From an uncultured Arenicella sp. (GTDB lineage Bacteria; Pseudomonadota; Gammaproteobacteria; Arenicellales; Arenicellaceae), in contig CALINO010000042.1 in NCBI GenBank assembly GCA_938045295.1, positions 1 through 50,396 on the forward strand: 50,396 nucleotides of DNA, in the 5' to 3' direction. Shown piece after piece: positions 1 through 50,396 of the stretch. Position numbers and translations under genes: made by a program. Within the stretch, counting starts at the first letter, position 1, and every line of letters starts with the position of its first letter. The notes below the pieces were generated by a model. The model saw only the letters and a program-made list of their open reading frames with translations. It did not search any database and was not told the DNA's origin.

Positions 1-118
1 CAGGGGACGCGGTGAAGTATACATAATTGTTGTTTTCATCTACGAGCAAGGGTTGGATCACGTCGTAATTTCCTGGTGTAACCAGCTTCTGGTTTTTGCC
101 AGATCGATCCATCGTGAA
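1..118 (-). CDS. S9B (dipeptidyl peptidase IV-like) peptidase fragment, both ends missing
   Basis: Read on the minus strand from 118 down to 2, one frame stays open for 39 codons. It has the look of the DPP IV N-terminal beta-propeller: a D-R-S-G-K turn, then KLVTPGNYDVI, a VDE and VYFTASP. In the family this is the 'LTxGxWxV...DE...VYFTA' repeat. The frame meets a stop at 122-124, so the homology ends at the point where ketosynthase homology starts on the other strand. The rest of the gene lies beyond the window start. The family call rests on pattern recognition of a short stretch, so it is moderate. Confidence 0.5.
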
Positions 119-1068
119 ATATCAAGCACAATATTGATGCACTCATAAACCGCTACGGCGCGCCGCGCCTTGGTATTGTGATGGGCTCCAGTACCTCCAG
201 CATTGACCGCACTGAAACCGCTTATTTGCATTTGCAAGACGGTGCCCTGTCGCCCGAATTTCAACAGCCCACGGTACACAACCCTCATGCGCCCAGCTTA
301 TTTATGGCGCACATGACGGGCATTACCGGGCCTGCCATGACCATTAACACCGCGTGTTCTTCGAGCGCCAAGGTGTTTGCCACTGGCGCACGTTGGTTAG
401 CCACTGGTTTGGTCGATGCAGTCTTGGTCGGCGGGGTTGATACACTGTGTTTGAGCGTGCTGCACGGCTTTCATTCGTTGCAATTAATTTCGCCCAATCA
501 ATGCAAGCCGCTAGACCAACATCGCGATGGCATTAACTTAGGCGAAGCATCGGGGTTTGCCATATTAGTGCGTCCGAATGAAGAGCACGCCGACACCGGC
601 ATTCGTTTATTAGGCTATGGCGAAAGCTCAGACGCACACCATATGTCACACCCGCACCCAGATGGTTTAGGCGCCAAGCTATCTATGCAACAAGCGCTTA
701 CCATGTCAGGGCTTGAGCCTGAGCGCATTGATTACATTAACTTGCACGGCACTTCCAGCCGCGCCAATGACTTAATCGAAGGTAAGTTGATTGAATCGAT
801 GTTTCCGCCATCCACACAAGTTTCTTCCACCAAGGCGTGGATGGGGCACACCTTAGGCGCGGCGGGCATTACTGAAGCATTAATTGCCGCCGATGCGCTC
901 AAGCGCGGAGTCATTCCGGGGTCACTCAACTTGCAAGAGTTAGACCACGAGCTCGATGTGTCGGTGCAGAGTGACAACGTACAAAAACCAATGCAGCACG
1001 TTATGTCAAACTCGTTTGGTTTTGGTGGCAATAACTGCACATTGGCGTTTGGCCACTGCGAGGCCTAA
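118..1068 (+). CDS. Beta-ketoacyl-ACP synthase (APE-type KS), N-terminus missing
   Basis: This is a condensing enzyme extending an ACP-bound polyene by Claisen condensation with malonyl-ACP. Counting from a possible GTG at 178, nucleophile Cys60 lies in TACSSS, His189 in NLHGTS, and Lys218/His223 in KAWMGHTLGAAG; the C-terminus has the usual NSFGFGGNN. Ketosynthase-like sequence continues upstream of 178 without a start (RYGAPRLGIVMG) as far as about 118, where a TGA at 115-117 closes the frame. A complete KS has about 400 residues with Cys near 165, so roughly 85 residues are lost. The gene ends 1 bp before the chain-length-factor-like gene. If the junction is real the product is unlikely to be active; if it is an assembly artefact the true gene is intact. 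Confidence 0.85.
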   Translation, partial: NIKHNIDALINRYGAPRLGIVMGSSTSSIDRTETAYLHLQDGALSPEFQQPTVHNPHAPSLFMAHMTGITGPAMTINTACSSSAKVFATGARWLATGLVDAVLVGGVDTLCLSVLHGFHSLQLISPNQCKPLDQHRDGINLGEASGFAILVRPNEEHADTGIRLLGYGESSDAHHMSHPHPDGLGAKLSMQQALTMSGLEPERIDYINLHGTSSRANDLIEGKLIESMFPPSTQVSSTKAWMGHTLGAAGITEALIAADALKRGVIPGSLNLQELDHELDVSVQSDNVQKPMQHVMSNSFGFGGNNCTLAFGHCEA

Positions 1069-1069
1069 C

Positions 1070-1909
1070 ATGAGCATGACAATGAAACACATTGATTTTT
1101 CCGTTTTGGGCGTGGGCGCGTGGGGTGCCAACTTTCGTAATGCCGATGATTTGAATGCCTTACTGCAAGGCCAAAACCTTGAAGACGATGGCGCCAAAGG
1201 GCCTAAGCCTGAGGTCATTCCAGCCAACGAACGCCGCCGCGCGCCACTACCTGTTCGCCTAGCCGTAGAAACCTCTTGGCAGGCCTGTCAAAACGCCTCA
1301 TTAGACTCGTCAACCTTGGGGTGCGTATTTGTTTCAGGTTTGGGCGACACACAACTGACCGATTACATGTGCAAAGTGCTGTCGGGTGACAACAAAGCGC
1401 TGTCGCCCACCAAGTTTCACAACTCGGTGCATAATGCCGCTGCCGGTTACTGGACCATCAGTACCGGTTGCATGCAAGCCGCTAACTCGGTTGCCGGCTA
1501 CGAAGAGTCGGTGCCATTGACCTTAGTTGAATCTTTGATTCAAGCGGAGACTGAGCAACGCCCTATTCTGATGACCTTTTACGATGCGCCCGTTTCGCCG
1601 GTATTAAAGCCCATTTTAAAAAATGAGCACGCATTCTCAGTATCGATTATTTTAGCGCCAGCCTCATTGGGCTTAAACAGTAACCACGTGTATTGCGCCA
1701 GCGTTGAGCACCATGAGCAACAAGCCGCGCAATGGCCAAGCGGTGACTGGCAAGAACCACTCGCAAGCTGCTACCAAACCAATCCTGTGGCACGCGTTTT
1801 ACCCTTACTTGAACTGTTTAATGCCAATAGTAATGGTAATAACGATCAACACTCCGCCATTACGATGCCGCTTAGCCCAAGCAGCCAGCTAACCATTAAA
1901 AGTACATAA
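1070..1909 (+). CDS. Ketosynthase-like chain length factor (APE type, Ketoacyl-synt_2)
   Basis: A 279-residue protein of the short ketosynthase-like family found in aryl polyene clusters (ApeC-like partner of the KS). The hallmark stretch FHNSVHNAAAGYWTI lies near residue 125, followed by TGCMQAANSVAG. There is no canonical KS active-site nonapeptide, so it probably acts as the non-condensing partner that sets chain length, as a KS-CLF heterodimer in the cytoplasm. The start at 1070 follows the KS stop by one base; ATGs at 1076 and 1082 are in-frame alternatives. The frame is open further upstream (ATG 956), but that stretch lies inside the KS gene and is rejected as coding. It is tightly coupled to the flavoenzyme gene 5 bp downstream. 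Confidence 0.8.
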   Translation: MSMTMKHIDFSVLGVGAWGANFRNADDLNALLQGQNLEDDGAKGPKPEVIPANERRRAPLPVRLAVETSWQACQNASLDSSTLGCVFVSGLGDTQLTDYMCKVLSGDNKALSPTKFHNSVHNAAAGYWTISTGCMQAANSVAGYEESVPLTLVESLIQAETEQRPILMTFYDAPVSPVLKPILKNEHAFSVSIILAPASLGLNSNHVYCASVEHHEQQAAQWPSGDWQEPLASCYQTNPVARVLPLLELFNANSNGNNDQHSAITMPLSPSSQLTIKST

Positions 1910-1914
1910 CCGTC

Positions 1915-3498
1915 ATGAGCACCCACAGCCGAGACGTAATTATTGCAGGTGGCGGTTTAGCCGGCTTATCGTTGGCGCGCCAACTTAAAAACACGCGCCC
2001 CGAGCTCGACATTTTGGTGGTTGAACGCAATACCTTTCCAGTACCAGAGAAGACCGCTAAGGTAGGCGAGTCGACGGTGGAAATTGGCTCTCGCTATCTG
2101 AAAAAAACATTAGGCCTTGAACAACATTTTACCGACCGGCATTTACGCAAACACGGCTTACGTTGTTTCTTTGGTGAACCACAAACAGACTTCGCTCAAC
2201 AAGACGAACTCGGCGTAAGCCAATTATTTGGCATACCCACGTATCAAATTGACCGCGGTGCAATTGAAAACTTCCTGAAAGAGTCGGTAGAACAAAGCGG
2301 CGTAGAAGTGATTGACTCGATGGGCATTGATGCCCTTGAAATGGCCGACTCGCAACATGATGCGCAACACAGCATTAGCATTAATCGCGATGGCTCACAG
2401 CAGCACTTTAAGGCCAAATGGTTAGTAGACGCGGCCGGCCGCCAAGCGCTGGTTAAAAACAAACTCGGCTTAGCTCAAGACAATGCTCATAAAGGCAATG
2501 CCTTATGGTTTCGCATTGATGCGCAAGTCAAACTCGACGACTGGTCGAGCGACCACGCTTGGCAAAAACGCACGGTCGAACAACGCACCCGCTGGTTAAG
2601 CACCAACCATTTAATGGGCCCGGGTTACTGGGTATGGGTAATACCGTTGGATAACGGCGCCACCAGCATTGGCATTGTGATGGACGACGAGGCTTTTGCC
2701 AGCGGCGACTTCAGCAATGTGGATGGCGCAAAAGCATGGCTGGCCGAACACCAACCGCATTGCGCTAATGCCATTGCTGATGCCAAGGTACTGGACTACG
2801 TGGTAATCAATGATTACTCGCACAGCTGCAAGCAAATGTTCAGTGAGCAAGGCTGGGGCTTAAGTGGCGAGTCCGGCGTGTTTGCCGACCCGTTTTATTC
2901 CCCGGGCAGCGATTTTATTGCCTTCAATAACACGTTTATCAGTCAACTGATTTGCGATTCCAGCGCAGGCCAAGACATTCGCTTTCAAAGCCGGCTGTAT
3001 CAAAGCATTAATCAATCATTCTTTGATAACACCTTATCCATCTACAGCGGGCAATACGGCGGTTTCGGCGATCGCCGCATGATGTCACTGAAGTTAGTGT
3101 GGGACTATTCTTACTACTGGGGCGTTTTAAGCTTGTTGTTTTTTCGCCAAGCCATCACCGATGTGGCATTGATGCGCGAATTAAACCAACCGTTAATGCA
3201 AGCTCAAAAGCTTAACCAAACAGTTCAAGCCGCCTTTCGTGAGCGCGCCAAACAACGCGCGGTATTGCCGGCCCAAGGTTTGTTTATGAACCAATATTTA
3301 GTGCCTTGCTTAAAACACTTCAGCCAAGTACTCGAAGACGAGACACTCAACATCAACCGCTCGCTCACAAGCAACGTGGCAATGCTGGAACACATCGCCA
3401 GCTTTACGGTTGACATGCTCAGTGACTCTGCCAGCAACCGCATTAGTGATCTCGAGAAAAGCATTCTCGGCGATTATCGCCACCTCGTGCTGGCGTAA
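1915..3498 (+). CDS. Flavin-dependent halogenase-like monooxygenase of the pigment cluster (first)
   Basis: A 527-residue FAD enzyme. It has the dinucleotide-binding GGGLAG (residues 12-17), KVGES (49-53), and the halogenase signature WVWVIP at 239-244. Lys79, in RKHGLRCFF, sits where flavin halogenases carry their catalytic lysine. The region GLSGESGVFADPFYSPG (315-331) resembles variant-B halogenases such as CndH and CmlS rather than tryptophan halogenases. Known family roles are FADH2-dependent chlorination or bromination, but non-halogenating monooxygenases share the fold. Its place between the CLF and ApeG-like genes, 5 and 11 bp apart, says it works on the polyene or its aryl head. The C-terminal 190 residues are probably helical and not assignable by eye. 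FAD family is certain; halogenation is inferred. Confidence 0.75.
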   Translation: MSTHSRDVIIAGGGLAGLSLARQLKNTRPELDILVVERNTFPVPEKTAKVGESTVEIGSRYLKKTLGLEQHFTDRHLRKHGLRCFFGEPQTDFAQQDELGVSQLFGIPTYQIDRGAIENFLKESVEQSGVEVIDSMGIDALEMADSQHDAQHSISINRDGSQQHFKAKWLVDAAGRQALVKNKLGLAQDNAHKGNALWFRIDAQVKLDDWSSDHAWQKRTVEQRTRWLSTNHLMGPGYWVWVIPLDNGATSIGIVMDDEAFASGDFSNVDGAKAWLAEHQPHCANAIADAKVLDYVVINDYSHSCKQMFSEQGWGLSGESGVFADPFYSPGSDFIAFNNTFISQLICDSSAGQDIRFQSRLYQSINQSFFDNTLSIYSGQYGGFGDRRMMSLKLVWDYSYYWGVLSLLFFRQAITDVALMRELNQPLMQAQKLNQTVQAAFRERAKQRAVLPAQGLFMNQYLVPCLKHFSQVLEDETLNINRSLTSNVAMLEHIASFTVDMLSDSASNRISDLEKSILGDYRHLVLA

Positions 3499-3509
3499 CG
3501 CAGGCCATT

Positions 3510-4124
3510 ATGAATATGCGATTCCCTAGCTTGCTGTTTGCACTGATTGCCATCGCCATGCTGGTGTATCCGTTTATTGTGTACACCAGCCTTAATCAAA
3601 TTGGCCCAGCCACATTAAGTTTGGTGCTGTTTTTTCTGTTGTTGACACGCGTAATATTGCGCGGCGAATTCGACAAGCCCGAACAATACGCCCAGCTAGG
3701 CTTAGTCGGCTCGCTGTGCTTATTGGCCGCTTGGCGTGACAGCGAAATCATTTTGCGTTATTACCCGGTGGCCATGAGTTTAAGCTTTTCACTGTTTTTC
3801 GCTATTTCGTTGCGCGCTGACATGACCTTGGTTGAACGCTTTGCACGCATGTTCACCAAAGACATTGAGCAACACCAACGAGACTACATGCGCGGTTTTA
3901 CGGTGCTGTGGGCATTATTATTACTGGCCAATGCCGCCGTAGCCGCCTATACCGCGTGTTGCCTTTCGTTAGCACAGTGGACAATTTATAATGGCGTGAT
4001 TGCGTACCTAGTGTTCGGCGTCTTCACCTTAGGAGAGCTGATCAATCGGCATTTTTATAAAAAGCGCTACGCCGCGCGACAACAAAAGCACACTGCCAAC
4101 GTCACTGAAAAACAACAACCCTAA
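3510..4124 (+). CDS. ApeG-like integral membrane protein (COG4648 type)
   Basis: A 204-residue hydrophobic protein with about five or six predicted membrane segments: near 7-27, 32-50, 65-77, 85-100, 130-150 and 155-175. The tail is basic, with many Lys, Arg and Gln. Between the segments lies a conserved-looking cytoplasmic stretch, LVERFARMFTKDIEQHQRDYMR. This matches the membrane protein always found in aryl polyene clusters (ApeG), whose biochemical role is unknown. It is sometimes mislabelled as a gyrase subunit in databases. It follows the flavoenzyme by 11 bp and precedes a dehydratase by 29 bp in the same operon. Confidence 0.75.
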   Translation: MNMRFPSLLFALIAIAMLVYPFIVYTSLNQIGPATLSLVLFFLLLTRVILRGEFDKPEQYAQLGLVGSLCLLAAWRDSEIILRYYPVAMSLSFSLFFAISLRADMTLVERFARMFTKDIEQHQRDYMRGFTVLWALLLLANAAVAAYTACCLSLAQWTIYNGVIAYLVFGVFTLGELINRHFYKKRYAARQQKHTANVTEKQQP

Positions 4125-4153
4125 TTTACTTACCGACGCGTCTACACATTACC

Positions 4154-4570
4154 ATGCCTGGCTTTGCAATCACTGCACTCGAAAAATTCTTATCGTCTCA
4201 CGCTGAGTCAAAGCAGTGGCCGGTGTTGCGTTCAGTAGCAAGCACAGACAATGGCGAGCTTACACAGAGCCTTGAGCTCACACTCTACATTCAGCCATCA
4301 TTAAACTACTTTGCCGGGCACTTTCCTGAGCACGCAGTATTGCCCGGCGTGGTGCAAGTGCACTGGGCGGGTGAATTAGCCAAACACGCGTTTGGTTTGC
4401 AAGGGTTTAGCGCATTACAAGGCACTAAGTTCAATAACATGGTGTTGCCAGAAACAACGCTCACGCTAAGCCTAACGCTGAACCCTGAAAAAGCCAACGT
4501 CAAGTTCAGCTACCACAGCGATGAACAAAAATACTCACAAGGCACCATTGCCTTTTCAGCAACGGATTAG
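4154..4570 (+). CDS. Hotdog-fold 3-hydroxyacyl-ACP dehydratase (ApeI-like)
   Basis: A 138-residue single hotdog domain. The motif NYFAGHFPEHAVLPGVVQ (51-68) is the FabZ/FabA active-site helix region; His56 is the expected catalytic histidine. It should remove water from 3-hydroxyacyl-ACP during each polyene extension cycle. Aryl polyene systems use two different dehydratases (ApeI and ApeP), and the second is at 6281-6739. The start at 4154 is the first ATG after a 29-bp gap. A thioesterase role is possible for the fold but less likely given the GHFP motif. Confidence 0.8.
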   Translation: MPGFAITALEKFLSSHAESKQWPVLRSVASTDNGELTQSLELTLYIQPSLNYFAGHFPEHAVLPGVVQVHWAGELAKHAFGLQGFSALQGTKFNNMVLPETTLTLSLTLNPEKANVKFSYHSDEQKYSQGTIAFSATD

Positions 4571-4579
4571 CCTAACGCC

Positions 4580-5323
4580 ATGACTTATTGTTTAGTTGTT
4601 CCTCACTACAATCACCTGTCATCGTTTGAGGCGTTTTTGCCCAAATTGCGCGGCTTAAACATGCCTTGTGTGGTGGTCGACGACGGCAGCAGCGCAGAGG
4701 TAAAAACGGCGCTGGAAGCGTTGTTATCAGCCGACGCTGATATTCACTTATATCAGCACCCATTTAACCGCGGCAAAGGCGCGGCCATGTGGACCGGCGC
4801 CCACGCAGCGCGTGCGTTAGGCTTTACTCACATGCTGCAAATTGATGCCGACGGTCAACACGATGTGGCCGACGTAGCGCGCTTTATAGAACTCAGCCAA
4901 AATCACCCTAAAGCCATTGTGTCGGGCGCACCACAGTTTGACGAATCAGCGCCTAAAGCCAGAGTCTATGGCCGCAAGGTAACCGACTTTTGGGTGGCTT
5001 TAGAAACGTGGTCACTGAGCATTAAAGACAGCTTATGCGGCTTTCGTATTTACCCGTTGGCCGAATTTGAATTGATCTTCGATAAGTACCACATTGGCAA
5101 GCGCATGGACTTTGATACCGACGTATTGGTTAAATCTGTGTGGGAAGGCATCGACATCAAATTCATTGACACTAATGTGGTGTACCTTGAAAACAGCGTG
5201 TCGCATTTCCATTACATGGCCGACAACCTGCGTTTGATCTGGCTACACACCCGCTTAATGTTGGGCATGTTGGTTCGTCTGCCGATCTGGGCGTGGCGCA
5301 AATTGAAAGCAAGCACGTCATGA
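4580..5323 (+). CDS. Family 2 glycosyltransferase of the APE cluster
   Basis: A 247-residue GT-A fold protein. Nucleotide-sugar binding is shown by VVVDDGSS (31-38) and the DxD motif region DADGQHD (89-95), with RGKGAAM (64-70) between them as in DPM1/DPG-synthase-type enzymes. SLCGFRIYPL near residue 155 is the usual acceptor-side motif of that subgroup. No C-terminal transmembrane pair is seen, so it probably works at the inner face of the membrane. In aryl polyene clusters this enzyme is thought to attach a sugar or sugar phosphate linking the polyene to its lipid anchor. Its stop overlaps the acyltransferase start by 4 bp (ATGA), which indicates translational coupling. Confidence 0.82.
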   Translation: MTYCLVVPHYNHLSSFEAFLPKLRGLNMPCVVVDDGSSAEVKTALEALLSADADIHLYQHPFNRGKGAAMWTGAHAARALGFTHMLQIDADGQHDVADVARFIELSQNHPKAIVSGAPQFDESAPKARVYGRKVTDFWVALETWSLSIKDSLCGFRIYPLAEFELIFDKYHIGKRMDFDTDVLVKSVWEGIDIKFIDTNVVYLENSVSHFHYMADNLRLIWLHTRLMLGMLVRLPIWAWRKLKASTS

Positions 5324-6279
5324 GCGCTCATCACAGCAAATCACATTGGTCTAACATTGCCGAAGCCGGCACCTTGTTTGGCTTGCAGTTCTTACGCATT
5401 ATTTATCAGGTGTTTGGGCGCTGGCTCGTGTCTTTATTCCTGCTTCCAACCGTGGCGTATTTTATGTTGTTCCGTGGCCAATCGCGCCGCGCATCACACG
5501 CTTTTCTGCAAGCGCATTACCAACAATACCCAGAGTACTGGGCCAAAAAGCCCACGTGGTTTGACAGCGCCAAGCACTTTTACGTATTCGCCGAAACGGT
5601 GGTGGACAAACTGCTCTCGTGGTTTGTAAAAATTGACGTAAATAACTTTATTATTGAACACCCTGAGCGCATTGACGAACTGATGCAAGACTCGCGAGGC
5701 CAGCTTATTATTGGCTCGCACATGGGTAACCTAGAGTATTGCCGCGGCTTCATGCACCGCTACAAAGACAAACACATCAATATTCTGGTTCACGACAAGC
5801 ATTCGCAAAATTACAACACCATTATGCAGCAGTTAAACCCAGAATCGCGCTTGAACGTGTTTCAAGTGTCTGAGTTTGACGTGCCTACAATGCTGATCAT
5901 CAAGCAAAAGATAGACGCCGGCGAGTGGGTGTTTATTGCCGGTGATCGCTCACCACTCTCGGGCGCTGAACGAACCGTGACGGTTGATTTTCTGGGTAAA
6001 AAAGCACAATTGCCTATTGGCCCCTACATGCTAGCCAAAGGCTTAGGCTGCCCAGTAAAGCTCATGTTTTCATATTGCGATTACTTATCAAACGATAAAC
6101 ACCAAGCCAAACGGGTGCACTTTGAAGTTGTGCCGTTTGTCGATAAATTAGTGTTGGCGCGCGGTGACCGAGAAGCGCAGATACAAGCCTACGCACAACA
6201 ATTTTCCGATGCATTGCAAGCACAATGCGCCAAAGCCCCCTATCAATGGTTCAACTTTTACGACTTTTGGGCAGATTAG
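5320..6279 (+). CDS. LpxL/HtrB-type acyltransferase of the APE cluster
   Basis: A 319-residue membrane-bound acyltransferase. It has an N-terminal hydrophobic anchor at about 20-48, then GSHMGNLEY (the HxxxxD/E-like catalytic block), and GDRSPLSG followed by FLGKKAQLPIGPYMLAKG, all typical of the lysophospholipid/lipid A acyltransferase family (COG4261). In APE pigments it should transfer an acyl chain, possibly the polyene itself, to the glycosylated anchor. The ATG at 5320 overlaps the glycosyltransferase stop. An in-frame codon at 5293 would put the start inside that gene and is less likely. In some species this enzyme is fused to the glycosyltransferase; here they are separate but coupled. 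Confidence 0.8.
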   Translation: MSAHHSKSHWSNIAEAGTLFGLQFLRIIYQVFGRWLVSLFLLPTVAYFMLFRGQSRRASHAFLQAHYQQYPEYWAKKPTWFDSAKHFYVFAETVVDKLLSWFVKIDVNNFIIEHPERIDELMQDSRGQLIIGSHMGNLEYCRGFMHRYKDKHINILVHDKHSQNYNTIMQQLNPESRLNVFQVSEFDVPTMLIIKQKIDAGEWVFIAGDRSPLSGAERTVTVDFLGKKAQLPIGPYMLAKGLGCPVKLMFSYCDYLSNDKHQAKRVHFEVVPFVDKLVLARGDREAQIQAYAQQFSDALQAQCAKAPYQWFNFYDFWAD

Positions 6280-6280
6280 T

Positions 6281-6739
6281 ATGACCGCACGTTTTGACCC
6301 TGATATTTTCGACTTGATTCCGCATCGCGAGCCCATGTTGCTGATTAATCACATCGTCAACCTGAACGCGCAACGATCAGAAACCTTAGTGCTGATTGAC
6401 GAACAAACCCCCTTCATTGCTGCGCACGGCGTACCCGCTTGGATTGGGCTAGAATACATGGGGCAAACCGCCGCGCTCATTGCCGGCTACCAAGAACAAC
6501 AAGGCTTGTGTGAACCGCATTTGGGGTTTTTAATGGGGTCACGAAAATACGCAAGCAATGTCGATTATTTTGCGCTGCATAAAACAGTACGCGTAGTGTG
6601 TGAAGAGGGTGCTTTAGTGGGCAACAGTTTGGCCAACTTTAATTGCACCATTAGCGATGCAAAATCTGCTAATGTGCTCGCTACCGCCAGCCTTTCTGTG
6701 TTCAGAAAGCCGTTAAACAAATCAACCGAGCTAAGCTAA
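6281..6739 (+). CDS. Second hotdog dehydratase (ApeP-like, COG4706)
   Basis: A 152-residue hotdog protein with the family's N-terminal block FDLIPHREPMLLI (10-22), the helix block GVPAWIGLEYMGQTAAL (50-66) that carries the acidic residue Glu58, and LGFLMGSRKY. It is the FabA/FabZ-like dehydratase expected to pair with the ApeI-like enzyme at 4154-4570, giving the all-trans double bonds of the chain. The start at 6281 comes 1 bp after the acyltransferase stop; the frame is open upstream into that gene but only as a shadow. The next ketosynthase starts 5 bp downstream. Confidence 0.82.
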   Translation: MTARFDPDIFDLIPHREPMLLINHIVNLNAQRSETLVLIDEQTPFIAAHGVPAWIGLEYMGQTAALIAGYQEQQGLCEPHLGFLMGSRKYASNVDYFALHKTVRVVCEEGALVGNSLANFNCTISDAKSANVLATASLSVFRKPLNKSTELS

Positions 6740-6744
6740 GCCGC

Positions 6745-7995
6745 ATGAAACATAATTTAAAAGCACCGCAACGCGTGGTGATTACTGGCGCTGGTAATAT
6801 CTCGCCTCTGGGCGATGACTGGTCGCAAGTGCGCGAACGGTTACTCAATAAACAAAGCGGCGTGCGTTACATGAGCGAGTGGGATCAGTACCCAGACTTA
6901 CGCACCCGCCTTGGTGCACCAATAGAAGACTTTGCCTTACCCAAACACTACCGCGCCAAACAAAAGCGCAGCATGGGGCGGGTGGCGCAAATGGCGGTTT
7001 TAGCCACGGAAAGAGCGTTAGAACAAGCCGGCTTATTAAACGACCCACTTGTCACCAGTGGCGACATGGGCGTGAGTTATGGTTCAGCCACTGGCAGCAG
7101 TGCCGCCGGCATGGAATTTTTTAAATTGCTGGCCGGGCAATCCATTGAAGACGTTACCACCACCACCTACATTCGCATGATGAGCCACACCGCCGCCGTT
7201 AATATTGGCGTGTATTTTGGTACTCAAGGGCGCATGTACACCACCTCAAGCGCGTGCACCGCAGGCAGCCAAGGCGTGGGTTACGCCTACGAAGCCATTC
7301 GCGCAGGCCAACAAGTGGCCATGATTGCCGGCGGCGCTGAAGAATTGTGCGTAACGCAGGCCGCTGTTTTCGACACTATTTTTGCCGCCAGTTTAAAGAA
7401 TGATGCCCCTGAAACCTCACCCAGCCCGTTCGATCAAAACCGTGATGGCCTGGTACTAGGCGAAGGCGCCACCACGCTTATTTTAGAATCGTATGATCAC
7501 GCCAAAGCGCGTGGTGCCACGATTTTAGCCGAAGTCATTGGCTACGGCACCAACACCGACGGCGGCCACATTGTGCGCCCACGCCAAGCCACCATGCAGC
7601 GCGTTATGGAGTTGGCCATGGAAGATTCTGGCATTTCCACCGATGAAATCGGTTATGTGTCAGCCCACGCCACCGCCACCGAACACGGCGACATATTTGA
7701 AAGCCACGCCACCTACGATGTGGTGGGCAAAAAGCCAATCAATTCATTAAAAAGCTACACCGGCCACGGGCTAGGCGCTTGCGGTGCCTTCGAACTTTGG
7801 GCCGGCATCAACATGATGGATGAAGGTTGGTTCGCCCCTACATTGAATCTCAGCAACATAGACGAACGCTGCGCCGACATGGACTACATCACTGGCGAAC
7901 CACGTGAAATCAGCACCGACGTATTCATGACCAACAACTTCGCCTTCGGCGGCATTAACACGTCTTTGATTGTACGCAGCGCTAAGTCGTTCTAA
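6745..7995 (+). CDS. Beta-ketoacyl-ACP synthase, complete (FabF-like)
   Basis: A full-length 416-residue ketosynthase. Catalytic Cys171 lies in TTSSACTAGS, His308 in SAHATATEHGD, and His341 in KSYTGHGLGACG; the C-terminal NNFAFGGINTS is the standard Gly-rich loop. It starts with VVITGAGNISPLG as expected. With the KS at 118-1068 and the CLF-like protein it gives the usual APE set of two KS plus one partner. It could be the chain-elongating KS or the one extending the aryl starter; the sequence alone does not say which. It ends the first pigment operon, with unrelated genes following from 8051. Confidence 0.9.
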   Translation: MKHNLKAPQRVVITGAGNISPLGDDWSQVRERLLNKQSGVRYMSEWDQYPDLRTRLGAPIEDFALPKHYRAKQKRSMGRVAQMAVLATERALEQAGLLNDPLVTSGDMGVSYGSATGSSAAGMEFFKLLAGQSIEDVTTTTYIRMMSHTAAVNIGVYFGTQGRMYTTSSACTAGSQGVGYAYEAIRAGQQVAMIAGGAEELCVTQAAVFDTIFAASLKNDAPETSPSPFDQNRDGLVLGEGATTLILESYDHAKARGATILAEVIGYGTNTDGGHIVRPRQATMQRVMELAMEDSGISTDEIGYVSAHATATEHGDIFESHATYDVVGKKPINSLKSYTGHGLGACGAFELWAGINMMDEGWFAPTLNLSNIDERCADMDYITGEPREISTDVFMTNNFAFGGINTSLIVRSAKSF

Positions 7996-8050
7996 TAAAA
8001 CCAAACATTCGACTCTACAAACCTAGCAGCAACTGTCCAACAATCACGTT

Positions 8051-8485
8051 ATGAAACACATTTTATTTTCCGCCCTATTGTTAGCGCCGTCTTTCGCTAA
8101 CGCACAAATATACAAATGCACCGACGAATTTGGCGGCACCAGCTTTCAACAAGCGCCCTGCGAAAATGCTACATCAAAAGAAGAGGTAATTGGCGCTTCA
8201 AAGAAACGTAAGAACAATGCCGTTCCCATTTACCCAGGAGCAACGCTAAAATCTAAAGACACCGGTGACGGTTTCATCGATTATTTTGAATACAAAACGA
8301 ACGATGCATTTCAACCGGTTGTTGATTATTACTTAGAATCCGCAGGTAAAGAAAACTGCAAAAAGAGGTCGAGCTACCAATACAACTGCAAATATAAAGA
8401 AGTGCCTGGCTATAAACACGCCGAAGTGGCAATTGGAAAAGAAAGTGGCCGAACCGATATTATCGTCTTAAAAACAATAAAGTAA
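8051..8485 (+). CDS. Secreted DUF4124-like protein
   Basis: A 144-residue protein with a clear signal peptide (MKHILFSALLLAPSFANA, cleavage about 18). The mature start IYKCTDEFGGTSFQQAPC is the DUF4124 pattern of small periplasmic proteins. Four more cysteines suggest disulfides. A second small domain, from IYPGATLKS to the end, is not recognised. Function of the family is unknown. It lies 55 bp after the ketosynthase and 2 bp before the next secreted protein gene, with which it probably forms a unit distinct from the pigment operon. Confidence 0.65.
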   Translation: MKHILFSALLLAPSFANAQIYKCTDEFGGTSFQQAPCENATSKEEVIGASKKRKNNAVPIYPGATLKSKDTGDGFIDYFEYKTNDAFQPVVDYYLESAGKENCKKRSSYQYNCKYKEVPGYKHAEVAIGKESGRTDIIVLKTIK

Positions 8486-8487
8486 TT

Positions 8488-9270
8488 ATGAATAAAGCTC
8501 TCAGCATCCTTACTATTAGCCTTTTGTGCTCACCCATGGCCGTTGCTGAAGTGTATAAATCCACAATCGACGATGACAAGGTAAATACTACCAACATTCA
8601 ATCAGCCGATGCCTCGCTAAAAACTAGAACTAAAAGACCTCACCCAATCACGCCATCCGGCGATGTTCAATTTGGTAAAGTAACTGTCACTCCAATTCCC
8701 AAAGAACAATCAAATACAGCAATAGAGAACTCTACTTTTACAACAACCCAACTTGATCAACACTCTTTAAGAAGATCGGCAAATTGTGAAAAAAATGAGG
8801 CTTCTAGACAGCTCGGCATGGCTGTTGTTTTATTACAAGATACCGCTTATACAATCCCGACAAAAGCTTCTGCATTACCTCCAATACAAAACACTTCCAG
8901 CAACAATGATGTACACGGCATGGACATTAACAAAAACTGTGTTCGCGATGATGTAGAACACCTAATCTTTGATATGTACCCCAAGAAAAGCCATCAAGAC
9001 ATACGAAGTCATCTATACAAACAAGCAATTTGGCTTAATTTTTCTTTAATTAAAGATATCAGTACTAAATCTATTAAAGTTATCCAAATGCAAATTTTGC
9101 GCGCAGGCCTTTGCCTTTACAGAGATCTAGAACATAACGCAGCAATTAATGCGGAAAATAGGATATTTGCTCGTATTCATAATACCGATGAGAGAACAAC
9201 TAGATACTTCGAAAATAAAACCAAATTAGCTGGTTTCGATGTGGACAGAAATACTACTCCAGACTGTTAA
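8488..9270 (+). CDS. Secreted protein of unknown function, AT-rich
   Basis: A 260-residue product with a signal peptide (to about residue 20, AVA-EVYKS). I do not recognise a family. The first mature residues, VYKSTIDDDK, are reminiscent of the DUF4124 start of its neighbour, but the cysteine pair is missing. A Cys-containing segment runs from about 145 to the end and includes DINKNCVRDDVEHLI and closes with DRNTTPDC; both resemble Asp/Asn-rich calcium-loop or dockerin-like edges. The gene is visibly richer in A and T than the pigment genes before it and uses more AAT/ATA/AAA codons. It ends about 100 bp before a bidirectional terminator. Confidence 0.5.
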   Translation: MNKALSILTISLLCSPMAVAEVYKSTIDDDKVNTTNIQSADASLKTRTKRPHPITPSGDVQFGKVTVTPIPKEQSNTAIENSTFTTTQLDQHSLRRSANCEKNEASRQLGMAVVLLQDTAYTIPTKASALPPIQNTSSNNDVHGMDINKNCVRDDVEHLIFDMYPKKSHQDIRSHLYKQAIWLNFSLIKDISTKSIKVIQMQILRAGLCLYRDLEHNAAINAENRIFARIHNTDERTTRYFENKTKLAGFDVDRNTTPDC

Positions 9271-9373
9271 AAATGCTAACCAAGCTTTAATTTTTAAACG
9301 TTTTAAATAGTAATAGCGGCTTTATTATCAATATTTTTTAAAACCACACTGATAGTCGATAACAGTTAATAAT

Positions 9374-9401
9374 AAAAAAGCGGCACTTAGGCCGCTTTTT
9401 T
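9374..9401. terminator. Bidirectional intrinsic terminator
   Basis: A perfect stem lies between the convergent genes ending at 9270 and 9424: AAAAAAGCGGC (9374-9384), loop ACTTAG, GCCGCTTTTTT (9391-9401). The G+C part is followed by T's on the plus strand and preceded by A's, so it can stop transcription from both sides. Confidence 0.85.
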
Positions 9402-9423
9402 ATTATGCATTTACTGTGGTCAG

Positions 9424-11001
9424 TTAGACACTGCGGGCGCTCAGCTCTTTTTCAATTTCTTCAATTGATTTACCTTTGGTTTCAGGTGCAATGATTGACA
9501 TAACAACAAGACCAATGACGCAGAAGATGGTGTAGGTTAAAAATGTGTTCATTGCCCCCAAGCTTTCTAACTGAATTGGGAACATAGTGGGCACAAGAAT
9601 GCCGCCAAAAATTGCAGCTATGAAACCACAGGCCGTAATCGCGGCAGCTCGCACTTTAGTGGCAAACACTTCTGATAATAGAATCCACAGGATTGGGCCC
9701 AAAGAAAAGTTATACGAGCAAACAAACACAATGATGCTAACCAGCACCAACATGCCTTTTATGTCGGTAGCGGCAAGCAGAAGTTCGCTTTCAATCAGTG
9801 CAAATTTTTCCTGACCGATTTGCTCTATTACCGCGCTTTTAAACGCAATATCGCTGGAATACTCAACCCCAACCAACGGCTGTAATAACGAGGTATCAAT
9901 CGAGGCGGCAAATGCGCTTAGAGAGTCGGCCGCTATGGTATAGGTGGCGTCATAAAAGCCGTAGGTAACCGCCGCCATTGCCGCGCAGGCGACCACCAAA
10001 CCGCCAATTAAAATTTTACGGCGGCCAAGCTTATCAATCAGCAGTAGCGACAATAGTGTGAACGACATGCCGATTAGGTTCACCACCACAGACTGCAAGA
10101 ACGCAGACTGCCCGCCACCCACTTGTTGAAGTATGGTTGGCATGAAATAGAGAATGGCGTTCATTCCTGAGAGTGCTTGCACCACGGCCATAAACACACC
10201 GATGTACAAAGCCAGACGCATTTTCTTACTGAATAGCATCTTCACTTGATCCAGATAGCTGCGTGATTTTTCTTCGCTGTCTAGGCTGCTTTCAATTTCA
10301 GCCAATTGCGATTGAACTTCCTGTTCGTCTGAGGAAATTTTTGCCAGTGCCGCTTTGGCTTTATCTTGCTGGCCTTTTAAGCACAACCAACGAGGGCTTT
10401 CTGGAATGCGCAATAAAAGCAGCAACCATATAATAGCTGGCACGGCTTCAAAGCCTAACATCCAGCGCCACACATTGGTGTCGCTAATGCCCAGAGACGT
10501 TACCCAGCCGGCATTATTGGCCAAAGCATTCACCAGCATGTAGTTGACCAGCGACGCAACAAAAATGCCGATCACGATATTAAATTGGTTCATCCCCACT
10601 AAAAAACCGCGCTTTGCCGGTGGCGCAATCTCTCCAATGTACATAGACGCGAGGCTAAGCGATGTAAAGGCAAGGCCGCCGATGAGTCGAGCAACAAACA
10701 GCTCGGTATAACTGCCAGCCACCGCCGACCATAACGCCGAGACCACATACAGTGCGGCAATAATGAGCAGCGCTTTCTTGCGCCCCAAACGTTCAGACAC
10801 GTAGCCGGCAATCAACAATGCGGTCAACGCACCCCAACTTGGGGCGGCGGCAATATTACCTTTTTGAAGTGCACTTAGGCCAAATTCAATAGACGTATAT
10901 TGAAAAGTGCCAGAAATAAGCATGATGTCGAGGCCGAATATAAAGCCTCCAAGCGAAACGATGAGCGCATAGCTGATCGCGTTTCTGTGGGCTGACTGCA
11001 T
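9424..11001 (-). CDS. MFS sugar porter (XylE/GalP type)
   Basis: A 525-residue, twelve-segment sugar transporter. It shows the family signatures GYVSERLGRKKALL after TM2, RLIGGLAFTSLS, PESPRWL before the central loop, and PETKGKSIEEIE at the end. Compared with XylE it has an insertion of about 60 residues between late membrane segments (TYTIAADSLSAFAAS to AATDIKG), probably periplasmic. The ATG at 11001 puts the first membrane helix in the usual place; the longer frame to 11064 would add 21 residues with no membrane signal. The substrate cannot be read from sequence. It lies in the middle of the pigment cluster with no obvious link to it. An AAGCGCTT palindrome lies 62 bp upstream. Confidence 0.85.
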   Translation of the reverse strand: MQSAHRNAISYALIVSLGGFIFGLDIMLISGTFQYTSIEFGLSALQKGNIAAAPSWGALTALLIAGYVSERLGRKKALLIIAALYVVSALWSAVAGSYTELFVARLIGGLAFTSLSLASMYIGEIAPPAKRGFLVGMNQFNIVIGIFVASLVNYMLVNALANNAGWVTSLGISDTNVWRWMLGFEAVPAIIWLLLLLRIPESPRWLCLKGQQDKAKAALAKISSDEQEVQSQLAEIESSLDSEEKSRSYLDQVKMLFSKKMRLALYIGVFMAVVQALSGMNAILYFMPTILQQVGGGQSAFLQSVVVNLIGMSFTLLSLLLIDKLGRRKILIGGLVVACAAMAAVTYGFYDATYTIAADSLSAFAASIDTSLLQPLVGVEYSSDIAFKSAVIEQIGQEKFALIESELLLAATDIKGMLVLVSIIVFVCSYNFSLGPILWILLSEVFATKVRAAAITACGFIAAIFGGILVPTMFPIQLESLGAMNTFLTYTIFCVIGLVVMSIIAPETKGKSIEEIEKELSARSV

Positions 11002-11062
11002 GGTGTTCACTCTAATGATTATTTGTTGTAATTTTTCTAGTGCCCCAATTGGTGCAGAAAGC

Positions 11063-11070
11063 AAGCGCTT
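11063..11070. promoter_or_regulatory. AAGCGCTT palindrome upstream of sugar porter
   Basis: An 8-bp perfect palindrome 62-69 bp upstream of the MFS start at 11001. The same octamer occurs 73-80 bp upstream of the maltodextrin MFS start (47065-47072). A CG-centred palindrome of this sort is typical of LacI-family operators, but the short length makes chance possible. Confidence 0.3.
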
Positions 11071-11181
11071 TGGGGGTTAGAGTATTCTTAGCTATTCAAG
11101 GTCAGAAGGGAAGAGTAAATTGTCAACAAATTACAATATAGGGGTGCGCGCTTATTTTGATATGGCCATTTTTGACGCTTT

Positions 11182-12054
11182 CTAAAGCTGCTTATGGGTT
11201 CGCTCAACAGCACGCCGTTCGTTGTAGTCGTTCCACTTTTGGCCAAGCAATTTACGCATTACGCCTTCCACTGAGCGAGTGAGGAAAACGTTTTTTAGTA
11301 ACGTAAGCCGATGCTTTAACTTAGTTGGAAACGCACGTAAGGTGATAGAAAAACCAATGTCATCGTAGATCACATAATGCCAATACCCTGACGGAATATA
11401 CAGCGCATCACCGTGTTGCAGATCGGCCCAATACGCTTGCAGGTTTTTTAACGCCGGGTAGCGCTTGAAGTCAGGGTTTTCAAAATCCACTTGGTGCAAG
11501 GCACTGAATGAATAGGGCACTCGGTACATGTATTTACTTTGCTCTGGTGAAATAAGTAACACACGTTTAGGGCCGCCAAAATGGCACAACACCAAATCGG
11601 CCAAATCAATGTCGTAATGCATTTGCACGCGGGCGCCACGCCCACCCATAAATAACACCGGCAAGCGTTTAAAAAACTTAAGCCCGAGCTTTGGGTACTG
11701 GAAGTCTTTCAACATGCTGGGCACATTTTCCAACACGTTATAGAAAAACAAGCGCAGGTCATTCTCACCCGCTTGCAGCAAATCAAGGTAATCGCTCAAT
11801 CGCAGATGACGTGCTGCGGCATGTTGGTGCTGCTTGTCACGCGCTGGCTGGCTACTGTAAACCGGCACCACATTATCGCCGGCCACTTGTTTAAGATAAT
11901 CAATATTCCACTTATCAACCGCCGGCCAATCGTTAGTCAAACTTGAAATCACAACCGGCGTCGCTGTGTCTTTATAACCACTAATAAACTCTTGCTCAGA
12001 CACACTGGCTCGGCGTTCAACCTTTATGTGCCGAATCTGATCAATATTGTTCAT
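11182..12054 (-). CDS. JmjC/cupin_8-domain Fe(II)/2-oxoglutarate oxygenase-like protein
   Basis: A 290-residue protein of the cupin_8 (FIH/JmjC-like) family. The metal site is complete: His146 and Asp148 in QMHYDID and His226 in SGYWHYV, with LHQVDFENPDFKRYP and the downstream LQHGDALYIP block as in bacterial members. Such enzymes hydroxylate protein side chains or small molecules using Fe(II), 2-oxoglutarate and oxygen; the substrate here is unknown. The N-terminal half carries the usual TPVVISSLTNDWPA. It is divergent from the lipoprotein esterase, with a shared 129-bp promoter gap. Cupin_8 proteins often sit near TonB receptors and tryptophan-halogenase-like genes in marine bacteria, which is general knowledge and not shown by this position. 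Confidence 0.78.
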   Translation of the reverse strand: MNNIDQIRHIKVERRASVSEQEFISGYKDTATPVVISSLTNDWPAVDKWNIDYLKQVAGDNVVPVYSSQPARDKQHQHAAARHLRLSDYLDLLQAGENDLRLFFYNVLENVPSMLKDFQYPKLGLKFFKRLPVLFMGGRGARVQMHYDIDLADLVLCHFGGPKRVLLISPEQSKYMYRVPYSFSALHQVDFENPDFKRYPALKNLQAYWADLQHGDALYIPSGYWHYVIYDDIGFSITLRAFPTKLKHRLTLLKNVFLTRSVEGVMRKLLGQKWNDYNERRAVERTHKQL

Positions 12055-12183
12055 TATTAGGTTGCATGATGTGCCGCGTTTTACGTGCTTAGTAGTTTAC
12101 CTTAAAACTAACATTGAGTTGAATACACACTTTCTAGACTGGCTCATGATTATGATTAACTTCCAATACTGATGACGCGCCAT

Positions 12184-13038
12184 ATGAAAATCACCCACGT
12201 TTGTTGCACCGCTTTTCTTGTTATTTTCCTGCTCAGCGGATGCAGCACTTTCACGCCAACTGAGCTGACTTATTCCAGCCTAGAATTAAACAACAAACGT
12301 ACACCACTGAATTACGCTGTGTACACCCCACCAAACTGGCAGGCCAGTGAGCGTTTACCGTTAATGGTGTTTTTACACGGTGGTGGCGGTTCACATCACA
12401 GTTTTGAGCGTTATGGCGGCCACACCGAGCTTGATGCCTTGATTAATCAAGGCAAAATCAAACGCGCCATTATTGTACTGCCCGACGGCAACAATGGTTT
12501 TTGGGAGAATTGGGCCGATGGCAGCCGCCATTACCGAGACTGGGTTATCCAACACATCGTACCAACCATTGCGCGCGACTATCAAACGCTACCTTGCCCA
12601 GAGCATTGCCATATTGCAGGCATTTCAATGGGCGGCTTTGGCGCTTTACGCATGGCGAACTTTCACCCCGACTTATTTTCCAGCGTGAGTGCCATCAGTG
12701 CCCCCATTTTTACCAAACCCCACGAACGACCGTCATTATTGCTGCGTTTGTTAATTCCATTTAAACGCATTTTTGGTGATTTAAAAACGGCAAAGGTTCG
12801 TGGTGACAACCCATATTATTCCTGGGTGGACAAACAACTGAATAAAAAAATGCGGCTACAGCTGGTGTGGGGTGACGACGATCATAGCGGCATCATTGAT
12901 GCCAACCAAAACTTTCAGCAGCGCTTAAACGACAACAATATTAAGCACGATTCGCTGGTGTATGCTGGCGGGCACAAATGGAAATACTGGGTGCCCATTA
13001 TTGAAGACGTGATGGTGTTTTCTCTGGGCTCACCGTAA
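12184..13038 (+). CDS. Lipoprotein esterase (esterase D / alpha-beta hydrolase family)
   Basis: A 284-residue protein with lipobox LLSGC, so Cys20 would be lipidated. The alpha/beta hydrolase fold shows in LMVFLHGGGGSHHSF (oxyanion loop), nucleophile Ser148 in GISMGGFGALRMA, a DDDHSGI acidic segment and a C-terminal GGHKWKYW histidine. The overall layout is that of the putative esterase family that includes S-formylglutathione hydrolase and antigen 85-like enzymes. An ATG at 12172 is an alternative; the one at 12184 gives the better signal peptide. It acts in the periplasm or outer membrane. The substrate is not evident; cleavage of acyl-sugar or feruloyl-type esters is common in the family. 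Confidence 0.78.
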   Translation: MKITHVCCTAFLVIFLLSGCSTFTPTELTYSSLELNNKRTPLNYAVYTPPNWQASERLPLMVFLHGGGGSHHSFERYGGHTELDALINQGKIKRAIIVLPDGNNGFWENWADGSRHYRDWVIQHIVPTIARDYQTLPCPEHCHIAGISMGGFGALRMANFHPDLFSSVSAISAPIFTKPHERPSLLLRLLIPFKRIFGDLKTAKVRGDNPYYSWVDKQLNKKMRLQLVWGDDDHSGIIDANQNFQQRLNDNNIKHDSLVYAGGHKWKYWVPIIEDVMVFSLGSP

Positions 13039-13100
13039 TTGATTTTCACTAACTGCTTGCTATACTCGTGCGACTTAAACGCAATGAAACGAGGCTGATC

Positions 13101-13880
13101 ATGAAAAACAACACCCATTTTAAAACCGCACTTGTTGGCGCTGCACTGGCGATCACCGCCTTCTGCTTTCATGGTCACGCCCATGCCTCTCAGGCCGATG
13201 TGGATGCCGACATTGCAAATTACATCACCGTATTGAAAGGTTCAGATTTAGAACAACAGCGCCAAGCACTCAAGACATTAGAATGGTCGGGCATTAGCTC
13301 TGAAAAAGTTTACGATGTGGTGGCTGAAAACTTATTGCGCCTCAAAGACACGAAAGATAAACAAGAGCGAAAAACCGCCTCGTGGTATGCAAAAGCGTTG
13401 GGCTTTTCCGGCATGGAAAAATACCGCAGCACATTAAGCAATGTGGCGGAAAATGCCAAAGCAAAAAAGGTGGATAAATACGCCGCCGGCGCTTTGAACA
13501 GTTTAGAAAAATACCGCCAATGGAATGCGGTTATTTCTGCCAACGACATAAGCGCGCCGACTGGGCGTTTGACCGAAGCACGGGTTGAAGCCATGTTATT
13601 CGCTAACGACCTTGAGTTAGTGCGCCTAGGCGCTAAACGCGTGTACTGGGGGCATAAAACAGATGCTCAACTGATTGGCAAAGCCGCGCAGCGTTTAGAA
13701 ACTGAGTTTCCTAAAGCAAGCAAAGATAACAGTGTGCAAATTGACGCCATTGCGTGGCTGATTAAAGCATTAGCCGAATCTGGCAATGCGCAATACAAAC
13801 CTCTGCTAACTCGAGTTGCCAATGAAGCAACGGTAAAGAAAGTTAAAAAGTACGCAAAAAAGTACGCTGATTATCTTTAA
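13101..13880 (+). CDS. Secreted HEAT-like repeat protein
   Basis: A 259-residue protein with a signal peptide (cut after HAHA, about residue 30). It starts at ATG 13101 behind GAGGCTG; the longer frame at 13068 adds 11 residues. The mature part is helical and contains at least two related units, YRSTLSNVAENAKAKKVDKYA and YKPLLTRVANEATVKKVKKYA, about 130 residues apart, each preceded by a matching AxxWxxKAL segment. That is an internal duplication of a HEAT-type scaffold. No enzyme motif is seen. It may bind a protein partner in the periplasm. Confidence 0.6.
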   Translation: MKNNTHFKTALVGAALAITAFCFHGHAHASQADVDADIANYITVLKGSDLEQQRQALKTLEWSGISSEKVYDVVAENLLRLKDTKDKQERKTASWYAKALGFSGMEKYRSTLSNVAENAKAKKVDKYAAGALNSLEKYRQWNAVISANDISAPTGRLTEARVEAMLFANDLELVRLGAKRVYWGHKTDAQLIGKAAQRLETEFPKASKDNSVQIDAIAWLIKALAESGNAQYKPLLTRVANEATVKKVKKYAKKYADYL

Positions 13881-13926
13881 TCAACGGTTATAGCTAAACA
13901 TTGAGGCTTAATGAGGTAACTACAAC

Positions 13927-15294
13927 TTAAGCCTTAATAGCAATGTCAGGCGCTGCCGAATGCATACGGCTAGATGCCTGCAAACTTAACAGGCTGTGCT
14001 GATCTTGTGGGCTTAGCGCGCTGGATATTTGGTTATAGTGCAGACACGTTTTGTCTTTAATTAAATGCTCGGTGGTGTGATGCAATACCGCTTGATTAAA
14101 ATCAGAACACGTACCCACCCCCGATACCAATTGCGATAACACACGGCTGACTAAAGGCTCGGCATAACGACTGATAGATAAGATCGACGATTGATCACGG
14201 ATATGATCTCGCATTTGCCCCATGCTGAGCATTCGGCCGTCGTAGAAATAGGTAATCAACCTTGACCACGCGTCATGCCAATCACGCATTTTTGAATAAT
14301 AATGTGCGCACGCTTGATTCACCGGCTTGTTTGTTTCAAACAGCTGCTTTTCCAGTAACTCGGCCGAGTTTAATGCCATGAACACGCCGGGAGATAACAT
14401 GGGGTCAACAAAGCCAAGAGCGTCGCCAAGCAACACCCAGCCGTCACCGTGCGCGCGGTCAGCCATCAATTGGTAATTACTGTACGTCATTACCTCGCTG
14501 ACTCGTTGGCGTTGAGCACCAGATTGTTTCAGTAAGGCGTTGTGTTCGATAACCGCCTCAAGTCGTTGCTCTGCACTGCGACCATACTGCTTGGCCGCGT
14601 CGCTGTTCATAACAACGCCCACCGACGTCACGCCCTTAAGCGGAATTTGCCATGACCAGCCACAATTAAGCGCGGTTAAAACCACTTGCCCTTCCAGCTT
14701 AGCGTCAGACTTGAAATTTTGATAATGCGCAAAATGAGCCACGTCGTTGCGTGGGCCTCGACTGGCCGGAATATTCAATAACTTACTGAATAACCGAGCA
14801 CGGCCAGTGGCATCAACCAACAAATCTGGTTGGCTTTTACGATTAAAACCGGCGGCAAGCAACGACTCAGAGGCAAGCCGAAGTGTGTGCTTACCATCAT
14901 GATCAATCACGGTTAAACGGGCGCGCTGCTCGATGAATCGAACGCCTAATTCTTTGGCTCTGGCTTTGAGTAAGCGATCGAATTGCGGGCGTGGAATATT
15001 ATACGAATAGTCTGGAAATTTTTTGCCGAAGTTTTGAAAGGTGAAATCAACCCGGTTTCCATTGCCGTGGCGCAGCGCGGCACCGCGCTTAATATGAGAA
15101 ATGTCGGCCACCTGCTGTTCAATGCCTAGGCGCCGCAAAATGGGCATCACCGCCGGCACCAACGATTCACCCACCATCAACGGTGGTGTTTTATCACTGT
15201 CGTACACCACACACTCAACCCCGCGCTGCTGCAAAAAGCACGCTAGGGCGCAACCCGACGGCCCCGCACCAATAATTGCAACGCTGTTAACCAT
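13927..15294 (-). CDS. Flavin-dependent halogenase-like monooxygenase of the pigment cluster (second)
   Basis: A 455-residue FAD enzyme with GAGPSG (9-14), MVGES (40-44), Lys69 in HIKRGAALRHG at the halogenase-lysine position, and WSWQIP (213-218), the halogenase signature. GDALGFVDPMLSPG (290-303) is the FAD-binding block of variant-B halogenases and related aromatic hydroxylases. It heads away from region 2 and lies 44 bp downstream of the ketoreductase, last in the minus-strand pigment operon. It differs clearly from the enzyme at 1915-3498 (455 against 527 residues). Chlorination or bromination of the aryl ring, as in brominated xanthomonadins, is the most attractive role. Hydroxylation remains an alternative. 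Confidence 0.78.
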   Translation of the reverse strand: MVNSVAIIGAGPSGCALACFLQQRGVECVVYDSDKTPPLMVGESLVPAVMPILRRLGIEQQVADISHIKRGAALRHGNGNRVDFTFQNFGKKFPDYSYNIPRPQFDRLLKARAKELGVRFIEQRARLTVIDHDGKHTLRLASESLLAAGFNRKSQPDLLVDATGRARLFSKLLNIPASRGPRNDVAHFAHYQNFKSDAKLEGQVVLTALNCGWSWQIPLKGVTSVGVVMNSDAAKQYGRSAEQRLEAVIEHNALLKQSGAQRQRVSEVMTYSNYQLMADRAHGDGWVLLGDALGFVDPMLSPGVFMALNSAELLEKQLFETNKPVNQACAHYYSKMRDWHDAWSRLITYFYDGRMLSMGQMRDHIRDQSSILSISRYAEPLVSRVLSQLVSGVGTCSDFNQAVLHHTTEHLIKDKTCLHYNQISSALSPQDQHSLLSLQASSRMHSAAPDIAIKA

Positions 15295-15338
15295 TGCCTA
15301 AACCCCCTTAATCGTTTCGACTAATTGCAGAAGCTAGC

Positions 15339-16067
15339 TTAGCACATGCCCCCGTTGATGCTGATGACTTGCCGAGTGACGTAACCAGCGGAATCGGACA
15401 TTAAAAACCCCACCGCCGACGCAATGTCTTGCGGTTGCCCAAAACGCCCCATGGGGATCATTTTTTTAGCTTCGTCGGCATAAATATCTTCGGTCATGTC
15501 GGTCTCGATAACACCCGGCGCAACGCAATTGACGGTGATTTTTCGTTTGGCCAATTCAACCGCCAAAGCTTTAGTGGCGCCAATAATGCCCGCTTTCGCC
15601 GCGCTGTAATTTACTTGCCCACGGTTACCAATCAACCCAGACACCGACGAGAGCGTCACAATACGGCCGCCGCCACGTAAGCGAATCATTGGCATGATCA
15701 ACGGATGCAGTACGTTATAAAAGCCATCTAAATTAGTGTGGATAACATCGCCCCACTGCTCATCAGTGAGCGCAGGGAAAGCGCCGTCTTTGGCTATGCC
15801 GGCATTACACACCACACCATAATACGCGCCATTGGCGTCAATATCGGCTTCCAAGGTCTGCCGAACTTGTTCACGATCAGAAACGTCAAACTGCATTAAT
15901 GATGCGCTAGCGCCTTCGGCCAATACCTGGTTTTTCACTGCCTCAGCCGCCTCACTGTTGCTGTGGTAGTGCACGGTAATATCAAATCCTTGGCGCGCTA
16001 GTTCCACCGCAGTCGCCGCGCCAATGCCACGGCTAGCGCCGGTGACTAATACTCTTCTGTTTTGCAT
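15339..16067 (-). CDS. 3-ketoacyl-ACP reductase (FabG-like SDR, ApeQ-like)
   Basis: A 242-residue classical short-chain dehydrogenase. It has NADPH-binding TGASRGIGAA (9-18), NAG (88-90), catalytic Asn112, Ser141, Tyr154 and Lys158 (in NYSAAKAG), and PGVIETDMT. It reduces the 3-keto group of the growing polyene after each condensation. ATG at 16067 is preferred because the product then starts right before the Rossmann strand; a GTG at 16076 would add three residues. It lies 12 bp after the MMPL exporter stop, within the operon running from about 21686 down to 13927. Confidence 0.9.
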   Translation of the reverse strand: MQNRRVLVTGASRGIGAATAVELARQGFDITVHYHSNSEAAEAVKNQVLAEGASASLMQFDVSDREQVRQTLEADIDANGAYYGVVCNAGIAKDGAFPALTDEQWGDVIHTNLDGFYNVLHPLIMPMIRLRGGGRIVTLSSVSGLIGNRGQVNYSAAKAGIIGATKALAVELAKRKITVNCVAPGVIETDMTEDIYADEAKKMIPMGRFGQPQDIASAVGFLMSDSAGYVTRQVISINGGMC

Positions 16068-16079
16068 TGTAATCACTTT

Positions 16080-18452
16080 TTATAAATCGTTATGGCTGTG
16101 CGTGTTTTCTACCGTCAGGCGTGAATACACAAAAGCGCCCAATAAGTTAACACTGTTACCAATTAATAAGGCGGTGCCAAAGCTTGCCACCACCGGTATG
16201 TTACTCAGGCTCAACAAACCAAACGACAACAGGCTGGTAATTGCCGACAGCATAATGGCTTGCAAAGTTTGCGCTTGATGGTCTTTCATTTGGCGCACAA
16301 AAATAGTGTAGTCCATGCCAAAGCCTAACACCAAAAATAGCGCCATAATATGAAACAGGTTGAGCTGATAAGAAAACGGCAGGCTTAACAATACCAACAT
16401 GGCCGATGAGGCTAACGGCACCGCCAACATACCCACGGCGCTCACCTTACGAAACCGCAGCAACAGTAAAATCGCCACTAAGGCGTAGGCCAATGCCAGC
16501 AACAGTGAGGCCGATTGACGTTGCTTCGCCAGTGCGGCTTGTGTTTTCTCTAAGGTATTCACGTACTCAACGCCATCAACCCCTGCCAAGGCGTGAGTTA
16601 ACGCATCGGCGTTCACGCCTTTTTTAATTAGCACAAAGCCAACGTAACCGTCTTGATTCTCAAACCACATCGGCGGCAGCGCCGAACCAAGCACTTGATG
16701 GATATTAACCGGCGATAGATAACGCGTACTGGCGGCTTGGTAATCTTGTTTTAGATTAGCCAACACGGCTGGTTCAATGGCCAAGCCTTGCAAACCTTCT
16801 GATTCGCCTGCCCCATCTGGTCCATCTAAGCCTTGCGAAAGTTGATCTAACGCCGCATTAACACCGTACAGCTTTTGTTGTAACTGATAAGCACTTGCTT
16901 GATCGGCCTGACTGGGCACTAAACTGAGTATGCTCACAAAGTCCGATTCATTAAGGCTGATGTGCTGGCCAATACGCTGTTTAACGTCATCAAAACGCGC
17001 TTGAATTTCAGCAATCGAACTACCGAGCAATAAAACATAGCGCCCCGGCTCATAGTCATTAGCAACCGCAGCGACTTTGCGTTCACTGTCTAACAATTCT
17101 GCCGGCGCGGTAAAAAAGACTCGCGGGTCATCACTGAACGGTTTACTAATAAACCAACAACTCAGTGCCGCCAACAACAATGCCGCCACACTTAGCCCAA
17201 TAACACGACGCGACAATAACGTGGTGGCTGCCAGCAAGCGATTGACTGTCGTGCCCAGAACGCTTGCTTCAACATTCAGTTTTTTACCCGCCACCAGCGG
17301 CCCTAAACACACCACGCTCAACCACGCCATGATTAAGCCACAGCAAGAAAAAAGTGCCACCTTAGTCAGCGCTTGCAAGCCTGAAAAACTGAGTGCGGCA
17401 TAGCCAATCAACGAGGTGCTTAAACTGAGTAATAACGCATTATGCAGTGCGGCGTGTTCTTGGGAGTTAGCTTTAGGCAATGCCGCCGATTGGTAAATCG
17501 TGTGGTAGAAATAGTGCAATGAATAATCAATCACTATGCCGATCAAACTGGCACCAAACACAATGGTAAGCACGTGCACATTGCCGTAAACCAAGTGCGT
17601 TAACAAAAAGGCAAAGCCCACGCCCAGCACCACCGACACCACCGGCAACAGTAGTGCGCCTAGATTGCGAAAAACAAACAGCAGCAGCAATACCACACTC
17701 ACGGTTGATACGGTGCTGATCATGCTGACATCACGCTTAGACTCTTGCGCGGCGTGCGAGGCAAAAAAGAACACACCAGAACGATCCACACTGACTTTGT
17801 GTTGAGCAATCACGGCCTCAATGGCTTGATTAAGATTGTCACTCAACACCGCCTGTTGACGCATATTCAGCGCATCACCGGCCAACGACACAACCAACGT
17901 TTCATGCGTCAGGTCACTTGTCTGCTTATTGCCGCTCTGCAGGTTTTGTAACACTTCGAATACGCTGGCGCTGCTCACCCCGAACGGGTCTTTATCAAAG
18001 GGGTAAAGCCGAGCTGCGGCCATTGAGTGAATGTCACGGCGTGCTTGTGCGGCTAATGCAACGGGCGACTCATTGTGCAAACGCTGGCGTTGCGCATCGC
18101 TGAGTAAATGAAACCGGTGCGGCTCTAATGCACTAATAACGTCATCAAGTAATTCGTCACCATTAGGCAGAACGTGCAGTGCTGAGTTTTGCTCCAGACG
18201 GGCCTGTAAGTCATCCACGGCATCCAGCACCGCATCTTCATCGCGGCCAGACACCAAGAACAATATGCGTTTTTCAATATTGCGGCGCAATGAGGCAATG
18301 GCTTGATGGGTTTGTTCATTACTGGCGATGCTGGGCGCCACATCGGCCAAGCCGGTATCAATGGAGAACTGGCCTTTGATGACCACAACGTAGGCCACCG
18401 ACCACACTAATAAAGCCGAGAAAATAAGTTGCCAAACGCGCTTCATTGCCAT
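16080..18452 (-). CDS. MMPL/RND-family exporter of the APE cluster (ApeM-like)
   Basis: A 790-residue transporter with two repeated halves: one N-terminal helix, a large periplasmic domain, then a block of five or six helices, each set occurring twice (helices near 255-400 and 640-780). This is the MMPL/RND layout of hydrophobic-lipid exporters (COG4258), about the usual length for aryl polyene clusters. It carries GIVIDYSLHYFYH in the first half and GFGMDYTIFVRQ in the second, the Asp-Tyr motifs thought to serve proton coupling. It probably moves the finished lipid-linked pigment out of the inner membrane to the LolA-like carrier encoded just upstream (19 bp gap). Confidence 0.88.
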   Translation of the reverse strand: MAMKRVWQLIFSALLVWSVAYVVVIKGQFSIDTGLADVAPSIASNEQTHQAIASLRRNIEKRILFLVSGRDEDAVLDAVDDLQARLEQNSALHVLPNGDELLDDVISALEPHRFHLLSDAQRQRLHNESPVALAAQARRDIHSMAAARLYPFDKDPFGVSSASVFEVLQNLQSGNKQTSDLTHETLVVSLAGDALNMRQQAVLSDNLNQAIEAVIAQHKVSVDRSGVFFFASHAAQESKRDVSMISTVSTVSVVLLLLFVFRNLGALLLPVVSVVLGVGFAFLLTHLVYGNVHVLTIVFGASLIGIVIDYSLHYFYHTIYQSAALPKANSQEHAALHNALLLSLSTSLIGYAALSFSGLQALTKVALFSCCGLIMAWLSVVCLGPLVAGKKLNVEASVLGTTVNRLLAATTLLSRRVIGLSVAALLLAALSCWFISKPFSDDPRVFFTAPAELLDSERKVAAVANDYEPGRYVLLLGSSIAEIQARFDDVKQRIGQHISLNESDFVSILSLVPSQADQASAYQLQQKLYGVNAALDQLSQGLDGPDGAGESEGLQGLAIEPAVLANLKQDYQAASTRYLSPVNIHQVLGSALPPMWFENQDGYVGFVLIKKGVNADALTHALAGVDGVEYVNTLEKTQAALAKQRQSASLLLALAYALVAILLLLRFRKVSAVGMLAVPLASSAMLVLLSLPFSYQLNLFHIMALFLVLGFGMDYTIFVRQMKDHQAQTLQAIMLSAITSLLSFGLLSLSNIPVVASFGTALLIGNSVNLLGAFVYSRLTVENTHSHNDL

Positions 18453-18471
18453 GACCTAAACTGTAATCGCT

Positions 18472-19164
18472 CTAGTTAGAAACACTCTGGCTGTTTTCGG
18501 GAGTGCCATAGAGGTACTCGCACGCTTGCGCATCATTAACCTTAACGTCACAACTAACAACCGCGCCATTTGTGTTTTTTAAAACGTGAATCACGGTGCG
18601 CTGATCGTGTTTATCGGTCATGGTAATGTCAATACGTTCAGCGGCTTTGGTGTTAATTTCAACAGATTGAATGGCACGCCTAATGTTTCTCTTTTTAGGC
18701 AATAAAAGCACCGTTCCATTAGCACCCACTTGTTGCTTGAATTGCGCGTCTAACAGCGCTTGATCACCGCTCATTAAATTCATAATGAACTCGGTAAGAA
18801 ATCGGCTTTGACGACTTTTTAAAGCCTCGACTTTAGCGTCAAACAAGCGGTAAGCGCGGCTCTTTTGCTGCTGTTGCCCACCCAACAACACCAATACGTC
18901 GCGCACCGGCTGTTCAGTGGCCCATATTACTCCTTGCTCGCAGTCATACAGAAAACGCCCTTGAGACAATACAGGTTCGGTCAAACCACTCACGGTTTTT
19001 TTTTGTTCAAATGTACCGTAAAACCGACATTCGGCCTGCGCAGACACGGCGCCCGCTTTGGGCTCTAGGGCGCAAGCGGCTTGCAGTGTCAGTACACCGC
19101 TTAACAAAAACAAAAACTGGGTAAATTGGCGCTGCCAAGACCGTTTGTATGAACATAACAACAT
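18472..19164 (-). CDS. LolA-like periplasmic lipid carrier (ApeL-like)
   Basis: A 230-residue protein with an N-terminal signal peptide (hydrophobic 15-30, cleavage near AACA). The LolA fold is recognisable from FYGTFEQKKTVSGLTEPVLSQGRFLY followed by GVIWATEQP, matching the 'FxQxKxxxgLxxPLxSsGxf...GiiWxtxxP' pattern. It should carry the pigment lipid across the periplasm to the outer membrane. It is followed by the MMPL exporter and preceded, 17 bp away, by the thioesterase. The ApeN-type DUF3261 lipoprotein that often completes this set is not in the window. Confidence 0.82.
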   Translation of the reverse strand: MLLCSYKRSWQRQFTQFLFLLSGVLTLQAACALEPKAGAVSAQAECRFYGTFEQKKTVSGLTEPVLSQGRFLYDCEQGVIWATEQPVRDVLVLLGGQQQQKSRAYRLFDAKVEALKSRQSRFLTEFIMNLMSGDQALLDAQFKQQVGANGTVLLLPKKRNIRRAIQSVEINTKAAERIDITMTDKHDQRTVIHVLKNTNGAVVSCDVKVNDAQACEYLYGTPENSQSVSN

Positions 19165-19181
19165 CAGTACAGGGTAATGAA

Positions 19182-19598
19182 TTATCTGCGCTCAAGCCAG
19201 CGCTCAACGGCGGTTATTAATTCTGGCGGGCTTTGAAACTGGGTTATTTTTTCAGGCATTTTCACCGCCACTTGGCTGGTCTGCGCCCGTGTTAATACCT
19301 CGCCGGTGGCCACATCGAGAACTAAGTAGTCAATAACCAGCTTATTTTCCCAATGCTTAATTGAGCTTTCTACTTTGATGTTTTGCTTAAACGTAATTGG
19401 CTTTACGTATTTAACTTGCAAGTCGACCACCGGAAAAAAGAACCCTGTTTGCTCCATTTTGTCGTACGCAAACCCAATTTCTTCCAATAACTGGCAACGT
19501 CCTTTTTCAAAATATTTAGGGTAACTGCCATGCCACACAATGCGATACGAATCGACATCGTAAAACGGCACCTGCATTTCGTATCCAACCTTAGCCAT
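19182..19598 (-). CDS. 4HBT-family acyl-CoA/ACP thioesterase (ApeK-like)
   Basis: A 138-residue hotdog thioesterase of the 4-hydroxybenzoyl-CoA type. VPFYDVDSYRIVWHGSYPKYFEKGR contains the family's catalytic aspartate (Asp16) and the conserved H-G-x-Y-x-x-Y/F-F run. In aryl polyene clusters this enzyme releases or edits acyl chains bound to ACP. It lies 25 bp after the ACP gene at 19624-19875. It is a different hotdog subfamily from the two dehydratases on the plus strand. Confidence 0.82.
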   Translation of the reverse strand: MAKVGYEMQVPFYDVDSYRIVWHGSYPKYFEKGRCQLLEEIGFAYDKMEQTGFFFPVVDLQVKYVKPITFKQNIKVESSIKHWENKLVIDYLVLDVATGEVLTRAQTSQVAVKMPEKITQFQSPPELITAVERWLERR

Positions 19599-19623
19599 AC
19601 CCTTAGTGCCGCCGTGCGGCTAA

Positions 19624-19875
19624 TCAATCACCGCAAAATTCATGCACGATATCAACCACATCGCCTAAGGTTTTAGCGTCGATGAATTTTTCGGCATCAA
19701 TTTCTTGAGGCACGAATTTCTTCAGCTCTATCAACAAGTCAACGGTGTCAATACTGTCGATGTCTAAATCGTCGTGCAGTAAGGCACTGGGAACCAGCTT
19801 ATCTTGCTCAATTTCAAACAGCTCAACCAAAATGCTGTTAATGTGGTCGGAGACTTCTTGTTTACTGTGGGCCAT
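19624..19875 (-). CDS. Acyl carrier protein (APE type, first)
   Basis: An 83-residue acidic ACP. Ser41, in DLDIDSIDTVDLLIELKK, is the 4'-phosphopantetheine site; the sequence is DSID rather than the usual DSLD/E. The helix layout fits the PP-binding fold. It would carry the growing chain and be primed by the PPTase at 23738-24451. It differs clearly from the second ACP at 21935, as in characterised APE systems where two ACPs divide the starter and extender roles. Confidence 0.88.
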   Translation of the reverse strand: MAHSKQEVSDHINSILVELFEIEQDKLVPSALLHDDLDIDSIDTVDLLIELKKFVPQEIDAEKFIDAKTLGDVVDIVHEFCGD

Positions 19876-19925
19876 TTTTTCTAATTATTAATGTGTATTG
19901 GTTAATTATATCACCGGCATATCGG

Positions 19926-20702
19926 CTATGCGCCTACTACTTGCTTTACTTCTTTTAAATAGTATTGCCGCAACCATTCGGTTAATCGGCGATACTGTAA
20001 CGTACGCGGCTGACTCACATCAATACATTGAGACAAGGTAAGCACCGGTTTAAAACGCATGATAACGCGCGACTTCACTTCAGGGATCTGCCACCAAGGC
20101 TCACCTTTGCCTAATGCGCGAGGCATGCAACACAAAATAATAGGCAAAATGGGGGCATCGGTAATCACCGCTATATTAGAAGCACCACGCTTAAAGTCTA
20201 ACTGCAGGTCGTATTGGTTGCGGGTGCCTTCTGGGAAAATCAAAATATTTTCCCCAGCGTCCAGCTTGCTCTTAGCCTTAGACACTATCTCAGGATCATC
20301 GTTGGCTAAATAACCGGCTAACTTTACCGGTATGCGAGTAAACGGATTATGGCAAAGTTGGTTTTTAACCACACAACATAAGTTTTCTACGTAAGCCAGA
20401 GCGAACAGGGCATCAATCAACATAGTGTGATTTGAGATCACCATATGACCTTGCAGATTTGTCGGCTTGCTACCTTCAACCACGTAATTCATCAAGCCTA
20501 AAAACTGCATCAGATCAATGTAGAATCGACATAAACGCTGAATGGCATTGCGTACTTTACGCTGTTTAACTTCCGGCTTAAGAGGAAAAAGTGCCAACAC
20601 AAAAATGTACAGACCGGGTAAAAATGCGCCTAGGCCGAACAAAACATAGCTTATGCCGGCGGCCACAATACGCCAGTAATGATTTAAAGAGAGTAAACGC
20701 AT
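19926..20702 (-). CDS. PlsC-family 1-acylglycerol-3-phosphate acyltransferase-like protein
   Basis: A 258-residue membrane acyltransferase. The HX4D motif is His92-Asp97 in NHTMLID, and the acceptor-binding FPEGTR is at 156-161. An N-terminal membrane segment spans about 11-38. With the LpxL-type enzyme at 5320-6279 the cluster holds two unrelated acyltransferases, which fits the two acyl-transfer steps proposed for aryl polyene lipids. It lies 50 bp upstream of the ACP gene and 21 bp after the chorismatase. Confidence 0.85.
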   Translation of the reverse strand: MRLLSLNHYWRIVAAGISYVLFGLGAFLPGLYIFVLALFPLKPEVKQRKVRNAIQRLCRFYIDLMQFLGLMNYVVEGSKPTNLQGHMVISNHTMLIDALFALAYVENLCCVVKNQLCHNPFTRIPVKLAGYLANDDPEIVSKAKSKLDAGENILIFPEGTRNQYDLQLDFKRGASNIAVITDAPILPIILCCMPRALGKGEPWWQIPEVKSRVIMRFKPVLTLSQCIDVSQPRTLQYRRLTEWLRQYYLKEVKQVVGA

Positions 20703-20723
20703 TATTTAATAGCAAATGAGGGC

Positions 20724-21686
20724 TTATTCAGCCACACAAAAGCATTCTATTTCCACCAACAAATCAGAGCGGCAAATATCGGCATGCAGATAAATAGCCA
20801 TTGTGTTTGGAAACAACTCACTCATCACTTGTTGGCATTCGGCTAAATCGCTAGGGTTGCGTAAATACACGCGAAACGCACGTATTTGAGTACGTTTAAA
20901 GCCGGTCTCTTTCAGTAAATAAAGAATGTTGTCATTGGTGGTGTAGAGCTGTAATTTTAAATCATCACGGTGCACTGAACTGTGGCCTAAAATACTGGCC
21001 GTGCCGGAAATGAAACAACAGTGTTGATCACGTAATGTGACGGTGGTGGCTCGCGCAAATGAAGGGCTACTTGGCCCGTATTGACGAGGGTATTTAAACG
21101 CATCCACTTGCCGTGGATTAGCGTAATGGGTGGCCGCGCTAGACGCGGTTAGTGCGGTAACCGTTAAGCCTTGTTGGTAATGGCCAACCGCGGAAGCGGC
21201 CGGAAACTGCACATCATCTAATTGAAATTCGTTAAACGCTTGCAAACGCCCGTTACAGAAACGCTTGTAGTTCTCGGCGTCACCCGCACCATGATTAATG
21301 TTTGGCAAATAATTCCAAAAACGCACTAACTCAGGGTGTGGTGAGTCATTAATAAAGGTGAGCAAGGCGTGATACGCCTGATAACTAATTTCCTCAATGT
21401 TATCGGCGCAGGCGTGTTCATCACTATAGCCACACATCTGCAAATTTTTTGATCGGCTCCACACACAGGGCGAGTCAACCCCAGACTCGACCGCTTCGCC
21501 ATCAAGCTGCCATACTTCACCAGTACTGCCTTGATGCTCGCCCAACAGTTCAACCAACACCGATTGCGCCATGCGCGGTTCATGCAGGCTGGCATTACTC
21601 TGCCCATGCACGCGCATCACCGCCAAGGTGTTTTCTTCGGCAAATAATTCGTCTAAAGGCGTTGATGAAATAAAATTTCTAAGCAT
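20724..21686 (-). CDS. Chorismatase, XanB2/FkbO/Hyg5 type (hydroxybenzoate former)
   Basis: A 320-residue protein matching the chorismatase family: RFWNYLPNINHGAGDAENYKRFCNGRLQAF in the middle, GPSSPSFARATTV (about 205-217), and FISGTASILGHSSVHRDDLKLQ in the RidA/YjgF-like C-terminal half. Family members hydrolyse chorismate to 3- or 4-hydroxybenzoate or to a dihydrodiol; XanB2 makes both hydroxybenzoates and feeds xanthomonadin synthesis in Xanthomonas. Here it supplies the aryl starter, activated by the ligase at 22270-23676. Which subtype it belongs to cannot be told by eye. It is the first gene of the minus operon, divergent from the second ACP gene. Confidence 0.85.
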   Translation of the reverse strand: MLRNFISSTPLDELFAEENTLAVMRVHGQSNASLHEPRMAQSVLVELLGEHQGSTGEVWQLDGEAVESGVDSPCVWSRSKNLQMCGYSDEHACADNIEEISYQAYHALLTFINDSPHPELVRFWNYLPNINHGAGDAENYKRFCNGRLQAFNEFQLDDVQFPAASAVGHYQQGLTVTALTASSAATHYANPRQVDAFKYPRQYGPSSPSFARATTVTLRDQHCCFISGTASILGHSSVHRDDLKLQLYTTNDNILYLLKETGFKRTQIRAFRVYLRNPSDLAECQQVMSELFPNTMAIYLHADICRSDLLVEIECFCVAE

Positions 21687-21934
21687 GGCGTTGATGGTAG
21701 GCTAAATAACGTTCACTACAACACGATATTTAACGTTGATTGATTAGTGAACACACAGGCTGGCAGCGTCTTTAGGCACTGAAAAAGAAATTTTAATGCC
21801 CCGAGCACAGTTAATTACCAACCTTTTGGTTTAAAGTGAATAACCAACGTACTTTGCTGATTATCATTTCAAACAGAATAGTTTAAACTTTCGCCTCTGA
21901 AAAATAAAGAAACTAACCTCGAAGGTGACCTCTG
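21687..21934. promoter_or_regulatory. Divergent promoter region of the pigment operons
   Basis: A 248-bp gap between the chorismatase start (21686, minus) and the ACP start (21935, plus). It is AT-rich with no open frame of note and must hold the promoters of the long minus operon (21686 to 13927) and of the ACP-ligase pair. I could not pick out a confident -35/-10 pair or operator by eye. Confidence 0.5.
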
Positions 21935-22198
21935 GTGTCTGTTCAAACCCCCGCTGAAGCGGCATTAGCCGAATTATTAGTTGAAGTCCTTAATTTAGAA
22001 GACATTGAAGCAACTGACATTGAACCTGAAGCCCCTCTGTTTGGTGATGGCTTAGGCCTGGATTCAATTGATGCGCTTGAAATTGCACTCGCAATAGCTC
22101 AAGAGCACGGCGTTGAAATTAAAGCCGAAGACGAAGGCACCAAAGAAGCTTTTTCTTCTTTGCGCACTCTCAATGCATTTGTTGAAAACAATAAATAA
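21935..22198 (+). CDS. Acyl carrier protein (APE type, second)
   Basis: An 87-residue ACP starting at a GTG behind a good ribosome-binding site (GAAGGTGA about 8 bp upstream). Ser44, in GLGLDSIDALEIALA, is the phosphopantetheine site. It is 71 bp upstream of the AMP ligase, which suggests that this ACP receives the activated hydroxybenzoate starter. No ATG is available near the right length, so the GTG start is well supported. Confidence 0.9.
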   Translation: MSVQTPAEAALAELLVEVLNLEDIEATDIEPEAPLFGDGLGLDSIDALEIALAIAQEHGVEIKAEDEGTKEAFSSLRTLNAFVENNK

Positions 22199-22269
22199 TT
22201 ATCTAAGTTGTTATCTACGTGCTCGGTATTGTTTTGTTCTTCACTCACATTGCGCCTTAACTCTGTTCA

Positions 22270-23676
22270 ATGACTTTGCGAACCAACGGTGACTCGCCGT
22301 TATTAACGCGCGCCGATAACGAGCCCATTGCCCGATTAACCAGCGCTCTCAATGGGCTGCCTATTGAGGGCCAATACCGCAATATTTCGCAAGCGCAGTT
22401 TGTAAATCATGTCGTACAGCTTGCCGATGCTTTGCCCGAGCATCAACATGCGATTAACCTGTGCGATAACCGCTACCTTTTTTTAGTTAGTCTGTGTGCG
22501 GTGACTGTGCGCGAGCGCACTAATTTATTACCGCCGAATAAAAACCCATCAACCCAAGCCGCATTGTCACAGCGCTACGATGAGTGCGTGGTTTTACACG
22601 ACAACGCCACGCAATTAAGCGCGGAGCTTAACGCGTTTGATGTGTCGGCCTTAGAGTGGTCTTTAAATGATACTCCGGCAACGCTGCCAAGCATTGCCGC
22701 CGAGCACTTAGCCGTCATCAGCTTTACCTCTGGCTCAACCGGCGAATCAAAGCCTAACTTAAAATATTGGCGCACCTTATTGGAAAGCTCGGCCATCAAT
22801 GCCCGCTACATGCTGGTTGATGCACAGCAGAATCACAACCATGTGGCTACCGTGCCCGGGCAACATATGTGGGGCTTTGAAACTTCGGTACTGCTGGCGC
22901 TGTTTGCCAATGTGACCTTGGTGGACGCACGGCCTTTTTTCCCCACCGACATTATTGACTTAATAAACCGCTTACCCACGCCAACCACTTTAATTTCTGC
23001 CCCGTTGCATCTTAAAACGCTGAGCTCATATCTTGACTCTCAAGACCATAGCAAGCGACCTAAACCATTAACGCTAGCCTCCATGTTGTGCGCAACCGCC
23101 CCTTTAGACCCGGCTTTAGCGCACAAACTTGAAACGCAATTTCAGTGTCAATTAAAAGAAGTGTACGGCTGCAGTGAAGTCGGCTCGATGGCAGTTCGCA
23201 ACACTGCGCAACAAACACTGTGGCAACCATTTCAAGGTTTGCAGTTTGAGCGCAAAGCACAAACCGCCGCTGTAAGCGCACCACACTTGCCTGAAGTAAT
23301 TGAACTCGAAGACCAACTGAACTTTACTCAGGACGGCTTATTCGAGCTTGCCGGACGAGCAACCGACCTAATCAAAATTGCCGGTAAGCGTGGCTCATTA
23401 AATGAAGTCAACAAGGTGCTTAACCGATTTGACGGTTTGATAGATGGGGTGGTCATATTTCCACCGCAGCGCCGCAACGTGCCTCGCCTTGTTGCGTTGG
23501 TTATTCTAAAAGAGGGTGTCAGCCGCACCAGCTTGCGCGACTTTATGACACAACACTTAGATTCAGCCTTTGTGCCAAGACCCATATTGCAGGTAGAGCA
23601 ACTGCCCAGAGAAGAAAACGGCAAGTTAAGTAAGAAGAAGGTTTTAGACTTATATCAACGCCTTGTTAGTGCTTAA
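22270..23676 (+). CDS. AMP-dependent acyl/aryl ligase (ApeH-like)
   Basis: A 468-residue adenylate-forming enzyme: P-loop-like FTSGSTGESK at 152-161, YGCSEVGSMA near 297, RATDLIKIAGKRGSL (hinge) and a C-terminal PREENGKLSKKK with the catalytic lysine. It should adenylate the aryl starter from the chorismatase and load it onto the adjacent ACP. It is shorter than typical acyl-CoA ligases (about 550), with a compact N-terminus, as in the APE ligases. It converges on the PPTase gene, separated by a 17-bp tandem repeat. Confidence 0.88.
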   Translation: MTLRTNGDSPLLTRADNEPIARLTSALNGLPIEGQYRNISQAQFVNHVVQLADALPEHQHAINLCDNRYLFLVSLCAVTVRERTNLLPPNKNPSTQAALSQRYDECVVLHDNATQLSAELNAFDVSALEWSLNDTPATLPSIAAEHLAVISFTSGSTGESKPNLKYWRTLLESSAINARYMLVDAQQNHNHVATVPGQHMWGFETSVLLALFANVTLVDARPFFPTDIIDLINRLPTPTTLISAPLHLKTLSSYLDSQDHSKRPKPLTLASMLCATAPLDPALAHKLETQFQCQLKEVYGCSEVGSMAVRNTAQQTLWQPFQGLQFERKAQTAAVSAPHLPEVIELEDQLNFTQDGLFELAGRATDLIKIAGKRGSLNEVNKVLNRFDGLIDGVVIFPPQRRNVPRLVALVILKEGVSRTSLRDFMTQHLDSAFVPRPILQVEQLPREENGKLSKKKVLDLYQRLVSA

Positions 23677-23712
23677 TACTTAATACGTAGCGCCTAACAC
23701 TTACAATTAGCC

Positions 23713-23746
23713 TTAGTGCTTTAACCCTTTTAGTGCTTTAACTCTT
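23713..23746. repeat. 17-bp tandem repeat, two copies
   Basis: TTAGTGCTTTAACCCTT (23713-23729) is followed immediately by TTAGTGCTTTAACTCTT (23730-23746), one mismatch. A shorter degenerate relative, TTAGTGCTTAA, sits at about 23667, over the end of the ligase gene. The second copy contains the stop codon of the PPTase on the minus strand. It may be slippage or a weak termination zone between converging genes. Confidence 0.7.
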
Positions 23747-24451
23747 AATGCTGTGGCTTAAATTCACTTTTTCAATGACCCAGGCCGGTTTTGATTCGCC
23801 CTCTTTAAGCGGCCGGTAAAGAGCCCCCATATGCTTAGAAAAGCGAGGCTCAAAGCCATCGTCCTCTATCGTAAAATCGGTGATGGCCGCATCGTTTAGC
23901 AAATTCGCTTGCCGTATGGATTGATTTAATACTGACGATTCATGGTATTTAGTCAGGGCTTCTTTACGCGCCCAGCAACGGGTAAAGAACTCATTTTTTT
24001 GCTCTTGAGTCGATTCAACAAAGCCACGTTCAATTTCTGCATCACAACAAAAAAACGACACCTTGTCATTGCTCCAATTATCTCGCACACCCTCAATATC
24101 AACACCGACAGGGGTATCGCAAGCGGCGTTAGAGAACGCCACTAAGGCCAGCTCAGCGGTATGGCTAATGCTGATTTGCAGCCGTTGGCCATTGATGTGA
24201 AATAACGGCCCTAAGCCTTCTCGTTCTTGAATCTCTATGTGGGTGTGGGTACCGATGTCGCTAACGCCTGCGCGCTTTGCGTATTCTAAGAGTAATGCGC
24301 GGCCACTTAAGTATTGCCCCAAGCGTTTTACCCGCATGTTCTGAGCTCTTTGCTGCTGCGGGCGTGGCATAACCGCAAGCAGCGACTTAAGCCAGTCGGG
24401 CTCATAACAAATACGGGCGTACAACATTAACGGAGTATCTGGGGTAATCAC
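23738..24451 (-). CDS. 4'-phosphopantetheinyl transferase (Sfp type)
   Basis: A 237-residue Sfp-superfamily PPTase. Mg-binding Asp118 and Glu120 are in [11 protein letters not shown], and the second motif [11 protein letters not shown] spans 160-170. The substrate-binding [12 protein letters not shown] block is at 43-54. It converts the two apo-ACPs to the holo form by transferring phosphopantetheine from CoA. Its convergent position at the end of the cluster suggests it is dedicated to the pigment pathway. The last residues run through the 17-bp tandem repeat. Confidence 0.88.
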
Positions 24452-24554
24452 AAAACCTTATTATTACGTCAAAATAATTTCGCGAACCTTATCACAAGCC
24501 ATTGCGCTTACGGTAAAATATAAGGTTGCCGCCTTATTGACTATTGAAAAAACC

Positions 24555-25367
24555 ATGACTTTTATTGAAAAACTACAGCACGCATGGGAACGCAGTGACT
24601 CACTGTTATGCGTAGGCCTAGACCCGAACTGGAGCAAAATTCCAGCGCATTTAAAAGAACAGCCTGAGCCAATATTCAACTTTTGTAAGCAAATCATTGA
24701 TGCCACTCACGACTTAGTGTGCGCTTACAAACCACAAATTGCCTACTTTTCTGGGCTTGAGGCGGAAGGTCAATTACAAAAGGTCATGGATTACACGCGT
24801 GAAACGTATCCGCACATTCCCATTATCTTAGACTCCAAACGTGGCGATATTGGCAGCACCGCCGCCATGTACGCCAAAGAAGCCTTCACGCGCTACCAAG
24901 CCGATGCGGTTACAGTAAACCCTTATATGGGGCAAGACTCCGCGCAGCCGTTTTTGGACTACGCCGATAAAGGCACGGTTTTATTGTGCCGCACATCAAA
25001 CGCAGGCGCTGCTGACATTCAAGACCTTGAAGTGCAGGGCGCGCCGCTCTATGAACACGTTGCCAGCATGATCGCAAACGATTGGAACACCCATAACAAC
25101 TGCTGCATTGTTGTCGGTGCCACCTGGCCTGAACAAATGGCAAAATTACGCTCAATCACCGGCGACATGCCATTTTTAGTGCCCGGTGTTGGCGCTCAGG
25201 GCGGCGATGTGAAGGCATTGGTAGAAGCGGGCAAAACCAGCGACGGCAAGGGCTTAATTGTGAACAGCTCACGCGCTGTTTTATACGCAAGTGATGGCCT
25301 AGACTTTGCACAAGCGGCACGTGAAGTGGCATTACAAACACGTGACTTGATCAATCAATACCGCTGA
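24555..25367 (+). CDS. pyrF: Orotidine-5'-phosphate decarboxylase, type 2
   Basis: A 270-residue OMP decarboxylase of the longer PyrF subfamily. The catalytic block [13 protein letters not shown], Lys95 with the flanking Asp residues, is unmistakable. The N-terminal [13 protein letters not shown] and the C-terminal [10 protein letters not shown] phosphate-binding loop are in place. It makes UMP from OMP in pyrimidine synthesis. The ATG at 24555 is preferred over a TTG at 24537. It marks the housekeeping border of the pigment cluster, with a 103-bp gap to the PPTase start. Confidence 0.95.
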
Positions 25368-25426
25368 GTGATGTCAGTTAGCCACGCCCATTTTCCATAC
25401 GCTGCCCACCAAACACACTGGCGACG

Positions 25427-27136
25427 ATGAAAGCACTGAGCGAAGCCACGTTCAAAAAACTTGCCGGTGATCAAGTTTTTGCTCACGGCTTGAAAATATA
25501 CAATCAAGGGCGCGTTGCCTCACTGCTTGTTGATGGTGCTCAGATTACCGCGTCAGTGTCGGACACCATCGATTATAAGGTTACGCTGCACCACACCGCG
25601 CGGCAGTTTGAAGGCTCGTGTGAATGCCCAGCCTCTGATCGTTTTGACTTTTGCAAGCACTGCGTAGCAGCCTCGCTGGCCTATTATTATCAAACGCAAA
25701 CCAATCAAGAAATTGCGGATCGGCCAAGCGACACTAAGATCGGCGCTTATTTGAACACCCTGACCAAACCCAATTTGGTGGCTGAGCTATCGGCATTAAT
25801 CAACAAAGACGCCGATCTTAAAGACCACTGGCTATTAAAGGCGGAAATGGCCAGCGGCGGCTTAAGCGTTGCCGAAATACGCAAACGCATAACCAAAGCC
25901 ATTCCTTACAAAGCCAGCGGTTTGTGGCGTTTTAAAGAAGTGTCGGAGTATTTCGAGAGCACTCACGGTGACTTGTCGGTACTGAGTGAAGCGATTAACC
26001 AACAAGCGCCGGCGGCGGCCTTCAAACTGGTTGTTTACGCCTTACAGCGTTTAGAAAAAACCTTAACCAACATTGATGATTCTAATACCTACCGCGAGCC
26101 TACCGAACGCTTACTCAAAGACATTTTTACGCGCACGATTAATGCCGAACACTGGCCACTGAAAAGCAAAATCAGCGAGTTGACCAACCTTATTCTTGAC
26201 CCTGACTTTAACTACGACATTGTGAATGTGCCGTACTCACAACACAGCCTCATTGGTGAAAAAGGCTTTGCCGAGATCTGCCAAACCATTGAAAAAGCAT
26301 GGCAATTATTAGAGGTTCCTGAAGAGCGTTACGGCGATGAATACCACTATTACGCGGGTCTTGAACGCATGCTGGTTGCGCAGGCAAAAGAAGCAAAAAA
26401 TCAAGAACGCGAGCTGCAATTACTTGAACGTGCCGCATTACACCTTGAGCGCTGCTTAGAGCTGGTGTACTTGTGCATTGAATATCAGCAACTTGATCGA
26501 GCTGAAAAATGGCTGCGCTTTTCAGAGCAATTAAAGCGTTTGTCGGTGCACGAAATTTACGACATTGAAAGTGCCCAAATTGCTGTATGGCAAGCGCAAG
26601 GTGAAAGTGAGCTGGCACTAAAGGTGCTGTGGTCTCGTTTTGAAGAAAGCGAATCAAGGCAAGATTTAAACCGGGTATTAGCCGTGGTCGCCAACGACGA
26701 TCTTATATGGTTAGATCGGGCGATTAAGCTATTAGGACTGCGCATTGATCCTGCTGACAAGCAAATGAAAACACAGCAGCGCGCTGAAACTCTGGCCTGC
26801 ATTTATATCGACCACGGCTACATTGAAGAAGCCAAGCAGCTGCACAATGTGGTGCCATTGCGCGCCGACGTTCTGTTGTATTTAGTGAATCATTGCGAAT
26901 TAAACGCGAGTTCAATTCACTTATTAGAACAAGCCATCAACCAAATGCTGGAGCAAGCGTACCAAAACGTTTACCAAGACACGGTTGACGAACTGCGCGC
27001 ATGTTATGAGCGCTGCGCCAGTGATCAGCTCGAAGAGTATCACCAAATGGTACTGCGCGTTTACGACAAGCCTGCCAACAAGCGCAAAACCAATTTCATC
27101 AAACTTTTAAAGTCTGAATTTGCACAGCTGTTTTGA
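25427..27136 (+). CDS. SWIM zinc-finger protein with long helical C-terminus
   Basis: A 569-residue protein. The SWIM motif CxCxnCxH is seen as Cys65, Cys67, Cys76 and His78. From about residue 120 on it is made of helical, TPR-like segments rich in Glu, Leu and Ala, as in the uncharacterised SWIM family (COG4279/COG4715 type). Such proteins are thought to bind DNA or proteins, but no function is established. It is separated from pyrF by 59 bp; whether they are co-transcribed is not clear. Confidence 0.8.
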   Translation: MKALSEATFKKLAGDQVFAHGLKIYNQGRVASLLVDGAQITASVSDTIDYKVTLHHTARQFEGSCECPASDRFDFCKHCVAASLAYYYQTQTNQEIADRPSDTKIGAYLNTLTKPNLVAELSALINKDADLKDHWLLKAEMASGGLSVAEIRKRITKAIPYKASGLWRFKEVSEYFESTHGDLSVLSEAINQQAPAAAFKLVVYALQRLEKTLTNIDDSNTYREPTERLLKDIFTRTINAEHWPLKSKISELTNLILDPDFNYDIVNVPYSQHSLIGEKGFAEICQTIEKAWQLLEVPEERYGDEYHYYAGLERMLVAQAKEAKNQERELQLLERAALHLERCLELVYLCIEYQQLDRAEKWLRFSEQLKRLSVHEIYDIESAQIAVWQAQGESELALKVLWSRFEESESRQDLNRVLAVVANDDLIWLDRAIKLLGLRIDPADKQMKTQQRAETLACIYIDHGYIEEAKQLHNVVPLRADVLLYLVNHCELNASSIHLLEQAINQMLEQAYQNVYQDTVDELRACYERCASDQLEEYHQMVLRVYDKPANKRKTNFIKLLKSEFAQLF

Positions 27137-27199
27137 TTACTATGTAAACCGCCACCAGCTTAGCTTCAGCCGTATAAGTGAAACTTAAATAAGTCAAAC

Positions 27200-27667
27200 T
27201 TAACTCGGTGGTGCTTGCTCTGCGTGACGATAAAGGCGATCAATCATTTCATCAAACTGCTTGCGTTCGGCGGCGCTAAAACATTCCAGTAGTTGTTTTT
27301 CATAATCCAGCGACACCGGCACAATTTGTCGGTACACGTCCATACCAATACTCGAGAGCATCAAGTTTTGCCGGCGCCGATCTTTTTCGTCGACGCTACG
27401 GGTCACCAAATTCCGCTCTAATAATTTTTTCAGTGCCCGGCTGATCAGCGATTTTTCAATTTGCGTTTTCGCCGACACTTCATCGGCCGACGCGCCTGGG
27501 TATTCACCCAACACCGCCATAATTCGCCACTCGGTAATTGAAAGGCCAAATTTGTCTTTATAGGTCTGTGCAATAATGCTGCTTACTCGATTTGATAAAA
27601 TCGACAAACGATAAGGCAAAAATTGCTCGAGGGTTAACACTTGTGTGCGATTGGCCTTGTTACTCAT
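27200..27667 (-). CDS. MarR-family regulator of the tyrosine-catabolism locus
   Basis: A 155-residue winged-helix protein. ITEWRIMAVLGEYPGASADEVSAKTQIEKSLISRALKKLLERNLVTRSVDEKDRRRQNLMLS holds the recognition helix and the wing with the DxRxx pattern of MarR proteins. The start at 27667 gives the usual length; the frame is open to 27826, but that stretch lies under the divergent lipoprotein gene. An inverted repeat GTTG-N6-CAAC is 20 bp upstream of its start, and two more precede hppD, so it probably represses itself and the catabolic genes until an aromatic ligand binds. The MarR regulator HmgS of other gammaproteobacteria is a likely relative. Confidence 0.88.
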   Translation of the reverse strand: MSNKANRTQVLTLEQFLPYRLSILSNRVSSIIAQTYKDKFGLSITEWRIMAVLGEYPGASADEVSAKTQIEKSLISRALKKLLERNLVTRSVDEKDRRRQNLMLSSIGMDVYRQIVPVSLDYEKQLLECFSAAERKQFDEMIDRLYRHAEQAPPS

Positions 27668-27686
27668 AAACAGCGTTTTTTTACAG

Positions 27687-27702
27687 GGTTGTGTTAGCAA
27701 CC
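27687..27702. promoter_or_regulatory. Candidate MarR operator at marR/lipoprotein promoters
   Basis: Inverted repeat GGTTG-TGTTAG-CAACC in the 46-bp gap between marR (start 27667, minus) and the lipoprotein gene (start 27714, plus). It shares GTTG-N6-CAAC with the two repeats before hppD. Confidence 0.65.
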
Positions 27703-27713
27703 AGTTTAGCATT

Positions 27714-28058
27714 ATGAAACAGATCAAAACACTCGTTATGGTGGCCGCACTTTGCATATTCGCCAGTGCGTGCACGCAAGAAACCCAAAACAAATTTGGC
27801 CGCGCAGTACAAAACTGGACCGGCACTGACGGTGTGCTGGAAATCTACGCGGGTGAAAAACTGGTGAAGCGGTTTTTGAAAATAGACAAACTATCAACCG
27901 CAAACGCCACCAGCGGCAGCCAACCGCGACCATATCGTTTCGGGTATGGGGTATTAGATGCCAATCTCAATAACCGCGTCGACTCGAATGAAAAGAAAGT
28001 GTACTTCGAGTTCAGCGACTACTCGACTTCGTACGTGTTTTTCGAAAGCCCCAATTAA
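27714..28058 (+). CDS. Small lipoprotein of unknown function
   Basis: A 114-residue protein starting at ATG 27714, with lipobox FASAC, so lipidation at about Cys19. The mature part is short, with a charged middle (DANLNNRVDSNEKKVYFEFSDY) that resembles a single Asp/Asn-rich loop. No family is recognised. The frame is open upstream to 27645, but that extension lies inside marR. Its promoter region carries one candidate MarR operator, so it may be co-regulated with marR. Confidence 0.65.
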   Translation: MKQIKTLVMVAALCIFASACTQETQNKFGRAVQNWTGTDGVLEIYAGEKLVKRFLKIDKLSTANATSGSQPRPYRFGYGVLDANLNNRVDSNEKKVYFEFSDYSTSYVFFESPN

Positions 28059-28086
28059 CCCGGCACAAATACCGGCCAACTCGGCC

Positions 28087-28115
28087 TTGCCATTAGTTGC
28101 TTTTGCAACTAATAT
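28087..28115 (+). promoter_or_regulatory. Predicted sigma-70 promoter of hppD operon
   Basis: TTGCCA (28087-28092), 17 bp spacer, TAATAT (28110-28115). The spacer is filled almost exactly by the first inverted repeat, which would let a bound regulator block RNA polymerase. The -10 match is only 4 of 6. Confidence 0.4.
28093..28112. promoter_or_regulatory. Candidate MarR operator 1 before hppD
   Basis: A perfect inverted repeat, TTAGTTGC-TTTT-GCAACTAA, 42 bp before the hppD start. It shares GTTG-N6-CAAC with the site at the marR promoter. Confidence 0.75.
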
Positions 28116-28132
28116 AGTTGTTGTAGCAACTA
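28115..28132. promoter_or_regulatory. Candidate MarR operator 2 before hppD
   Basis: Inverted repeat TAGTTG-TTGTAG-CAACTA. Its centre is 21 bp, two helical turns, from that of operator 1, so two dimers could bind on the same DNA face. Confidence 0.7.
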
Positions 28133-28153
28133 CATTGATGGTTAGAAACAACA

Positions 28154-29233
28154 ATGACAGACTTATTCGAAAACCCAATGGGGTTATGCGGCTTTGAGTT
28201 TATTGAATTCTCAGCCTCTGAAGAGGGCATTTTAGAACCCATCTTCAGCATGGCAGGCTTTACCAAGGTTGCCCATCATCGCTCCAAAAACGTGCACTTG
28301 TATCGCCAAGGCGACATCAACCTACTGATTAACTACGAGCCAAAAAGTAACGCCTACTATTTTACTCAAGAACACGGCCCCTGCGCGTGCGGCATGGCGT
28401 TTCGAGTTAAAGATGCCCAACTCGCTTACAACAGAGCACTGTCGCTCGGCGCGCAACCGGTGGAAGTGCCAACCGGCCCAATGGAACTTAGGCTGCCAGC
28501 CATTAAAGGCATTGGCGGTGCGCCATTATATTTAATTGACCGCTTCGCAAAAGGGTCTTCGATTTACGACATCGATTTTGTTTTTCTAGAGGGCGTAGAC
28601 CCTTACCCAAAGGGTTGCGGCTTTCACACCATTGACCACCTTACGCACAATGTGTACCGCGGGCGCATGCAATACTGGGCCGATTTTTATGAGCGCTTAT
28701 TCAATTTTCAAGAAATTCGTTACTTTGACATTAAAGGTGAATACACCGGCTTGTTGTCCAAAGCACTAACCGCGCCCGACGGTTTGATTCGCATTCCATT
28801 AAACGAAGAAGCGTCAAAAGAAACCGGGCAAATTGAAGAATTCTTGATGGCCTACAACGGCGAAGGCATTCAGCATATCGCCTTTTCTTGCGACAACTTA
28901 CTCAAATGCTGGGACAAGCTTAAAGCCCGTGGCATGCCATTTATGAGCGCGCCGCCCGACACCTACTACACAATGTTAAACGAACGTCTGCCCAACCACG
29001 GAGAACCAGTAGACGAATTAAAAGCGCGGGGCATTTTATTAGACGGCTCGACAGAAAATGACGACCCGCGTTTATTGCTGCAAATTTTCTCAGACACCTT
29101 GATCGGCCCTGTTTTCTTTGAGTTTATCCAACGCAAAAAAGACGATGGCTTTGGTGAAGGCAATTTCAAAGCCTTATTTGAATCCATCGAACGCGACCAA
29201 ATAGAACGTGGCGTTATTGCCACCAACCCTTAA
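28154..29233 (+). CDS. hppD: 4-hydroxyphenylpyruvate dioxygenase
   Basis: A 359-residue dioxygenase turning 4-hydroxyphenylpyruvate into homogentisate. The iron ligands are His162 (TIDHLTHNV), His241 (IQHIAFSC) and Glu323 (FFEFIQRK), almost the same numbers as in the Pseudomonas enzyme (161, 240, 322). It has two VOC-type halves and the expected C-terminal [15 protein letters not shown]. It starts the plus-strand catabolic operon hppD-fahA-VOC-maiA, with phhA following. Two GTTG-N6-CAAC repeats upstream suggest MarR control. Confidence 0.96.
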
Positions 29234-29245
29234 GAGTGACTTGGC

Positions 29246-30574
29246 ATGCCGTTAAATCAAACACACGACCCTGAGTTACGCAGCTGGGTAGCATCGGCTA
29301 ATAACGCGAATTCTGATTTTCCGATTCAAAACTTACCGTTTGCCATTTTCCGTCGAAAAAGTGACAACAGTACCAACAACGAAGCGTTCCGCGCTGGGGT
29401 TGCGATTGGTGATCAAATTTTGGATTTAGCCGCCGTGTATAAGGCCAACGCCTTTCCCAAGTCATTGGCACCAACGCTGCACACACTGACTCAACCAAAC
29501 CTAAACCAAGTTATGGCACTGGGGAGTAGTGAATGGTCACGGTTACGGCTGCAGCTCAGCCAAGCACTGAGCCAAGGCGCAAGCGAAGAAACCGAGCTCA
29601 AAGCCTGTCTAGTGCCACAATCGCAGGCCGAATACGACTTGCCGGCCCACATTGGCGATTACACGGACTTTTACTCATCGATTCACCACGCCACCAATGT
29701 CGGAAAATTGTTTCGCCCAGACAACCCATTGCTGCCTAATTACCAGTGGGTGCCCATTGCTTATCACGGTCGCAGCTCATCAATAAAGGTTTCTGGTCAT
29801 GAATTTCATCGCCCGTTAGGTCAGCTGAAACCGCCTCATAAAGACACGCCTGTTCTGGCGCCCAGCCAACGCCTGGACTACGAACTGGAAGTGGGCATTT
29901 TCATTGGCACTGGCAACGACTTAGGCCACCCAATACCGCTAGACGAGGCTGAAAATCATGTGTTTGGTATTTGCCTGTTTAACGATTGGTCGGCACGCGA
30001 CATTCAAGGTTGGGAATACCAACCTCTAGGGCCATTTTTAGCAAAAAACTTCGCCTCAACCATTTCACCTTGGATTGTCACCATGGAGGCATTGGCGCCG
30101 TACCGGCAAGCGTGGACTCGCCCAGCCGACCACCCACAACCTTTGCCGTATCTGGACTCTGAACAGCTGCGTCAACAAGGCGCACTGGATATGCACTTAG
30201 AAGCTTACATTCAAACGCCGCTAATGCGTGAACAGAATGCACCCGCCGAGCGTATTGCGCTGAGTAATTTTAATCACTCGTACTGGTCGGTTTCACAAAT
30301 GGTGACACACCACTCGATCAGCGGCTGCAATTTAAGGCCCGGCGATTTATTAGGCAGTGGCACCATGTCAGGGGCATCTGAAAAAAGTGTGGGCGCCTTA
30401 CTCGAAGCCACCCACGGCGGCAAAAAACCGATCACGTTAACCAACGGCGAACAACGAACCTTTTTAGCCGACGGCGACACCATTACTCTGAAAGGCTTTT
30501 GCCAACACAGCAACGCTCCAAGAATTGGCTTTGGCGATGCCAGCGCTACGGTATTGCCGGCCATGAAAATGTAG
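29246..30574 (+). CDS. fahA: Fumarylacetoacetase
   Basis: A 442-residue enzyme of the eukaryotic-type FAH family, hydrolysing fumarylacetoacetate to fumarate and acetoacetate. It shows DYTDFYSSIHHATNVGKLFRP with the catalytic His, LDYELEVGIFIG with the metal-binding glutamates, FNDWSARDIQGWEY, and GSGTMSG toward the C-terminus. Length and order of the N-terminal SH3-like and catalytic domains are normal. It starts 12 bp after hppD. In most operons hmgA sits next to it, but here it does not. Confidence 0.95.
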   Translation: MPLNQTHDPELRSWVASANNANSDFPIQNLPFAIFRRKSDNSTNNEAFRAGVAIGDQILDLAAVYKANAFPKSLAPTLHTLTQPNLNQVMALGSSEWSRLRLQLSQALSQGASEETELKACLVPQSQAEYDLPAHIGDYTDFYSSIHHATNVGKLFRPDNPLLPNYQWVPIAYHGRSSSIKVSGHEFHRPLGQLKPPHKDTPVLAPSQRLDYELEVGIFIGTGNDLGHPIPLDEAENHVFGICLFNDWSARDIQGWEYQPLGPFLAKNFASTISPWIVTMEALAPYRQAWTRPADHPQPLPYLDSEQLRQQGALDMHLEAYIQTPLMREQNAPAERIALSNFNHSYWSVSQMVTHHSISGCNLRPGDLLGSGTMSGASEKSVGALLEATHGGKKPITLTNGEQRTFLADGDTITLKGFCQHSNAPRIGFGDASATVLPAMKM

Positions 30575-30620
30575 GAAATGTAACTCTAGAATATAACTCA
30601 AGCACGTTGAGAGGCGCTTT

Positions 30621-31169
30621 ATGCACATTGAACAGATTCATCACGTGGCTTACCGATGCCATGATGCAAAAGAAACCGTTGAATGGTATGTGAAACATCT
30701 GCGCATGGACTTTCAGCTCGCCATTGCCGAAAACCACGTGCCATCAACCAAAGAAGCCAGCCCGTATATGCATGTGTTTTTAGATGCTGGTCAAGGCAAT
30801 GTGCTGGCGTTTTTTGAGCTGCCTGATGCACCCCCCATGGGGCGCGACCCCAACACCCCAGATTGGGTGCAACACATTGCGTTTAAGGTAAAAGACATGG
30901 ACACCTTGCTCGCCTACCGAACACACTTAGAGAGCAATGGCGTTGATGTGCTGGGCATAACCGACCACTCCATTTTTCATTCTATTTATTTCTTTGACCC
31001 CAATGGCCACCGCTTAGAGCTGACCGCACTGGACGAGCAAGAACAGTACAAACGACAAAAGTTAGATGAGGTTAAATGGGCCATGCTGAATGAATGGGCA
31101 GAAACAAAACGCGCGCCTGAACACGCCAATTGGTTGCATCAAAAGGAGTTTGACGATGAAACTCACTAG
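30621..31169 (+). CDS. VOC-family (glyoxalase/extradiol dioxygenase-like) protein
   Basis: A 182-residue protein with the paired beta-alpha-beta-beta-beta modules of the VOC superfamily. Candidate metal ligands are His8 (IHHVAYRC), His85 (VQHIAFKV) and Glu133 (GHRLELTA), a 2-His-1-carboxylate set of the extradiol-dioxygenase kind. It lies between fahA (46-bp gap, GAGAGG ribosome site) and maiA (14-bp overlap), so it is translated together with tyrosine-degradation enzymes. Related VOC proteins occur in such operons without a firm role. It could act on a glutathione adduct or an aromatic intermediate. Confidence 0.8.
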   Translation: MHIEQIHHVAYRCHDAKETVEWYVKHLRMDFQLAIAENHVPSTKEASPYMHVFLDAGQGNVLAFFELPDAPPMGRDPNTPDWVQHIAFKVKDMDTLLAYRTHLESNGVDVLGITDHSIFHSIYFFDPNGHRLELTALDEQEQYKRQKLDEVKWAMLNEWAETKRAPEHANWLHQKEFDDETH

Positions 31170-31794
31170 CTACTTTCGTAGCACCGCCGCTTACCGGGTT
31201 CGCATAGCGTTAAATTTAAAACAAATAAACTACGACATTGCCTGCATTAACTTACTCTCGGGCGAACAGCAAAGCGCGGATTTTTTATCGCGCAACCCTG
31301 AAGGGCTGGTGCCAACTCTCGACACACAGGGGCGGGTGTTAGCACAGTCGATGGCCATTTTAGAATACTTAGAAGAAGCCTACCCAGCCTCACCTTTGTT
31401 ACCGGCAGCGCCGCTTGAGCGTGCTTATGTGCGCGGCTTAGCGCACATTATCGTCAGTGACATGCACCCACTGAATAACTTGCGTGTACAACAATACCTA
31501 GTAAACCAGCTAGGCGTAAGCGAAGAAGATAAGTTAACATGGTATCGACACTGGGTGGCCAAAGGATTTACCAGCTTAGAGCGCCGTTTGAGCAATAACC
31601 CAGCCACTGGAAGCTGCTGCTTTAACCATTCACCGACATTGGCCGACGTATGCTTAATACCGCAAGTCTACAACGCAAGGCGTTTTGATTGCCCGTTGCA
31701 AGATTACCCAACCATTAAACGCATTGAAACGCACTGCCTGAGTTTGCCCGAATTCAATAAAGCTCAGCCAGAACGGCAAATCGATGCAAGCTAA
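31156..31794 (+). CDS. maiA: Maleylacetoacetate isomerase (zeta-class GST)
   Basis: A 212-residue zeta-class glutathione transferase. The N-terminal YFRSTAAYRVRIALNLK is the zeta-class active-site motif, here with Thr-Ala in place of the more common Ser-Cys/Ser-Ala. EGLVPTLDTQGRVLAQSMAILEYLEE forms the GSH-binding part of the thioredoxin domain, and SPTLADVCLIPQVYNARRF is the helical-domain motif. It converts maleylacetoacetate to fumarylacetoacetate for FahA. Its ATG at 31156, after AAAAGGAG, overlaps the VOC gene by 14 bp. Confidence 0.94.
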   Translation: MKLTSYFRSTAAYRVRIALNLKQINYDIACINLLSGEQQSADFLSRNPEGLVPTLDTQGRVLAQSMAILEYLEEAYPASPLLPAAPLERAYVRGLAHIIVSDMHPLNNLRVQQYLVNQLGVSEEDKLTWYRHWVAKGFTSLERRLSNNPATGSCCFNHSPTLADVCLIPQVYNARRFDCPLQDYPTIKRIETHCLSLPEFNKAQPERQIDAS

Positions 31795-31830
31795 CTAATA
31801 ACCGTATCATTATCGACTTCTGCCAAATTC

Positions 31831-33552
31831 ATGATTTCACAGCACGCCGTTATTGACAGTTTACCAGCGCATTTACGATCGTTTGTGGCGCTGCAAGAGC
31901 ATGCGCAATACACCCCACGAGATCACGCCATTTGGCGATTTTTGTTGCACCAACTGAAGTTCAATATGCAACACAGCGCGCACCCCACGTACTTTGAAGG
32001 GCTGGAAAAAACCGGCATTGGCACAGAAGAAATACCGCGCATTGAAACAATCAACGCTTGCTTAAACCAGCTAGGCTGGCAAGCGGTGGCGGTGGATGGT
32101 TTTTTACCACCGGCCATTTTCATGGAGTTTCAGGCCCGCAAGGTATTGGCCATTGCACTTAATATTCGTTCGTTTAAGCACATGCTCTACACCCCAGCGC
32201 CCGACATTATTCATGAGTCGGCAGGCCATGCCCCTTTTTTAATCGACATTGATTACGCCGAATTTTTACAGCACTTTGGTGAACTGGGAATGCAAGCCAT
32301 TGCCACGCAACACGACATGGATATTTACCAAGCAGTGCGTCACCTGTCGATTGTTAAAGAAAGCACTAATTCCAGTATTAGCGACATTGAAGAGGCACAA
32401 CAGCAGGTTGAAGACTTGCAAAACAAACAAGTAGAACCCTCAGAGGCCAACTTACTTGCTCGCCTGCATTGGTGGACCGTGGAGTATGGCTTGGTCGGTA
32501 ACTTAGAAAACTACCGTATTTTTGGTGCCGGGTTATTATCGTCGTTGTCTGAAAGCCAAAGCTGCTTGGATGACGATGCGGTAAAAAAATTGCCTCTTAC
32601 ACTGAACGCCGTTCGCACCGCGTACGACATTACCCAGCCACAACCACAGTTATTTGTCACCGAATCTTGCCGCCACTTAAGCCAAGTGCTCAAAGAGTAT
32701 GGCCGGCACATGTGTTGCCAACGCGGCGGTGCCAGCGCGCTCAACGAAGCACACCAAGCCGGTTCCATTAATACCGTTACCTATAATTCAGGCCTGCTAG
32801 TTGCGGGGCGCATTAAACACGTAGTCAGTGACGCGGTGGGGAACGCCATTTACTTTAATACCCACGGGCCAACACAATTGGCATACGACAATACAGAGCT
32901 GCCAGAACATGGCGTGGACTATCACAGTCAAGGGTTTGGCTCGCCAATCGGCAAACTGCGCGCCATGGAGCGATGCTTAAGTGCGTACACCATTGATGAG
33001 CTGAAACGGCACAGTATCGAAGTTAATCGTGAAGTGAGCTTAAACTTTTTATCCGGCGTTAACGTAACAGGTCAGCTGCAACGCATATTAAGGCGCGAGC
33101 AAAAAAACATTTTGTTCAGCTTTAGTCAATGCACGGTCAGTGACGCCGAAGGCCATGTTTTGTTTAGCCCCGATTGGGGCAATTTTGATATGGCCATTGG
33201 CGACTCAATTGTTGCGGTTACCGGCGGCTCAGCCGACCCAACGGCTTACCCAATTTACCAACCGGCATCGCAAAACGTGACCGCCAAACAACACTATAAT
33301 TCAGACACTCACGCGCAGTTTAGCTTGTACAGCCAACTCAAAAACGCACGTGAAACCGGCCAAGAGCAGCATGAAATCATTAGCGTAATTAGCCAACAAA
33401 ACACCGACTGGTTACTCACCTATGAAGCGCTTGAACTGGCTAATAAAATCAATACCGAACCCGCCATCAAGGCCACACTGCTTGATCAACTACAAAAAGA
33501 AACCGGTGATGCGGCTGCGTTGATCAAGGCGGGCCTAAAACGGCTAGCTTAA
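31831..33552 (+). CDS. phhA: Phenylalanine 4-hydroxylase, long form
   Basis: A 573-residue pterin-dependent aromatic amino acid hydroxylase. Iron ligands are His128 and His133 in HESAGH and Glu218 in HWWTVEYGL. The catalytic domain occupies about 25-300; the remaining 270 residues form an extension, absent from the roughly 260-residue Pseudomonas PhhA, that other long bacterial members also carry and whose function is unknown. It turns phenylalanine into tyrosine and so feeds the hppD-fahA-maiA route. It starts 36 bp after maiA and its stop lies 1 bp from the stop of the convergent MFS gene. No pterin recycling enzyme (PhhB) is in the window. Confidence 0.88.
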   Translation: MISQHAVIDSLPAHLRSFVALQEHAQYTPRDHAIWRFLLHQLKFNMQHSAHPTYFEGLEKTGIGTEEIPRIETINACLNQLGWQAVAVDGFLPPAIFMEFQARKVLAIALNIRSFKHMLYTPAPDIIHESAGHAPFLIDIDYAEFLQHFGELGMQAIATQHDMDIYQAVRHLSIVKESTNSSISDIEEAQQQVEDLQNKQVEPSEANLLARLHWWTVEYGLVGNLENYRIFGAGLLSSLSESQSCLDDDAVKKLPLTLNAVRTAYDITQPQPQLFVTESCRHLSQVLKEYGRHMCCQRGGASALNEAHQAGSINTVTYNSGLLVAGRIKHVVSDAVGNAIYFNTHGPTQLAYDNTELPEHGVDYHSQGFGSPIGKLRAMERCLSAYTIDELKRHSIEVNREVSLNFLSGVNVTGQLQRILRREQKNILFSFSQCTVSDAEGHVLFSPDWGNFDMAIGDSIVAVTGGSADPTAYPIYQPASQNVTAKQHYNSDTHAQFSLYSQLKNARETGQEQHEIISVISQQNTDWLLTYEALELANKINTEPAIKATLLDQLQKETGDAAALIKAGLKRLA

Positions 33553-33553
33553 C

Positions 33554-34975
33554 TTACGACTTTTTGTCCCAAATTTGCTCGATTTCTTCCAAACTCTTAC
33601 CTTTGGTTTCAGGCACAAATCGCCAAACGAACACAAAGGCCACTACGCAGAAGAAGGCGAAAATAAAGTAGGGTAATGCGCCATTAAATTGCTCGGCGTT
33701 AAGCTCGCTTCGGTTTATTACCGGAAAGCTGCTCGCCACAATGCCGTTAAATAACCATTGAGCGCCAACCGCAATGGCCATGGCAAAGCTGCGAATGTGG
33801 TTAGGAAACATCTCAGATAATAATACCCATACCACCGGCCCCATCGACATCGCAAAAGAACCAATGAAGAGTAAAATTGCAAGCAGCGAGATCACGCCAA
33901 GTTGCTGGGTATAAATAGTAAACCCGAGCACCGACAAGCCTAAGAACATACCCAGTGAGCCCATCAAATAAAGTGGCTTGCGCCCCCAGCGGTCAACGGT
34001 AAAGATCGCCACAAAGGTAAACACAAGATTGACGGCACCCAACCATAATTGCTGTTTCAGTGCGTCTTGCGGGCCATAGCCCAGTGCGTTGCTGAAAATT
34101 TCCGCGCCGTAATAAAGAATGGCGTTAATACCGGTGATTTGCTGGAAAATTGACAGCATGGCGCCAATAAAGATGGCGAAACCTAGACCACCAATCAAAG
34201 CCTTACCAGAAGCAAAACTGCGATCGCCTGCCGACATTAAAGACGTACGAATTTGCTCAACATTACGCTCGGCTTCATTACTGTCTTTATAGATTTTATT
34301 TAATACGGCTTTTGCATCCGTTTCGCGCTGCTTCATCATTAGCCAACGAGGGCTGTGCGGAACCATAAACAGCGCAAGCAAGAATAAACCAGCCGGTAAC
34401 AGTTCAGCCCAAAACATCACACGCCAACCGCGATCTAAGTTTTCTTGATGCACCAGCGCCAACTCTTCTGCACTCAGATCAACAGAATTACCGCCGCCAA
34501 TAATATAGGTTGCCAAGAACACGGCAAAAAAGCCCAATACAATTGACAGTTGATACAAAGACACCATTTTGCCGCGCTGCTTAGCCGGCGAGATTTCAGC
34601 GATGTACATTGGCGCTGCCATGGAGGCAAAGCCAATACCAACGCCGCCAATAATACGGTACACCACCAGCTCAGTTAAGGAGCTGGCCACCCCTGACCCC
34701 CAGGCTGATACGCAGAACAACACCGCGGATAGCAACAGCGTGTACTTACGACTGATGGCCTTGGTTAAGTAACCGGCAACTAAAGCACCAACCAAGCAGC
34801 CATATAAGGCGCTTCCCACAGCCCAACCTTGCTCGGCGGGTGTGAGCGCAAAGTGCTCGGTAAAATAAAGTTGCGCGCCGCCAATGACCCCCGTATCAAA
34901 ACCAAATAGAAAGCCACCTATCGCTGCAATAAAGGCGATCCGTGCTATGTAGGTCATATTATAATTATCAGTCAT
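33554..34975 (-). CDS. MFS sugar porter (XylE/glucose transporter type)
   Basis: A 473-residue twelve-helix sugar porter: GGFLFGFDTGVIGGAQLYF in helix 1, VVYRIIGGVGIGFASMAAPMYIAEISPAKQRG, VPHSPRWLMMK, FQQITGINAILYYGAEIF in helix 7, and PETKGKSLEEIEQIW. The pattern fits a proton-linked monosaccharide transporter, probably glucose released by the GH15/GH13 enzymes. The start at 34975 follows GAGGAG by 6 bp. Two ATACGTAT operators lie in the 247-bp gap it shares with the divergent halogenase-like gene, which suggests LacI control with the rest of the glucan locus. Confidence 0.87.
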   Translation of the reverse strand: MTDNYNMTYIARIAFIAAIGGFLFGFDTGVIGGAQLYFTEHFALTPAEQGWAVGSALYGCLVGALVAGYLTKAISRKYTLLLSAVLFCVSAWGSGVASSLTELVVYRIIGGVGIGFASMAAPMYIAEISPAKQRGKMVSLYQLSIVLGFFAVFLATYIIGGGNSVDLSAEELALVHQENLDRGWRVMFWAELLPAGLFLLALFMVPHSPRWLMMKQRETDAKAVLNKIYKDSNEAERNVEQIRTSLMSAGDRSFASGKALIGGLGFAIFIGAMLSIFQQITGINAILYYGAEIFSNALGYGPQDALKQQLWLGAVNLVFTFVAIFTVDRWGRKPLYLMGSLGMFLGLSVLGFTIYTQQLGVISLLAILLFIGSFAMSMGPVVWVLLSEMFPNHIRSFAMAIAVGAQWLFNGIVASSFPVINRSELNAEQFNGALPYFIFAFFCVVAFVFVWRFVPETKGKSLEEIEQIWDKKS

Positions 34976-35043
34976 CCTACGCTCCTCAATGAATTATTAT
35001 TATGCGAACGCAGTATATAGCTCAAAATAATACGCAACAAGTC

Positions 35044-35056
35044 GTATACGTATGCA
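35044..35056. promoter_or_regulatory. Candidate LacI operator (ATACGTAT core) near sugar porter
   Basis: GTATACGTATGCA, core ATACGTAT at 35046-35053, about 70 bp upstream of the MFS start at 34975. It matches the palindromes before the TonB receptor and the LacI gene. Confidence 0.65.
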
Positions 35057-35124
35057 TAAACTCAATTGTCCTTGACCATCAAACTAACAACATAAATTTT
35101 TCACATCTGTCTAATTTCCACTTA

Positions 35125-35138
35125 TTGCATACGTATTC
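35125..35138. promoter_or_regulatory. Candidate LacI operator (ATACGTAT core) near halogenase-like gene
   Basis: TTGCATACGTATTC, core at 35129-35136, 85 bp upstream of the start at 35223. It differs by only one base from TGCATACGTATTCA sites seen at 47131 when aligned on the core. Confidence 0.7.
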
Positions 35139-35222
35139 TTTGAGTAAATGATAGCCATATAAGCGCGTTTTTTGTTGTTAATGCTATGCTCTAATCATGC
35201 TAGTAATAAGTAAAAGGGGCGT

Positions 35223-36749
35223 ATGAAAAGCCCAATGAACGTTGTTATTTTAGGCGGTGGCAGCGCAGGATGGATGGCCGCCAGTTTAATGACGCAGGCG
35301 TGGGTTAATAAGCATGTTCACATTCAGCTGATTGAATCACCCGAAATAGGCATCATTGGCGTAGGTGAAGGCTCAACCCCTCAACTCAAAACGGTGTTTG
35401 AAAAACTTGGAATAAGCGAACGCAGATGGATGCGTCAATGCAATGCCACCTACAAACACGGCATTGAATTTACCGGCTGGTCTGGCACCAAAGGGTTTGA
35501 ATCTTACTTTCACTCATTCCCGGCAAAGACCGATCGCGATACCGCTCAAGCATTTGTCTACAACTGCTTTTTACGCCGCCAGCAATTGGATGTGTCGGTC
35601 AATCCAAGCTCATACTTTCTACCAGCATGGTTAGCAAAATATAAATTAGGCCCCCACCCTGATGACAATTTTCCGTTCAACACCAGCTATGGTTATCATT
35701 TTGACGCACACCAATTAGGCAATGTATTGCGTGATCATGCGGTGCAACACGGCGTGCAACACGTTCGTGACCATATTAGTGAAATCAAACTGAATGAAAA
35801 AGGCGACATTGAAAGCCTGATCGGAAAAGAAGGAAAGCGATACGACGCCGATTTTTTTATTGATGCCTCAGGCTTTCAAAGCGTATTACTGCAACAAGCG
35901 TTGGGCGTAGAGTTTGAAAGTTACAGTGACTCGCTGTTCAATGACTCTGCCGTGGTCATGGCCAGTGAGCTGTCGGGTGGACCTAACGCACACACCCAAG
36001 CTAGCGCAATGCGATGTGGCTGGCGATGGAATATTCCCCTACAACACAGAATCGGCAACGGCTATGTGTATAGTTCCGCTTTTTGTTCTCGTGAACAAGC
36101 CGAACATGAGTTACGTGCTGAGTTAGGTTTGCTGGAACAAGGTGCCTCAGCGCGCCACCTTAAAATGAAGGTCGGTCAGGTAAAAGAACACTGGCATAAA
36201 AACTGCTTGGCCGTGGGCTTGTCACAAGGATTTCTTGAGCCATTAGAAGCCACCGCATTACATTTAGTGCAAAGCACCATCGAAACCTTTATCAATGCGT
36301 TTAATTTTCAGGCGCCTGAGCAATCGCAGCAAGCCGCGTTTAATCAACAGATTCACGCCCGATTTAACGGCATTAAAGATTACATTGTGTGCCACTACAA
36401 AATGAATTCACGCACTGATACCGAGTATTGGAAAGCCAATCGAGACAATCCACATATATCAGACTCACTGGCATCTCTTTTGCAGGTGTGGCACTTGGGT
36501 GGCGACTTATCGCTTGAAATTGACCGACAACAAATTTCTCACTACTACTCGACGTTATCTTGGCACGCACTGCTTGCCGGTTACGGTGCCTTTAACGAGA
36601 AAAACCAACACAACCTGATTAAGCATGACCGCCGAGCCCAACGCTTTAGCATTGAAGAGGTGGAAAATTTCAACCAACGCTGTGCACTGAACTTTACCAA
36701 ACATGCCGCACAAATTGGCTTTTCAAGCCCGGGAAAACAAGCAATATGA
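35223..36749 (+). CDS. Tryptophan-halogenase-family flavoprotein (first)
   Basis: A 508-residue variant-A flavin halogenase homologue. GGGSAGWMAA (11-20), GVGEGSTP (46-53), Lys78 (ATYKHGIEF) aligning with catalytic Lys79 of PrnA, WRWNIP (267-272), and FLEPLEAT (337-344), where Glu342 aligns with PrnA Glu346. PrnA has Ser347 next; here it is Ala343. Proteins of this kind are frequent beside TonB receptors in sugar loci, where the true substrate is unknown. A halide or indole role is therefore only possible. It starts behind AAAAGGGG and precedes the TonB receptor by 160 bp, with two operators in that gap. Confidence 0.87.
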   Translation: MKSPMNVVILGGGSAGWMAASLMTQAWVNKHVHIQLIESPEIGIIGVGEGSTPQLKTVFEKLGISERRWMRQCNATYKHGIEFTGWSGTKGFESYFHSFPAKTDRDTAQAFVYNCFLRRQQLDVSVNPSSYFLPAWLAKYKLGPHPDDNFPFNTSYGYHFDAHQLGNVLRDHAVQHGVQHVRDHISEIKLNEKGDIESLIGKEGKRYDADFFIDASGFQSVLLQQALGVEFESYSDSLFNDSAVVMASELSGGPNAHTQASAMRCGWRWNIPLQHRIGNGYVYSSAFCSREQAEHELRAELGLLEQGASARHLKMKVGQVKEHWHKNCLAVGLSQGFLEPLEATALHLVQSTIETFINAFNFQAPEQSQQAAFNQQIHARFNGIKDYIVCHYKMNSRTDTEYWKANRDNPHISDSLASLLQVWHLGGDLSLEIDRQQISHYYSTLSWHALLAGYGAFNEKNQHNLIKHDRRAQRFSIEEVENFNQRCALNFTKHAAQIGFSSPGKQAI

Positions 36750-36772
36750 GCACTGGTAATACGAATAATAAC

Positions 36773-36786
36773 TGAATACGTATGCA
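36773..36786. promoter_or_regulatory. Candidate LacI operator A before TonB receptor
   Basis: TGAATACGTATGCA, core ATACGTAT at 36776-36783. First of an identical tandem pair in the gap before the receptor gene. Confidence 0.78.
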
Positions 36787-36805
36787 ATTTGGCCGACCTC
36801 CAAAA

Positions 36806-36819
36806 TGAATACGTATGCA
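36806..36819. promoter_or_regulatory. Candidate LacI operator B before TonB receptor
   Basis: TGAATACGTATGCA again, core at 36809-36816, exactly 33 bp (three helical turns) from operator A and 90 bp before the receptor start. Confidence 0.78.
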
Positions 36820-36909
36820 GCATCTTCCGCATATTCGGCCATTAACCTACGATCGAAATAGATCATTACATAATGATTAATTCCGATAAATTGAGGAGGA
36901 AAGTAACAT

Positions 36910-39705
36910 ATGAAAAATATAATTAATGACTCTATAGATACGCAAATAGCCGCAAAAAAAAGAAAATTCAAACGAACGGCCATTTCAACCTGTGTCGCAA
37001 CCGCATTGTTTGGCATGAATGCCGCTCAACTGTCGGCACAAGAACAAACAGAAGCCACTAACCAAAACGCCAAAGAGACGGTTCTTGAAGAAGTGGTGGT
37101 TACCGGCTTCCGCCGCAGCATTAAAGACAGCATCGATAACAAACGTTTCTCAGAATCAGTTATCGAAGCCATTACCGCCGAAGATATTGGCAAACTTCCA
37201 GATTCCAGTATTGCCGACTCTATTGCAAGATTGCCTGGACTGGCCGCACAGCGTTTAGACGGTCGAGCCAGCTCTATCTCTGTTCGTGGTTTCAGCGAAG
37301 ATTTCTCCACCGCCACGTTTAATGGCCGAGAGCAGGTCTCTATTGATGACAACCGTGGCGTGCAATTCGACTTATACCCATCGGAAATTATTTCTGGCGT
37401 AACCGTGCACAAAACACCAACCTCATCGTTGGTAAATCAAGGCATTGCCAGCACCATTGATTTGCAAACCATTCGCCCGCTCAGCCAAGACGAACGCCTG
37501 TTGGTGTTAAACGCTTCTTATGAGCAGAATGACATTGGTAAATTAAACGCCGACGGTGAAGATGCAGGTTTTCGTGGCACATTGTCGTTTGTTGATAAAT
37601 TTGCTGATGACAAGCTGGGCGTTGCTTTGGCTTTGTCGACATTTGAGTCACCCAACAATGAAGAACGTTTCAATGCGTGGGGTTACCCAACGGACGCCAA
37701 TGGCAACAGCGTACTTGGCGGCCTAAAACCGTTTGTTCGTTCTTCTAACTTACAACGCGACACGGCCATGGCGGTTGTGGAGTACGCACCGACTGAAAAT
37801 TTATCAATCACTGCGGACGCTCTGTATATTGACTTTTTGGACGAAAAAATTCTTCGCGGCATCGAAATTCCTGGCGCGATATGGGGCGGCGGCTTCGGCA
37901 CTGAATTTACTCCGGGATCGGCCTCTAACGGTTTTATTACCAGCGGTAGTCTGGATAATGTAACCGGCGTTGTGCGTAACGATTTCGAGCAACGTGATGC
38001 GGAATTACGCAATGTTGGTTTAAACATTAAGTACGACATCAACGAATCGACGGTCTTAGAGTTTGATGTCAGCTCTTCAGAAGCCGAGCGTACTATTAAC
38101 TCACTGGAAACCTATTCTGGTACTGGCCGAGGCACGGGCGTTGGTGCAACTGACACCATCGGTTTCCAAATGCCAACGCAACAAGGCATTACGTTAAACA
38201 ACCAGCTGAATTATGCCGACCCTAATTTAGTCAGACTCGGTGGCCCGTTAAGTTGGGCAAACGGCATTACCGTACCGAGTAATGGGCAAGACGGTTTCAT
38301 TAACATTCCAGAAATAGAAGACGAATTAACCGCGCTGCGAGTAAGTTTAAGTAAAGATTTTGAATCCGGCTTTATCACCAATGTGGAAGTTGGCGTTAAC
38401 TATACTGATCGCTCAAAATCAAAAGAGGACAACGGCTTCTTCCTTACCTTGCGTGACTTTCCAAACCAAAGTGCGGTACCAGAAGCATTTCGCGTTGCGC
38501 CAACCTCGCTTGAGTTTCTTGGTTTAGGCAGTCAGCTTTCTTATGATGCGTTTGGCTTATTCAACTCAGGAATCTATACCCAAACGTCTGAAAACTTAAC
38601 CGTAAACACTCGTTTGATTAACACTTGGACCGTAGACGAAGAAATCACCACCGCTTACGGCCAAATTAATTTTGCTACCGAACTCGGTTCAATGAACTTG
38701 TCGGGTAATGTAGGTTTACAGTATGTGGATACAGATCAAAGCTCGATGGGTAACGCTGTTACCAGCCAAGACGGTTTTTCTGTGCCCTCAGCCAGTACTG
38801 GTGGCGCTAGCTTTGATCACCTATTGCCAAGCTTGAACCTGAATCTGGATATTACTGATAACCATAAGCTGCGTTTTGGTTACGCACAAACGATCTCACG
38901 TTCAAGAATGGATCGCATGAATGCGGGCTTTGGTTTTAGCTTCGACCCAGTGGCCAACATTGCTGGCGCACCGGCGTTCAGTGGTGGCGGCGGCAACCCT
39001 GAGCTGCGCCCGAATGAAGCCAACTCTTACGATTTAAGCTATGAGTGGTACTTCTCTGATGAAGGTTACTTAGCGGTGGCTTATTTCTATAAAGACTTAA
39101 AATCGTGGCAAGAGCAAGTACAATCTGTGGTGGATTTAAGCGGCCTACAAGCGCCTGGTTTTAACGGTGTTATCAATAACCCAACTGGTTTAATCACGCA
39201 ATGGACTGACAACACCACTGGCTCTTTAGACGGTTTTGAAATAAGCGGAGTATTGCCAGGTAACATCATCAGCCCAGCATTGGATGGTTTTGGGATCAGC
39301 ATGAGCGCCACTTTTCTTGACAGCAGCCTAGAGTCAGGCGTTGACGGCAGTTCGCTTGAGATACCAGGCTTATCAGAAGAAATTCTAAATGCCACATTTT
39401 TCTATGAGAAAAATGGCTTTAGCGTACGAGCCAGTGTTCGTGACCGCGAAGATTTCTTAGGTGAGCGTTTTGGTAACTCTTTCGTACGAGAGTCAACCAC
39501 GGTTGTTGGTTCAACCATTTGGGATGCGCAAATTGGCTTTGACTTTGGCGAAGCCGGTATCGAGCGTTTCGATGGTTTGGCCATTTCATTACAAGGCCAA
39601 AACCTAACGGATGAACCCTTTACCACGCTTGACGGAAATGGCTTTATTCGAGACTTCCAACGTTTTGGTAGAACCTTCTTGCTAAACGCAAGGTACAGTT
39701 TCTAA
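36910..39705 (+). CDS. TonB-dependent outer-membrane receptor (Xanthomonas/Caulobacter type)
   Basis: A 931-residue receptor. It has a long signal peptide (about 44 residues, ending LSAQ), a TonB box EEVVVTG at 60-66, a plug with ITAEDIGKLPDSSIADSIARLPG and SISVRGFSEDFSTATFNGREQ, and a beta-barrel closing in FLLNARYSF with the terminal Phe. The extended N-terminus and SIADSIARLPG pattern fit the TonB-Xanth-Caul subfamily used for sugar uptake. With the GH15 and GH13 enzymes it should import maltodextrins or related alpha-glucans. Two identical ATACGTAT operators precede it; an intrinsic terminator follows. Confidence 0.93.
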   Translation: MKNIINDSIDTQIAAKKRKFKRTAISTCVATALFGMNAAQLSAQEQTEATNQNAKETVLEEVVVTGFRRSIKDSIDNKRFSESVIEAITAEDIGKLPDSSIADSIARLPGLAAQRLDGRASSISVRGFSEDFSTATFNGREQVSIDDNRGVQFDLYPSEIISGVTVHKTPTSSLVNQGIASTIDLQTIRPLSQDERLLVLNASYEQNDIGKLNADGEDAGFRGTLSFVDKFADDKLGVALALSTFESPNNEERFNAWGYPTDANGNSVLGGLKPFVRSSNLQRDTAMAVVEYAPTENLSITADALYIDFLDEKILRGIEIPGAIWGGGFGTEFTPGSASNGFITSGSLDNVTGVVRNDFEQRDAELRNVGLNIKYDINESTVLEFDVSSSEAERTINSLETYSGTGRGTGVGATDTIGFQMPTQQGITLNNQLNYADPNLVRLGGPLSWANGITVPSNGQDGFINIPEIEDELTALRVSLSKDFESGFITNVEVGVNYTDRSKSKEDNGFFLTLRDFPNQSAVPEAFRVAPTSLEFLGLGSQLSYDAFGLFNSGIYTQTSENLTVNTRLINTWTVDEEITTAYGQINFATELGSMNLSGNVGLQYVDTDQSSMGNAVTSQDGFSVPSASTGGASFDHLLPSLNLNLDITDNHKLRFGYAQTISRSRMDRMNAGFGFSFDPVANIAGAPAFSGGGGNPELRPNEANSYDLSYEWYFSDEGYLAVAYFYKDLKSWQEQVQSVVDLSGLQAPGFNGVINNPTGLITQWTDNTTGSLDGFEISGVLPGNIISPALDGFGISMSATFLDSSLESGVDGSSLEIPGLSEEILNATFFYEKNGFSVRASVRDREDFLGERFGNSFVRESTTVVGSTIWDAQIGFDFGEAGIERFDGLAISLQGQNLTDEPFTTLDGNGFIRDFQRFGRTFLLNARYSF

Positions 39706-39739
39706 GAAGCTGCGAATCTCTCCTGATTCACGTTTTATG

Positions 39740-39773
39740 CCCTTGCAGAGTTTATCTGCAAGGGTATTTTTTT
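39740..39773 (+). terminator. Intrinsic terminator after TonB receptor gene
   Basis: Stem CCCTTGCAGA (39740-39749), loop GTTTA, TCTGCAAGGG (39755-39764), then TATTTTTTT. It is a perfect 10-bp stem with a T run, 34 bp after the receptor stop and 28 bp before the next gene. Confidence 0.88.
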
Positions 39774-39801
39774 CACTATTGAAACCCCCTATACTAAAAC
39801 C

Positions 39802-41307
39802 ATGCCAAACAGCCATATAAAACGCCTAGTCATTGTCGGCGGAGGTACCGCCGGATGGATTACCGCTGCGGTGATGAGCCGCATGCTCAACAAGACACTC
39901 GACATCACATTAGTAGAGTCGCCCAACATCAGCAGCGTGGGGGTTGGCGAGGCTACGATTCCACCGATTTTAATTCTCAATAATGCGCTCGGCATTGATA
40001 ACGCTGATTTTATGCGCAAGACCAATGCAACCATTAAGTTAGGCATTGAATTTGAAAACTGGAAGCATAAAGACCACAGCTACATGCACGCATTTGGCAA
40101 GTTCGGTAACGACTTTCCTTTTTGCGGGTTTGAACAACTTTGGTTACGTGGCAGAAACACCGGCGACAGTACCGATTTTTGGGATTATTCGTTAAATTAC
40201 CAAGCCGCGATTGAAGGAAAGTTTGCACCACTCGACACCATTCCAAACACCGAACTGCAGGGGCTAATCCACGCGTATCATTTTGATGCTGGGTTGTACG
40301 CAAACTACTTGCGCTCTTTCAGTGAACAACGTGGGGTCACTCGAATTGAAGGCCACATCGAGCAGGTAAAACAAGACTCAGAAAATGGCTTTATCACATC
40401 GCTGCAACTTGAAAACGGCGAACAAGTAGAAGGCGATTTATTCATAGATTGCTCTGGTTTCCGAGGCCTATTAATTGAGCAGACACTGCAAGCAGGCTAC
40501 AACGACTGGAGTCACTGGTTGCCGTGCGATCGTGCGGTGGCCGTTCAATCTAAGGCTGAATACCCAATACAGCCATACACCAAAGCCACCGCGCATGAAT
40601 CGGGTTGGCAATGGCGCATCCCGCTCACCGAGCGTACCGGAAACGGCCTAGTGTACTGCAGCCAATATTTAGACGCCGACCAAGCACAAGACCAGTTGTT
40701 AGAAAATTTGAACAGCCAAGCCACCACAGAGCCCAAACATTTGCGTTTTTTAACTGGTCGGCGACGCTCTCAATGGTTAAAGAATTGCGTTGCCATCGGT
40801 TTATCGTCTGGCTTTTTAGAACCGCTGGAATCCACCAGCATTCACCTAATTCAAACGGCGGCGATTAGGCTGTTAAAACTGTTTCCTCATAACGGCGTTA
40901 AACAAAGTGAAGTGGATGAATTTAATCGGCAATCACAGCAAGAGTTTGAGCATATTCGAGACTTTATTATTTTGCATTACCATGCCACAGAGCGTGACGA
41001 TTCCGAGTTTTGGCGTTACTGCAATAACATGTCGATCCCTGACACCTTAAAGCATAAAATTGATCTGTTTCGCGATACTGGCAAAGTGCAGAACCCTACT
41101 GAAGCATTATTCTCAGACGTGGGCTGGCATCAGATAATGATTGGCCAAGGCATCATGCCAACAGATTACCACCCACTTGCTAATGCCATGAGCCAAGCCC
41201 AGTTGACCGAGTATCACCGAAATTTGAAAGCCATTTTTCAGCAGGTGGTTAAAAAGTTACCAACGCACCAATCGTTTTTAAACAAAGTGCATGGCACCGC
41301 ACACTAA
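39802..41307 (+). CDS. Tryptophan-halogenase-family flavoprotein (second)
   Basis: A 501-residue variant-A flavin halogenase homologue. GGGTAGWITA (13-22), GVGEATIP (47-54), Lys79 in ATIKLGIEFENW exactly at the PrnA position, WQWRIP (269-274), and FLEPLEST (338-345) with Glu343 and Ser344 as in PrnA Glu346-Ser347. All signature residues are present, more complete than in the first copy at 35223. A terminator separates it from the receptor gene, so it has its own promoter or depends on read-through. Its role in sugar metabolism, if any, is unknown. Its stop codon lies in a 10-bp inverted repeat shared with the convergent GH13 gene. Confidence 0.88.
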   Translation: MPNSHIKRLVIVGGGTAGWITAAVMSRMLNKTLDITLVESPNISSVGVGEATIPPILILNNALGIDNADFMRKTNATIKLGIEFENWKHKDHSYMHAFGKFGNDFPFCGFEQLWLRGRNTGDSTDFWDYSLNYQAAIEGKFAPLDTIPNTELQGLIHAYHFDAGLYANYLRSFSEQRGVTRIEGHIEQVKQDSENGFITSLQLENGEQVEGDLFIDCSGFRGLLIEQTLQAGYNDWSHWLPCDRAVAVQSKAEYPIQPYTKATAHESGWQWRIPLTERTGNGLVYCSQYLDADQAQDQLLENLNSQATTEPKHLRFLTGRRRSQWLKNCVAIGLSSGFLEPLESTSIHLIQTAAIRLLKLFPHNGVKQSEVDEFNRQSQQEFEHIRDFIILHYHATERDDSEFWRYCNNMSIPDTLKHKIDLFRDTGKVQNPTEALFSDVGWHQIMIGQGIMPTDYHPLANAMSQAQLTEYHRNLKAIFQQVVKKLPTHQSFLNKVHGTAH

Positions 41308-41339
41308 CATAAGCACAAACACAGTGAGCGTGCTTATGT
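41307..41339. terminator. Inverted repeat between convergent stop codons
   Basis: ACATAAGCAC (41307-41316), 13-nt loop, GTGCTTATGT (41330-41339), a perfect 10-bp stem that includes both the halogenase stop (41305-41307, at its edge) and the GH13 stop (41334-41336). No T run follows on either strand, so termination is only likely. Confidence 0.5.
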
Positions 41340-43052
41340 GCGCTCGCTTATAAAACAAAAGCCATAAGGCTGAAATGTCCATTCGCCATTGTCAGCATTC
41401 ACATCACAGGACTCACTGCGAATCACGTCAGTAAATCCTGTTAGCCCTTCAGGCCTAACAGCAACACTCACATCATCACACAGGTTCAACGCCACCAGCA
41501 TTTTAGTATCGCCATGACTACGCTGTATTAATAAAATATTGCTGGTATCGGGCATCTCAATAAACTCAATATCACCCACGATCAATGGTTTTTGCTGTTT
41601 GCGCCACGCCAGAAAGTTTTTGTAATAATTAAGCACCGACTGAGAATTGGATGCTTGAGATTTAACGCATCGAGAATAATGATCCGGGGCAATAGGCAAC
41701 CAGGTTTCGACCGTAGAAAAGTCTGCGTATAACTTTTCTGAGTCCCAAACCATGGGCGTTCGACAGCCGTCTCGACCTTTAAATTCTGGCCAAAACTCAA
41801 TACCAAACGGGTCTTTTAATTGTTCTTTACTGACGCTCGCCTGCGTTAAGCCCAGCTCCTCTCCTTGGTACACACAAATCGTACCTCTTAAAGAGGCGGT
41901 TAAGGTAAGCAACATTTTGGCAAGCTCGTCGTTATACCGGCCGGTTCCCCAACGGCTGACAACCCTCTCCACATCATGGTTGCTGATAGACCAACAAGAC
42001 CAACCTTCTTTAAGAACTGACTCAAGCTCATTAACCGTGTTACGAATATAATCCGCTGAATATTCATCAGCGAGCAATTCAAAACTGTAACCCATGTGTA
42101 AACGCTTATGCCCTTGAGTGTACTCCGCTAAGGACGCTAATGAATTTTCCGAATTAATTTCACCTAAAGTCACAGTACCGGGGTACTTATCTAACAACGC
42201 ACGCACGTCTTCTAAAAACGAAAGGTTTTCAGGCTGGGTGTTGTCATAGTAATGGTATTGCGCGGCATAAGGATTGTCTGCCGAGAACCCTCGGCCAACA
42301 CGCTCCTCGATAGGCTTAATGGGGTTATCGCGCAACTCTTTGTCGTGATAGCAAAAGTTAATCGCATCCAACCTAAAACCATCAACGCCCCGCTTTAGCC
42401 AAAACTCAATTTCTTCAATAATTTGCGCACGCAGCTCTGGGCAATGGTAATTAAGATCTGGTTGCGAACGCAAAAAGTTATGAAAGTAATATTGCTGACG
42501 TTCTTCGCTCCACTCCCAAGCACCGCCACCAAAAATTGAGTGCCAGTTATTCGGCGGCGAACCGTCTTCTTTTGCGTCAGCCCAAACATACCAATCAGAC
42601 TTTGGATTATTTTGTGACTGTCGGCTTTCTATAAACCACGGGTGCTGGTCAGACGTGTGGCTCAACACCTGATCTATCATGACTTTGATGTTGGCCTTTT
42701 TGGCCGCCGCAAGCAGTTCATCAAAGTCGGCCAATGTACCAAACAATGGGTCTACGTCTCGGTAATCGCTGATGTCATAACCGAAGTCTTTCATCGGTGA
42801 CTTGAAAAACGGCGAAACCCAAATGGCATCAACACCTAGGTTAGCAATGTAATCCATTTTTTGTGTAATGCCACGTAAGTCACCAATACCGTCGGCGTTG
42901 GTGTCATAGAAACTGCGTGGGTAGACCTGATAAATGACAGCACCACGCCACCACTCTAAAGCCTCGTCAGAGAGTGTTAATGCTGCATCGAATGGTAGGG
43001 CGTTACTTATTTGGTTCATCTCTTTAATACGTGATGGGTTTGGGTTATTCAT
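41334..43052 (-). CDS. Alpha-glucosidase, GH13 (oligo-1,6/alpha-glucosidase group)
   Basis: A 572-residue GH13 enzyme. The nucleophile is Asp229 (DGFRLDAINF), the acid/base Glu298 (VTLGEINS) and the transition-state residue Asp360 (SISNHDVERV). YQVYPRSFYDTNADGIGDL and GVDAIWVSPFFKSPM belong to the conserved barrel. No signal peptide is visible, so it acts in the cytoplasm on imported maltose or maltodextrins, giving glucose. The start at 43052 or the ATG at 43019 could be used; neither has a strong ribosome site. It is the last gene of the minus operon behind the MFS and GH15 genes. Confidence 0.92.
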   Translation of the reverse strand: MNNPNPSRIKEMNQISNALPFDAALTLSDEALEWWRGAVIYQVYPRSFYDTNADGIGDLRGITQKMDYIANLGVDAIWVSPFFKSPMKDFGYDISDYRDVDPLFGTLADFDELLAAAKKANIKVMIDQVLSHTSDQHPWFIESRQSQNNPKSDWYVWADAKEDGSPPNNWHSIFGGGAWEWSEERQQYYFHNFLRSQPDLNYHCPELRAQIIEEIEFWLKRGVDGFRLDAINFCYHDKELRDNPIKPIEERVGRGFSADNPYAAQYHYYDNTQPENLSFLEDVRALLDKYPGTVTLGEINSENSLASLAEYTQGHKRLHMGYSFELLADEYSADYIRNTVNELESVLKEGWSCWSISNHDVERVVSRWGTGRYNDELAKMLLTLTASLRGTICVYQGEELGLTQASVSKEQLKDPFGIEFWPEFKGRDGCRTPMVWDSEKLYADFSTVETWLPIAPDHYSRCVKSQASNSQSVLNYYKNFLAWRKQQKPLIVGDIEFIEMPDTSNILLIQRSHGDTKMLVALNLCDDVSVAVRPEGLTGFTDVIRSESCDVNADNGEWTFQPYGFCFISERT

Positions 43053-43071
43053 TGGCAGTAATTAATGAGAA

Positions 43072-45474
43072 TTACGGTGAAACATAACGCTCTGAGACCG
43101 GTTCGTATGAGTCCCACACTTTTTGATCCGCGATTGAACGCAATAGTTTTATGTATTCCGCATGCGCCCATGCTAAAGGCGTTGCCGAGTTAGTGCCTTC
43201 GCCCACTTGGTAACGATTTTTTGGGTTAACGCCAACACCGTCATAAACCTGTTCGGGCAGCATCAAGCCTTGGTTAGCAAAATGCTCCATGGCTTTGACA
43301 TACGTGTTTCTCAACGCCTCTTTTTTGACACCCAAGGCCAGCTCATAGTGCGCTCGTTCGCCGGTTAGAAAGGGCCAGACTCGACCTCGTTGACCTGGGC
43401 TCATACCTCCGTCGGCACCACCATCGCTGCCAGTGGCGCCGTAGTTGGTGCCATTCACCACATCTTCTCCATAGCCGTCACCGCCATAACGACGCCAACC
43501 AGGGTAGCTAGCTTTGTCTCCTGGAAACGTAAAGTCGTATTTAGTCCGCAAATGGTGTGGCAAAGACTGATCGTCGAGCTCTTGCAATGAATCAACCACA
43601 TATGGGTCGCGCGATGAGCGCACGCCGTAACGCACCAGCTCTAAGAATCCACCATCAACAATGTCCATTTCTTGCAGCCCAGCTTTGCCATTACGATCCA
43701 ACAACGCCCCGTTGTCATTGGGGTCTTGGTTCTGGCTAATACGCAAAAAATATCGCCCATTGTGATTCAGCTTGCCCTGGGTGGTGAAGGTAAATGCCTC
43801 GATGTTATTTTCATACCGATCAGCAACCTTTAGGTAGTGCTGAGCCGACTCATCGTCGCCCACATGCTTAGCGATCGCCGAAGCTGACACTAAACCGGCT
43901 ATGATTGACGCCATCGTAGACGGTGAATAACCTTCTTGCTCTTCCCAACGCTCTTGCTGTGTCCAAGGCGGCGTAATCTCTGCGCTATTCCAGTCCAAAT
44001 TTACCTTGCCACCGTTGGCTAAAAAGTCGGCGGCCGGTTTGAGCATTTTTTCATACCACGCCGCTATTTCTTGATCACTTAACCCGCCTTGCTGCCAAAG
44101 CTGCCAGCCCAACATAATCGGCATAGCAACTTGATCCATTTGCACAGACATCCATTCCAAGGTGCCATCAACGTGCGTCTTCTGTAAAAACCACCCGCCT
44201 GCGCCTTGATTGTTCGGGGTGTTACTGCCTACTTGAAATTGGTTTAAATACTCAAACGCAATCTTGGCGGTTTCAGTGTCGCCTAGTGCCAAAAATGCCA
44301 TCGCGCATTGATAAAAATCACGCGGCCAAACCGCCTTATAACCGCTGGCTTGTTTAATCGCCGAGTTGGTTTCACCCCAAGGGTTAGACAGTGACGCAAT
44401 CAACGCCCCTGCGTGGGTCTTATCTTCTTGAACTTTGAGCACTAACGCGCTACTATAGGCAAGCTTGCCATTGTCAGTCGAGGTGTTACTGACCCGCTCT
44501 AAACTTGAGAGGCTCTTTAGGTAATCCTGCCAACCCACATAGTTTTCTGTTCCGTTGTATTCTGACAGCACTTGTTGGTAACCACGCTCAAGCGTGGCTT
44601 TAGCCGCGGCGTTACTTTGAGTCAACGACTGACCAAAGCCATACACCACATCCACGGTGGTGGTTTCACCTTCAACTAACACTGGGAATGCGCTCGACAA
44701 ACTGACATTGCCCCGCACATCACCGGTAGTGCGGTACTGACTATCAAAAGAAAAGTCGCTCAAGTCAGTGTGAGCGTCAGAATGACCGACAAAACCCACC
44801 GACGACTTTTCCGGCTTAATGGACGTGACCACACTCAAATAAGTACCGGCGTCTTCGGCGTGCAAGCCGTCCTCGCTGACCCACGCGCGATCGCCCAGAC
44901 CGTCATTATTAATATGCGGATTAACGGTTAAAATTGGCCGCAAGCCTGACTCAAACGCGGTAAATTGATAACGCACAATTAAGCTTTGCTCACTGGGGTC
45001 GGTGAAAATGTGTTTTTCTAATTGATACTTTCCCTGCTTGTCGCGGTTAATAATGCGGTATGCCGGTGACAATGGACGATTAGCATCGTCTGTGTGCAGA
45101 TAACTAATATCACTCAACATGTTTTCTTGCTCAGAGTCTACGAAGTCAGTACCCACCACTAACATCTGAGAGTCTTTTATCTGCGCTTCGTGAATCAAGC
45201 CATACATGACTTCCGTTACTATGCCTTGGGCTAAAGAAAACCAAACTTTAGATACATCGCCGGTTGCCGAGTTCGGCTGATAAGCCGAGTCGCTGTACGC
45301 TTCATAAGAGGTGCCTATGCCGGTTTTTCCAGAGTAAGACCAGACTGGGCTGGCGCCGGGAGCACCGGGCGCTACGCTCACTTTTTGCGCCTGGCTCAAT
45401 GGCGATTTGTTTACGCAAGCGACTAAAAGGCTAGTACCGATTACGCACAAAGAAGAGGTGATTATTTTTTTCAT
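43072..45474 (-). CDS. GH15 glucoamylase-like lipoprotein
   Basis: An 800-residue glucan 1,4-alpha-glucosidase homologue. The N-terminus ends in lipobox LLVAC, so Cys20 is likely lipidated and the enzyme sits in the periplasm or on the outer membrane. An N-terminal beta-sandwich domain (about 30-320) precedes the catalytic barrel. YKAVWPRDFYQ (379-389), the acid region ERWEEQEGYSPST (508-520) and the base region LPEQVYDG (739-746) give the two catalytic glutamates. It would release glucose from the ends of maltodextrins brought in by the TonB receptor. It starts 3 bp after the MFS stop. Confidence 0.9.
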   Translation of the reverse strand: MKKIITSSLCVIGTSLLVACVNKSPLSQAQKVSVAPGAPGASPVWSYSGKTGIGTSYEAYSDSAYQPNSATGDVSKVWFSLAQGIVTEVMYGLIHEAQIKDSQMLVVGTDFVDSEQENMLSDISYLHTDDANRPLSPAYRIINRDKQGKYQLEKHIFTDPSEQSLIVRYQFTAFESGLRPILTVNPHINNDGLGDRAWVSEDGLHAEDAGTYLSVVTSIKPEKSSVGFVGHSDAHTDLSDFSFDSQYRTTGDVRGNVSLSSAFPVLVEGETTTVDVVYGFGQSLTQSNAAAKATLERGYQQVLSEYNGTENYVGWQDYLKSLSSLERVSNTSTDNGKLAYSSALVLKVQEDKTHAGALIASLSNPWGETNSAIKQASGYKAVWPRDFYQCAMAFLALGDTETAKIAFEYLNQFQVGSNTPNNQGAGGWFLQKTHVDGTLEWMSVQMDQVAMPIMLGWQLWQQGGLSDQEIAAWYEKMLKPAADFLANGGKVNLDWNSAEITPPWTQQERWEEQEGYSPSTMASIIAGLVSASAIAKHVGDDESAQHYLKVADRYENNIEAFTFTTQGKLNHNGRYFLRISQNQDPNDNGALLDRNGKAGLQEMDIVDGGFLELVRYGVRSSRDPYVVDSLQELDDQSLPHHLRTKYDFTFPGDKASYPGWRRYGGDGYGEDVVNGTNYGATGSDGGADGGMSPGQRGRVWPFLTGERAHYELALGVKKEALRNTYVKAMEHFANQGLMLPEQVYDGVGVNPKNRYQVGEGTNSATPLAWAHAEYIKLLRSIADQKVWDSYEPVSERYVSP

Positions 45475-45477
45475 TTT

Positions 45478-46992
45478 TTAATCTTGATAGTCAACAATAA
45501 ATACTGAAAGTGCGGCAACCAACCAAAAACACGCAGCCAGTATCAACATACTCATTGTGTTTCCTTGCATTAAGTTGCTTAGAATTAGACCTAAAATACT
45601 GGCGGCAACCAGTTGCGGAATAACAATGAAAATATTGAATACCCCCATGTAAATTCCCAGACTGTGGCCGGGTAGTGAGTTGGATAAAATGGCATAAGGT
45701 ATGGACAATATCGACGCCCAAGCAAAGCCAACTCCAACCATCGATAACAACAACCACTGCGGATCATCAATAAACGCAAACGACGCCAAGCCAAGAGCGC
45801 CCAACAACAAATTAAATTGATGCGTCAATTTGATACCAATAGCGCGCGCCAACACGGGAATGATTGCCGCGGCCAAAATAGAAACCCCACTGTAAACCGC
45901 AAACAACAGGCTCACCCAGTTTGCACCTTCGTTATAAGCCAGACTTTGAGGGTCATCACTTAAGAAATGATGACTGGTCACTGCAGGGGTAAGGAAGGTC
46001 CACATAGTAAAAAGAGGAAACCAAGAAAAAAACTGCACCCACGCTAATTGCTTCATGGTTTTTGGCATAAGTACCACGCTGCGACAAGCCTGATAGAAGT
46101 GGCTGTTTTTTACAGCCTCAAAACCAGATGCTTCGCGAGTGGCGTTGACCAATTGAATTACACCGTAGACCAAGACGCCAACCGTTAAGATATACAACTG
46201 CCAATCTAACTTCAGCAATAAAACCATCAGCGAGCTCAGCACACCAAAGATACACCACCATCTGGCGCGGCCGCTATCGAACACTGTTTCAACGGCTTCT
46301 TGAACCTGAAGCACTCCTTGACGCTTTTCTGCCTCGGCAAACTGTTCCATTTCTTGAGGGCTGTATTCTTTGGTTCGAAATACCGTCCAGGCTACCGCCG
46401 CCATTAAGACAATGCCGCCGCAGTAAAAGGAATAACGAACCACATCCGGTATTTCACCTTCGCCAGCGGTGCTATCAACGCCAAAATAATTGGCAAATAT
46501 ATAAGGCATGGCCGACGCAACAACTGCTCCAATACCAATCAATATGGTCTGCATAACATAGCCAAAGGTACGCTGGCGAGGTGGCAACATATCTCCGACA
46601 AATGCTCTGAATGGCTCCATGGTCACATTAAGGGCCGCATCAAGAATCCATAACATTCCTGCAGCGATCCACAACGTTGGCGAATGCGGCATAACAAATA
46701 ACGCCGCGGTGGTAAGAATCGCCCCCCATAAAAAGTATGGCCGACGGCGCCCTAAGCGATTCCATGTTCTATCACTGTAAAAGCCAACAATAGGCTGCAC
46801 AATCAAGCCCGTTAACGGCGCCGCGATCATCAATATCGGCACCGCGCTCATATCTGCCCCTAAGGTTTGGAAAATACGGCTGATATTGGCTTGCTGTAAC
46901 GCAAAACCAAACTGGATACCCATGAAACCAAAGCACATATTCCATATTTGCCAAAAACTTAGCGCTGGCTTTTGTTGACTTACTGCCTTCAT
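45478..46992 (-). CDS. MFS maltodextrin/maltose transporter (GPH/SUC-like)
   Basis: A 504-residue transporter with about twelve helices. It shows QFGFALQQANISRIFQTLGA in helix 1 and PIVGFYSDRTWNRLGRRRPYF in the first cytoplasmic loop, the signature of sucrose/maltose-type MFS proteins rather than the XylE type. The central cytoplasmic region contains QEMEQFAEAEKRQGVLQVQEAVETVF. It should move maltose or maltodextrin across the inner membrane for the GH13 enzyme. The start at 46992 follows AAGGT by 4 bp. It is the first gene of the operon; the promoter gap to the divergent LacI gene holds paired ATACGTAT sites. Confidence 0.88.
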   Translation of the reverse strand: MKAVSQQKPALSFWQIWNMCFGFMGIQFGFALQQANISRIFQTLGADMSAVPILMIAAPLTGLIVQPIVGFYSDRTWNRLGRRRPYFLWGAILTTAALFVMPHSPTLWIAAGMLWILDAALNVTMEPFRAFVGDMLPPRQRTFGYVMQTILIGIGAVVASAMPYIFANYFGVDSTAGEGEIPDVVRYSFYCGGIVLMAAVAWTVFRTKEYSPQEMEQFAEAEKRQGVLQVQEAVETVFDSGRARWWCIFGVLSSLMVLLLKLDWQLYILTVGVLVYGVIQLVNATREASGFEAVKNSHFYQACRSVVLMPKTMKQLAWVQFFSWFPLFTMWTFLTPAVTSHHFLSDDPQSLAYNEGANWVSLLFAVYSGVSILAAAIIPVLARAIGIKLTHQFNLLLGALGLASFAFIDDPQWLLLSMVGVGFAWASILSIPYAILSNSLPGHSLGIYMGVFNIFIVIPQLVAASILGLILSNLMQGNTMSMLILAACFWLVAALSVFIVDYQD

Positions 46993-47064
46993 AGTTACCT
47001 TGTTATAGTTATTCTGGTTGCGTTAAGTTTTCATATTACGCACCGGGAAAAACGCAGAAAAATT

Positions 47065-47072
47065 AAGCGCTT
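47065..47072. promoter_or_regulatory. AAGCGCTT palindrome before MFS operon
   Basis: An 8-bp palindrome 73-80 bp upstream of the start at 46992; the same octamer lies upstream of the sugar porter gene at 11001. Confidence 0.3.
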
Positions 47073-47130
47073 TTACAATTTTTTCACCATACTCTAATAT
47101 TATTTGAAGCGTATACATTGAGCACTACTG

Positions 47131-47144
47131 TGCATACGTATTCA
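47131..47144. promoter_or_regulatory. Candidate LacI operator C
   Basis: TGCATACGTATTCA, core ATACGTAT at 47134-47141. It is the reverse complement of the TGAATACGTATGCA sites before the TonB receptor. Confidence 0.78.
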
Positions 47145-47163
47145 GTGAATGAAATCATTCATC

Positions 47164-47177
47164 GACATACGTATTCA
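47164..47177. promoter_or_regulatory. Candidate LacI operator D
   Basis: GACATACGTATTCA, core at 47167-47174, exactly 33 bp from operator C, the same spacing as in the pair before the TonB receptor. Confidence 0.75.
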
Positions 47178-47346
47178 GATATTTTGCGCACTCAAACGTC
47201 TACTTGTGTTGTAATCGCATACGTTTGTAGAGAAATAAAAAATCATGCCGGCTGGTCACTGTTACAATGCCAGTAAAGCGACGACATTAAAAATACAAAG
47301 CACTTAAATATGTGCAACCGCTATTCGATCAGCGTTTGCCACACTA

Positions 47347-48381
47347 ATGAAAGACAAAAACAAACCCACTTCTTTAGATATTGCGCATTTGGCTGGTGTT
47401 TCGCAGCCCACTGTTTCTCGTGCTCTGCGCGACAGCCCGTTGGTAAGTAAGGAGACGCGGCTCAAGGTTCAAGAAATCGCCCGCGATTTAAACTATAAAG
47501 TGGATGTTAATGCTCGTAACCTGAGAGCGCAAAGTACCAACACCATCGCCTTACTCATTTTTGAAGACGACGACGGCGATGCCGCTTTTATCAACCCCTT
47601 TTTTCTATCCTTGCTTGGCAGCATTACTCGTGCGTGCGCATCGGCAGGCTACGACTTGTTATTTTCTTTTCAACAACTAAGCCAAGATTGGAATGCCGAA
47701 TATGAAGACGCCAACAAAGCCGACGGCCTTATCTTTTTAGGTTACGGTGACTATACAAATTACATAAAGCGCATTGCCAAGCTCGACGCACAAGGAGCAC
47801 ACTTTGTAACCTGGGGGCCGGTGATTAAAAATCAGCCCGGGCTGTTTATTGGTTGCGATAACGTTCAAGGCGGCTTTTTAGCCGCCGATCATTTGCTCAA
47901 AGCAGGACATCGCAGAATTGCCTTTTTAGGTGATCTCAGCGAGAAAAACCCAGAACTTGAAAAACGCTATCAAGGCTACCTAAAAGCACATAAAGAACAC
48001 GGTGTGGCGATATCAAAGGAACTCATCTTCAGTGCCACGTCAGGCGAGGAACAAGGTTACAAGGCCGCTCTTAATCTACTGTCGAGCCAGCACCAGTTTA
48101 CCGCCATTGCCTGCACCAGTGATTTAATTGCCATAGGTGCAATCAAAGCGTTGCGCGCAAGTAATCTGCGCGTACCGAGCGATGTGGCCGTGGTTGGATT
48201 TGATGACATTCCCATTGCCGAACACATTTCTCCATCGCTAACCACCGTACAACAAGACACTTACGAGGCCGGAAAAGTGTTGGTAGACAGCGTAGTTAGC
48301 TTAATTAAAGGGCAGTCGGTGAACTCTAAATTGCTGCCAACTCGACTGATGGTGCGAGAATCTTGCGGCACAAAGAAATAG
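47347..48381 (+). CDS. LacI-family transcriptional regulator of the glucan locus
   Basis: A 344-residue LacI protein. The helix-turn-helix is at about 8-30 (SLDIAHLAGVSQPTVSRALRDS), the hinge helix near 52-62 (DVNARNLRA), and the sugar-binding domain follows, with FIGCDNVQGGFLAADHLLKAGHRRIAFLGD and VAVVGFDDIPIAEHISPSLTTV. It probably binds the ATACGTAT palindromes in its own promoter, before the TonB receptor and before the first halogenase/MFS pair, and lets go in the presence of maltose or a derivative. This assignment follows from position and site type. Confidence 0.9.
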   Translation: MKDKNKPTSLDIAHLAGVSQPTVSRALRDSPLVSKETRLKVQEIARDLNYKVDVNARNLRAQSTNTIALLIFEDDDGDAAFINPFFLSLLGSITRACASAGYDLLFSFQQLSQDWNAEYEDANKADGLIFLGYGDYTNYIKRIAKLDAQGAHFVTWGPVIKNQPGLFIGCDNVQGGFLAADHLLKAGHRRIAFLGDLSEKNPELEKRYQGYLKAHKEHGVAISKELIFSATSGEEQGYKAALNLLSSQHQFTAIACTSDLIAIGAIKALRASNLRVPSDVAVVGFDDIPIAEHISPSLTTVQQDTYEAGKVLVDSVVSLIKGQSVNSKLLPTRLMVRESCGTKK

Positions 48382-48738
48382 ATGCGTGTATTTATCTCTG
48401 AGAACCAGACAATCAAAATTGAGCAATAAAAACTTAGGTTGTGTTGCCATCCTGCAACACAACCTAAGAAGCAATGGTTCGAACCTCGTGTTCTGCACTA
48501 TTTTCATAATGCCACTACCCCACCTAAAGGCCGACTCCCTGTCAGTAATGTTCTCACGAACCCCGTTGGCCAAACAATGTTAATTAATGTTAAATAGCAG
48601 CGCATCACCCATTTGGGTGAATTTCTTATTAGCTGAAAAAAAGCAATTATGGCAGCACGAAAAATAACAAGATGTCTAACAACCGGCTTCTTGCTATGAT
48701 CAGCTGTTTACCATTTTGCATATTACTGAGGCAGTTTC
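48382..48738. other. 357-bp gap with two inverted repeats
   Basis: No convincing reading frame. It holds the long hairpin at 48433-48468 and a shorter inverted repeat, TCACCCATTTGGGTGA, at 48605-48620, which may be an operator or hairpin upstream of the hydrolase gene. The rest is AT-rich with no further structure I can name. Confidence 0.6.
48433..48468 (-). terminator. 15-bp perfect hairpin with T run on the minus strand
   Basis: CTTAGGTTGTGTTGC (48433-48447), loop CATCCT, then the exact inverted copy to 48468. On the minus strand it is followed by TTTTTATTG, the layout of an intrinsic terminator. On the plus strand, where the LacI gene ends 51 bp upstream, there is no T run. So it seems built to stop a minus-strand transcript. 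Confidence 0.6.
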
Positions 48739-49731
48739 ATGGCACCGCAAAAAGACCAATTTTCGCCTGAGCAATATAACGGCCTCGGCGACTTAGAGCC
48801 TGCTGTAGCATCACCACTGGCGTGGTTGCACAAGGCCATGTCGGTTTCACGAGAGCAGGGCAGCATTAAGGTTAACGGTTGTAACATTCGTTATTACCGC
48901 TGGGGAAACCCTGACAAACCTGGGGTGGTGATGTTGCATGGCTTCTTGTCCAATGCGCGCTGCTTTGCCTTTATTGCGCCTTATCTGGCCAACGACTATC
49001 ACGTGATTGCTTATGATATGTCGGGCATGGGCGACTCAGGCTGGCGCACTGAATACAACAATTCAAATCGCGTGCAAGAACTGCTTGGTGTCTGCGAGCA
49101 GACCGGCTTGTTTGACAACGCGCGCCAGCCAACCATTATTGCGCACTCCTACGGTGGGCGTATTGGTACTGCGGCGGTTCAAAGCCACCCGCAACAGTTC
49201 TCTGGTTTGATCATTTGTGATTTGCTGATCATGCGACCCAGCATTATTGAAGCCTTTGCCGATAAGGTGAGCCCGCCAGGCAGTGGCCGCAACCCAGATC
49301 GGCCAAACCGAATATACCCTAGCTACGAAGAAGCCAAAAAACGTTTTGTGTTATCGCCGCCACAAAGCGTGGAACACCCACCACTATTAGACTTTATGGC
49401 TTACCACTCGCTCAAAGAAGTGGACGGCGGCTGGCAATGGAAATTTGACCCAACCTTGTTCAAGTCTATTACCCACGCTGAAAGCCCATGGGCAAAAACA
49501 GCCGATGAGTTAATCGCGGTTCCCGGGCGCAAGGCCGTTATTTACGGATTGCAAAGCTTACTGTTTATTCGCGATTCGGTCGATTACTTAAATGAACTGG
49601 CTGCGGAGCATAAAACACCACGCATTCCATGCATTGGCATTCCTGATGCACACCATCACCTGATGTTGGATCAACCCATCGCCTTTGCCAGCACCTTAAA
49701 ATCAGTACTGAGTTTGTGGGCTAACGAGTAA
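48739..49731 (+). CDS. Alpha/beta hydrolase
   Basis: A 330-residue alpha/beta hydrolase. VVMLHGFLSNARCF is the oxyanion loop, Ser137 the nucleophile in IIAHSYGGRIG, and the histidine is in PDAHHHLMLDQP near residue 312. The residue after the AYDMSGMGDSGW strand matches the epoxide hydrolase/haloalkane dehalogenase/esterase branch. There is no signal peptide, so it is cytoplasmic. The substrate cannot be told. It stands alone, 357 bp from the LacI gene, with a short palindrome in its upstream gap. Confidence 0.82.
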   Translation: MAPQKDQFSPEQYNGLGDLEPAVASPLAWLHKAMSVSREQGSIKVNGCNIRYYRWGNPDKPGVVMLHGFLSNARCFAFIAPYLANDYHVIAYDMSGMGDSGWRTEYNNSNRVQELLGVCEQTGLFDNARQPTIIAHSYGGRIGTAAVQSHPQQFSGLIICDLLIMRPSIIEAFADKVSPPGSGRNPDRPNRIYPSYEEAKKRFVLSPPQSVEHPPLLDFMAYHSLKEVDGGWQWKFDPTLFKSITHAESPWAKTADELIAVPGRKAVIYGLQSLLFIRDSVDYLNELAAEHKTPRIPCIGIPDAHHHLMLDQPIAFASTLKSVLSLWANE

Positions 49732-49768
49732 GGGCTCCTTTCCTTCGGCGTTTGTTGCAATAGCTTGG

Positions 49769-50396
49769 TTATAAATCTTGCCAAATAGAACCCGGCAGCT
49801 TCTCATCCAGTGCCTTGCCCGGTGCGCAACGTGGGTCGTAGTAGGGGTGCTTTTTATATAAATATTTATAGTACTGTATGGCATTTTGCCGAGCGACAAA
49901 CTCGTCAACGCCCATTTGAACACCCAACAAGTGGTTACGCTCAATCGCTTGGCAATCGGTTTTTTGCTCATTCAACTCGCCACGTATGTGCATGACTTCA
50001 TGGGTAAAAACTTGCATGCTAAACAGCTCATCTTCGCTGATGTAAACCGGGTCTTCTAAGTAGCTCATAAAACGCTGACACCAGCCATGATGAAAAATGA
50101 TTTTTCCACTATCAACGTAAGCGGTGCCAGCTCGGCTTATATCGTAAGGATCAAAGATGGAATCAAACACCGACGTGCACTCCACTGACGCTTCTGGGCG
50201 GCCAGAGAATCGTGATGCGTGCTCTGACAACATGCGCTCAAAATTCCAGTAGGTTAACGGTACCCAAGCAAAAGCCACGGCAATGGCCGCCAACACCAGC
50301 AAATAACCCACATCAAACGCATCATAATCTCGCCATGATTTTTCTGACCGGAAAAGGTCATAGAAAAACAAATAAACAAAGAAAAGTGACAGCCCC
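49769..50396 (-). CDS. Membrane-anchored HExxH protein, N-terminus beyond the window
   Basis: The frame is open to the last base of the window, so the N-terminus is missing; the TTG at 50371 is not a convincing start because hydrophobic sequence continues upstream of it. It has two hydrophobic segments (one at the edge, one about LLVLAAIAVAFAWVPL), then a periplasmic part containing FTHEVMHIRGE, an HExxH zinc-metalloprotease motif, and a Cys-containing C-terminus (KTDCQAIE, DPRCAPG). I do not recognise the family. A zinc peptidase role is suggested by HEVMH alone. Confidence 0.55.
   Translation of the reverse strand, partial: GLSLFFVYLFFYDLFRSEKSWRDYDAFDVGYLLVLAAIAVAFAWVPLTYWNFERMLSEHASRFSGRPEASVECTSVFDSIFDPYDISRAGTAYVDSGKIIFHHGWCQRFMSYLEDPVYISEDELFSMQVFTHEVMHIRGELNEQKTDCQAIERNHLLGVQMGVDEFVARQNAIQYYKYLYKKHPYYDPRCAPGKALDEKLPGSIWQDL

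Follow-up and report, generated by a model that had tools for sequence, protein, structure and literature searches.

In a 50,396-nucleotide stretch of DNA from an uncultured Arenicella sp. (the window), two flavin-dependent halogenase homologs, hal1 and hal2, flank a TonB-dependent receptor; all three genes lie head to tail on the plus strand, in the order hal1, receptor, hal2 (Table 1). The linkage behind this arrangement is far beyond chance. We propose that hal1 and hal2 are probably cytosolic, FADH2-dependent halogenases that serve as dedicated accessories of carbohydrate receptors of the TIGR01782 family. The proposal draws on a retained catalytic apparatus, a conserved receptor neighborhood, shared operator-like sites, and a terminator-like hairpin, and a cytosolic location is suggested because the FAD fold begins at the N terminus. 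The original prediction had treated the presence of such enzymes in sugar-uptake loci as a puzzle, and the puzzle is genuine. Among the titles and abstract openings listed in literature searches, which mostly excluded subscription papers, none deals with a link between halogenases and carbohydrate receptors, although 14 papers contain both "halogenase" and "TonB."

TABLE 1 Features of the locus (positions are those of the window)
Feature	Position	Strand	Remarks
Sugar-porter MFS transporter	33554..34975	-	Divergent from hal1; above the cutoff of the general family TIGR00879
LacI-type operator GNATACGTATNC	35044..35055	.	Between the MFS transporter and hal1
LacI-type operator	35127..35138	.	Between the MFS transporter and hal1
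hal1, flavin-dependent halogenase homolog	35223..36749	+	508 aa; PF04820
LacI-type operator	36774..36785	.	Upstream of the receptor
LacI-type operator	36807..36818	.	Upstream of the receptor, 33 bp from the site at 36774
TonB-dependent receptor, TIGR01782 family	36910..39705	+	931 aa; several relatives in alpha-glucan loci
Terminator-like hairpin	39737..39767	+	13-bp stem, then T6; between the receptor and hal2
hal2, flavin-dependent halogenase homolog	39802..41307	+	501 aa; PF04820; BrvH/Xcc4156/9luq lineage
GH13 enzyme (alpha-amylase family)	41334..43052	-	In the MFS-GH15-GH13 operon
GH15 glucoamylase	43072..45474	-	TIGR01535, above the cutoff
MFS sugar transporter, GPH/sucrose-like	45478..46992	-	Below NCBIfam cutoffs
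LacI-type operator	47132..47143	.	Between the MFS-GH15-GH13 operon and lacI
Operator-like site, one mismatch	47165..47176	.	33 bp from the site at 47132
LacI-family repressor	47347..48381	+	Presumed to bind the operators

The three open reading frames reproduce the outer coordinates of the original prediction (35223 to 41307) exactly. Its description of a sugar receptor within an alpha-glucan locus is also supported: the receptor scores 540 bits against TIGR01782 (the cutoff is 310), and its neighbors include the GH13 and GH15 enzymes. The top NCBIfam match of the transporter beside hal1 is XylE, with a score under the XylE cutoff. With a receptor, CAZymes, an inner-membrane transporter, and a sugar regulator together, this is probably a CUT locus of the maltodextrin type. 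In Xanthomonas, CUT loci are carbohydrate utilization loci that contain TonB receptors, and one such receptor, XCC2469, is maltose induced and is an ortholog of Caulobacter MalA (PMC1790865). Like the locus in the window, those loci combine alpha-glucan enzymes and inner-membrane transporters with a TonB receptor and a sugar regulator, but the word "halogenase" does not appear in the main text of the CUT paper (PMC1790865).

Both proteins match the PF04820 profile along their whole length (442 bits for hal1 and 640 bits for hal2, with a cutoff of 21). When they were mapped on PrnA, the catalytic lysine and glutamate, the WxWxIP motif, and the GxGxxG FAD loop were all found to be retained, as the original prediction had stated: hal1 has K78, H97, F99, W267/W269, and E342, with GGGSAGW as its FAD loop, and hal2 has K79, H96, F98, W269/W271, and E343, with GGGTAGW. 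The lysine, the glutamate, and both tryptophans are kept in 163 of 167 aligned homologs (all of more than 440 amino acids), which supports the further claim that the two are probably active flavoenzymes. At the position of ESTG in PrnA, hal1 has EATA. As for the residues that would hold the amino and carboxyl groups of free tryptophan, PrnA's Y443/Y444 tentatively align with W442/H443 of hal2 and with W447/H448 of hal1; the alignment is ragged and uncertain there, close to residue 449, at which the truncated PrnA sequence stops. PrnA, RebH, and PyrH, which have the fold, FAD loop, lysine, glutamate, and WxWxIP motif in common with hal1 and hal2, act on free tryptophan in natural-product pathways; unlike in that setting, no biosynthetic gene regularly appears among the neighbors scanned in the surveyed loci.

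Flavin halogenases superpose on nearly the full length of the predicted structure of hal1 (mean pLDDT of 90.2); the match to 9luq has a Z score of 55.4 and an rmsd of 2.6 over 474 residues, and the match to BrvH (6frl) has a Z score of 53.6 and an rmsd of 2.6 over 478 residues. In phmmer comparisons with solved halogenases, hal2 scores 655 bits against the Pseudoalteromonas sp. L11 halogenase (9luq), 536 against Xcc4156 (6y1w), and 461 against BrvH (6frl), and at most 309 against every other solved halogenase among the matches listed. By these scores, hal2 belongs with BrvH and Xcc4156, the indole-brominating lineage. By the same measure, hal1 is no nearer to that lineage (249 to 264 bits against 9luq, 6y1w, and 6frl) than to AbeH (304 bits) or PrnA (278 bits). 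The BrvH gene also adjoins a second halogenase gene (PMC5945002), which resembles the pairing of hal1 and hal2. In the absence of a native substrate, which is stated to be unknown for BrvH and the Xanthomonas enzymes (PMC5945002, PMC7336383), work on members of the BrvH branch has used indole; the position of the hal2 gene, in contrast, ties it to a carbohydrate receptor and a presumed regulon. BrvH halogenates indole, although its authors do not consider this to be its natural substrate (PMC5945002).

The original prediction had called for a genome survey, and the surveys show that the link between halogenase and receptor is strong and widespread. Because PF04820 at E = 0.001 also matches E. 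coli and archaeal controls, our counts use stricter thresholds (1e-40 and 1e-60). In 13 unselected genomes from the same genus or family, a TIGR01782 receptor is found no more than 10 kb from 44 of the 49 PF04820 enzymes, where 1.7 would be expected, and in all 44 cases the two are on the same strand. Both families are present in 10 of these genomes, which are the members of the window's genus, and neither is present in the other 3, which represent two other genera. The receptors that lie nearest to a linked halogenase make up just 26 of the 48 TIGR01782 receptors; the TIGR01782 family as a whole therefore does not require a halogenase. Class-wide, 4 of 75 genomes have a strong PF04820 match and 3 have a strong TIGR01782 match; all 3 are among the 4, and the remaining genome (G046) has a strong halogenase and no strong TIGR01782 match.

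Starting from the halogenase, we found a same-strand receptor upstream in 66 of 80 loci related to hal2; among the 71 loci whose upstream sequence extends for 6 kb or more, the count is 62. Among the 14 exceptions, 5 end at a contig edge (L074, L077, L089, L092, and L114), 4 have their receptor at another place in the locus (L066, L081, L101, and L107), and 5 show no receptor within the DNA examined (L064, L065, L095, L106, and L110). Since choosing these loci by their halogenase biases them toward linked receptors, we also ran a survey that started from the receptor and was blind to halogenases: 23 of 29 relatives of the receptor across the phylum have an adjacent halogenase. (These 29 loci, with 1.5-kb flanks, exclude the window's own and come from 29 of 38 other matching genomes; 17 further match rows without a locus are not among the 29.) As most relatives of the receptor in this survey have an adjacent halogenase, these "orphan" halogenases look like uptake helpers rather than antibiotic makers. 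The first gene of the trio is less constant: in 4 of 5 relatives from the genus, the orthologous receptor has no hal1 next to it, and in one of the 4, genome G011, a hal1 homolog lies elsewhere (L181), with no receptor in the 14 kb examined.

The LacI-type operator occurs at seven sites in the genome, five of them at this locus; a reversed control gave none. Operator-like sites lie in three intergenic regions, ahead of hal1, ahead of the receptor, and ahead of the glucoamylase operon. At the orthologous receptor, the operator was present in all five genus relatives examined as well as in Psychrosphaera (L048) and Pseudoalteromonas (L075), and it was absent in L041. These operator-like sites are suggestive of co-regulation of the halogenases, the receptor, and the glucan genes and of induction of the locus by its sugar. 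Because of the hairpin that separates the two genes, hal2 is likely produced at a lower level than the receptor: terminator-like hairpins are present in 32 of 77 receptor-halogenase gaps, versus 2.9 expected from shuffled sequences. In a scan for terminator-like sites and promoters, terminator-like sites numbered 10, versus 7.1 in shuffles, so the case for the hairpin is made by its stem and by the comparison of 77 gaps. In the same scan, sigma-70-like sites were no more common than in shuffles (8 versus 10.2), so we do not claim any promoter.

The hal2 lineage is found with different glycan enzymes. Ten hand-picked neighbor proteins from type A loci include seven alpha-glucan enzymes (GH13, GH97, or pullulanase) and one GH3, and ten from type B loci include six GH3 and two GH16, although the alpha/beta split is imperfect, in that one type A locus (L099) holds a GH3. 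A receptor tree from the halogenase-fetched loci, which are biased to linked receptors, has 8 changes of label (type A, type B, or unlinked), versus 44 in shuffles. Across 52 type A and 29 type B hal2 proteins, 88 positions have the same residue at 95% or more, and none are fixed differently. Because alpha-glucan and beta-glucan loci are served by one hal2 lineage whose fixed residues do not differ between them, the glycan or its hydrolysis product is unlikely to be the substrate, and the suggestion in the original prediction that the enzymes act on the receptor's cargo becomes unlikely as well. The substrate must be something that is common to these uptake systems regardless of the imported glycan. 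If enzymes of the BrvH branch routinely accompany carbohydrate receptors, irrespective of the glycan, then the search for their substrates shifts from natural products to the uptake system. Halogenase genes without an assigned role are numerous: in one survey of bacterial genomes, 83 out of 103 halogenases were outside biosynthetic gene clusters (PMC8269204).

Under our proposal, an alpha-glucan would relieve the LacI repressor, and the receptor would be made in plenty and the halogenase sparingly. FADH2 would be supplied by a generic cellular flavin reductase; no flavin reductase was found among the window proteins scanned. The enzyme would then oxidize halide to hypohalite, which would be transferred with the help of the lysine to an aromatic group that may be indole- or phenol-like. 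Two candidates for the bearer of this group come jointly first, and each is tentative: an aromatic residue that belongs to the receptor or to a different envelope protein and is modified prior to export, or a small aromatic compound that accompanies glycan uptake.

Modification of the receptor by the hal enzymes, which the original prediction did not spell out, is possible but unsupported. In a comparison of 96 linked with 18 unlinked receptors, no tryptophan column of the linked receptors attains 80% conservation; this comparison excludes sequences of under 750 amino acids and receptors whose locus has a halogenase but none on the same strand at 2.5 kb or less. No tryptophan column reaches 50% in both receptor types. 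In the clade of the window's receptor, all 52 linked receptors have both W257 and W449, but of six receptors without an adjacent halogenase, all keep W257 and three keep W449. The simple form of the idea, with a receptor tryptophan as the obvious target, was therefore rejected. The best tyrosine discriminator, present in 90% of linked and 33% of unlinked receptors, is a histidine in the window's receptor. There are precedents for protein or peptide substrates. QhpG, a halogenase-like flavoprotein, dihydroxylates a protein tryptophan residue in cofactor biogenesis (PMC7876137), but hal1 and hal2 are outside its family (32.1 and 34.2 bits against the QhpG model NF049967, with a cutoff of 240). 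The flavin halogenases MibH (5uao; PMC8269204) and ChlH (PMC12518702) act on peptidic tryptophan, but they come from peptide natural-product pathways.

A broader version, which we consider doubtful, is that these receptors have their own oxidative maturation set. Before export, while still in the cytosol, the receptor or an envelope partner common to these systems would have aromatic or other residues modified by this set. Its members would be one or two flavin halogenases, often joined by SapC and a Cupin_8 oxygenase-like protein; a degenerate halogenase would sometimes serve as partner subunit. If true, this would be a dedicated posttranslational modification of nutrient receptors by halogenases. 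The predicted structure of SapC (mean pLDDT of 94.9) had no Foldseek match at E = 0.001 or better and none by VIA-align 2 with Z of at least 2, so SapC gives no functional clue; a new fold is not implied.

Four rival explanations were weighed. The enzymes might halogenate or detoxify free aromatics (phenolics or indoles) brought in with glucans from plants or algae, in which case the co-regulation would be an anticipatory response. We view this as possible but would not favor it. BrvH and Xcc4156 accept indole or its derivatives and not free tryptophan (PMC5945002, PMC7336383), but BrvH halogenates indole slowly (2.5 mU/mg; PMC5945002). The original prediction described the neighbors as all glucan genes, but an operon for phenylalanine and tyrosine degradation (28154 to 33552) lies directly upstream, to the left of the sugar MFS transporter. 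Such catabolic genes would suit free aromatics as substrates, but there is no operator-like site near them, and the conserved partner of the halogenases is the receptor.

Natural-product clusters are the best-known setting of PF04820 enzymes, and hal1 and hal2 might produce a halogenated signal or antimicrobial that is released upon glycan detection. A metatranscriptome paper speculates about antibiotic or redox roles in Colwellia and phages (PMC11337851). However, the recurrent partners across the 80 loci are the receptor, SapC, Cupin_8, and additional halogenases, and no biosynthetic family is among the 25 most common of either neighbor batch (122 of 261 selected neighbors were scanned), which makes this explanation improbable. 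Somewhat more remote still is the idea that the linkage is a by-product of the transfer of whole carbohydrate loci and that the enzymes have no role in uptake: many receptors do without a halogenase, but where it is present it persists while the glycoside hydrolases vary, mostly right beside the receptor. This holds in Gamma- and Alphaproteobacteria alike, with operators, hairpins, and catalytic residues kept. Finally, xanthomonadins are brominated aryl polyenes, and the original prediction of no natural-product genes fails for the window, as about its first 24 kb contain an aryl-polyene-like cluster (ketosynthases, a chorismatase-like protein, an AMP-ligase, an MMPL exporter, and a LolA-like protein) whose pigment the halogenases might brominate. 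This is very unlikely: hal1 and hal2 are more than 11 kb from the last gene of the cluster, have an operator of the sugar type, and accompany receptors in other lineages as well, and the cluster has PF04820-related flavoproteins of its own (13927 to 15294 and 1915 to 3498).

Hal1 and hal2 are full-length PF04820 proteins on either side of a TIGR01782 TonB receptor, and all three genes were confirmed at their predicted positions on the forward strand (see the table). Alignment with PrnA bore out the original prediction that both enzymes retain the catalytic lysine and glutamate (K78 and E342 in hal1; K79 and E343 in hal2) and the WxWxIP motif: both tryptophans of the motif and the equivalents of PrnA's His101 and Phe103 are present in each. 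Where PrnA has ESTG, hal1 has EATA and hal2 has ESTS, so the threonine, which we take to be part of the halide site, is also retained. The predicted structure of hal1 (pLDDT 90.2) superposes on solved flavin halogenases over almost its full length. More broadly, halogenase chemistry seems from these sequences to be under selection, because the lysine, the glutamate, and both tryptophans are retained in 163 of the 167 homologues that are longer than 440 amino acids.

Features of the halogenase-receptor locus, its surroundings, and related loci in other genomes (L numbers)
Feature	Position	Strand	Description
hal1	35223-36749	+	full-length PF04820, 442 bits (cut-off 21)
TonB receptor	36910-39705	+	TIGR01782, 540 bits (cut-off 310)
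Hairpin	39737-39767		13 bp, then T6; between receptor and hal2
hal2	39802-41307	+	full-length PF04820, 640 bits (cut-off 21)
Phe/Tyr degradation operon	28154-33552		HPPD, fumarylacetoacetase, glyoxalase-like, GST-like, aromatic amino acid hydroxylase; immediately precedes the sugar locus
Aryl-polyene-like cluster	956-23676		ketosynthases, chorismatase-like, AMP-ligase, MMPL, LolA-like
MMPL of cluster	16080-18452
Chorismatase-like protein of cluster	20724-21686
AMP-ligase of cluster	22270-23676
Degenerate halogenase paralogues	L211:5910-7418, L214:5643-7238, L215:1901-3355	-
Degenerate halogenase paralogues, weaker cases	L101:8523-10004, L107:7355-8461	+

The genome survey of receptor-linked halogenases that had been proposed covered samples of the genus, the class, and the phylum, and we consider the linkage to be real and well supported. 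Four loci in the window's own genome together encode six full-length PF04820 enzymes, and every one of these loci has a TIGR01782 receptor on its contig; the distance from enzyme to receptor is at most 4 kb for five of the six and 8.6 kb for the last. The same genome has 12 TIGR01782 receptors above the cut-off. Among 13 genomes from the genus and family, the same 10 contain both families and the other 3 contain neither; since all 10 belong to the genus of the window, the comparison counts as a single contrast and not as thirteen. Those 10 genomes encode 49 of the enzymes, of which 44 have a receptor no more than 10 kb away, always on the same strand, where 1.7 would be expected; for 42 the distance is at most 5 kb. 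Of the 48 receptors, 26 are the closest one to some linked enzyme, and one of the five unlinked enzymes adjoins a more divergent receptor (locus L179). Across 75 genomes of the class, strong matches to PF04820 were found in 4; strong matches to TIGR01782 occurred in 3 of these, and the remaining 71 genomes had none. When we examined 80 loci of hal2 relatives from named genomes, 66 had a same-strand receptor upstream (62 of the 71 with at least 6 kb available upstream). Conversely, a receptor-first survey of 349 genomes of the phylum found relatives of the window receptor in 39; a halogenase lies within 1.5 kb in 23 of the 29 loci given besides the window's own, and not in the other six (L229, L232, L242, L243, L244, and L246).

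Linked receptors have two gene orders. In type A, the receptor is followed by hal2 and at times by a hal1-like or other halogenase; in type B, it is followed by a second-branch halogenase, SapC (PF07277), Cupin_8 (PF13621), and hal2. The window has the type A order plus an upstream hal1, and a type B locus also occurs in its own genome (contig 8). Hal1-like genes account for 11 of 168 aligned sequences, counting the window's hal1, and hal1 is beside the orthologous receptor in one of five genus relatives (L173). Genus relative G011 has a hal1 homologue (L181:6124-7635, reverse strand; 60% identical), but the 14 kb retrieved with it contain no receptor. SapC is regular in type B receptor operons (such as L036:7121-7879 and L061:8220-8942); its confident structural model had no match among solved structures (Foldseek E 0.001; VIA-align 2 Z 2).

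The glycan enzymes near these receptors tend to differ by type. We scanned 122 of 261 selected neighboring proteins, and among the 25 commonest families listed per batch, the commonest glycoside hydrolases were GH13 (at least 15), GH3 (at least 10), GH97 (at least 7), GH30 (at least 4), and GH16 (at least 4). Ten hand-picked type A neighbors included seven alpha-glucan enzymes (GH13, GH97, pullulanase) and one GH3, versus six GH3 and two GH16 among ten hand-picked type B neighbors. Yet the fixed residues of hal2 agree: across 52 type A and 29 type B sequences (at least 42% identical to hal2), 88 positions have the same residue at 95% or more, and no position is fixed to different residues in the two types. 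The mean identity between types is 50% (in a sample), and 19 of the 88 positions differ from PrnA. Because the glycan enzymes differ and these residues do not, we take this to mean that all these hal2 probably share one kind of substrate, other than the glycan. Modification of the receptor by the halogenases was tested and was not supported by the sequences; protein modification may still fall on residues other than those compared, on another protein of the envelope, or on a site with no fixed position in the alignment.

The LacI-type palindrome GNATACGTATNC has seven sites in the 2.99-Mb genome, five of them in the halogenase-receptor locus, while the reversed pattern has none genome-wide. 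(Of the remaining two sites, one falls within a gene on contig 15 and the other close to the end of contig 59.) Within the locus, two sites lie between the MFS gene and hal1, two lie upstream of the receptor, and one, along with a one-mismatch site, lies between the MFS-GH15-GH13 operon and lacI. Ten first-order Markov sequences modelled on the window had no exact sites and a mean of 1.2 with at most one mismatch, compared to 5 and 6 observed. Thus hal1, which is outside the receptor operon, has its own operator-like sites. The orthologous receptor also has such sites in each of the five genus relatives that were retrieved (L173 to L177; in L175, the called ORF at whose edge the site lies may have been given the wrong start), as it does in Psychrosphaera (L048) and Pseudoalteromonas (L075); none was found at the orthologous receptor of locus L041. 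The LacI protein encoded at 47347 is presumed to bind these sites. Terminator-like hairpins were found in 32 of 77 receptor-halogenase gaps (31 to 349 bp long, some from closely related loci), compared with an expectation of 2.9 from Markov shuffles. Most simply, the receptor would be produced in excess over the halogenase; hal2 may have a separate promoter.

Hal2 belongs to the same lineage as BrvH, Xcc4156, and 9luq, and two papers state that the native substrates of BrvH and the Xanthomonas enzymes are unknown (PMC5945002, PMC7336383). Receptor loci of the window's type are known as carbohydrate utilization (CUT) loci, and the Xanthomonas MalA orthologue is maltose induced; halogenases are not mentioned in the main text of that paper (PMC1790865). 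Modification of the receptor would have parallels in QhpG (PMC7876137), MibH (PMC8269204), and ChlH (PMC12518702), flavoproteins that act on peptidyl tryptophan. In a literature search with subscription journals mostly outside its reach, 14 papers mentioned both halogenases and TonB, and none of them, as judged by titles and the starts of abstracts, is about a link between the two. The enzyme family is already known, and the physiological role of hal1 and hal2 is now a testable question.

Some loci in other genomes also contain degenerate halogenase paralogues, which sit between two intact halogenases, near or downstream of a TonB receptor. These are long ORFs (368 to 531 amino acids). All five lack both an intact WxWxIP and the EPLES motif with its glutamate; the lysine survives in just two of them (L101 and L214) and the FAD loop in just one (L101). 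L211, L214, and L215 are 37 to 39% identical to each other. The degenerate paralogues may be noncatalytic partner subunits.

The original prediction also held that the neighbors are all glucan genes, with no natural-product genes. This is correct for the near surroundings: a divergent sugar-porter MFS gene is to the left of hal1, and GH13, GH15 glucoamylase, an MFS sugar transporter, and a LacI regulator are to the right of hal2. It fails further left, where there is a Phe/Tyr degradation operon and, at about 1 to 24 kb, a cluster whose gene content looks like aryl-polyene biosynthesis. A 569-amino-acid ORF at 25427-27136 has no Pfam match at 0.001. The aryl-polyene-like cluster includes two PF04820-related flavoproteins, at 1915-3498 (44 bits) and 13927-15294 (99 bits; 125 bits against the QhpG model, under its cut-off of 240), and a Cupin_8 protein at 11182-12054 (PF13621, 119 bits), from the same family as in type B receptor operons.
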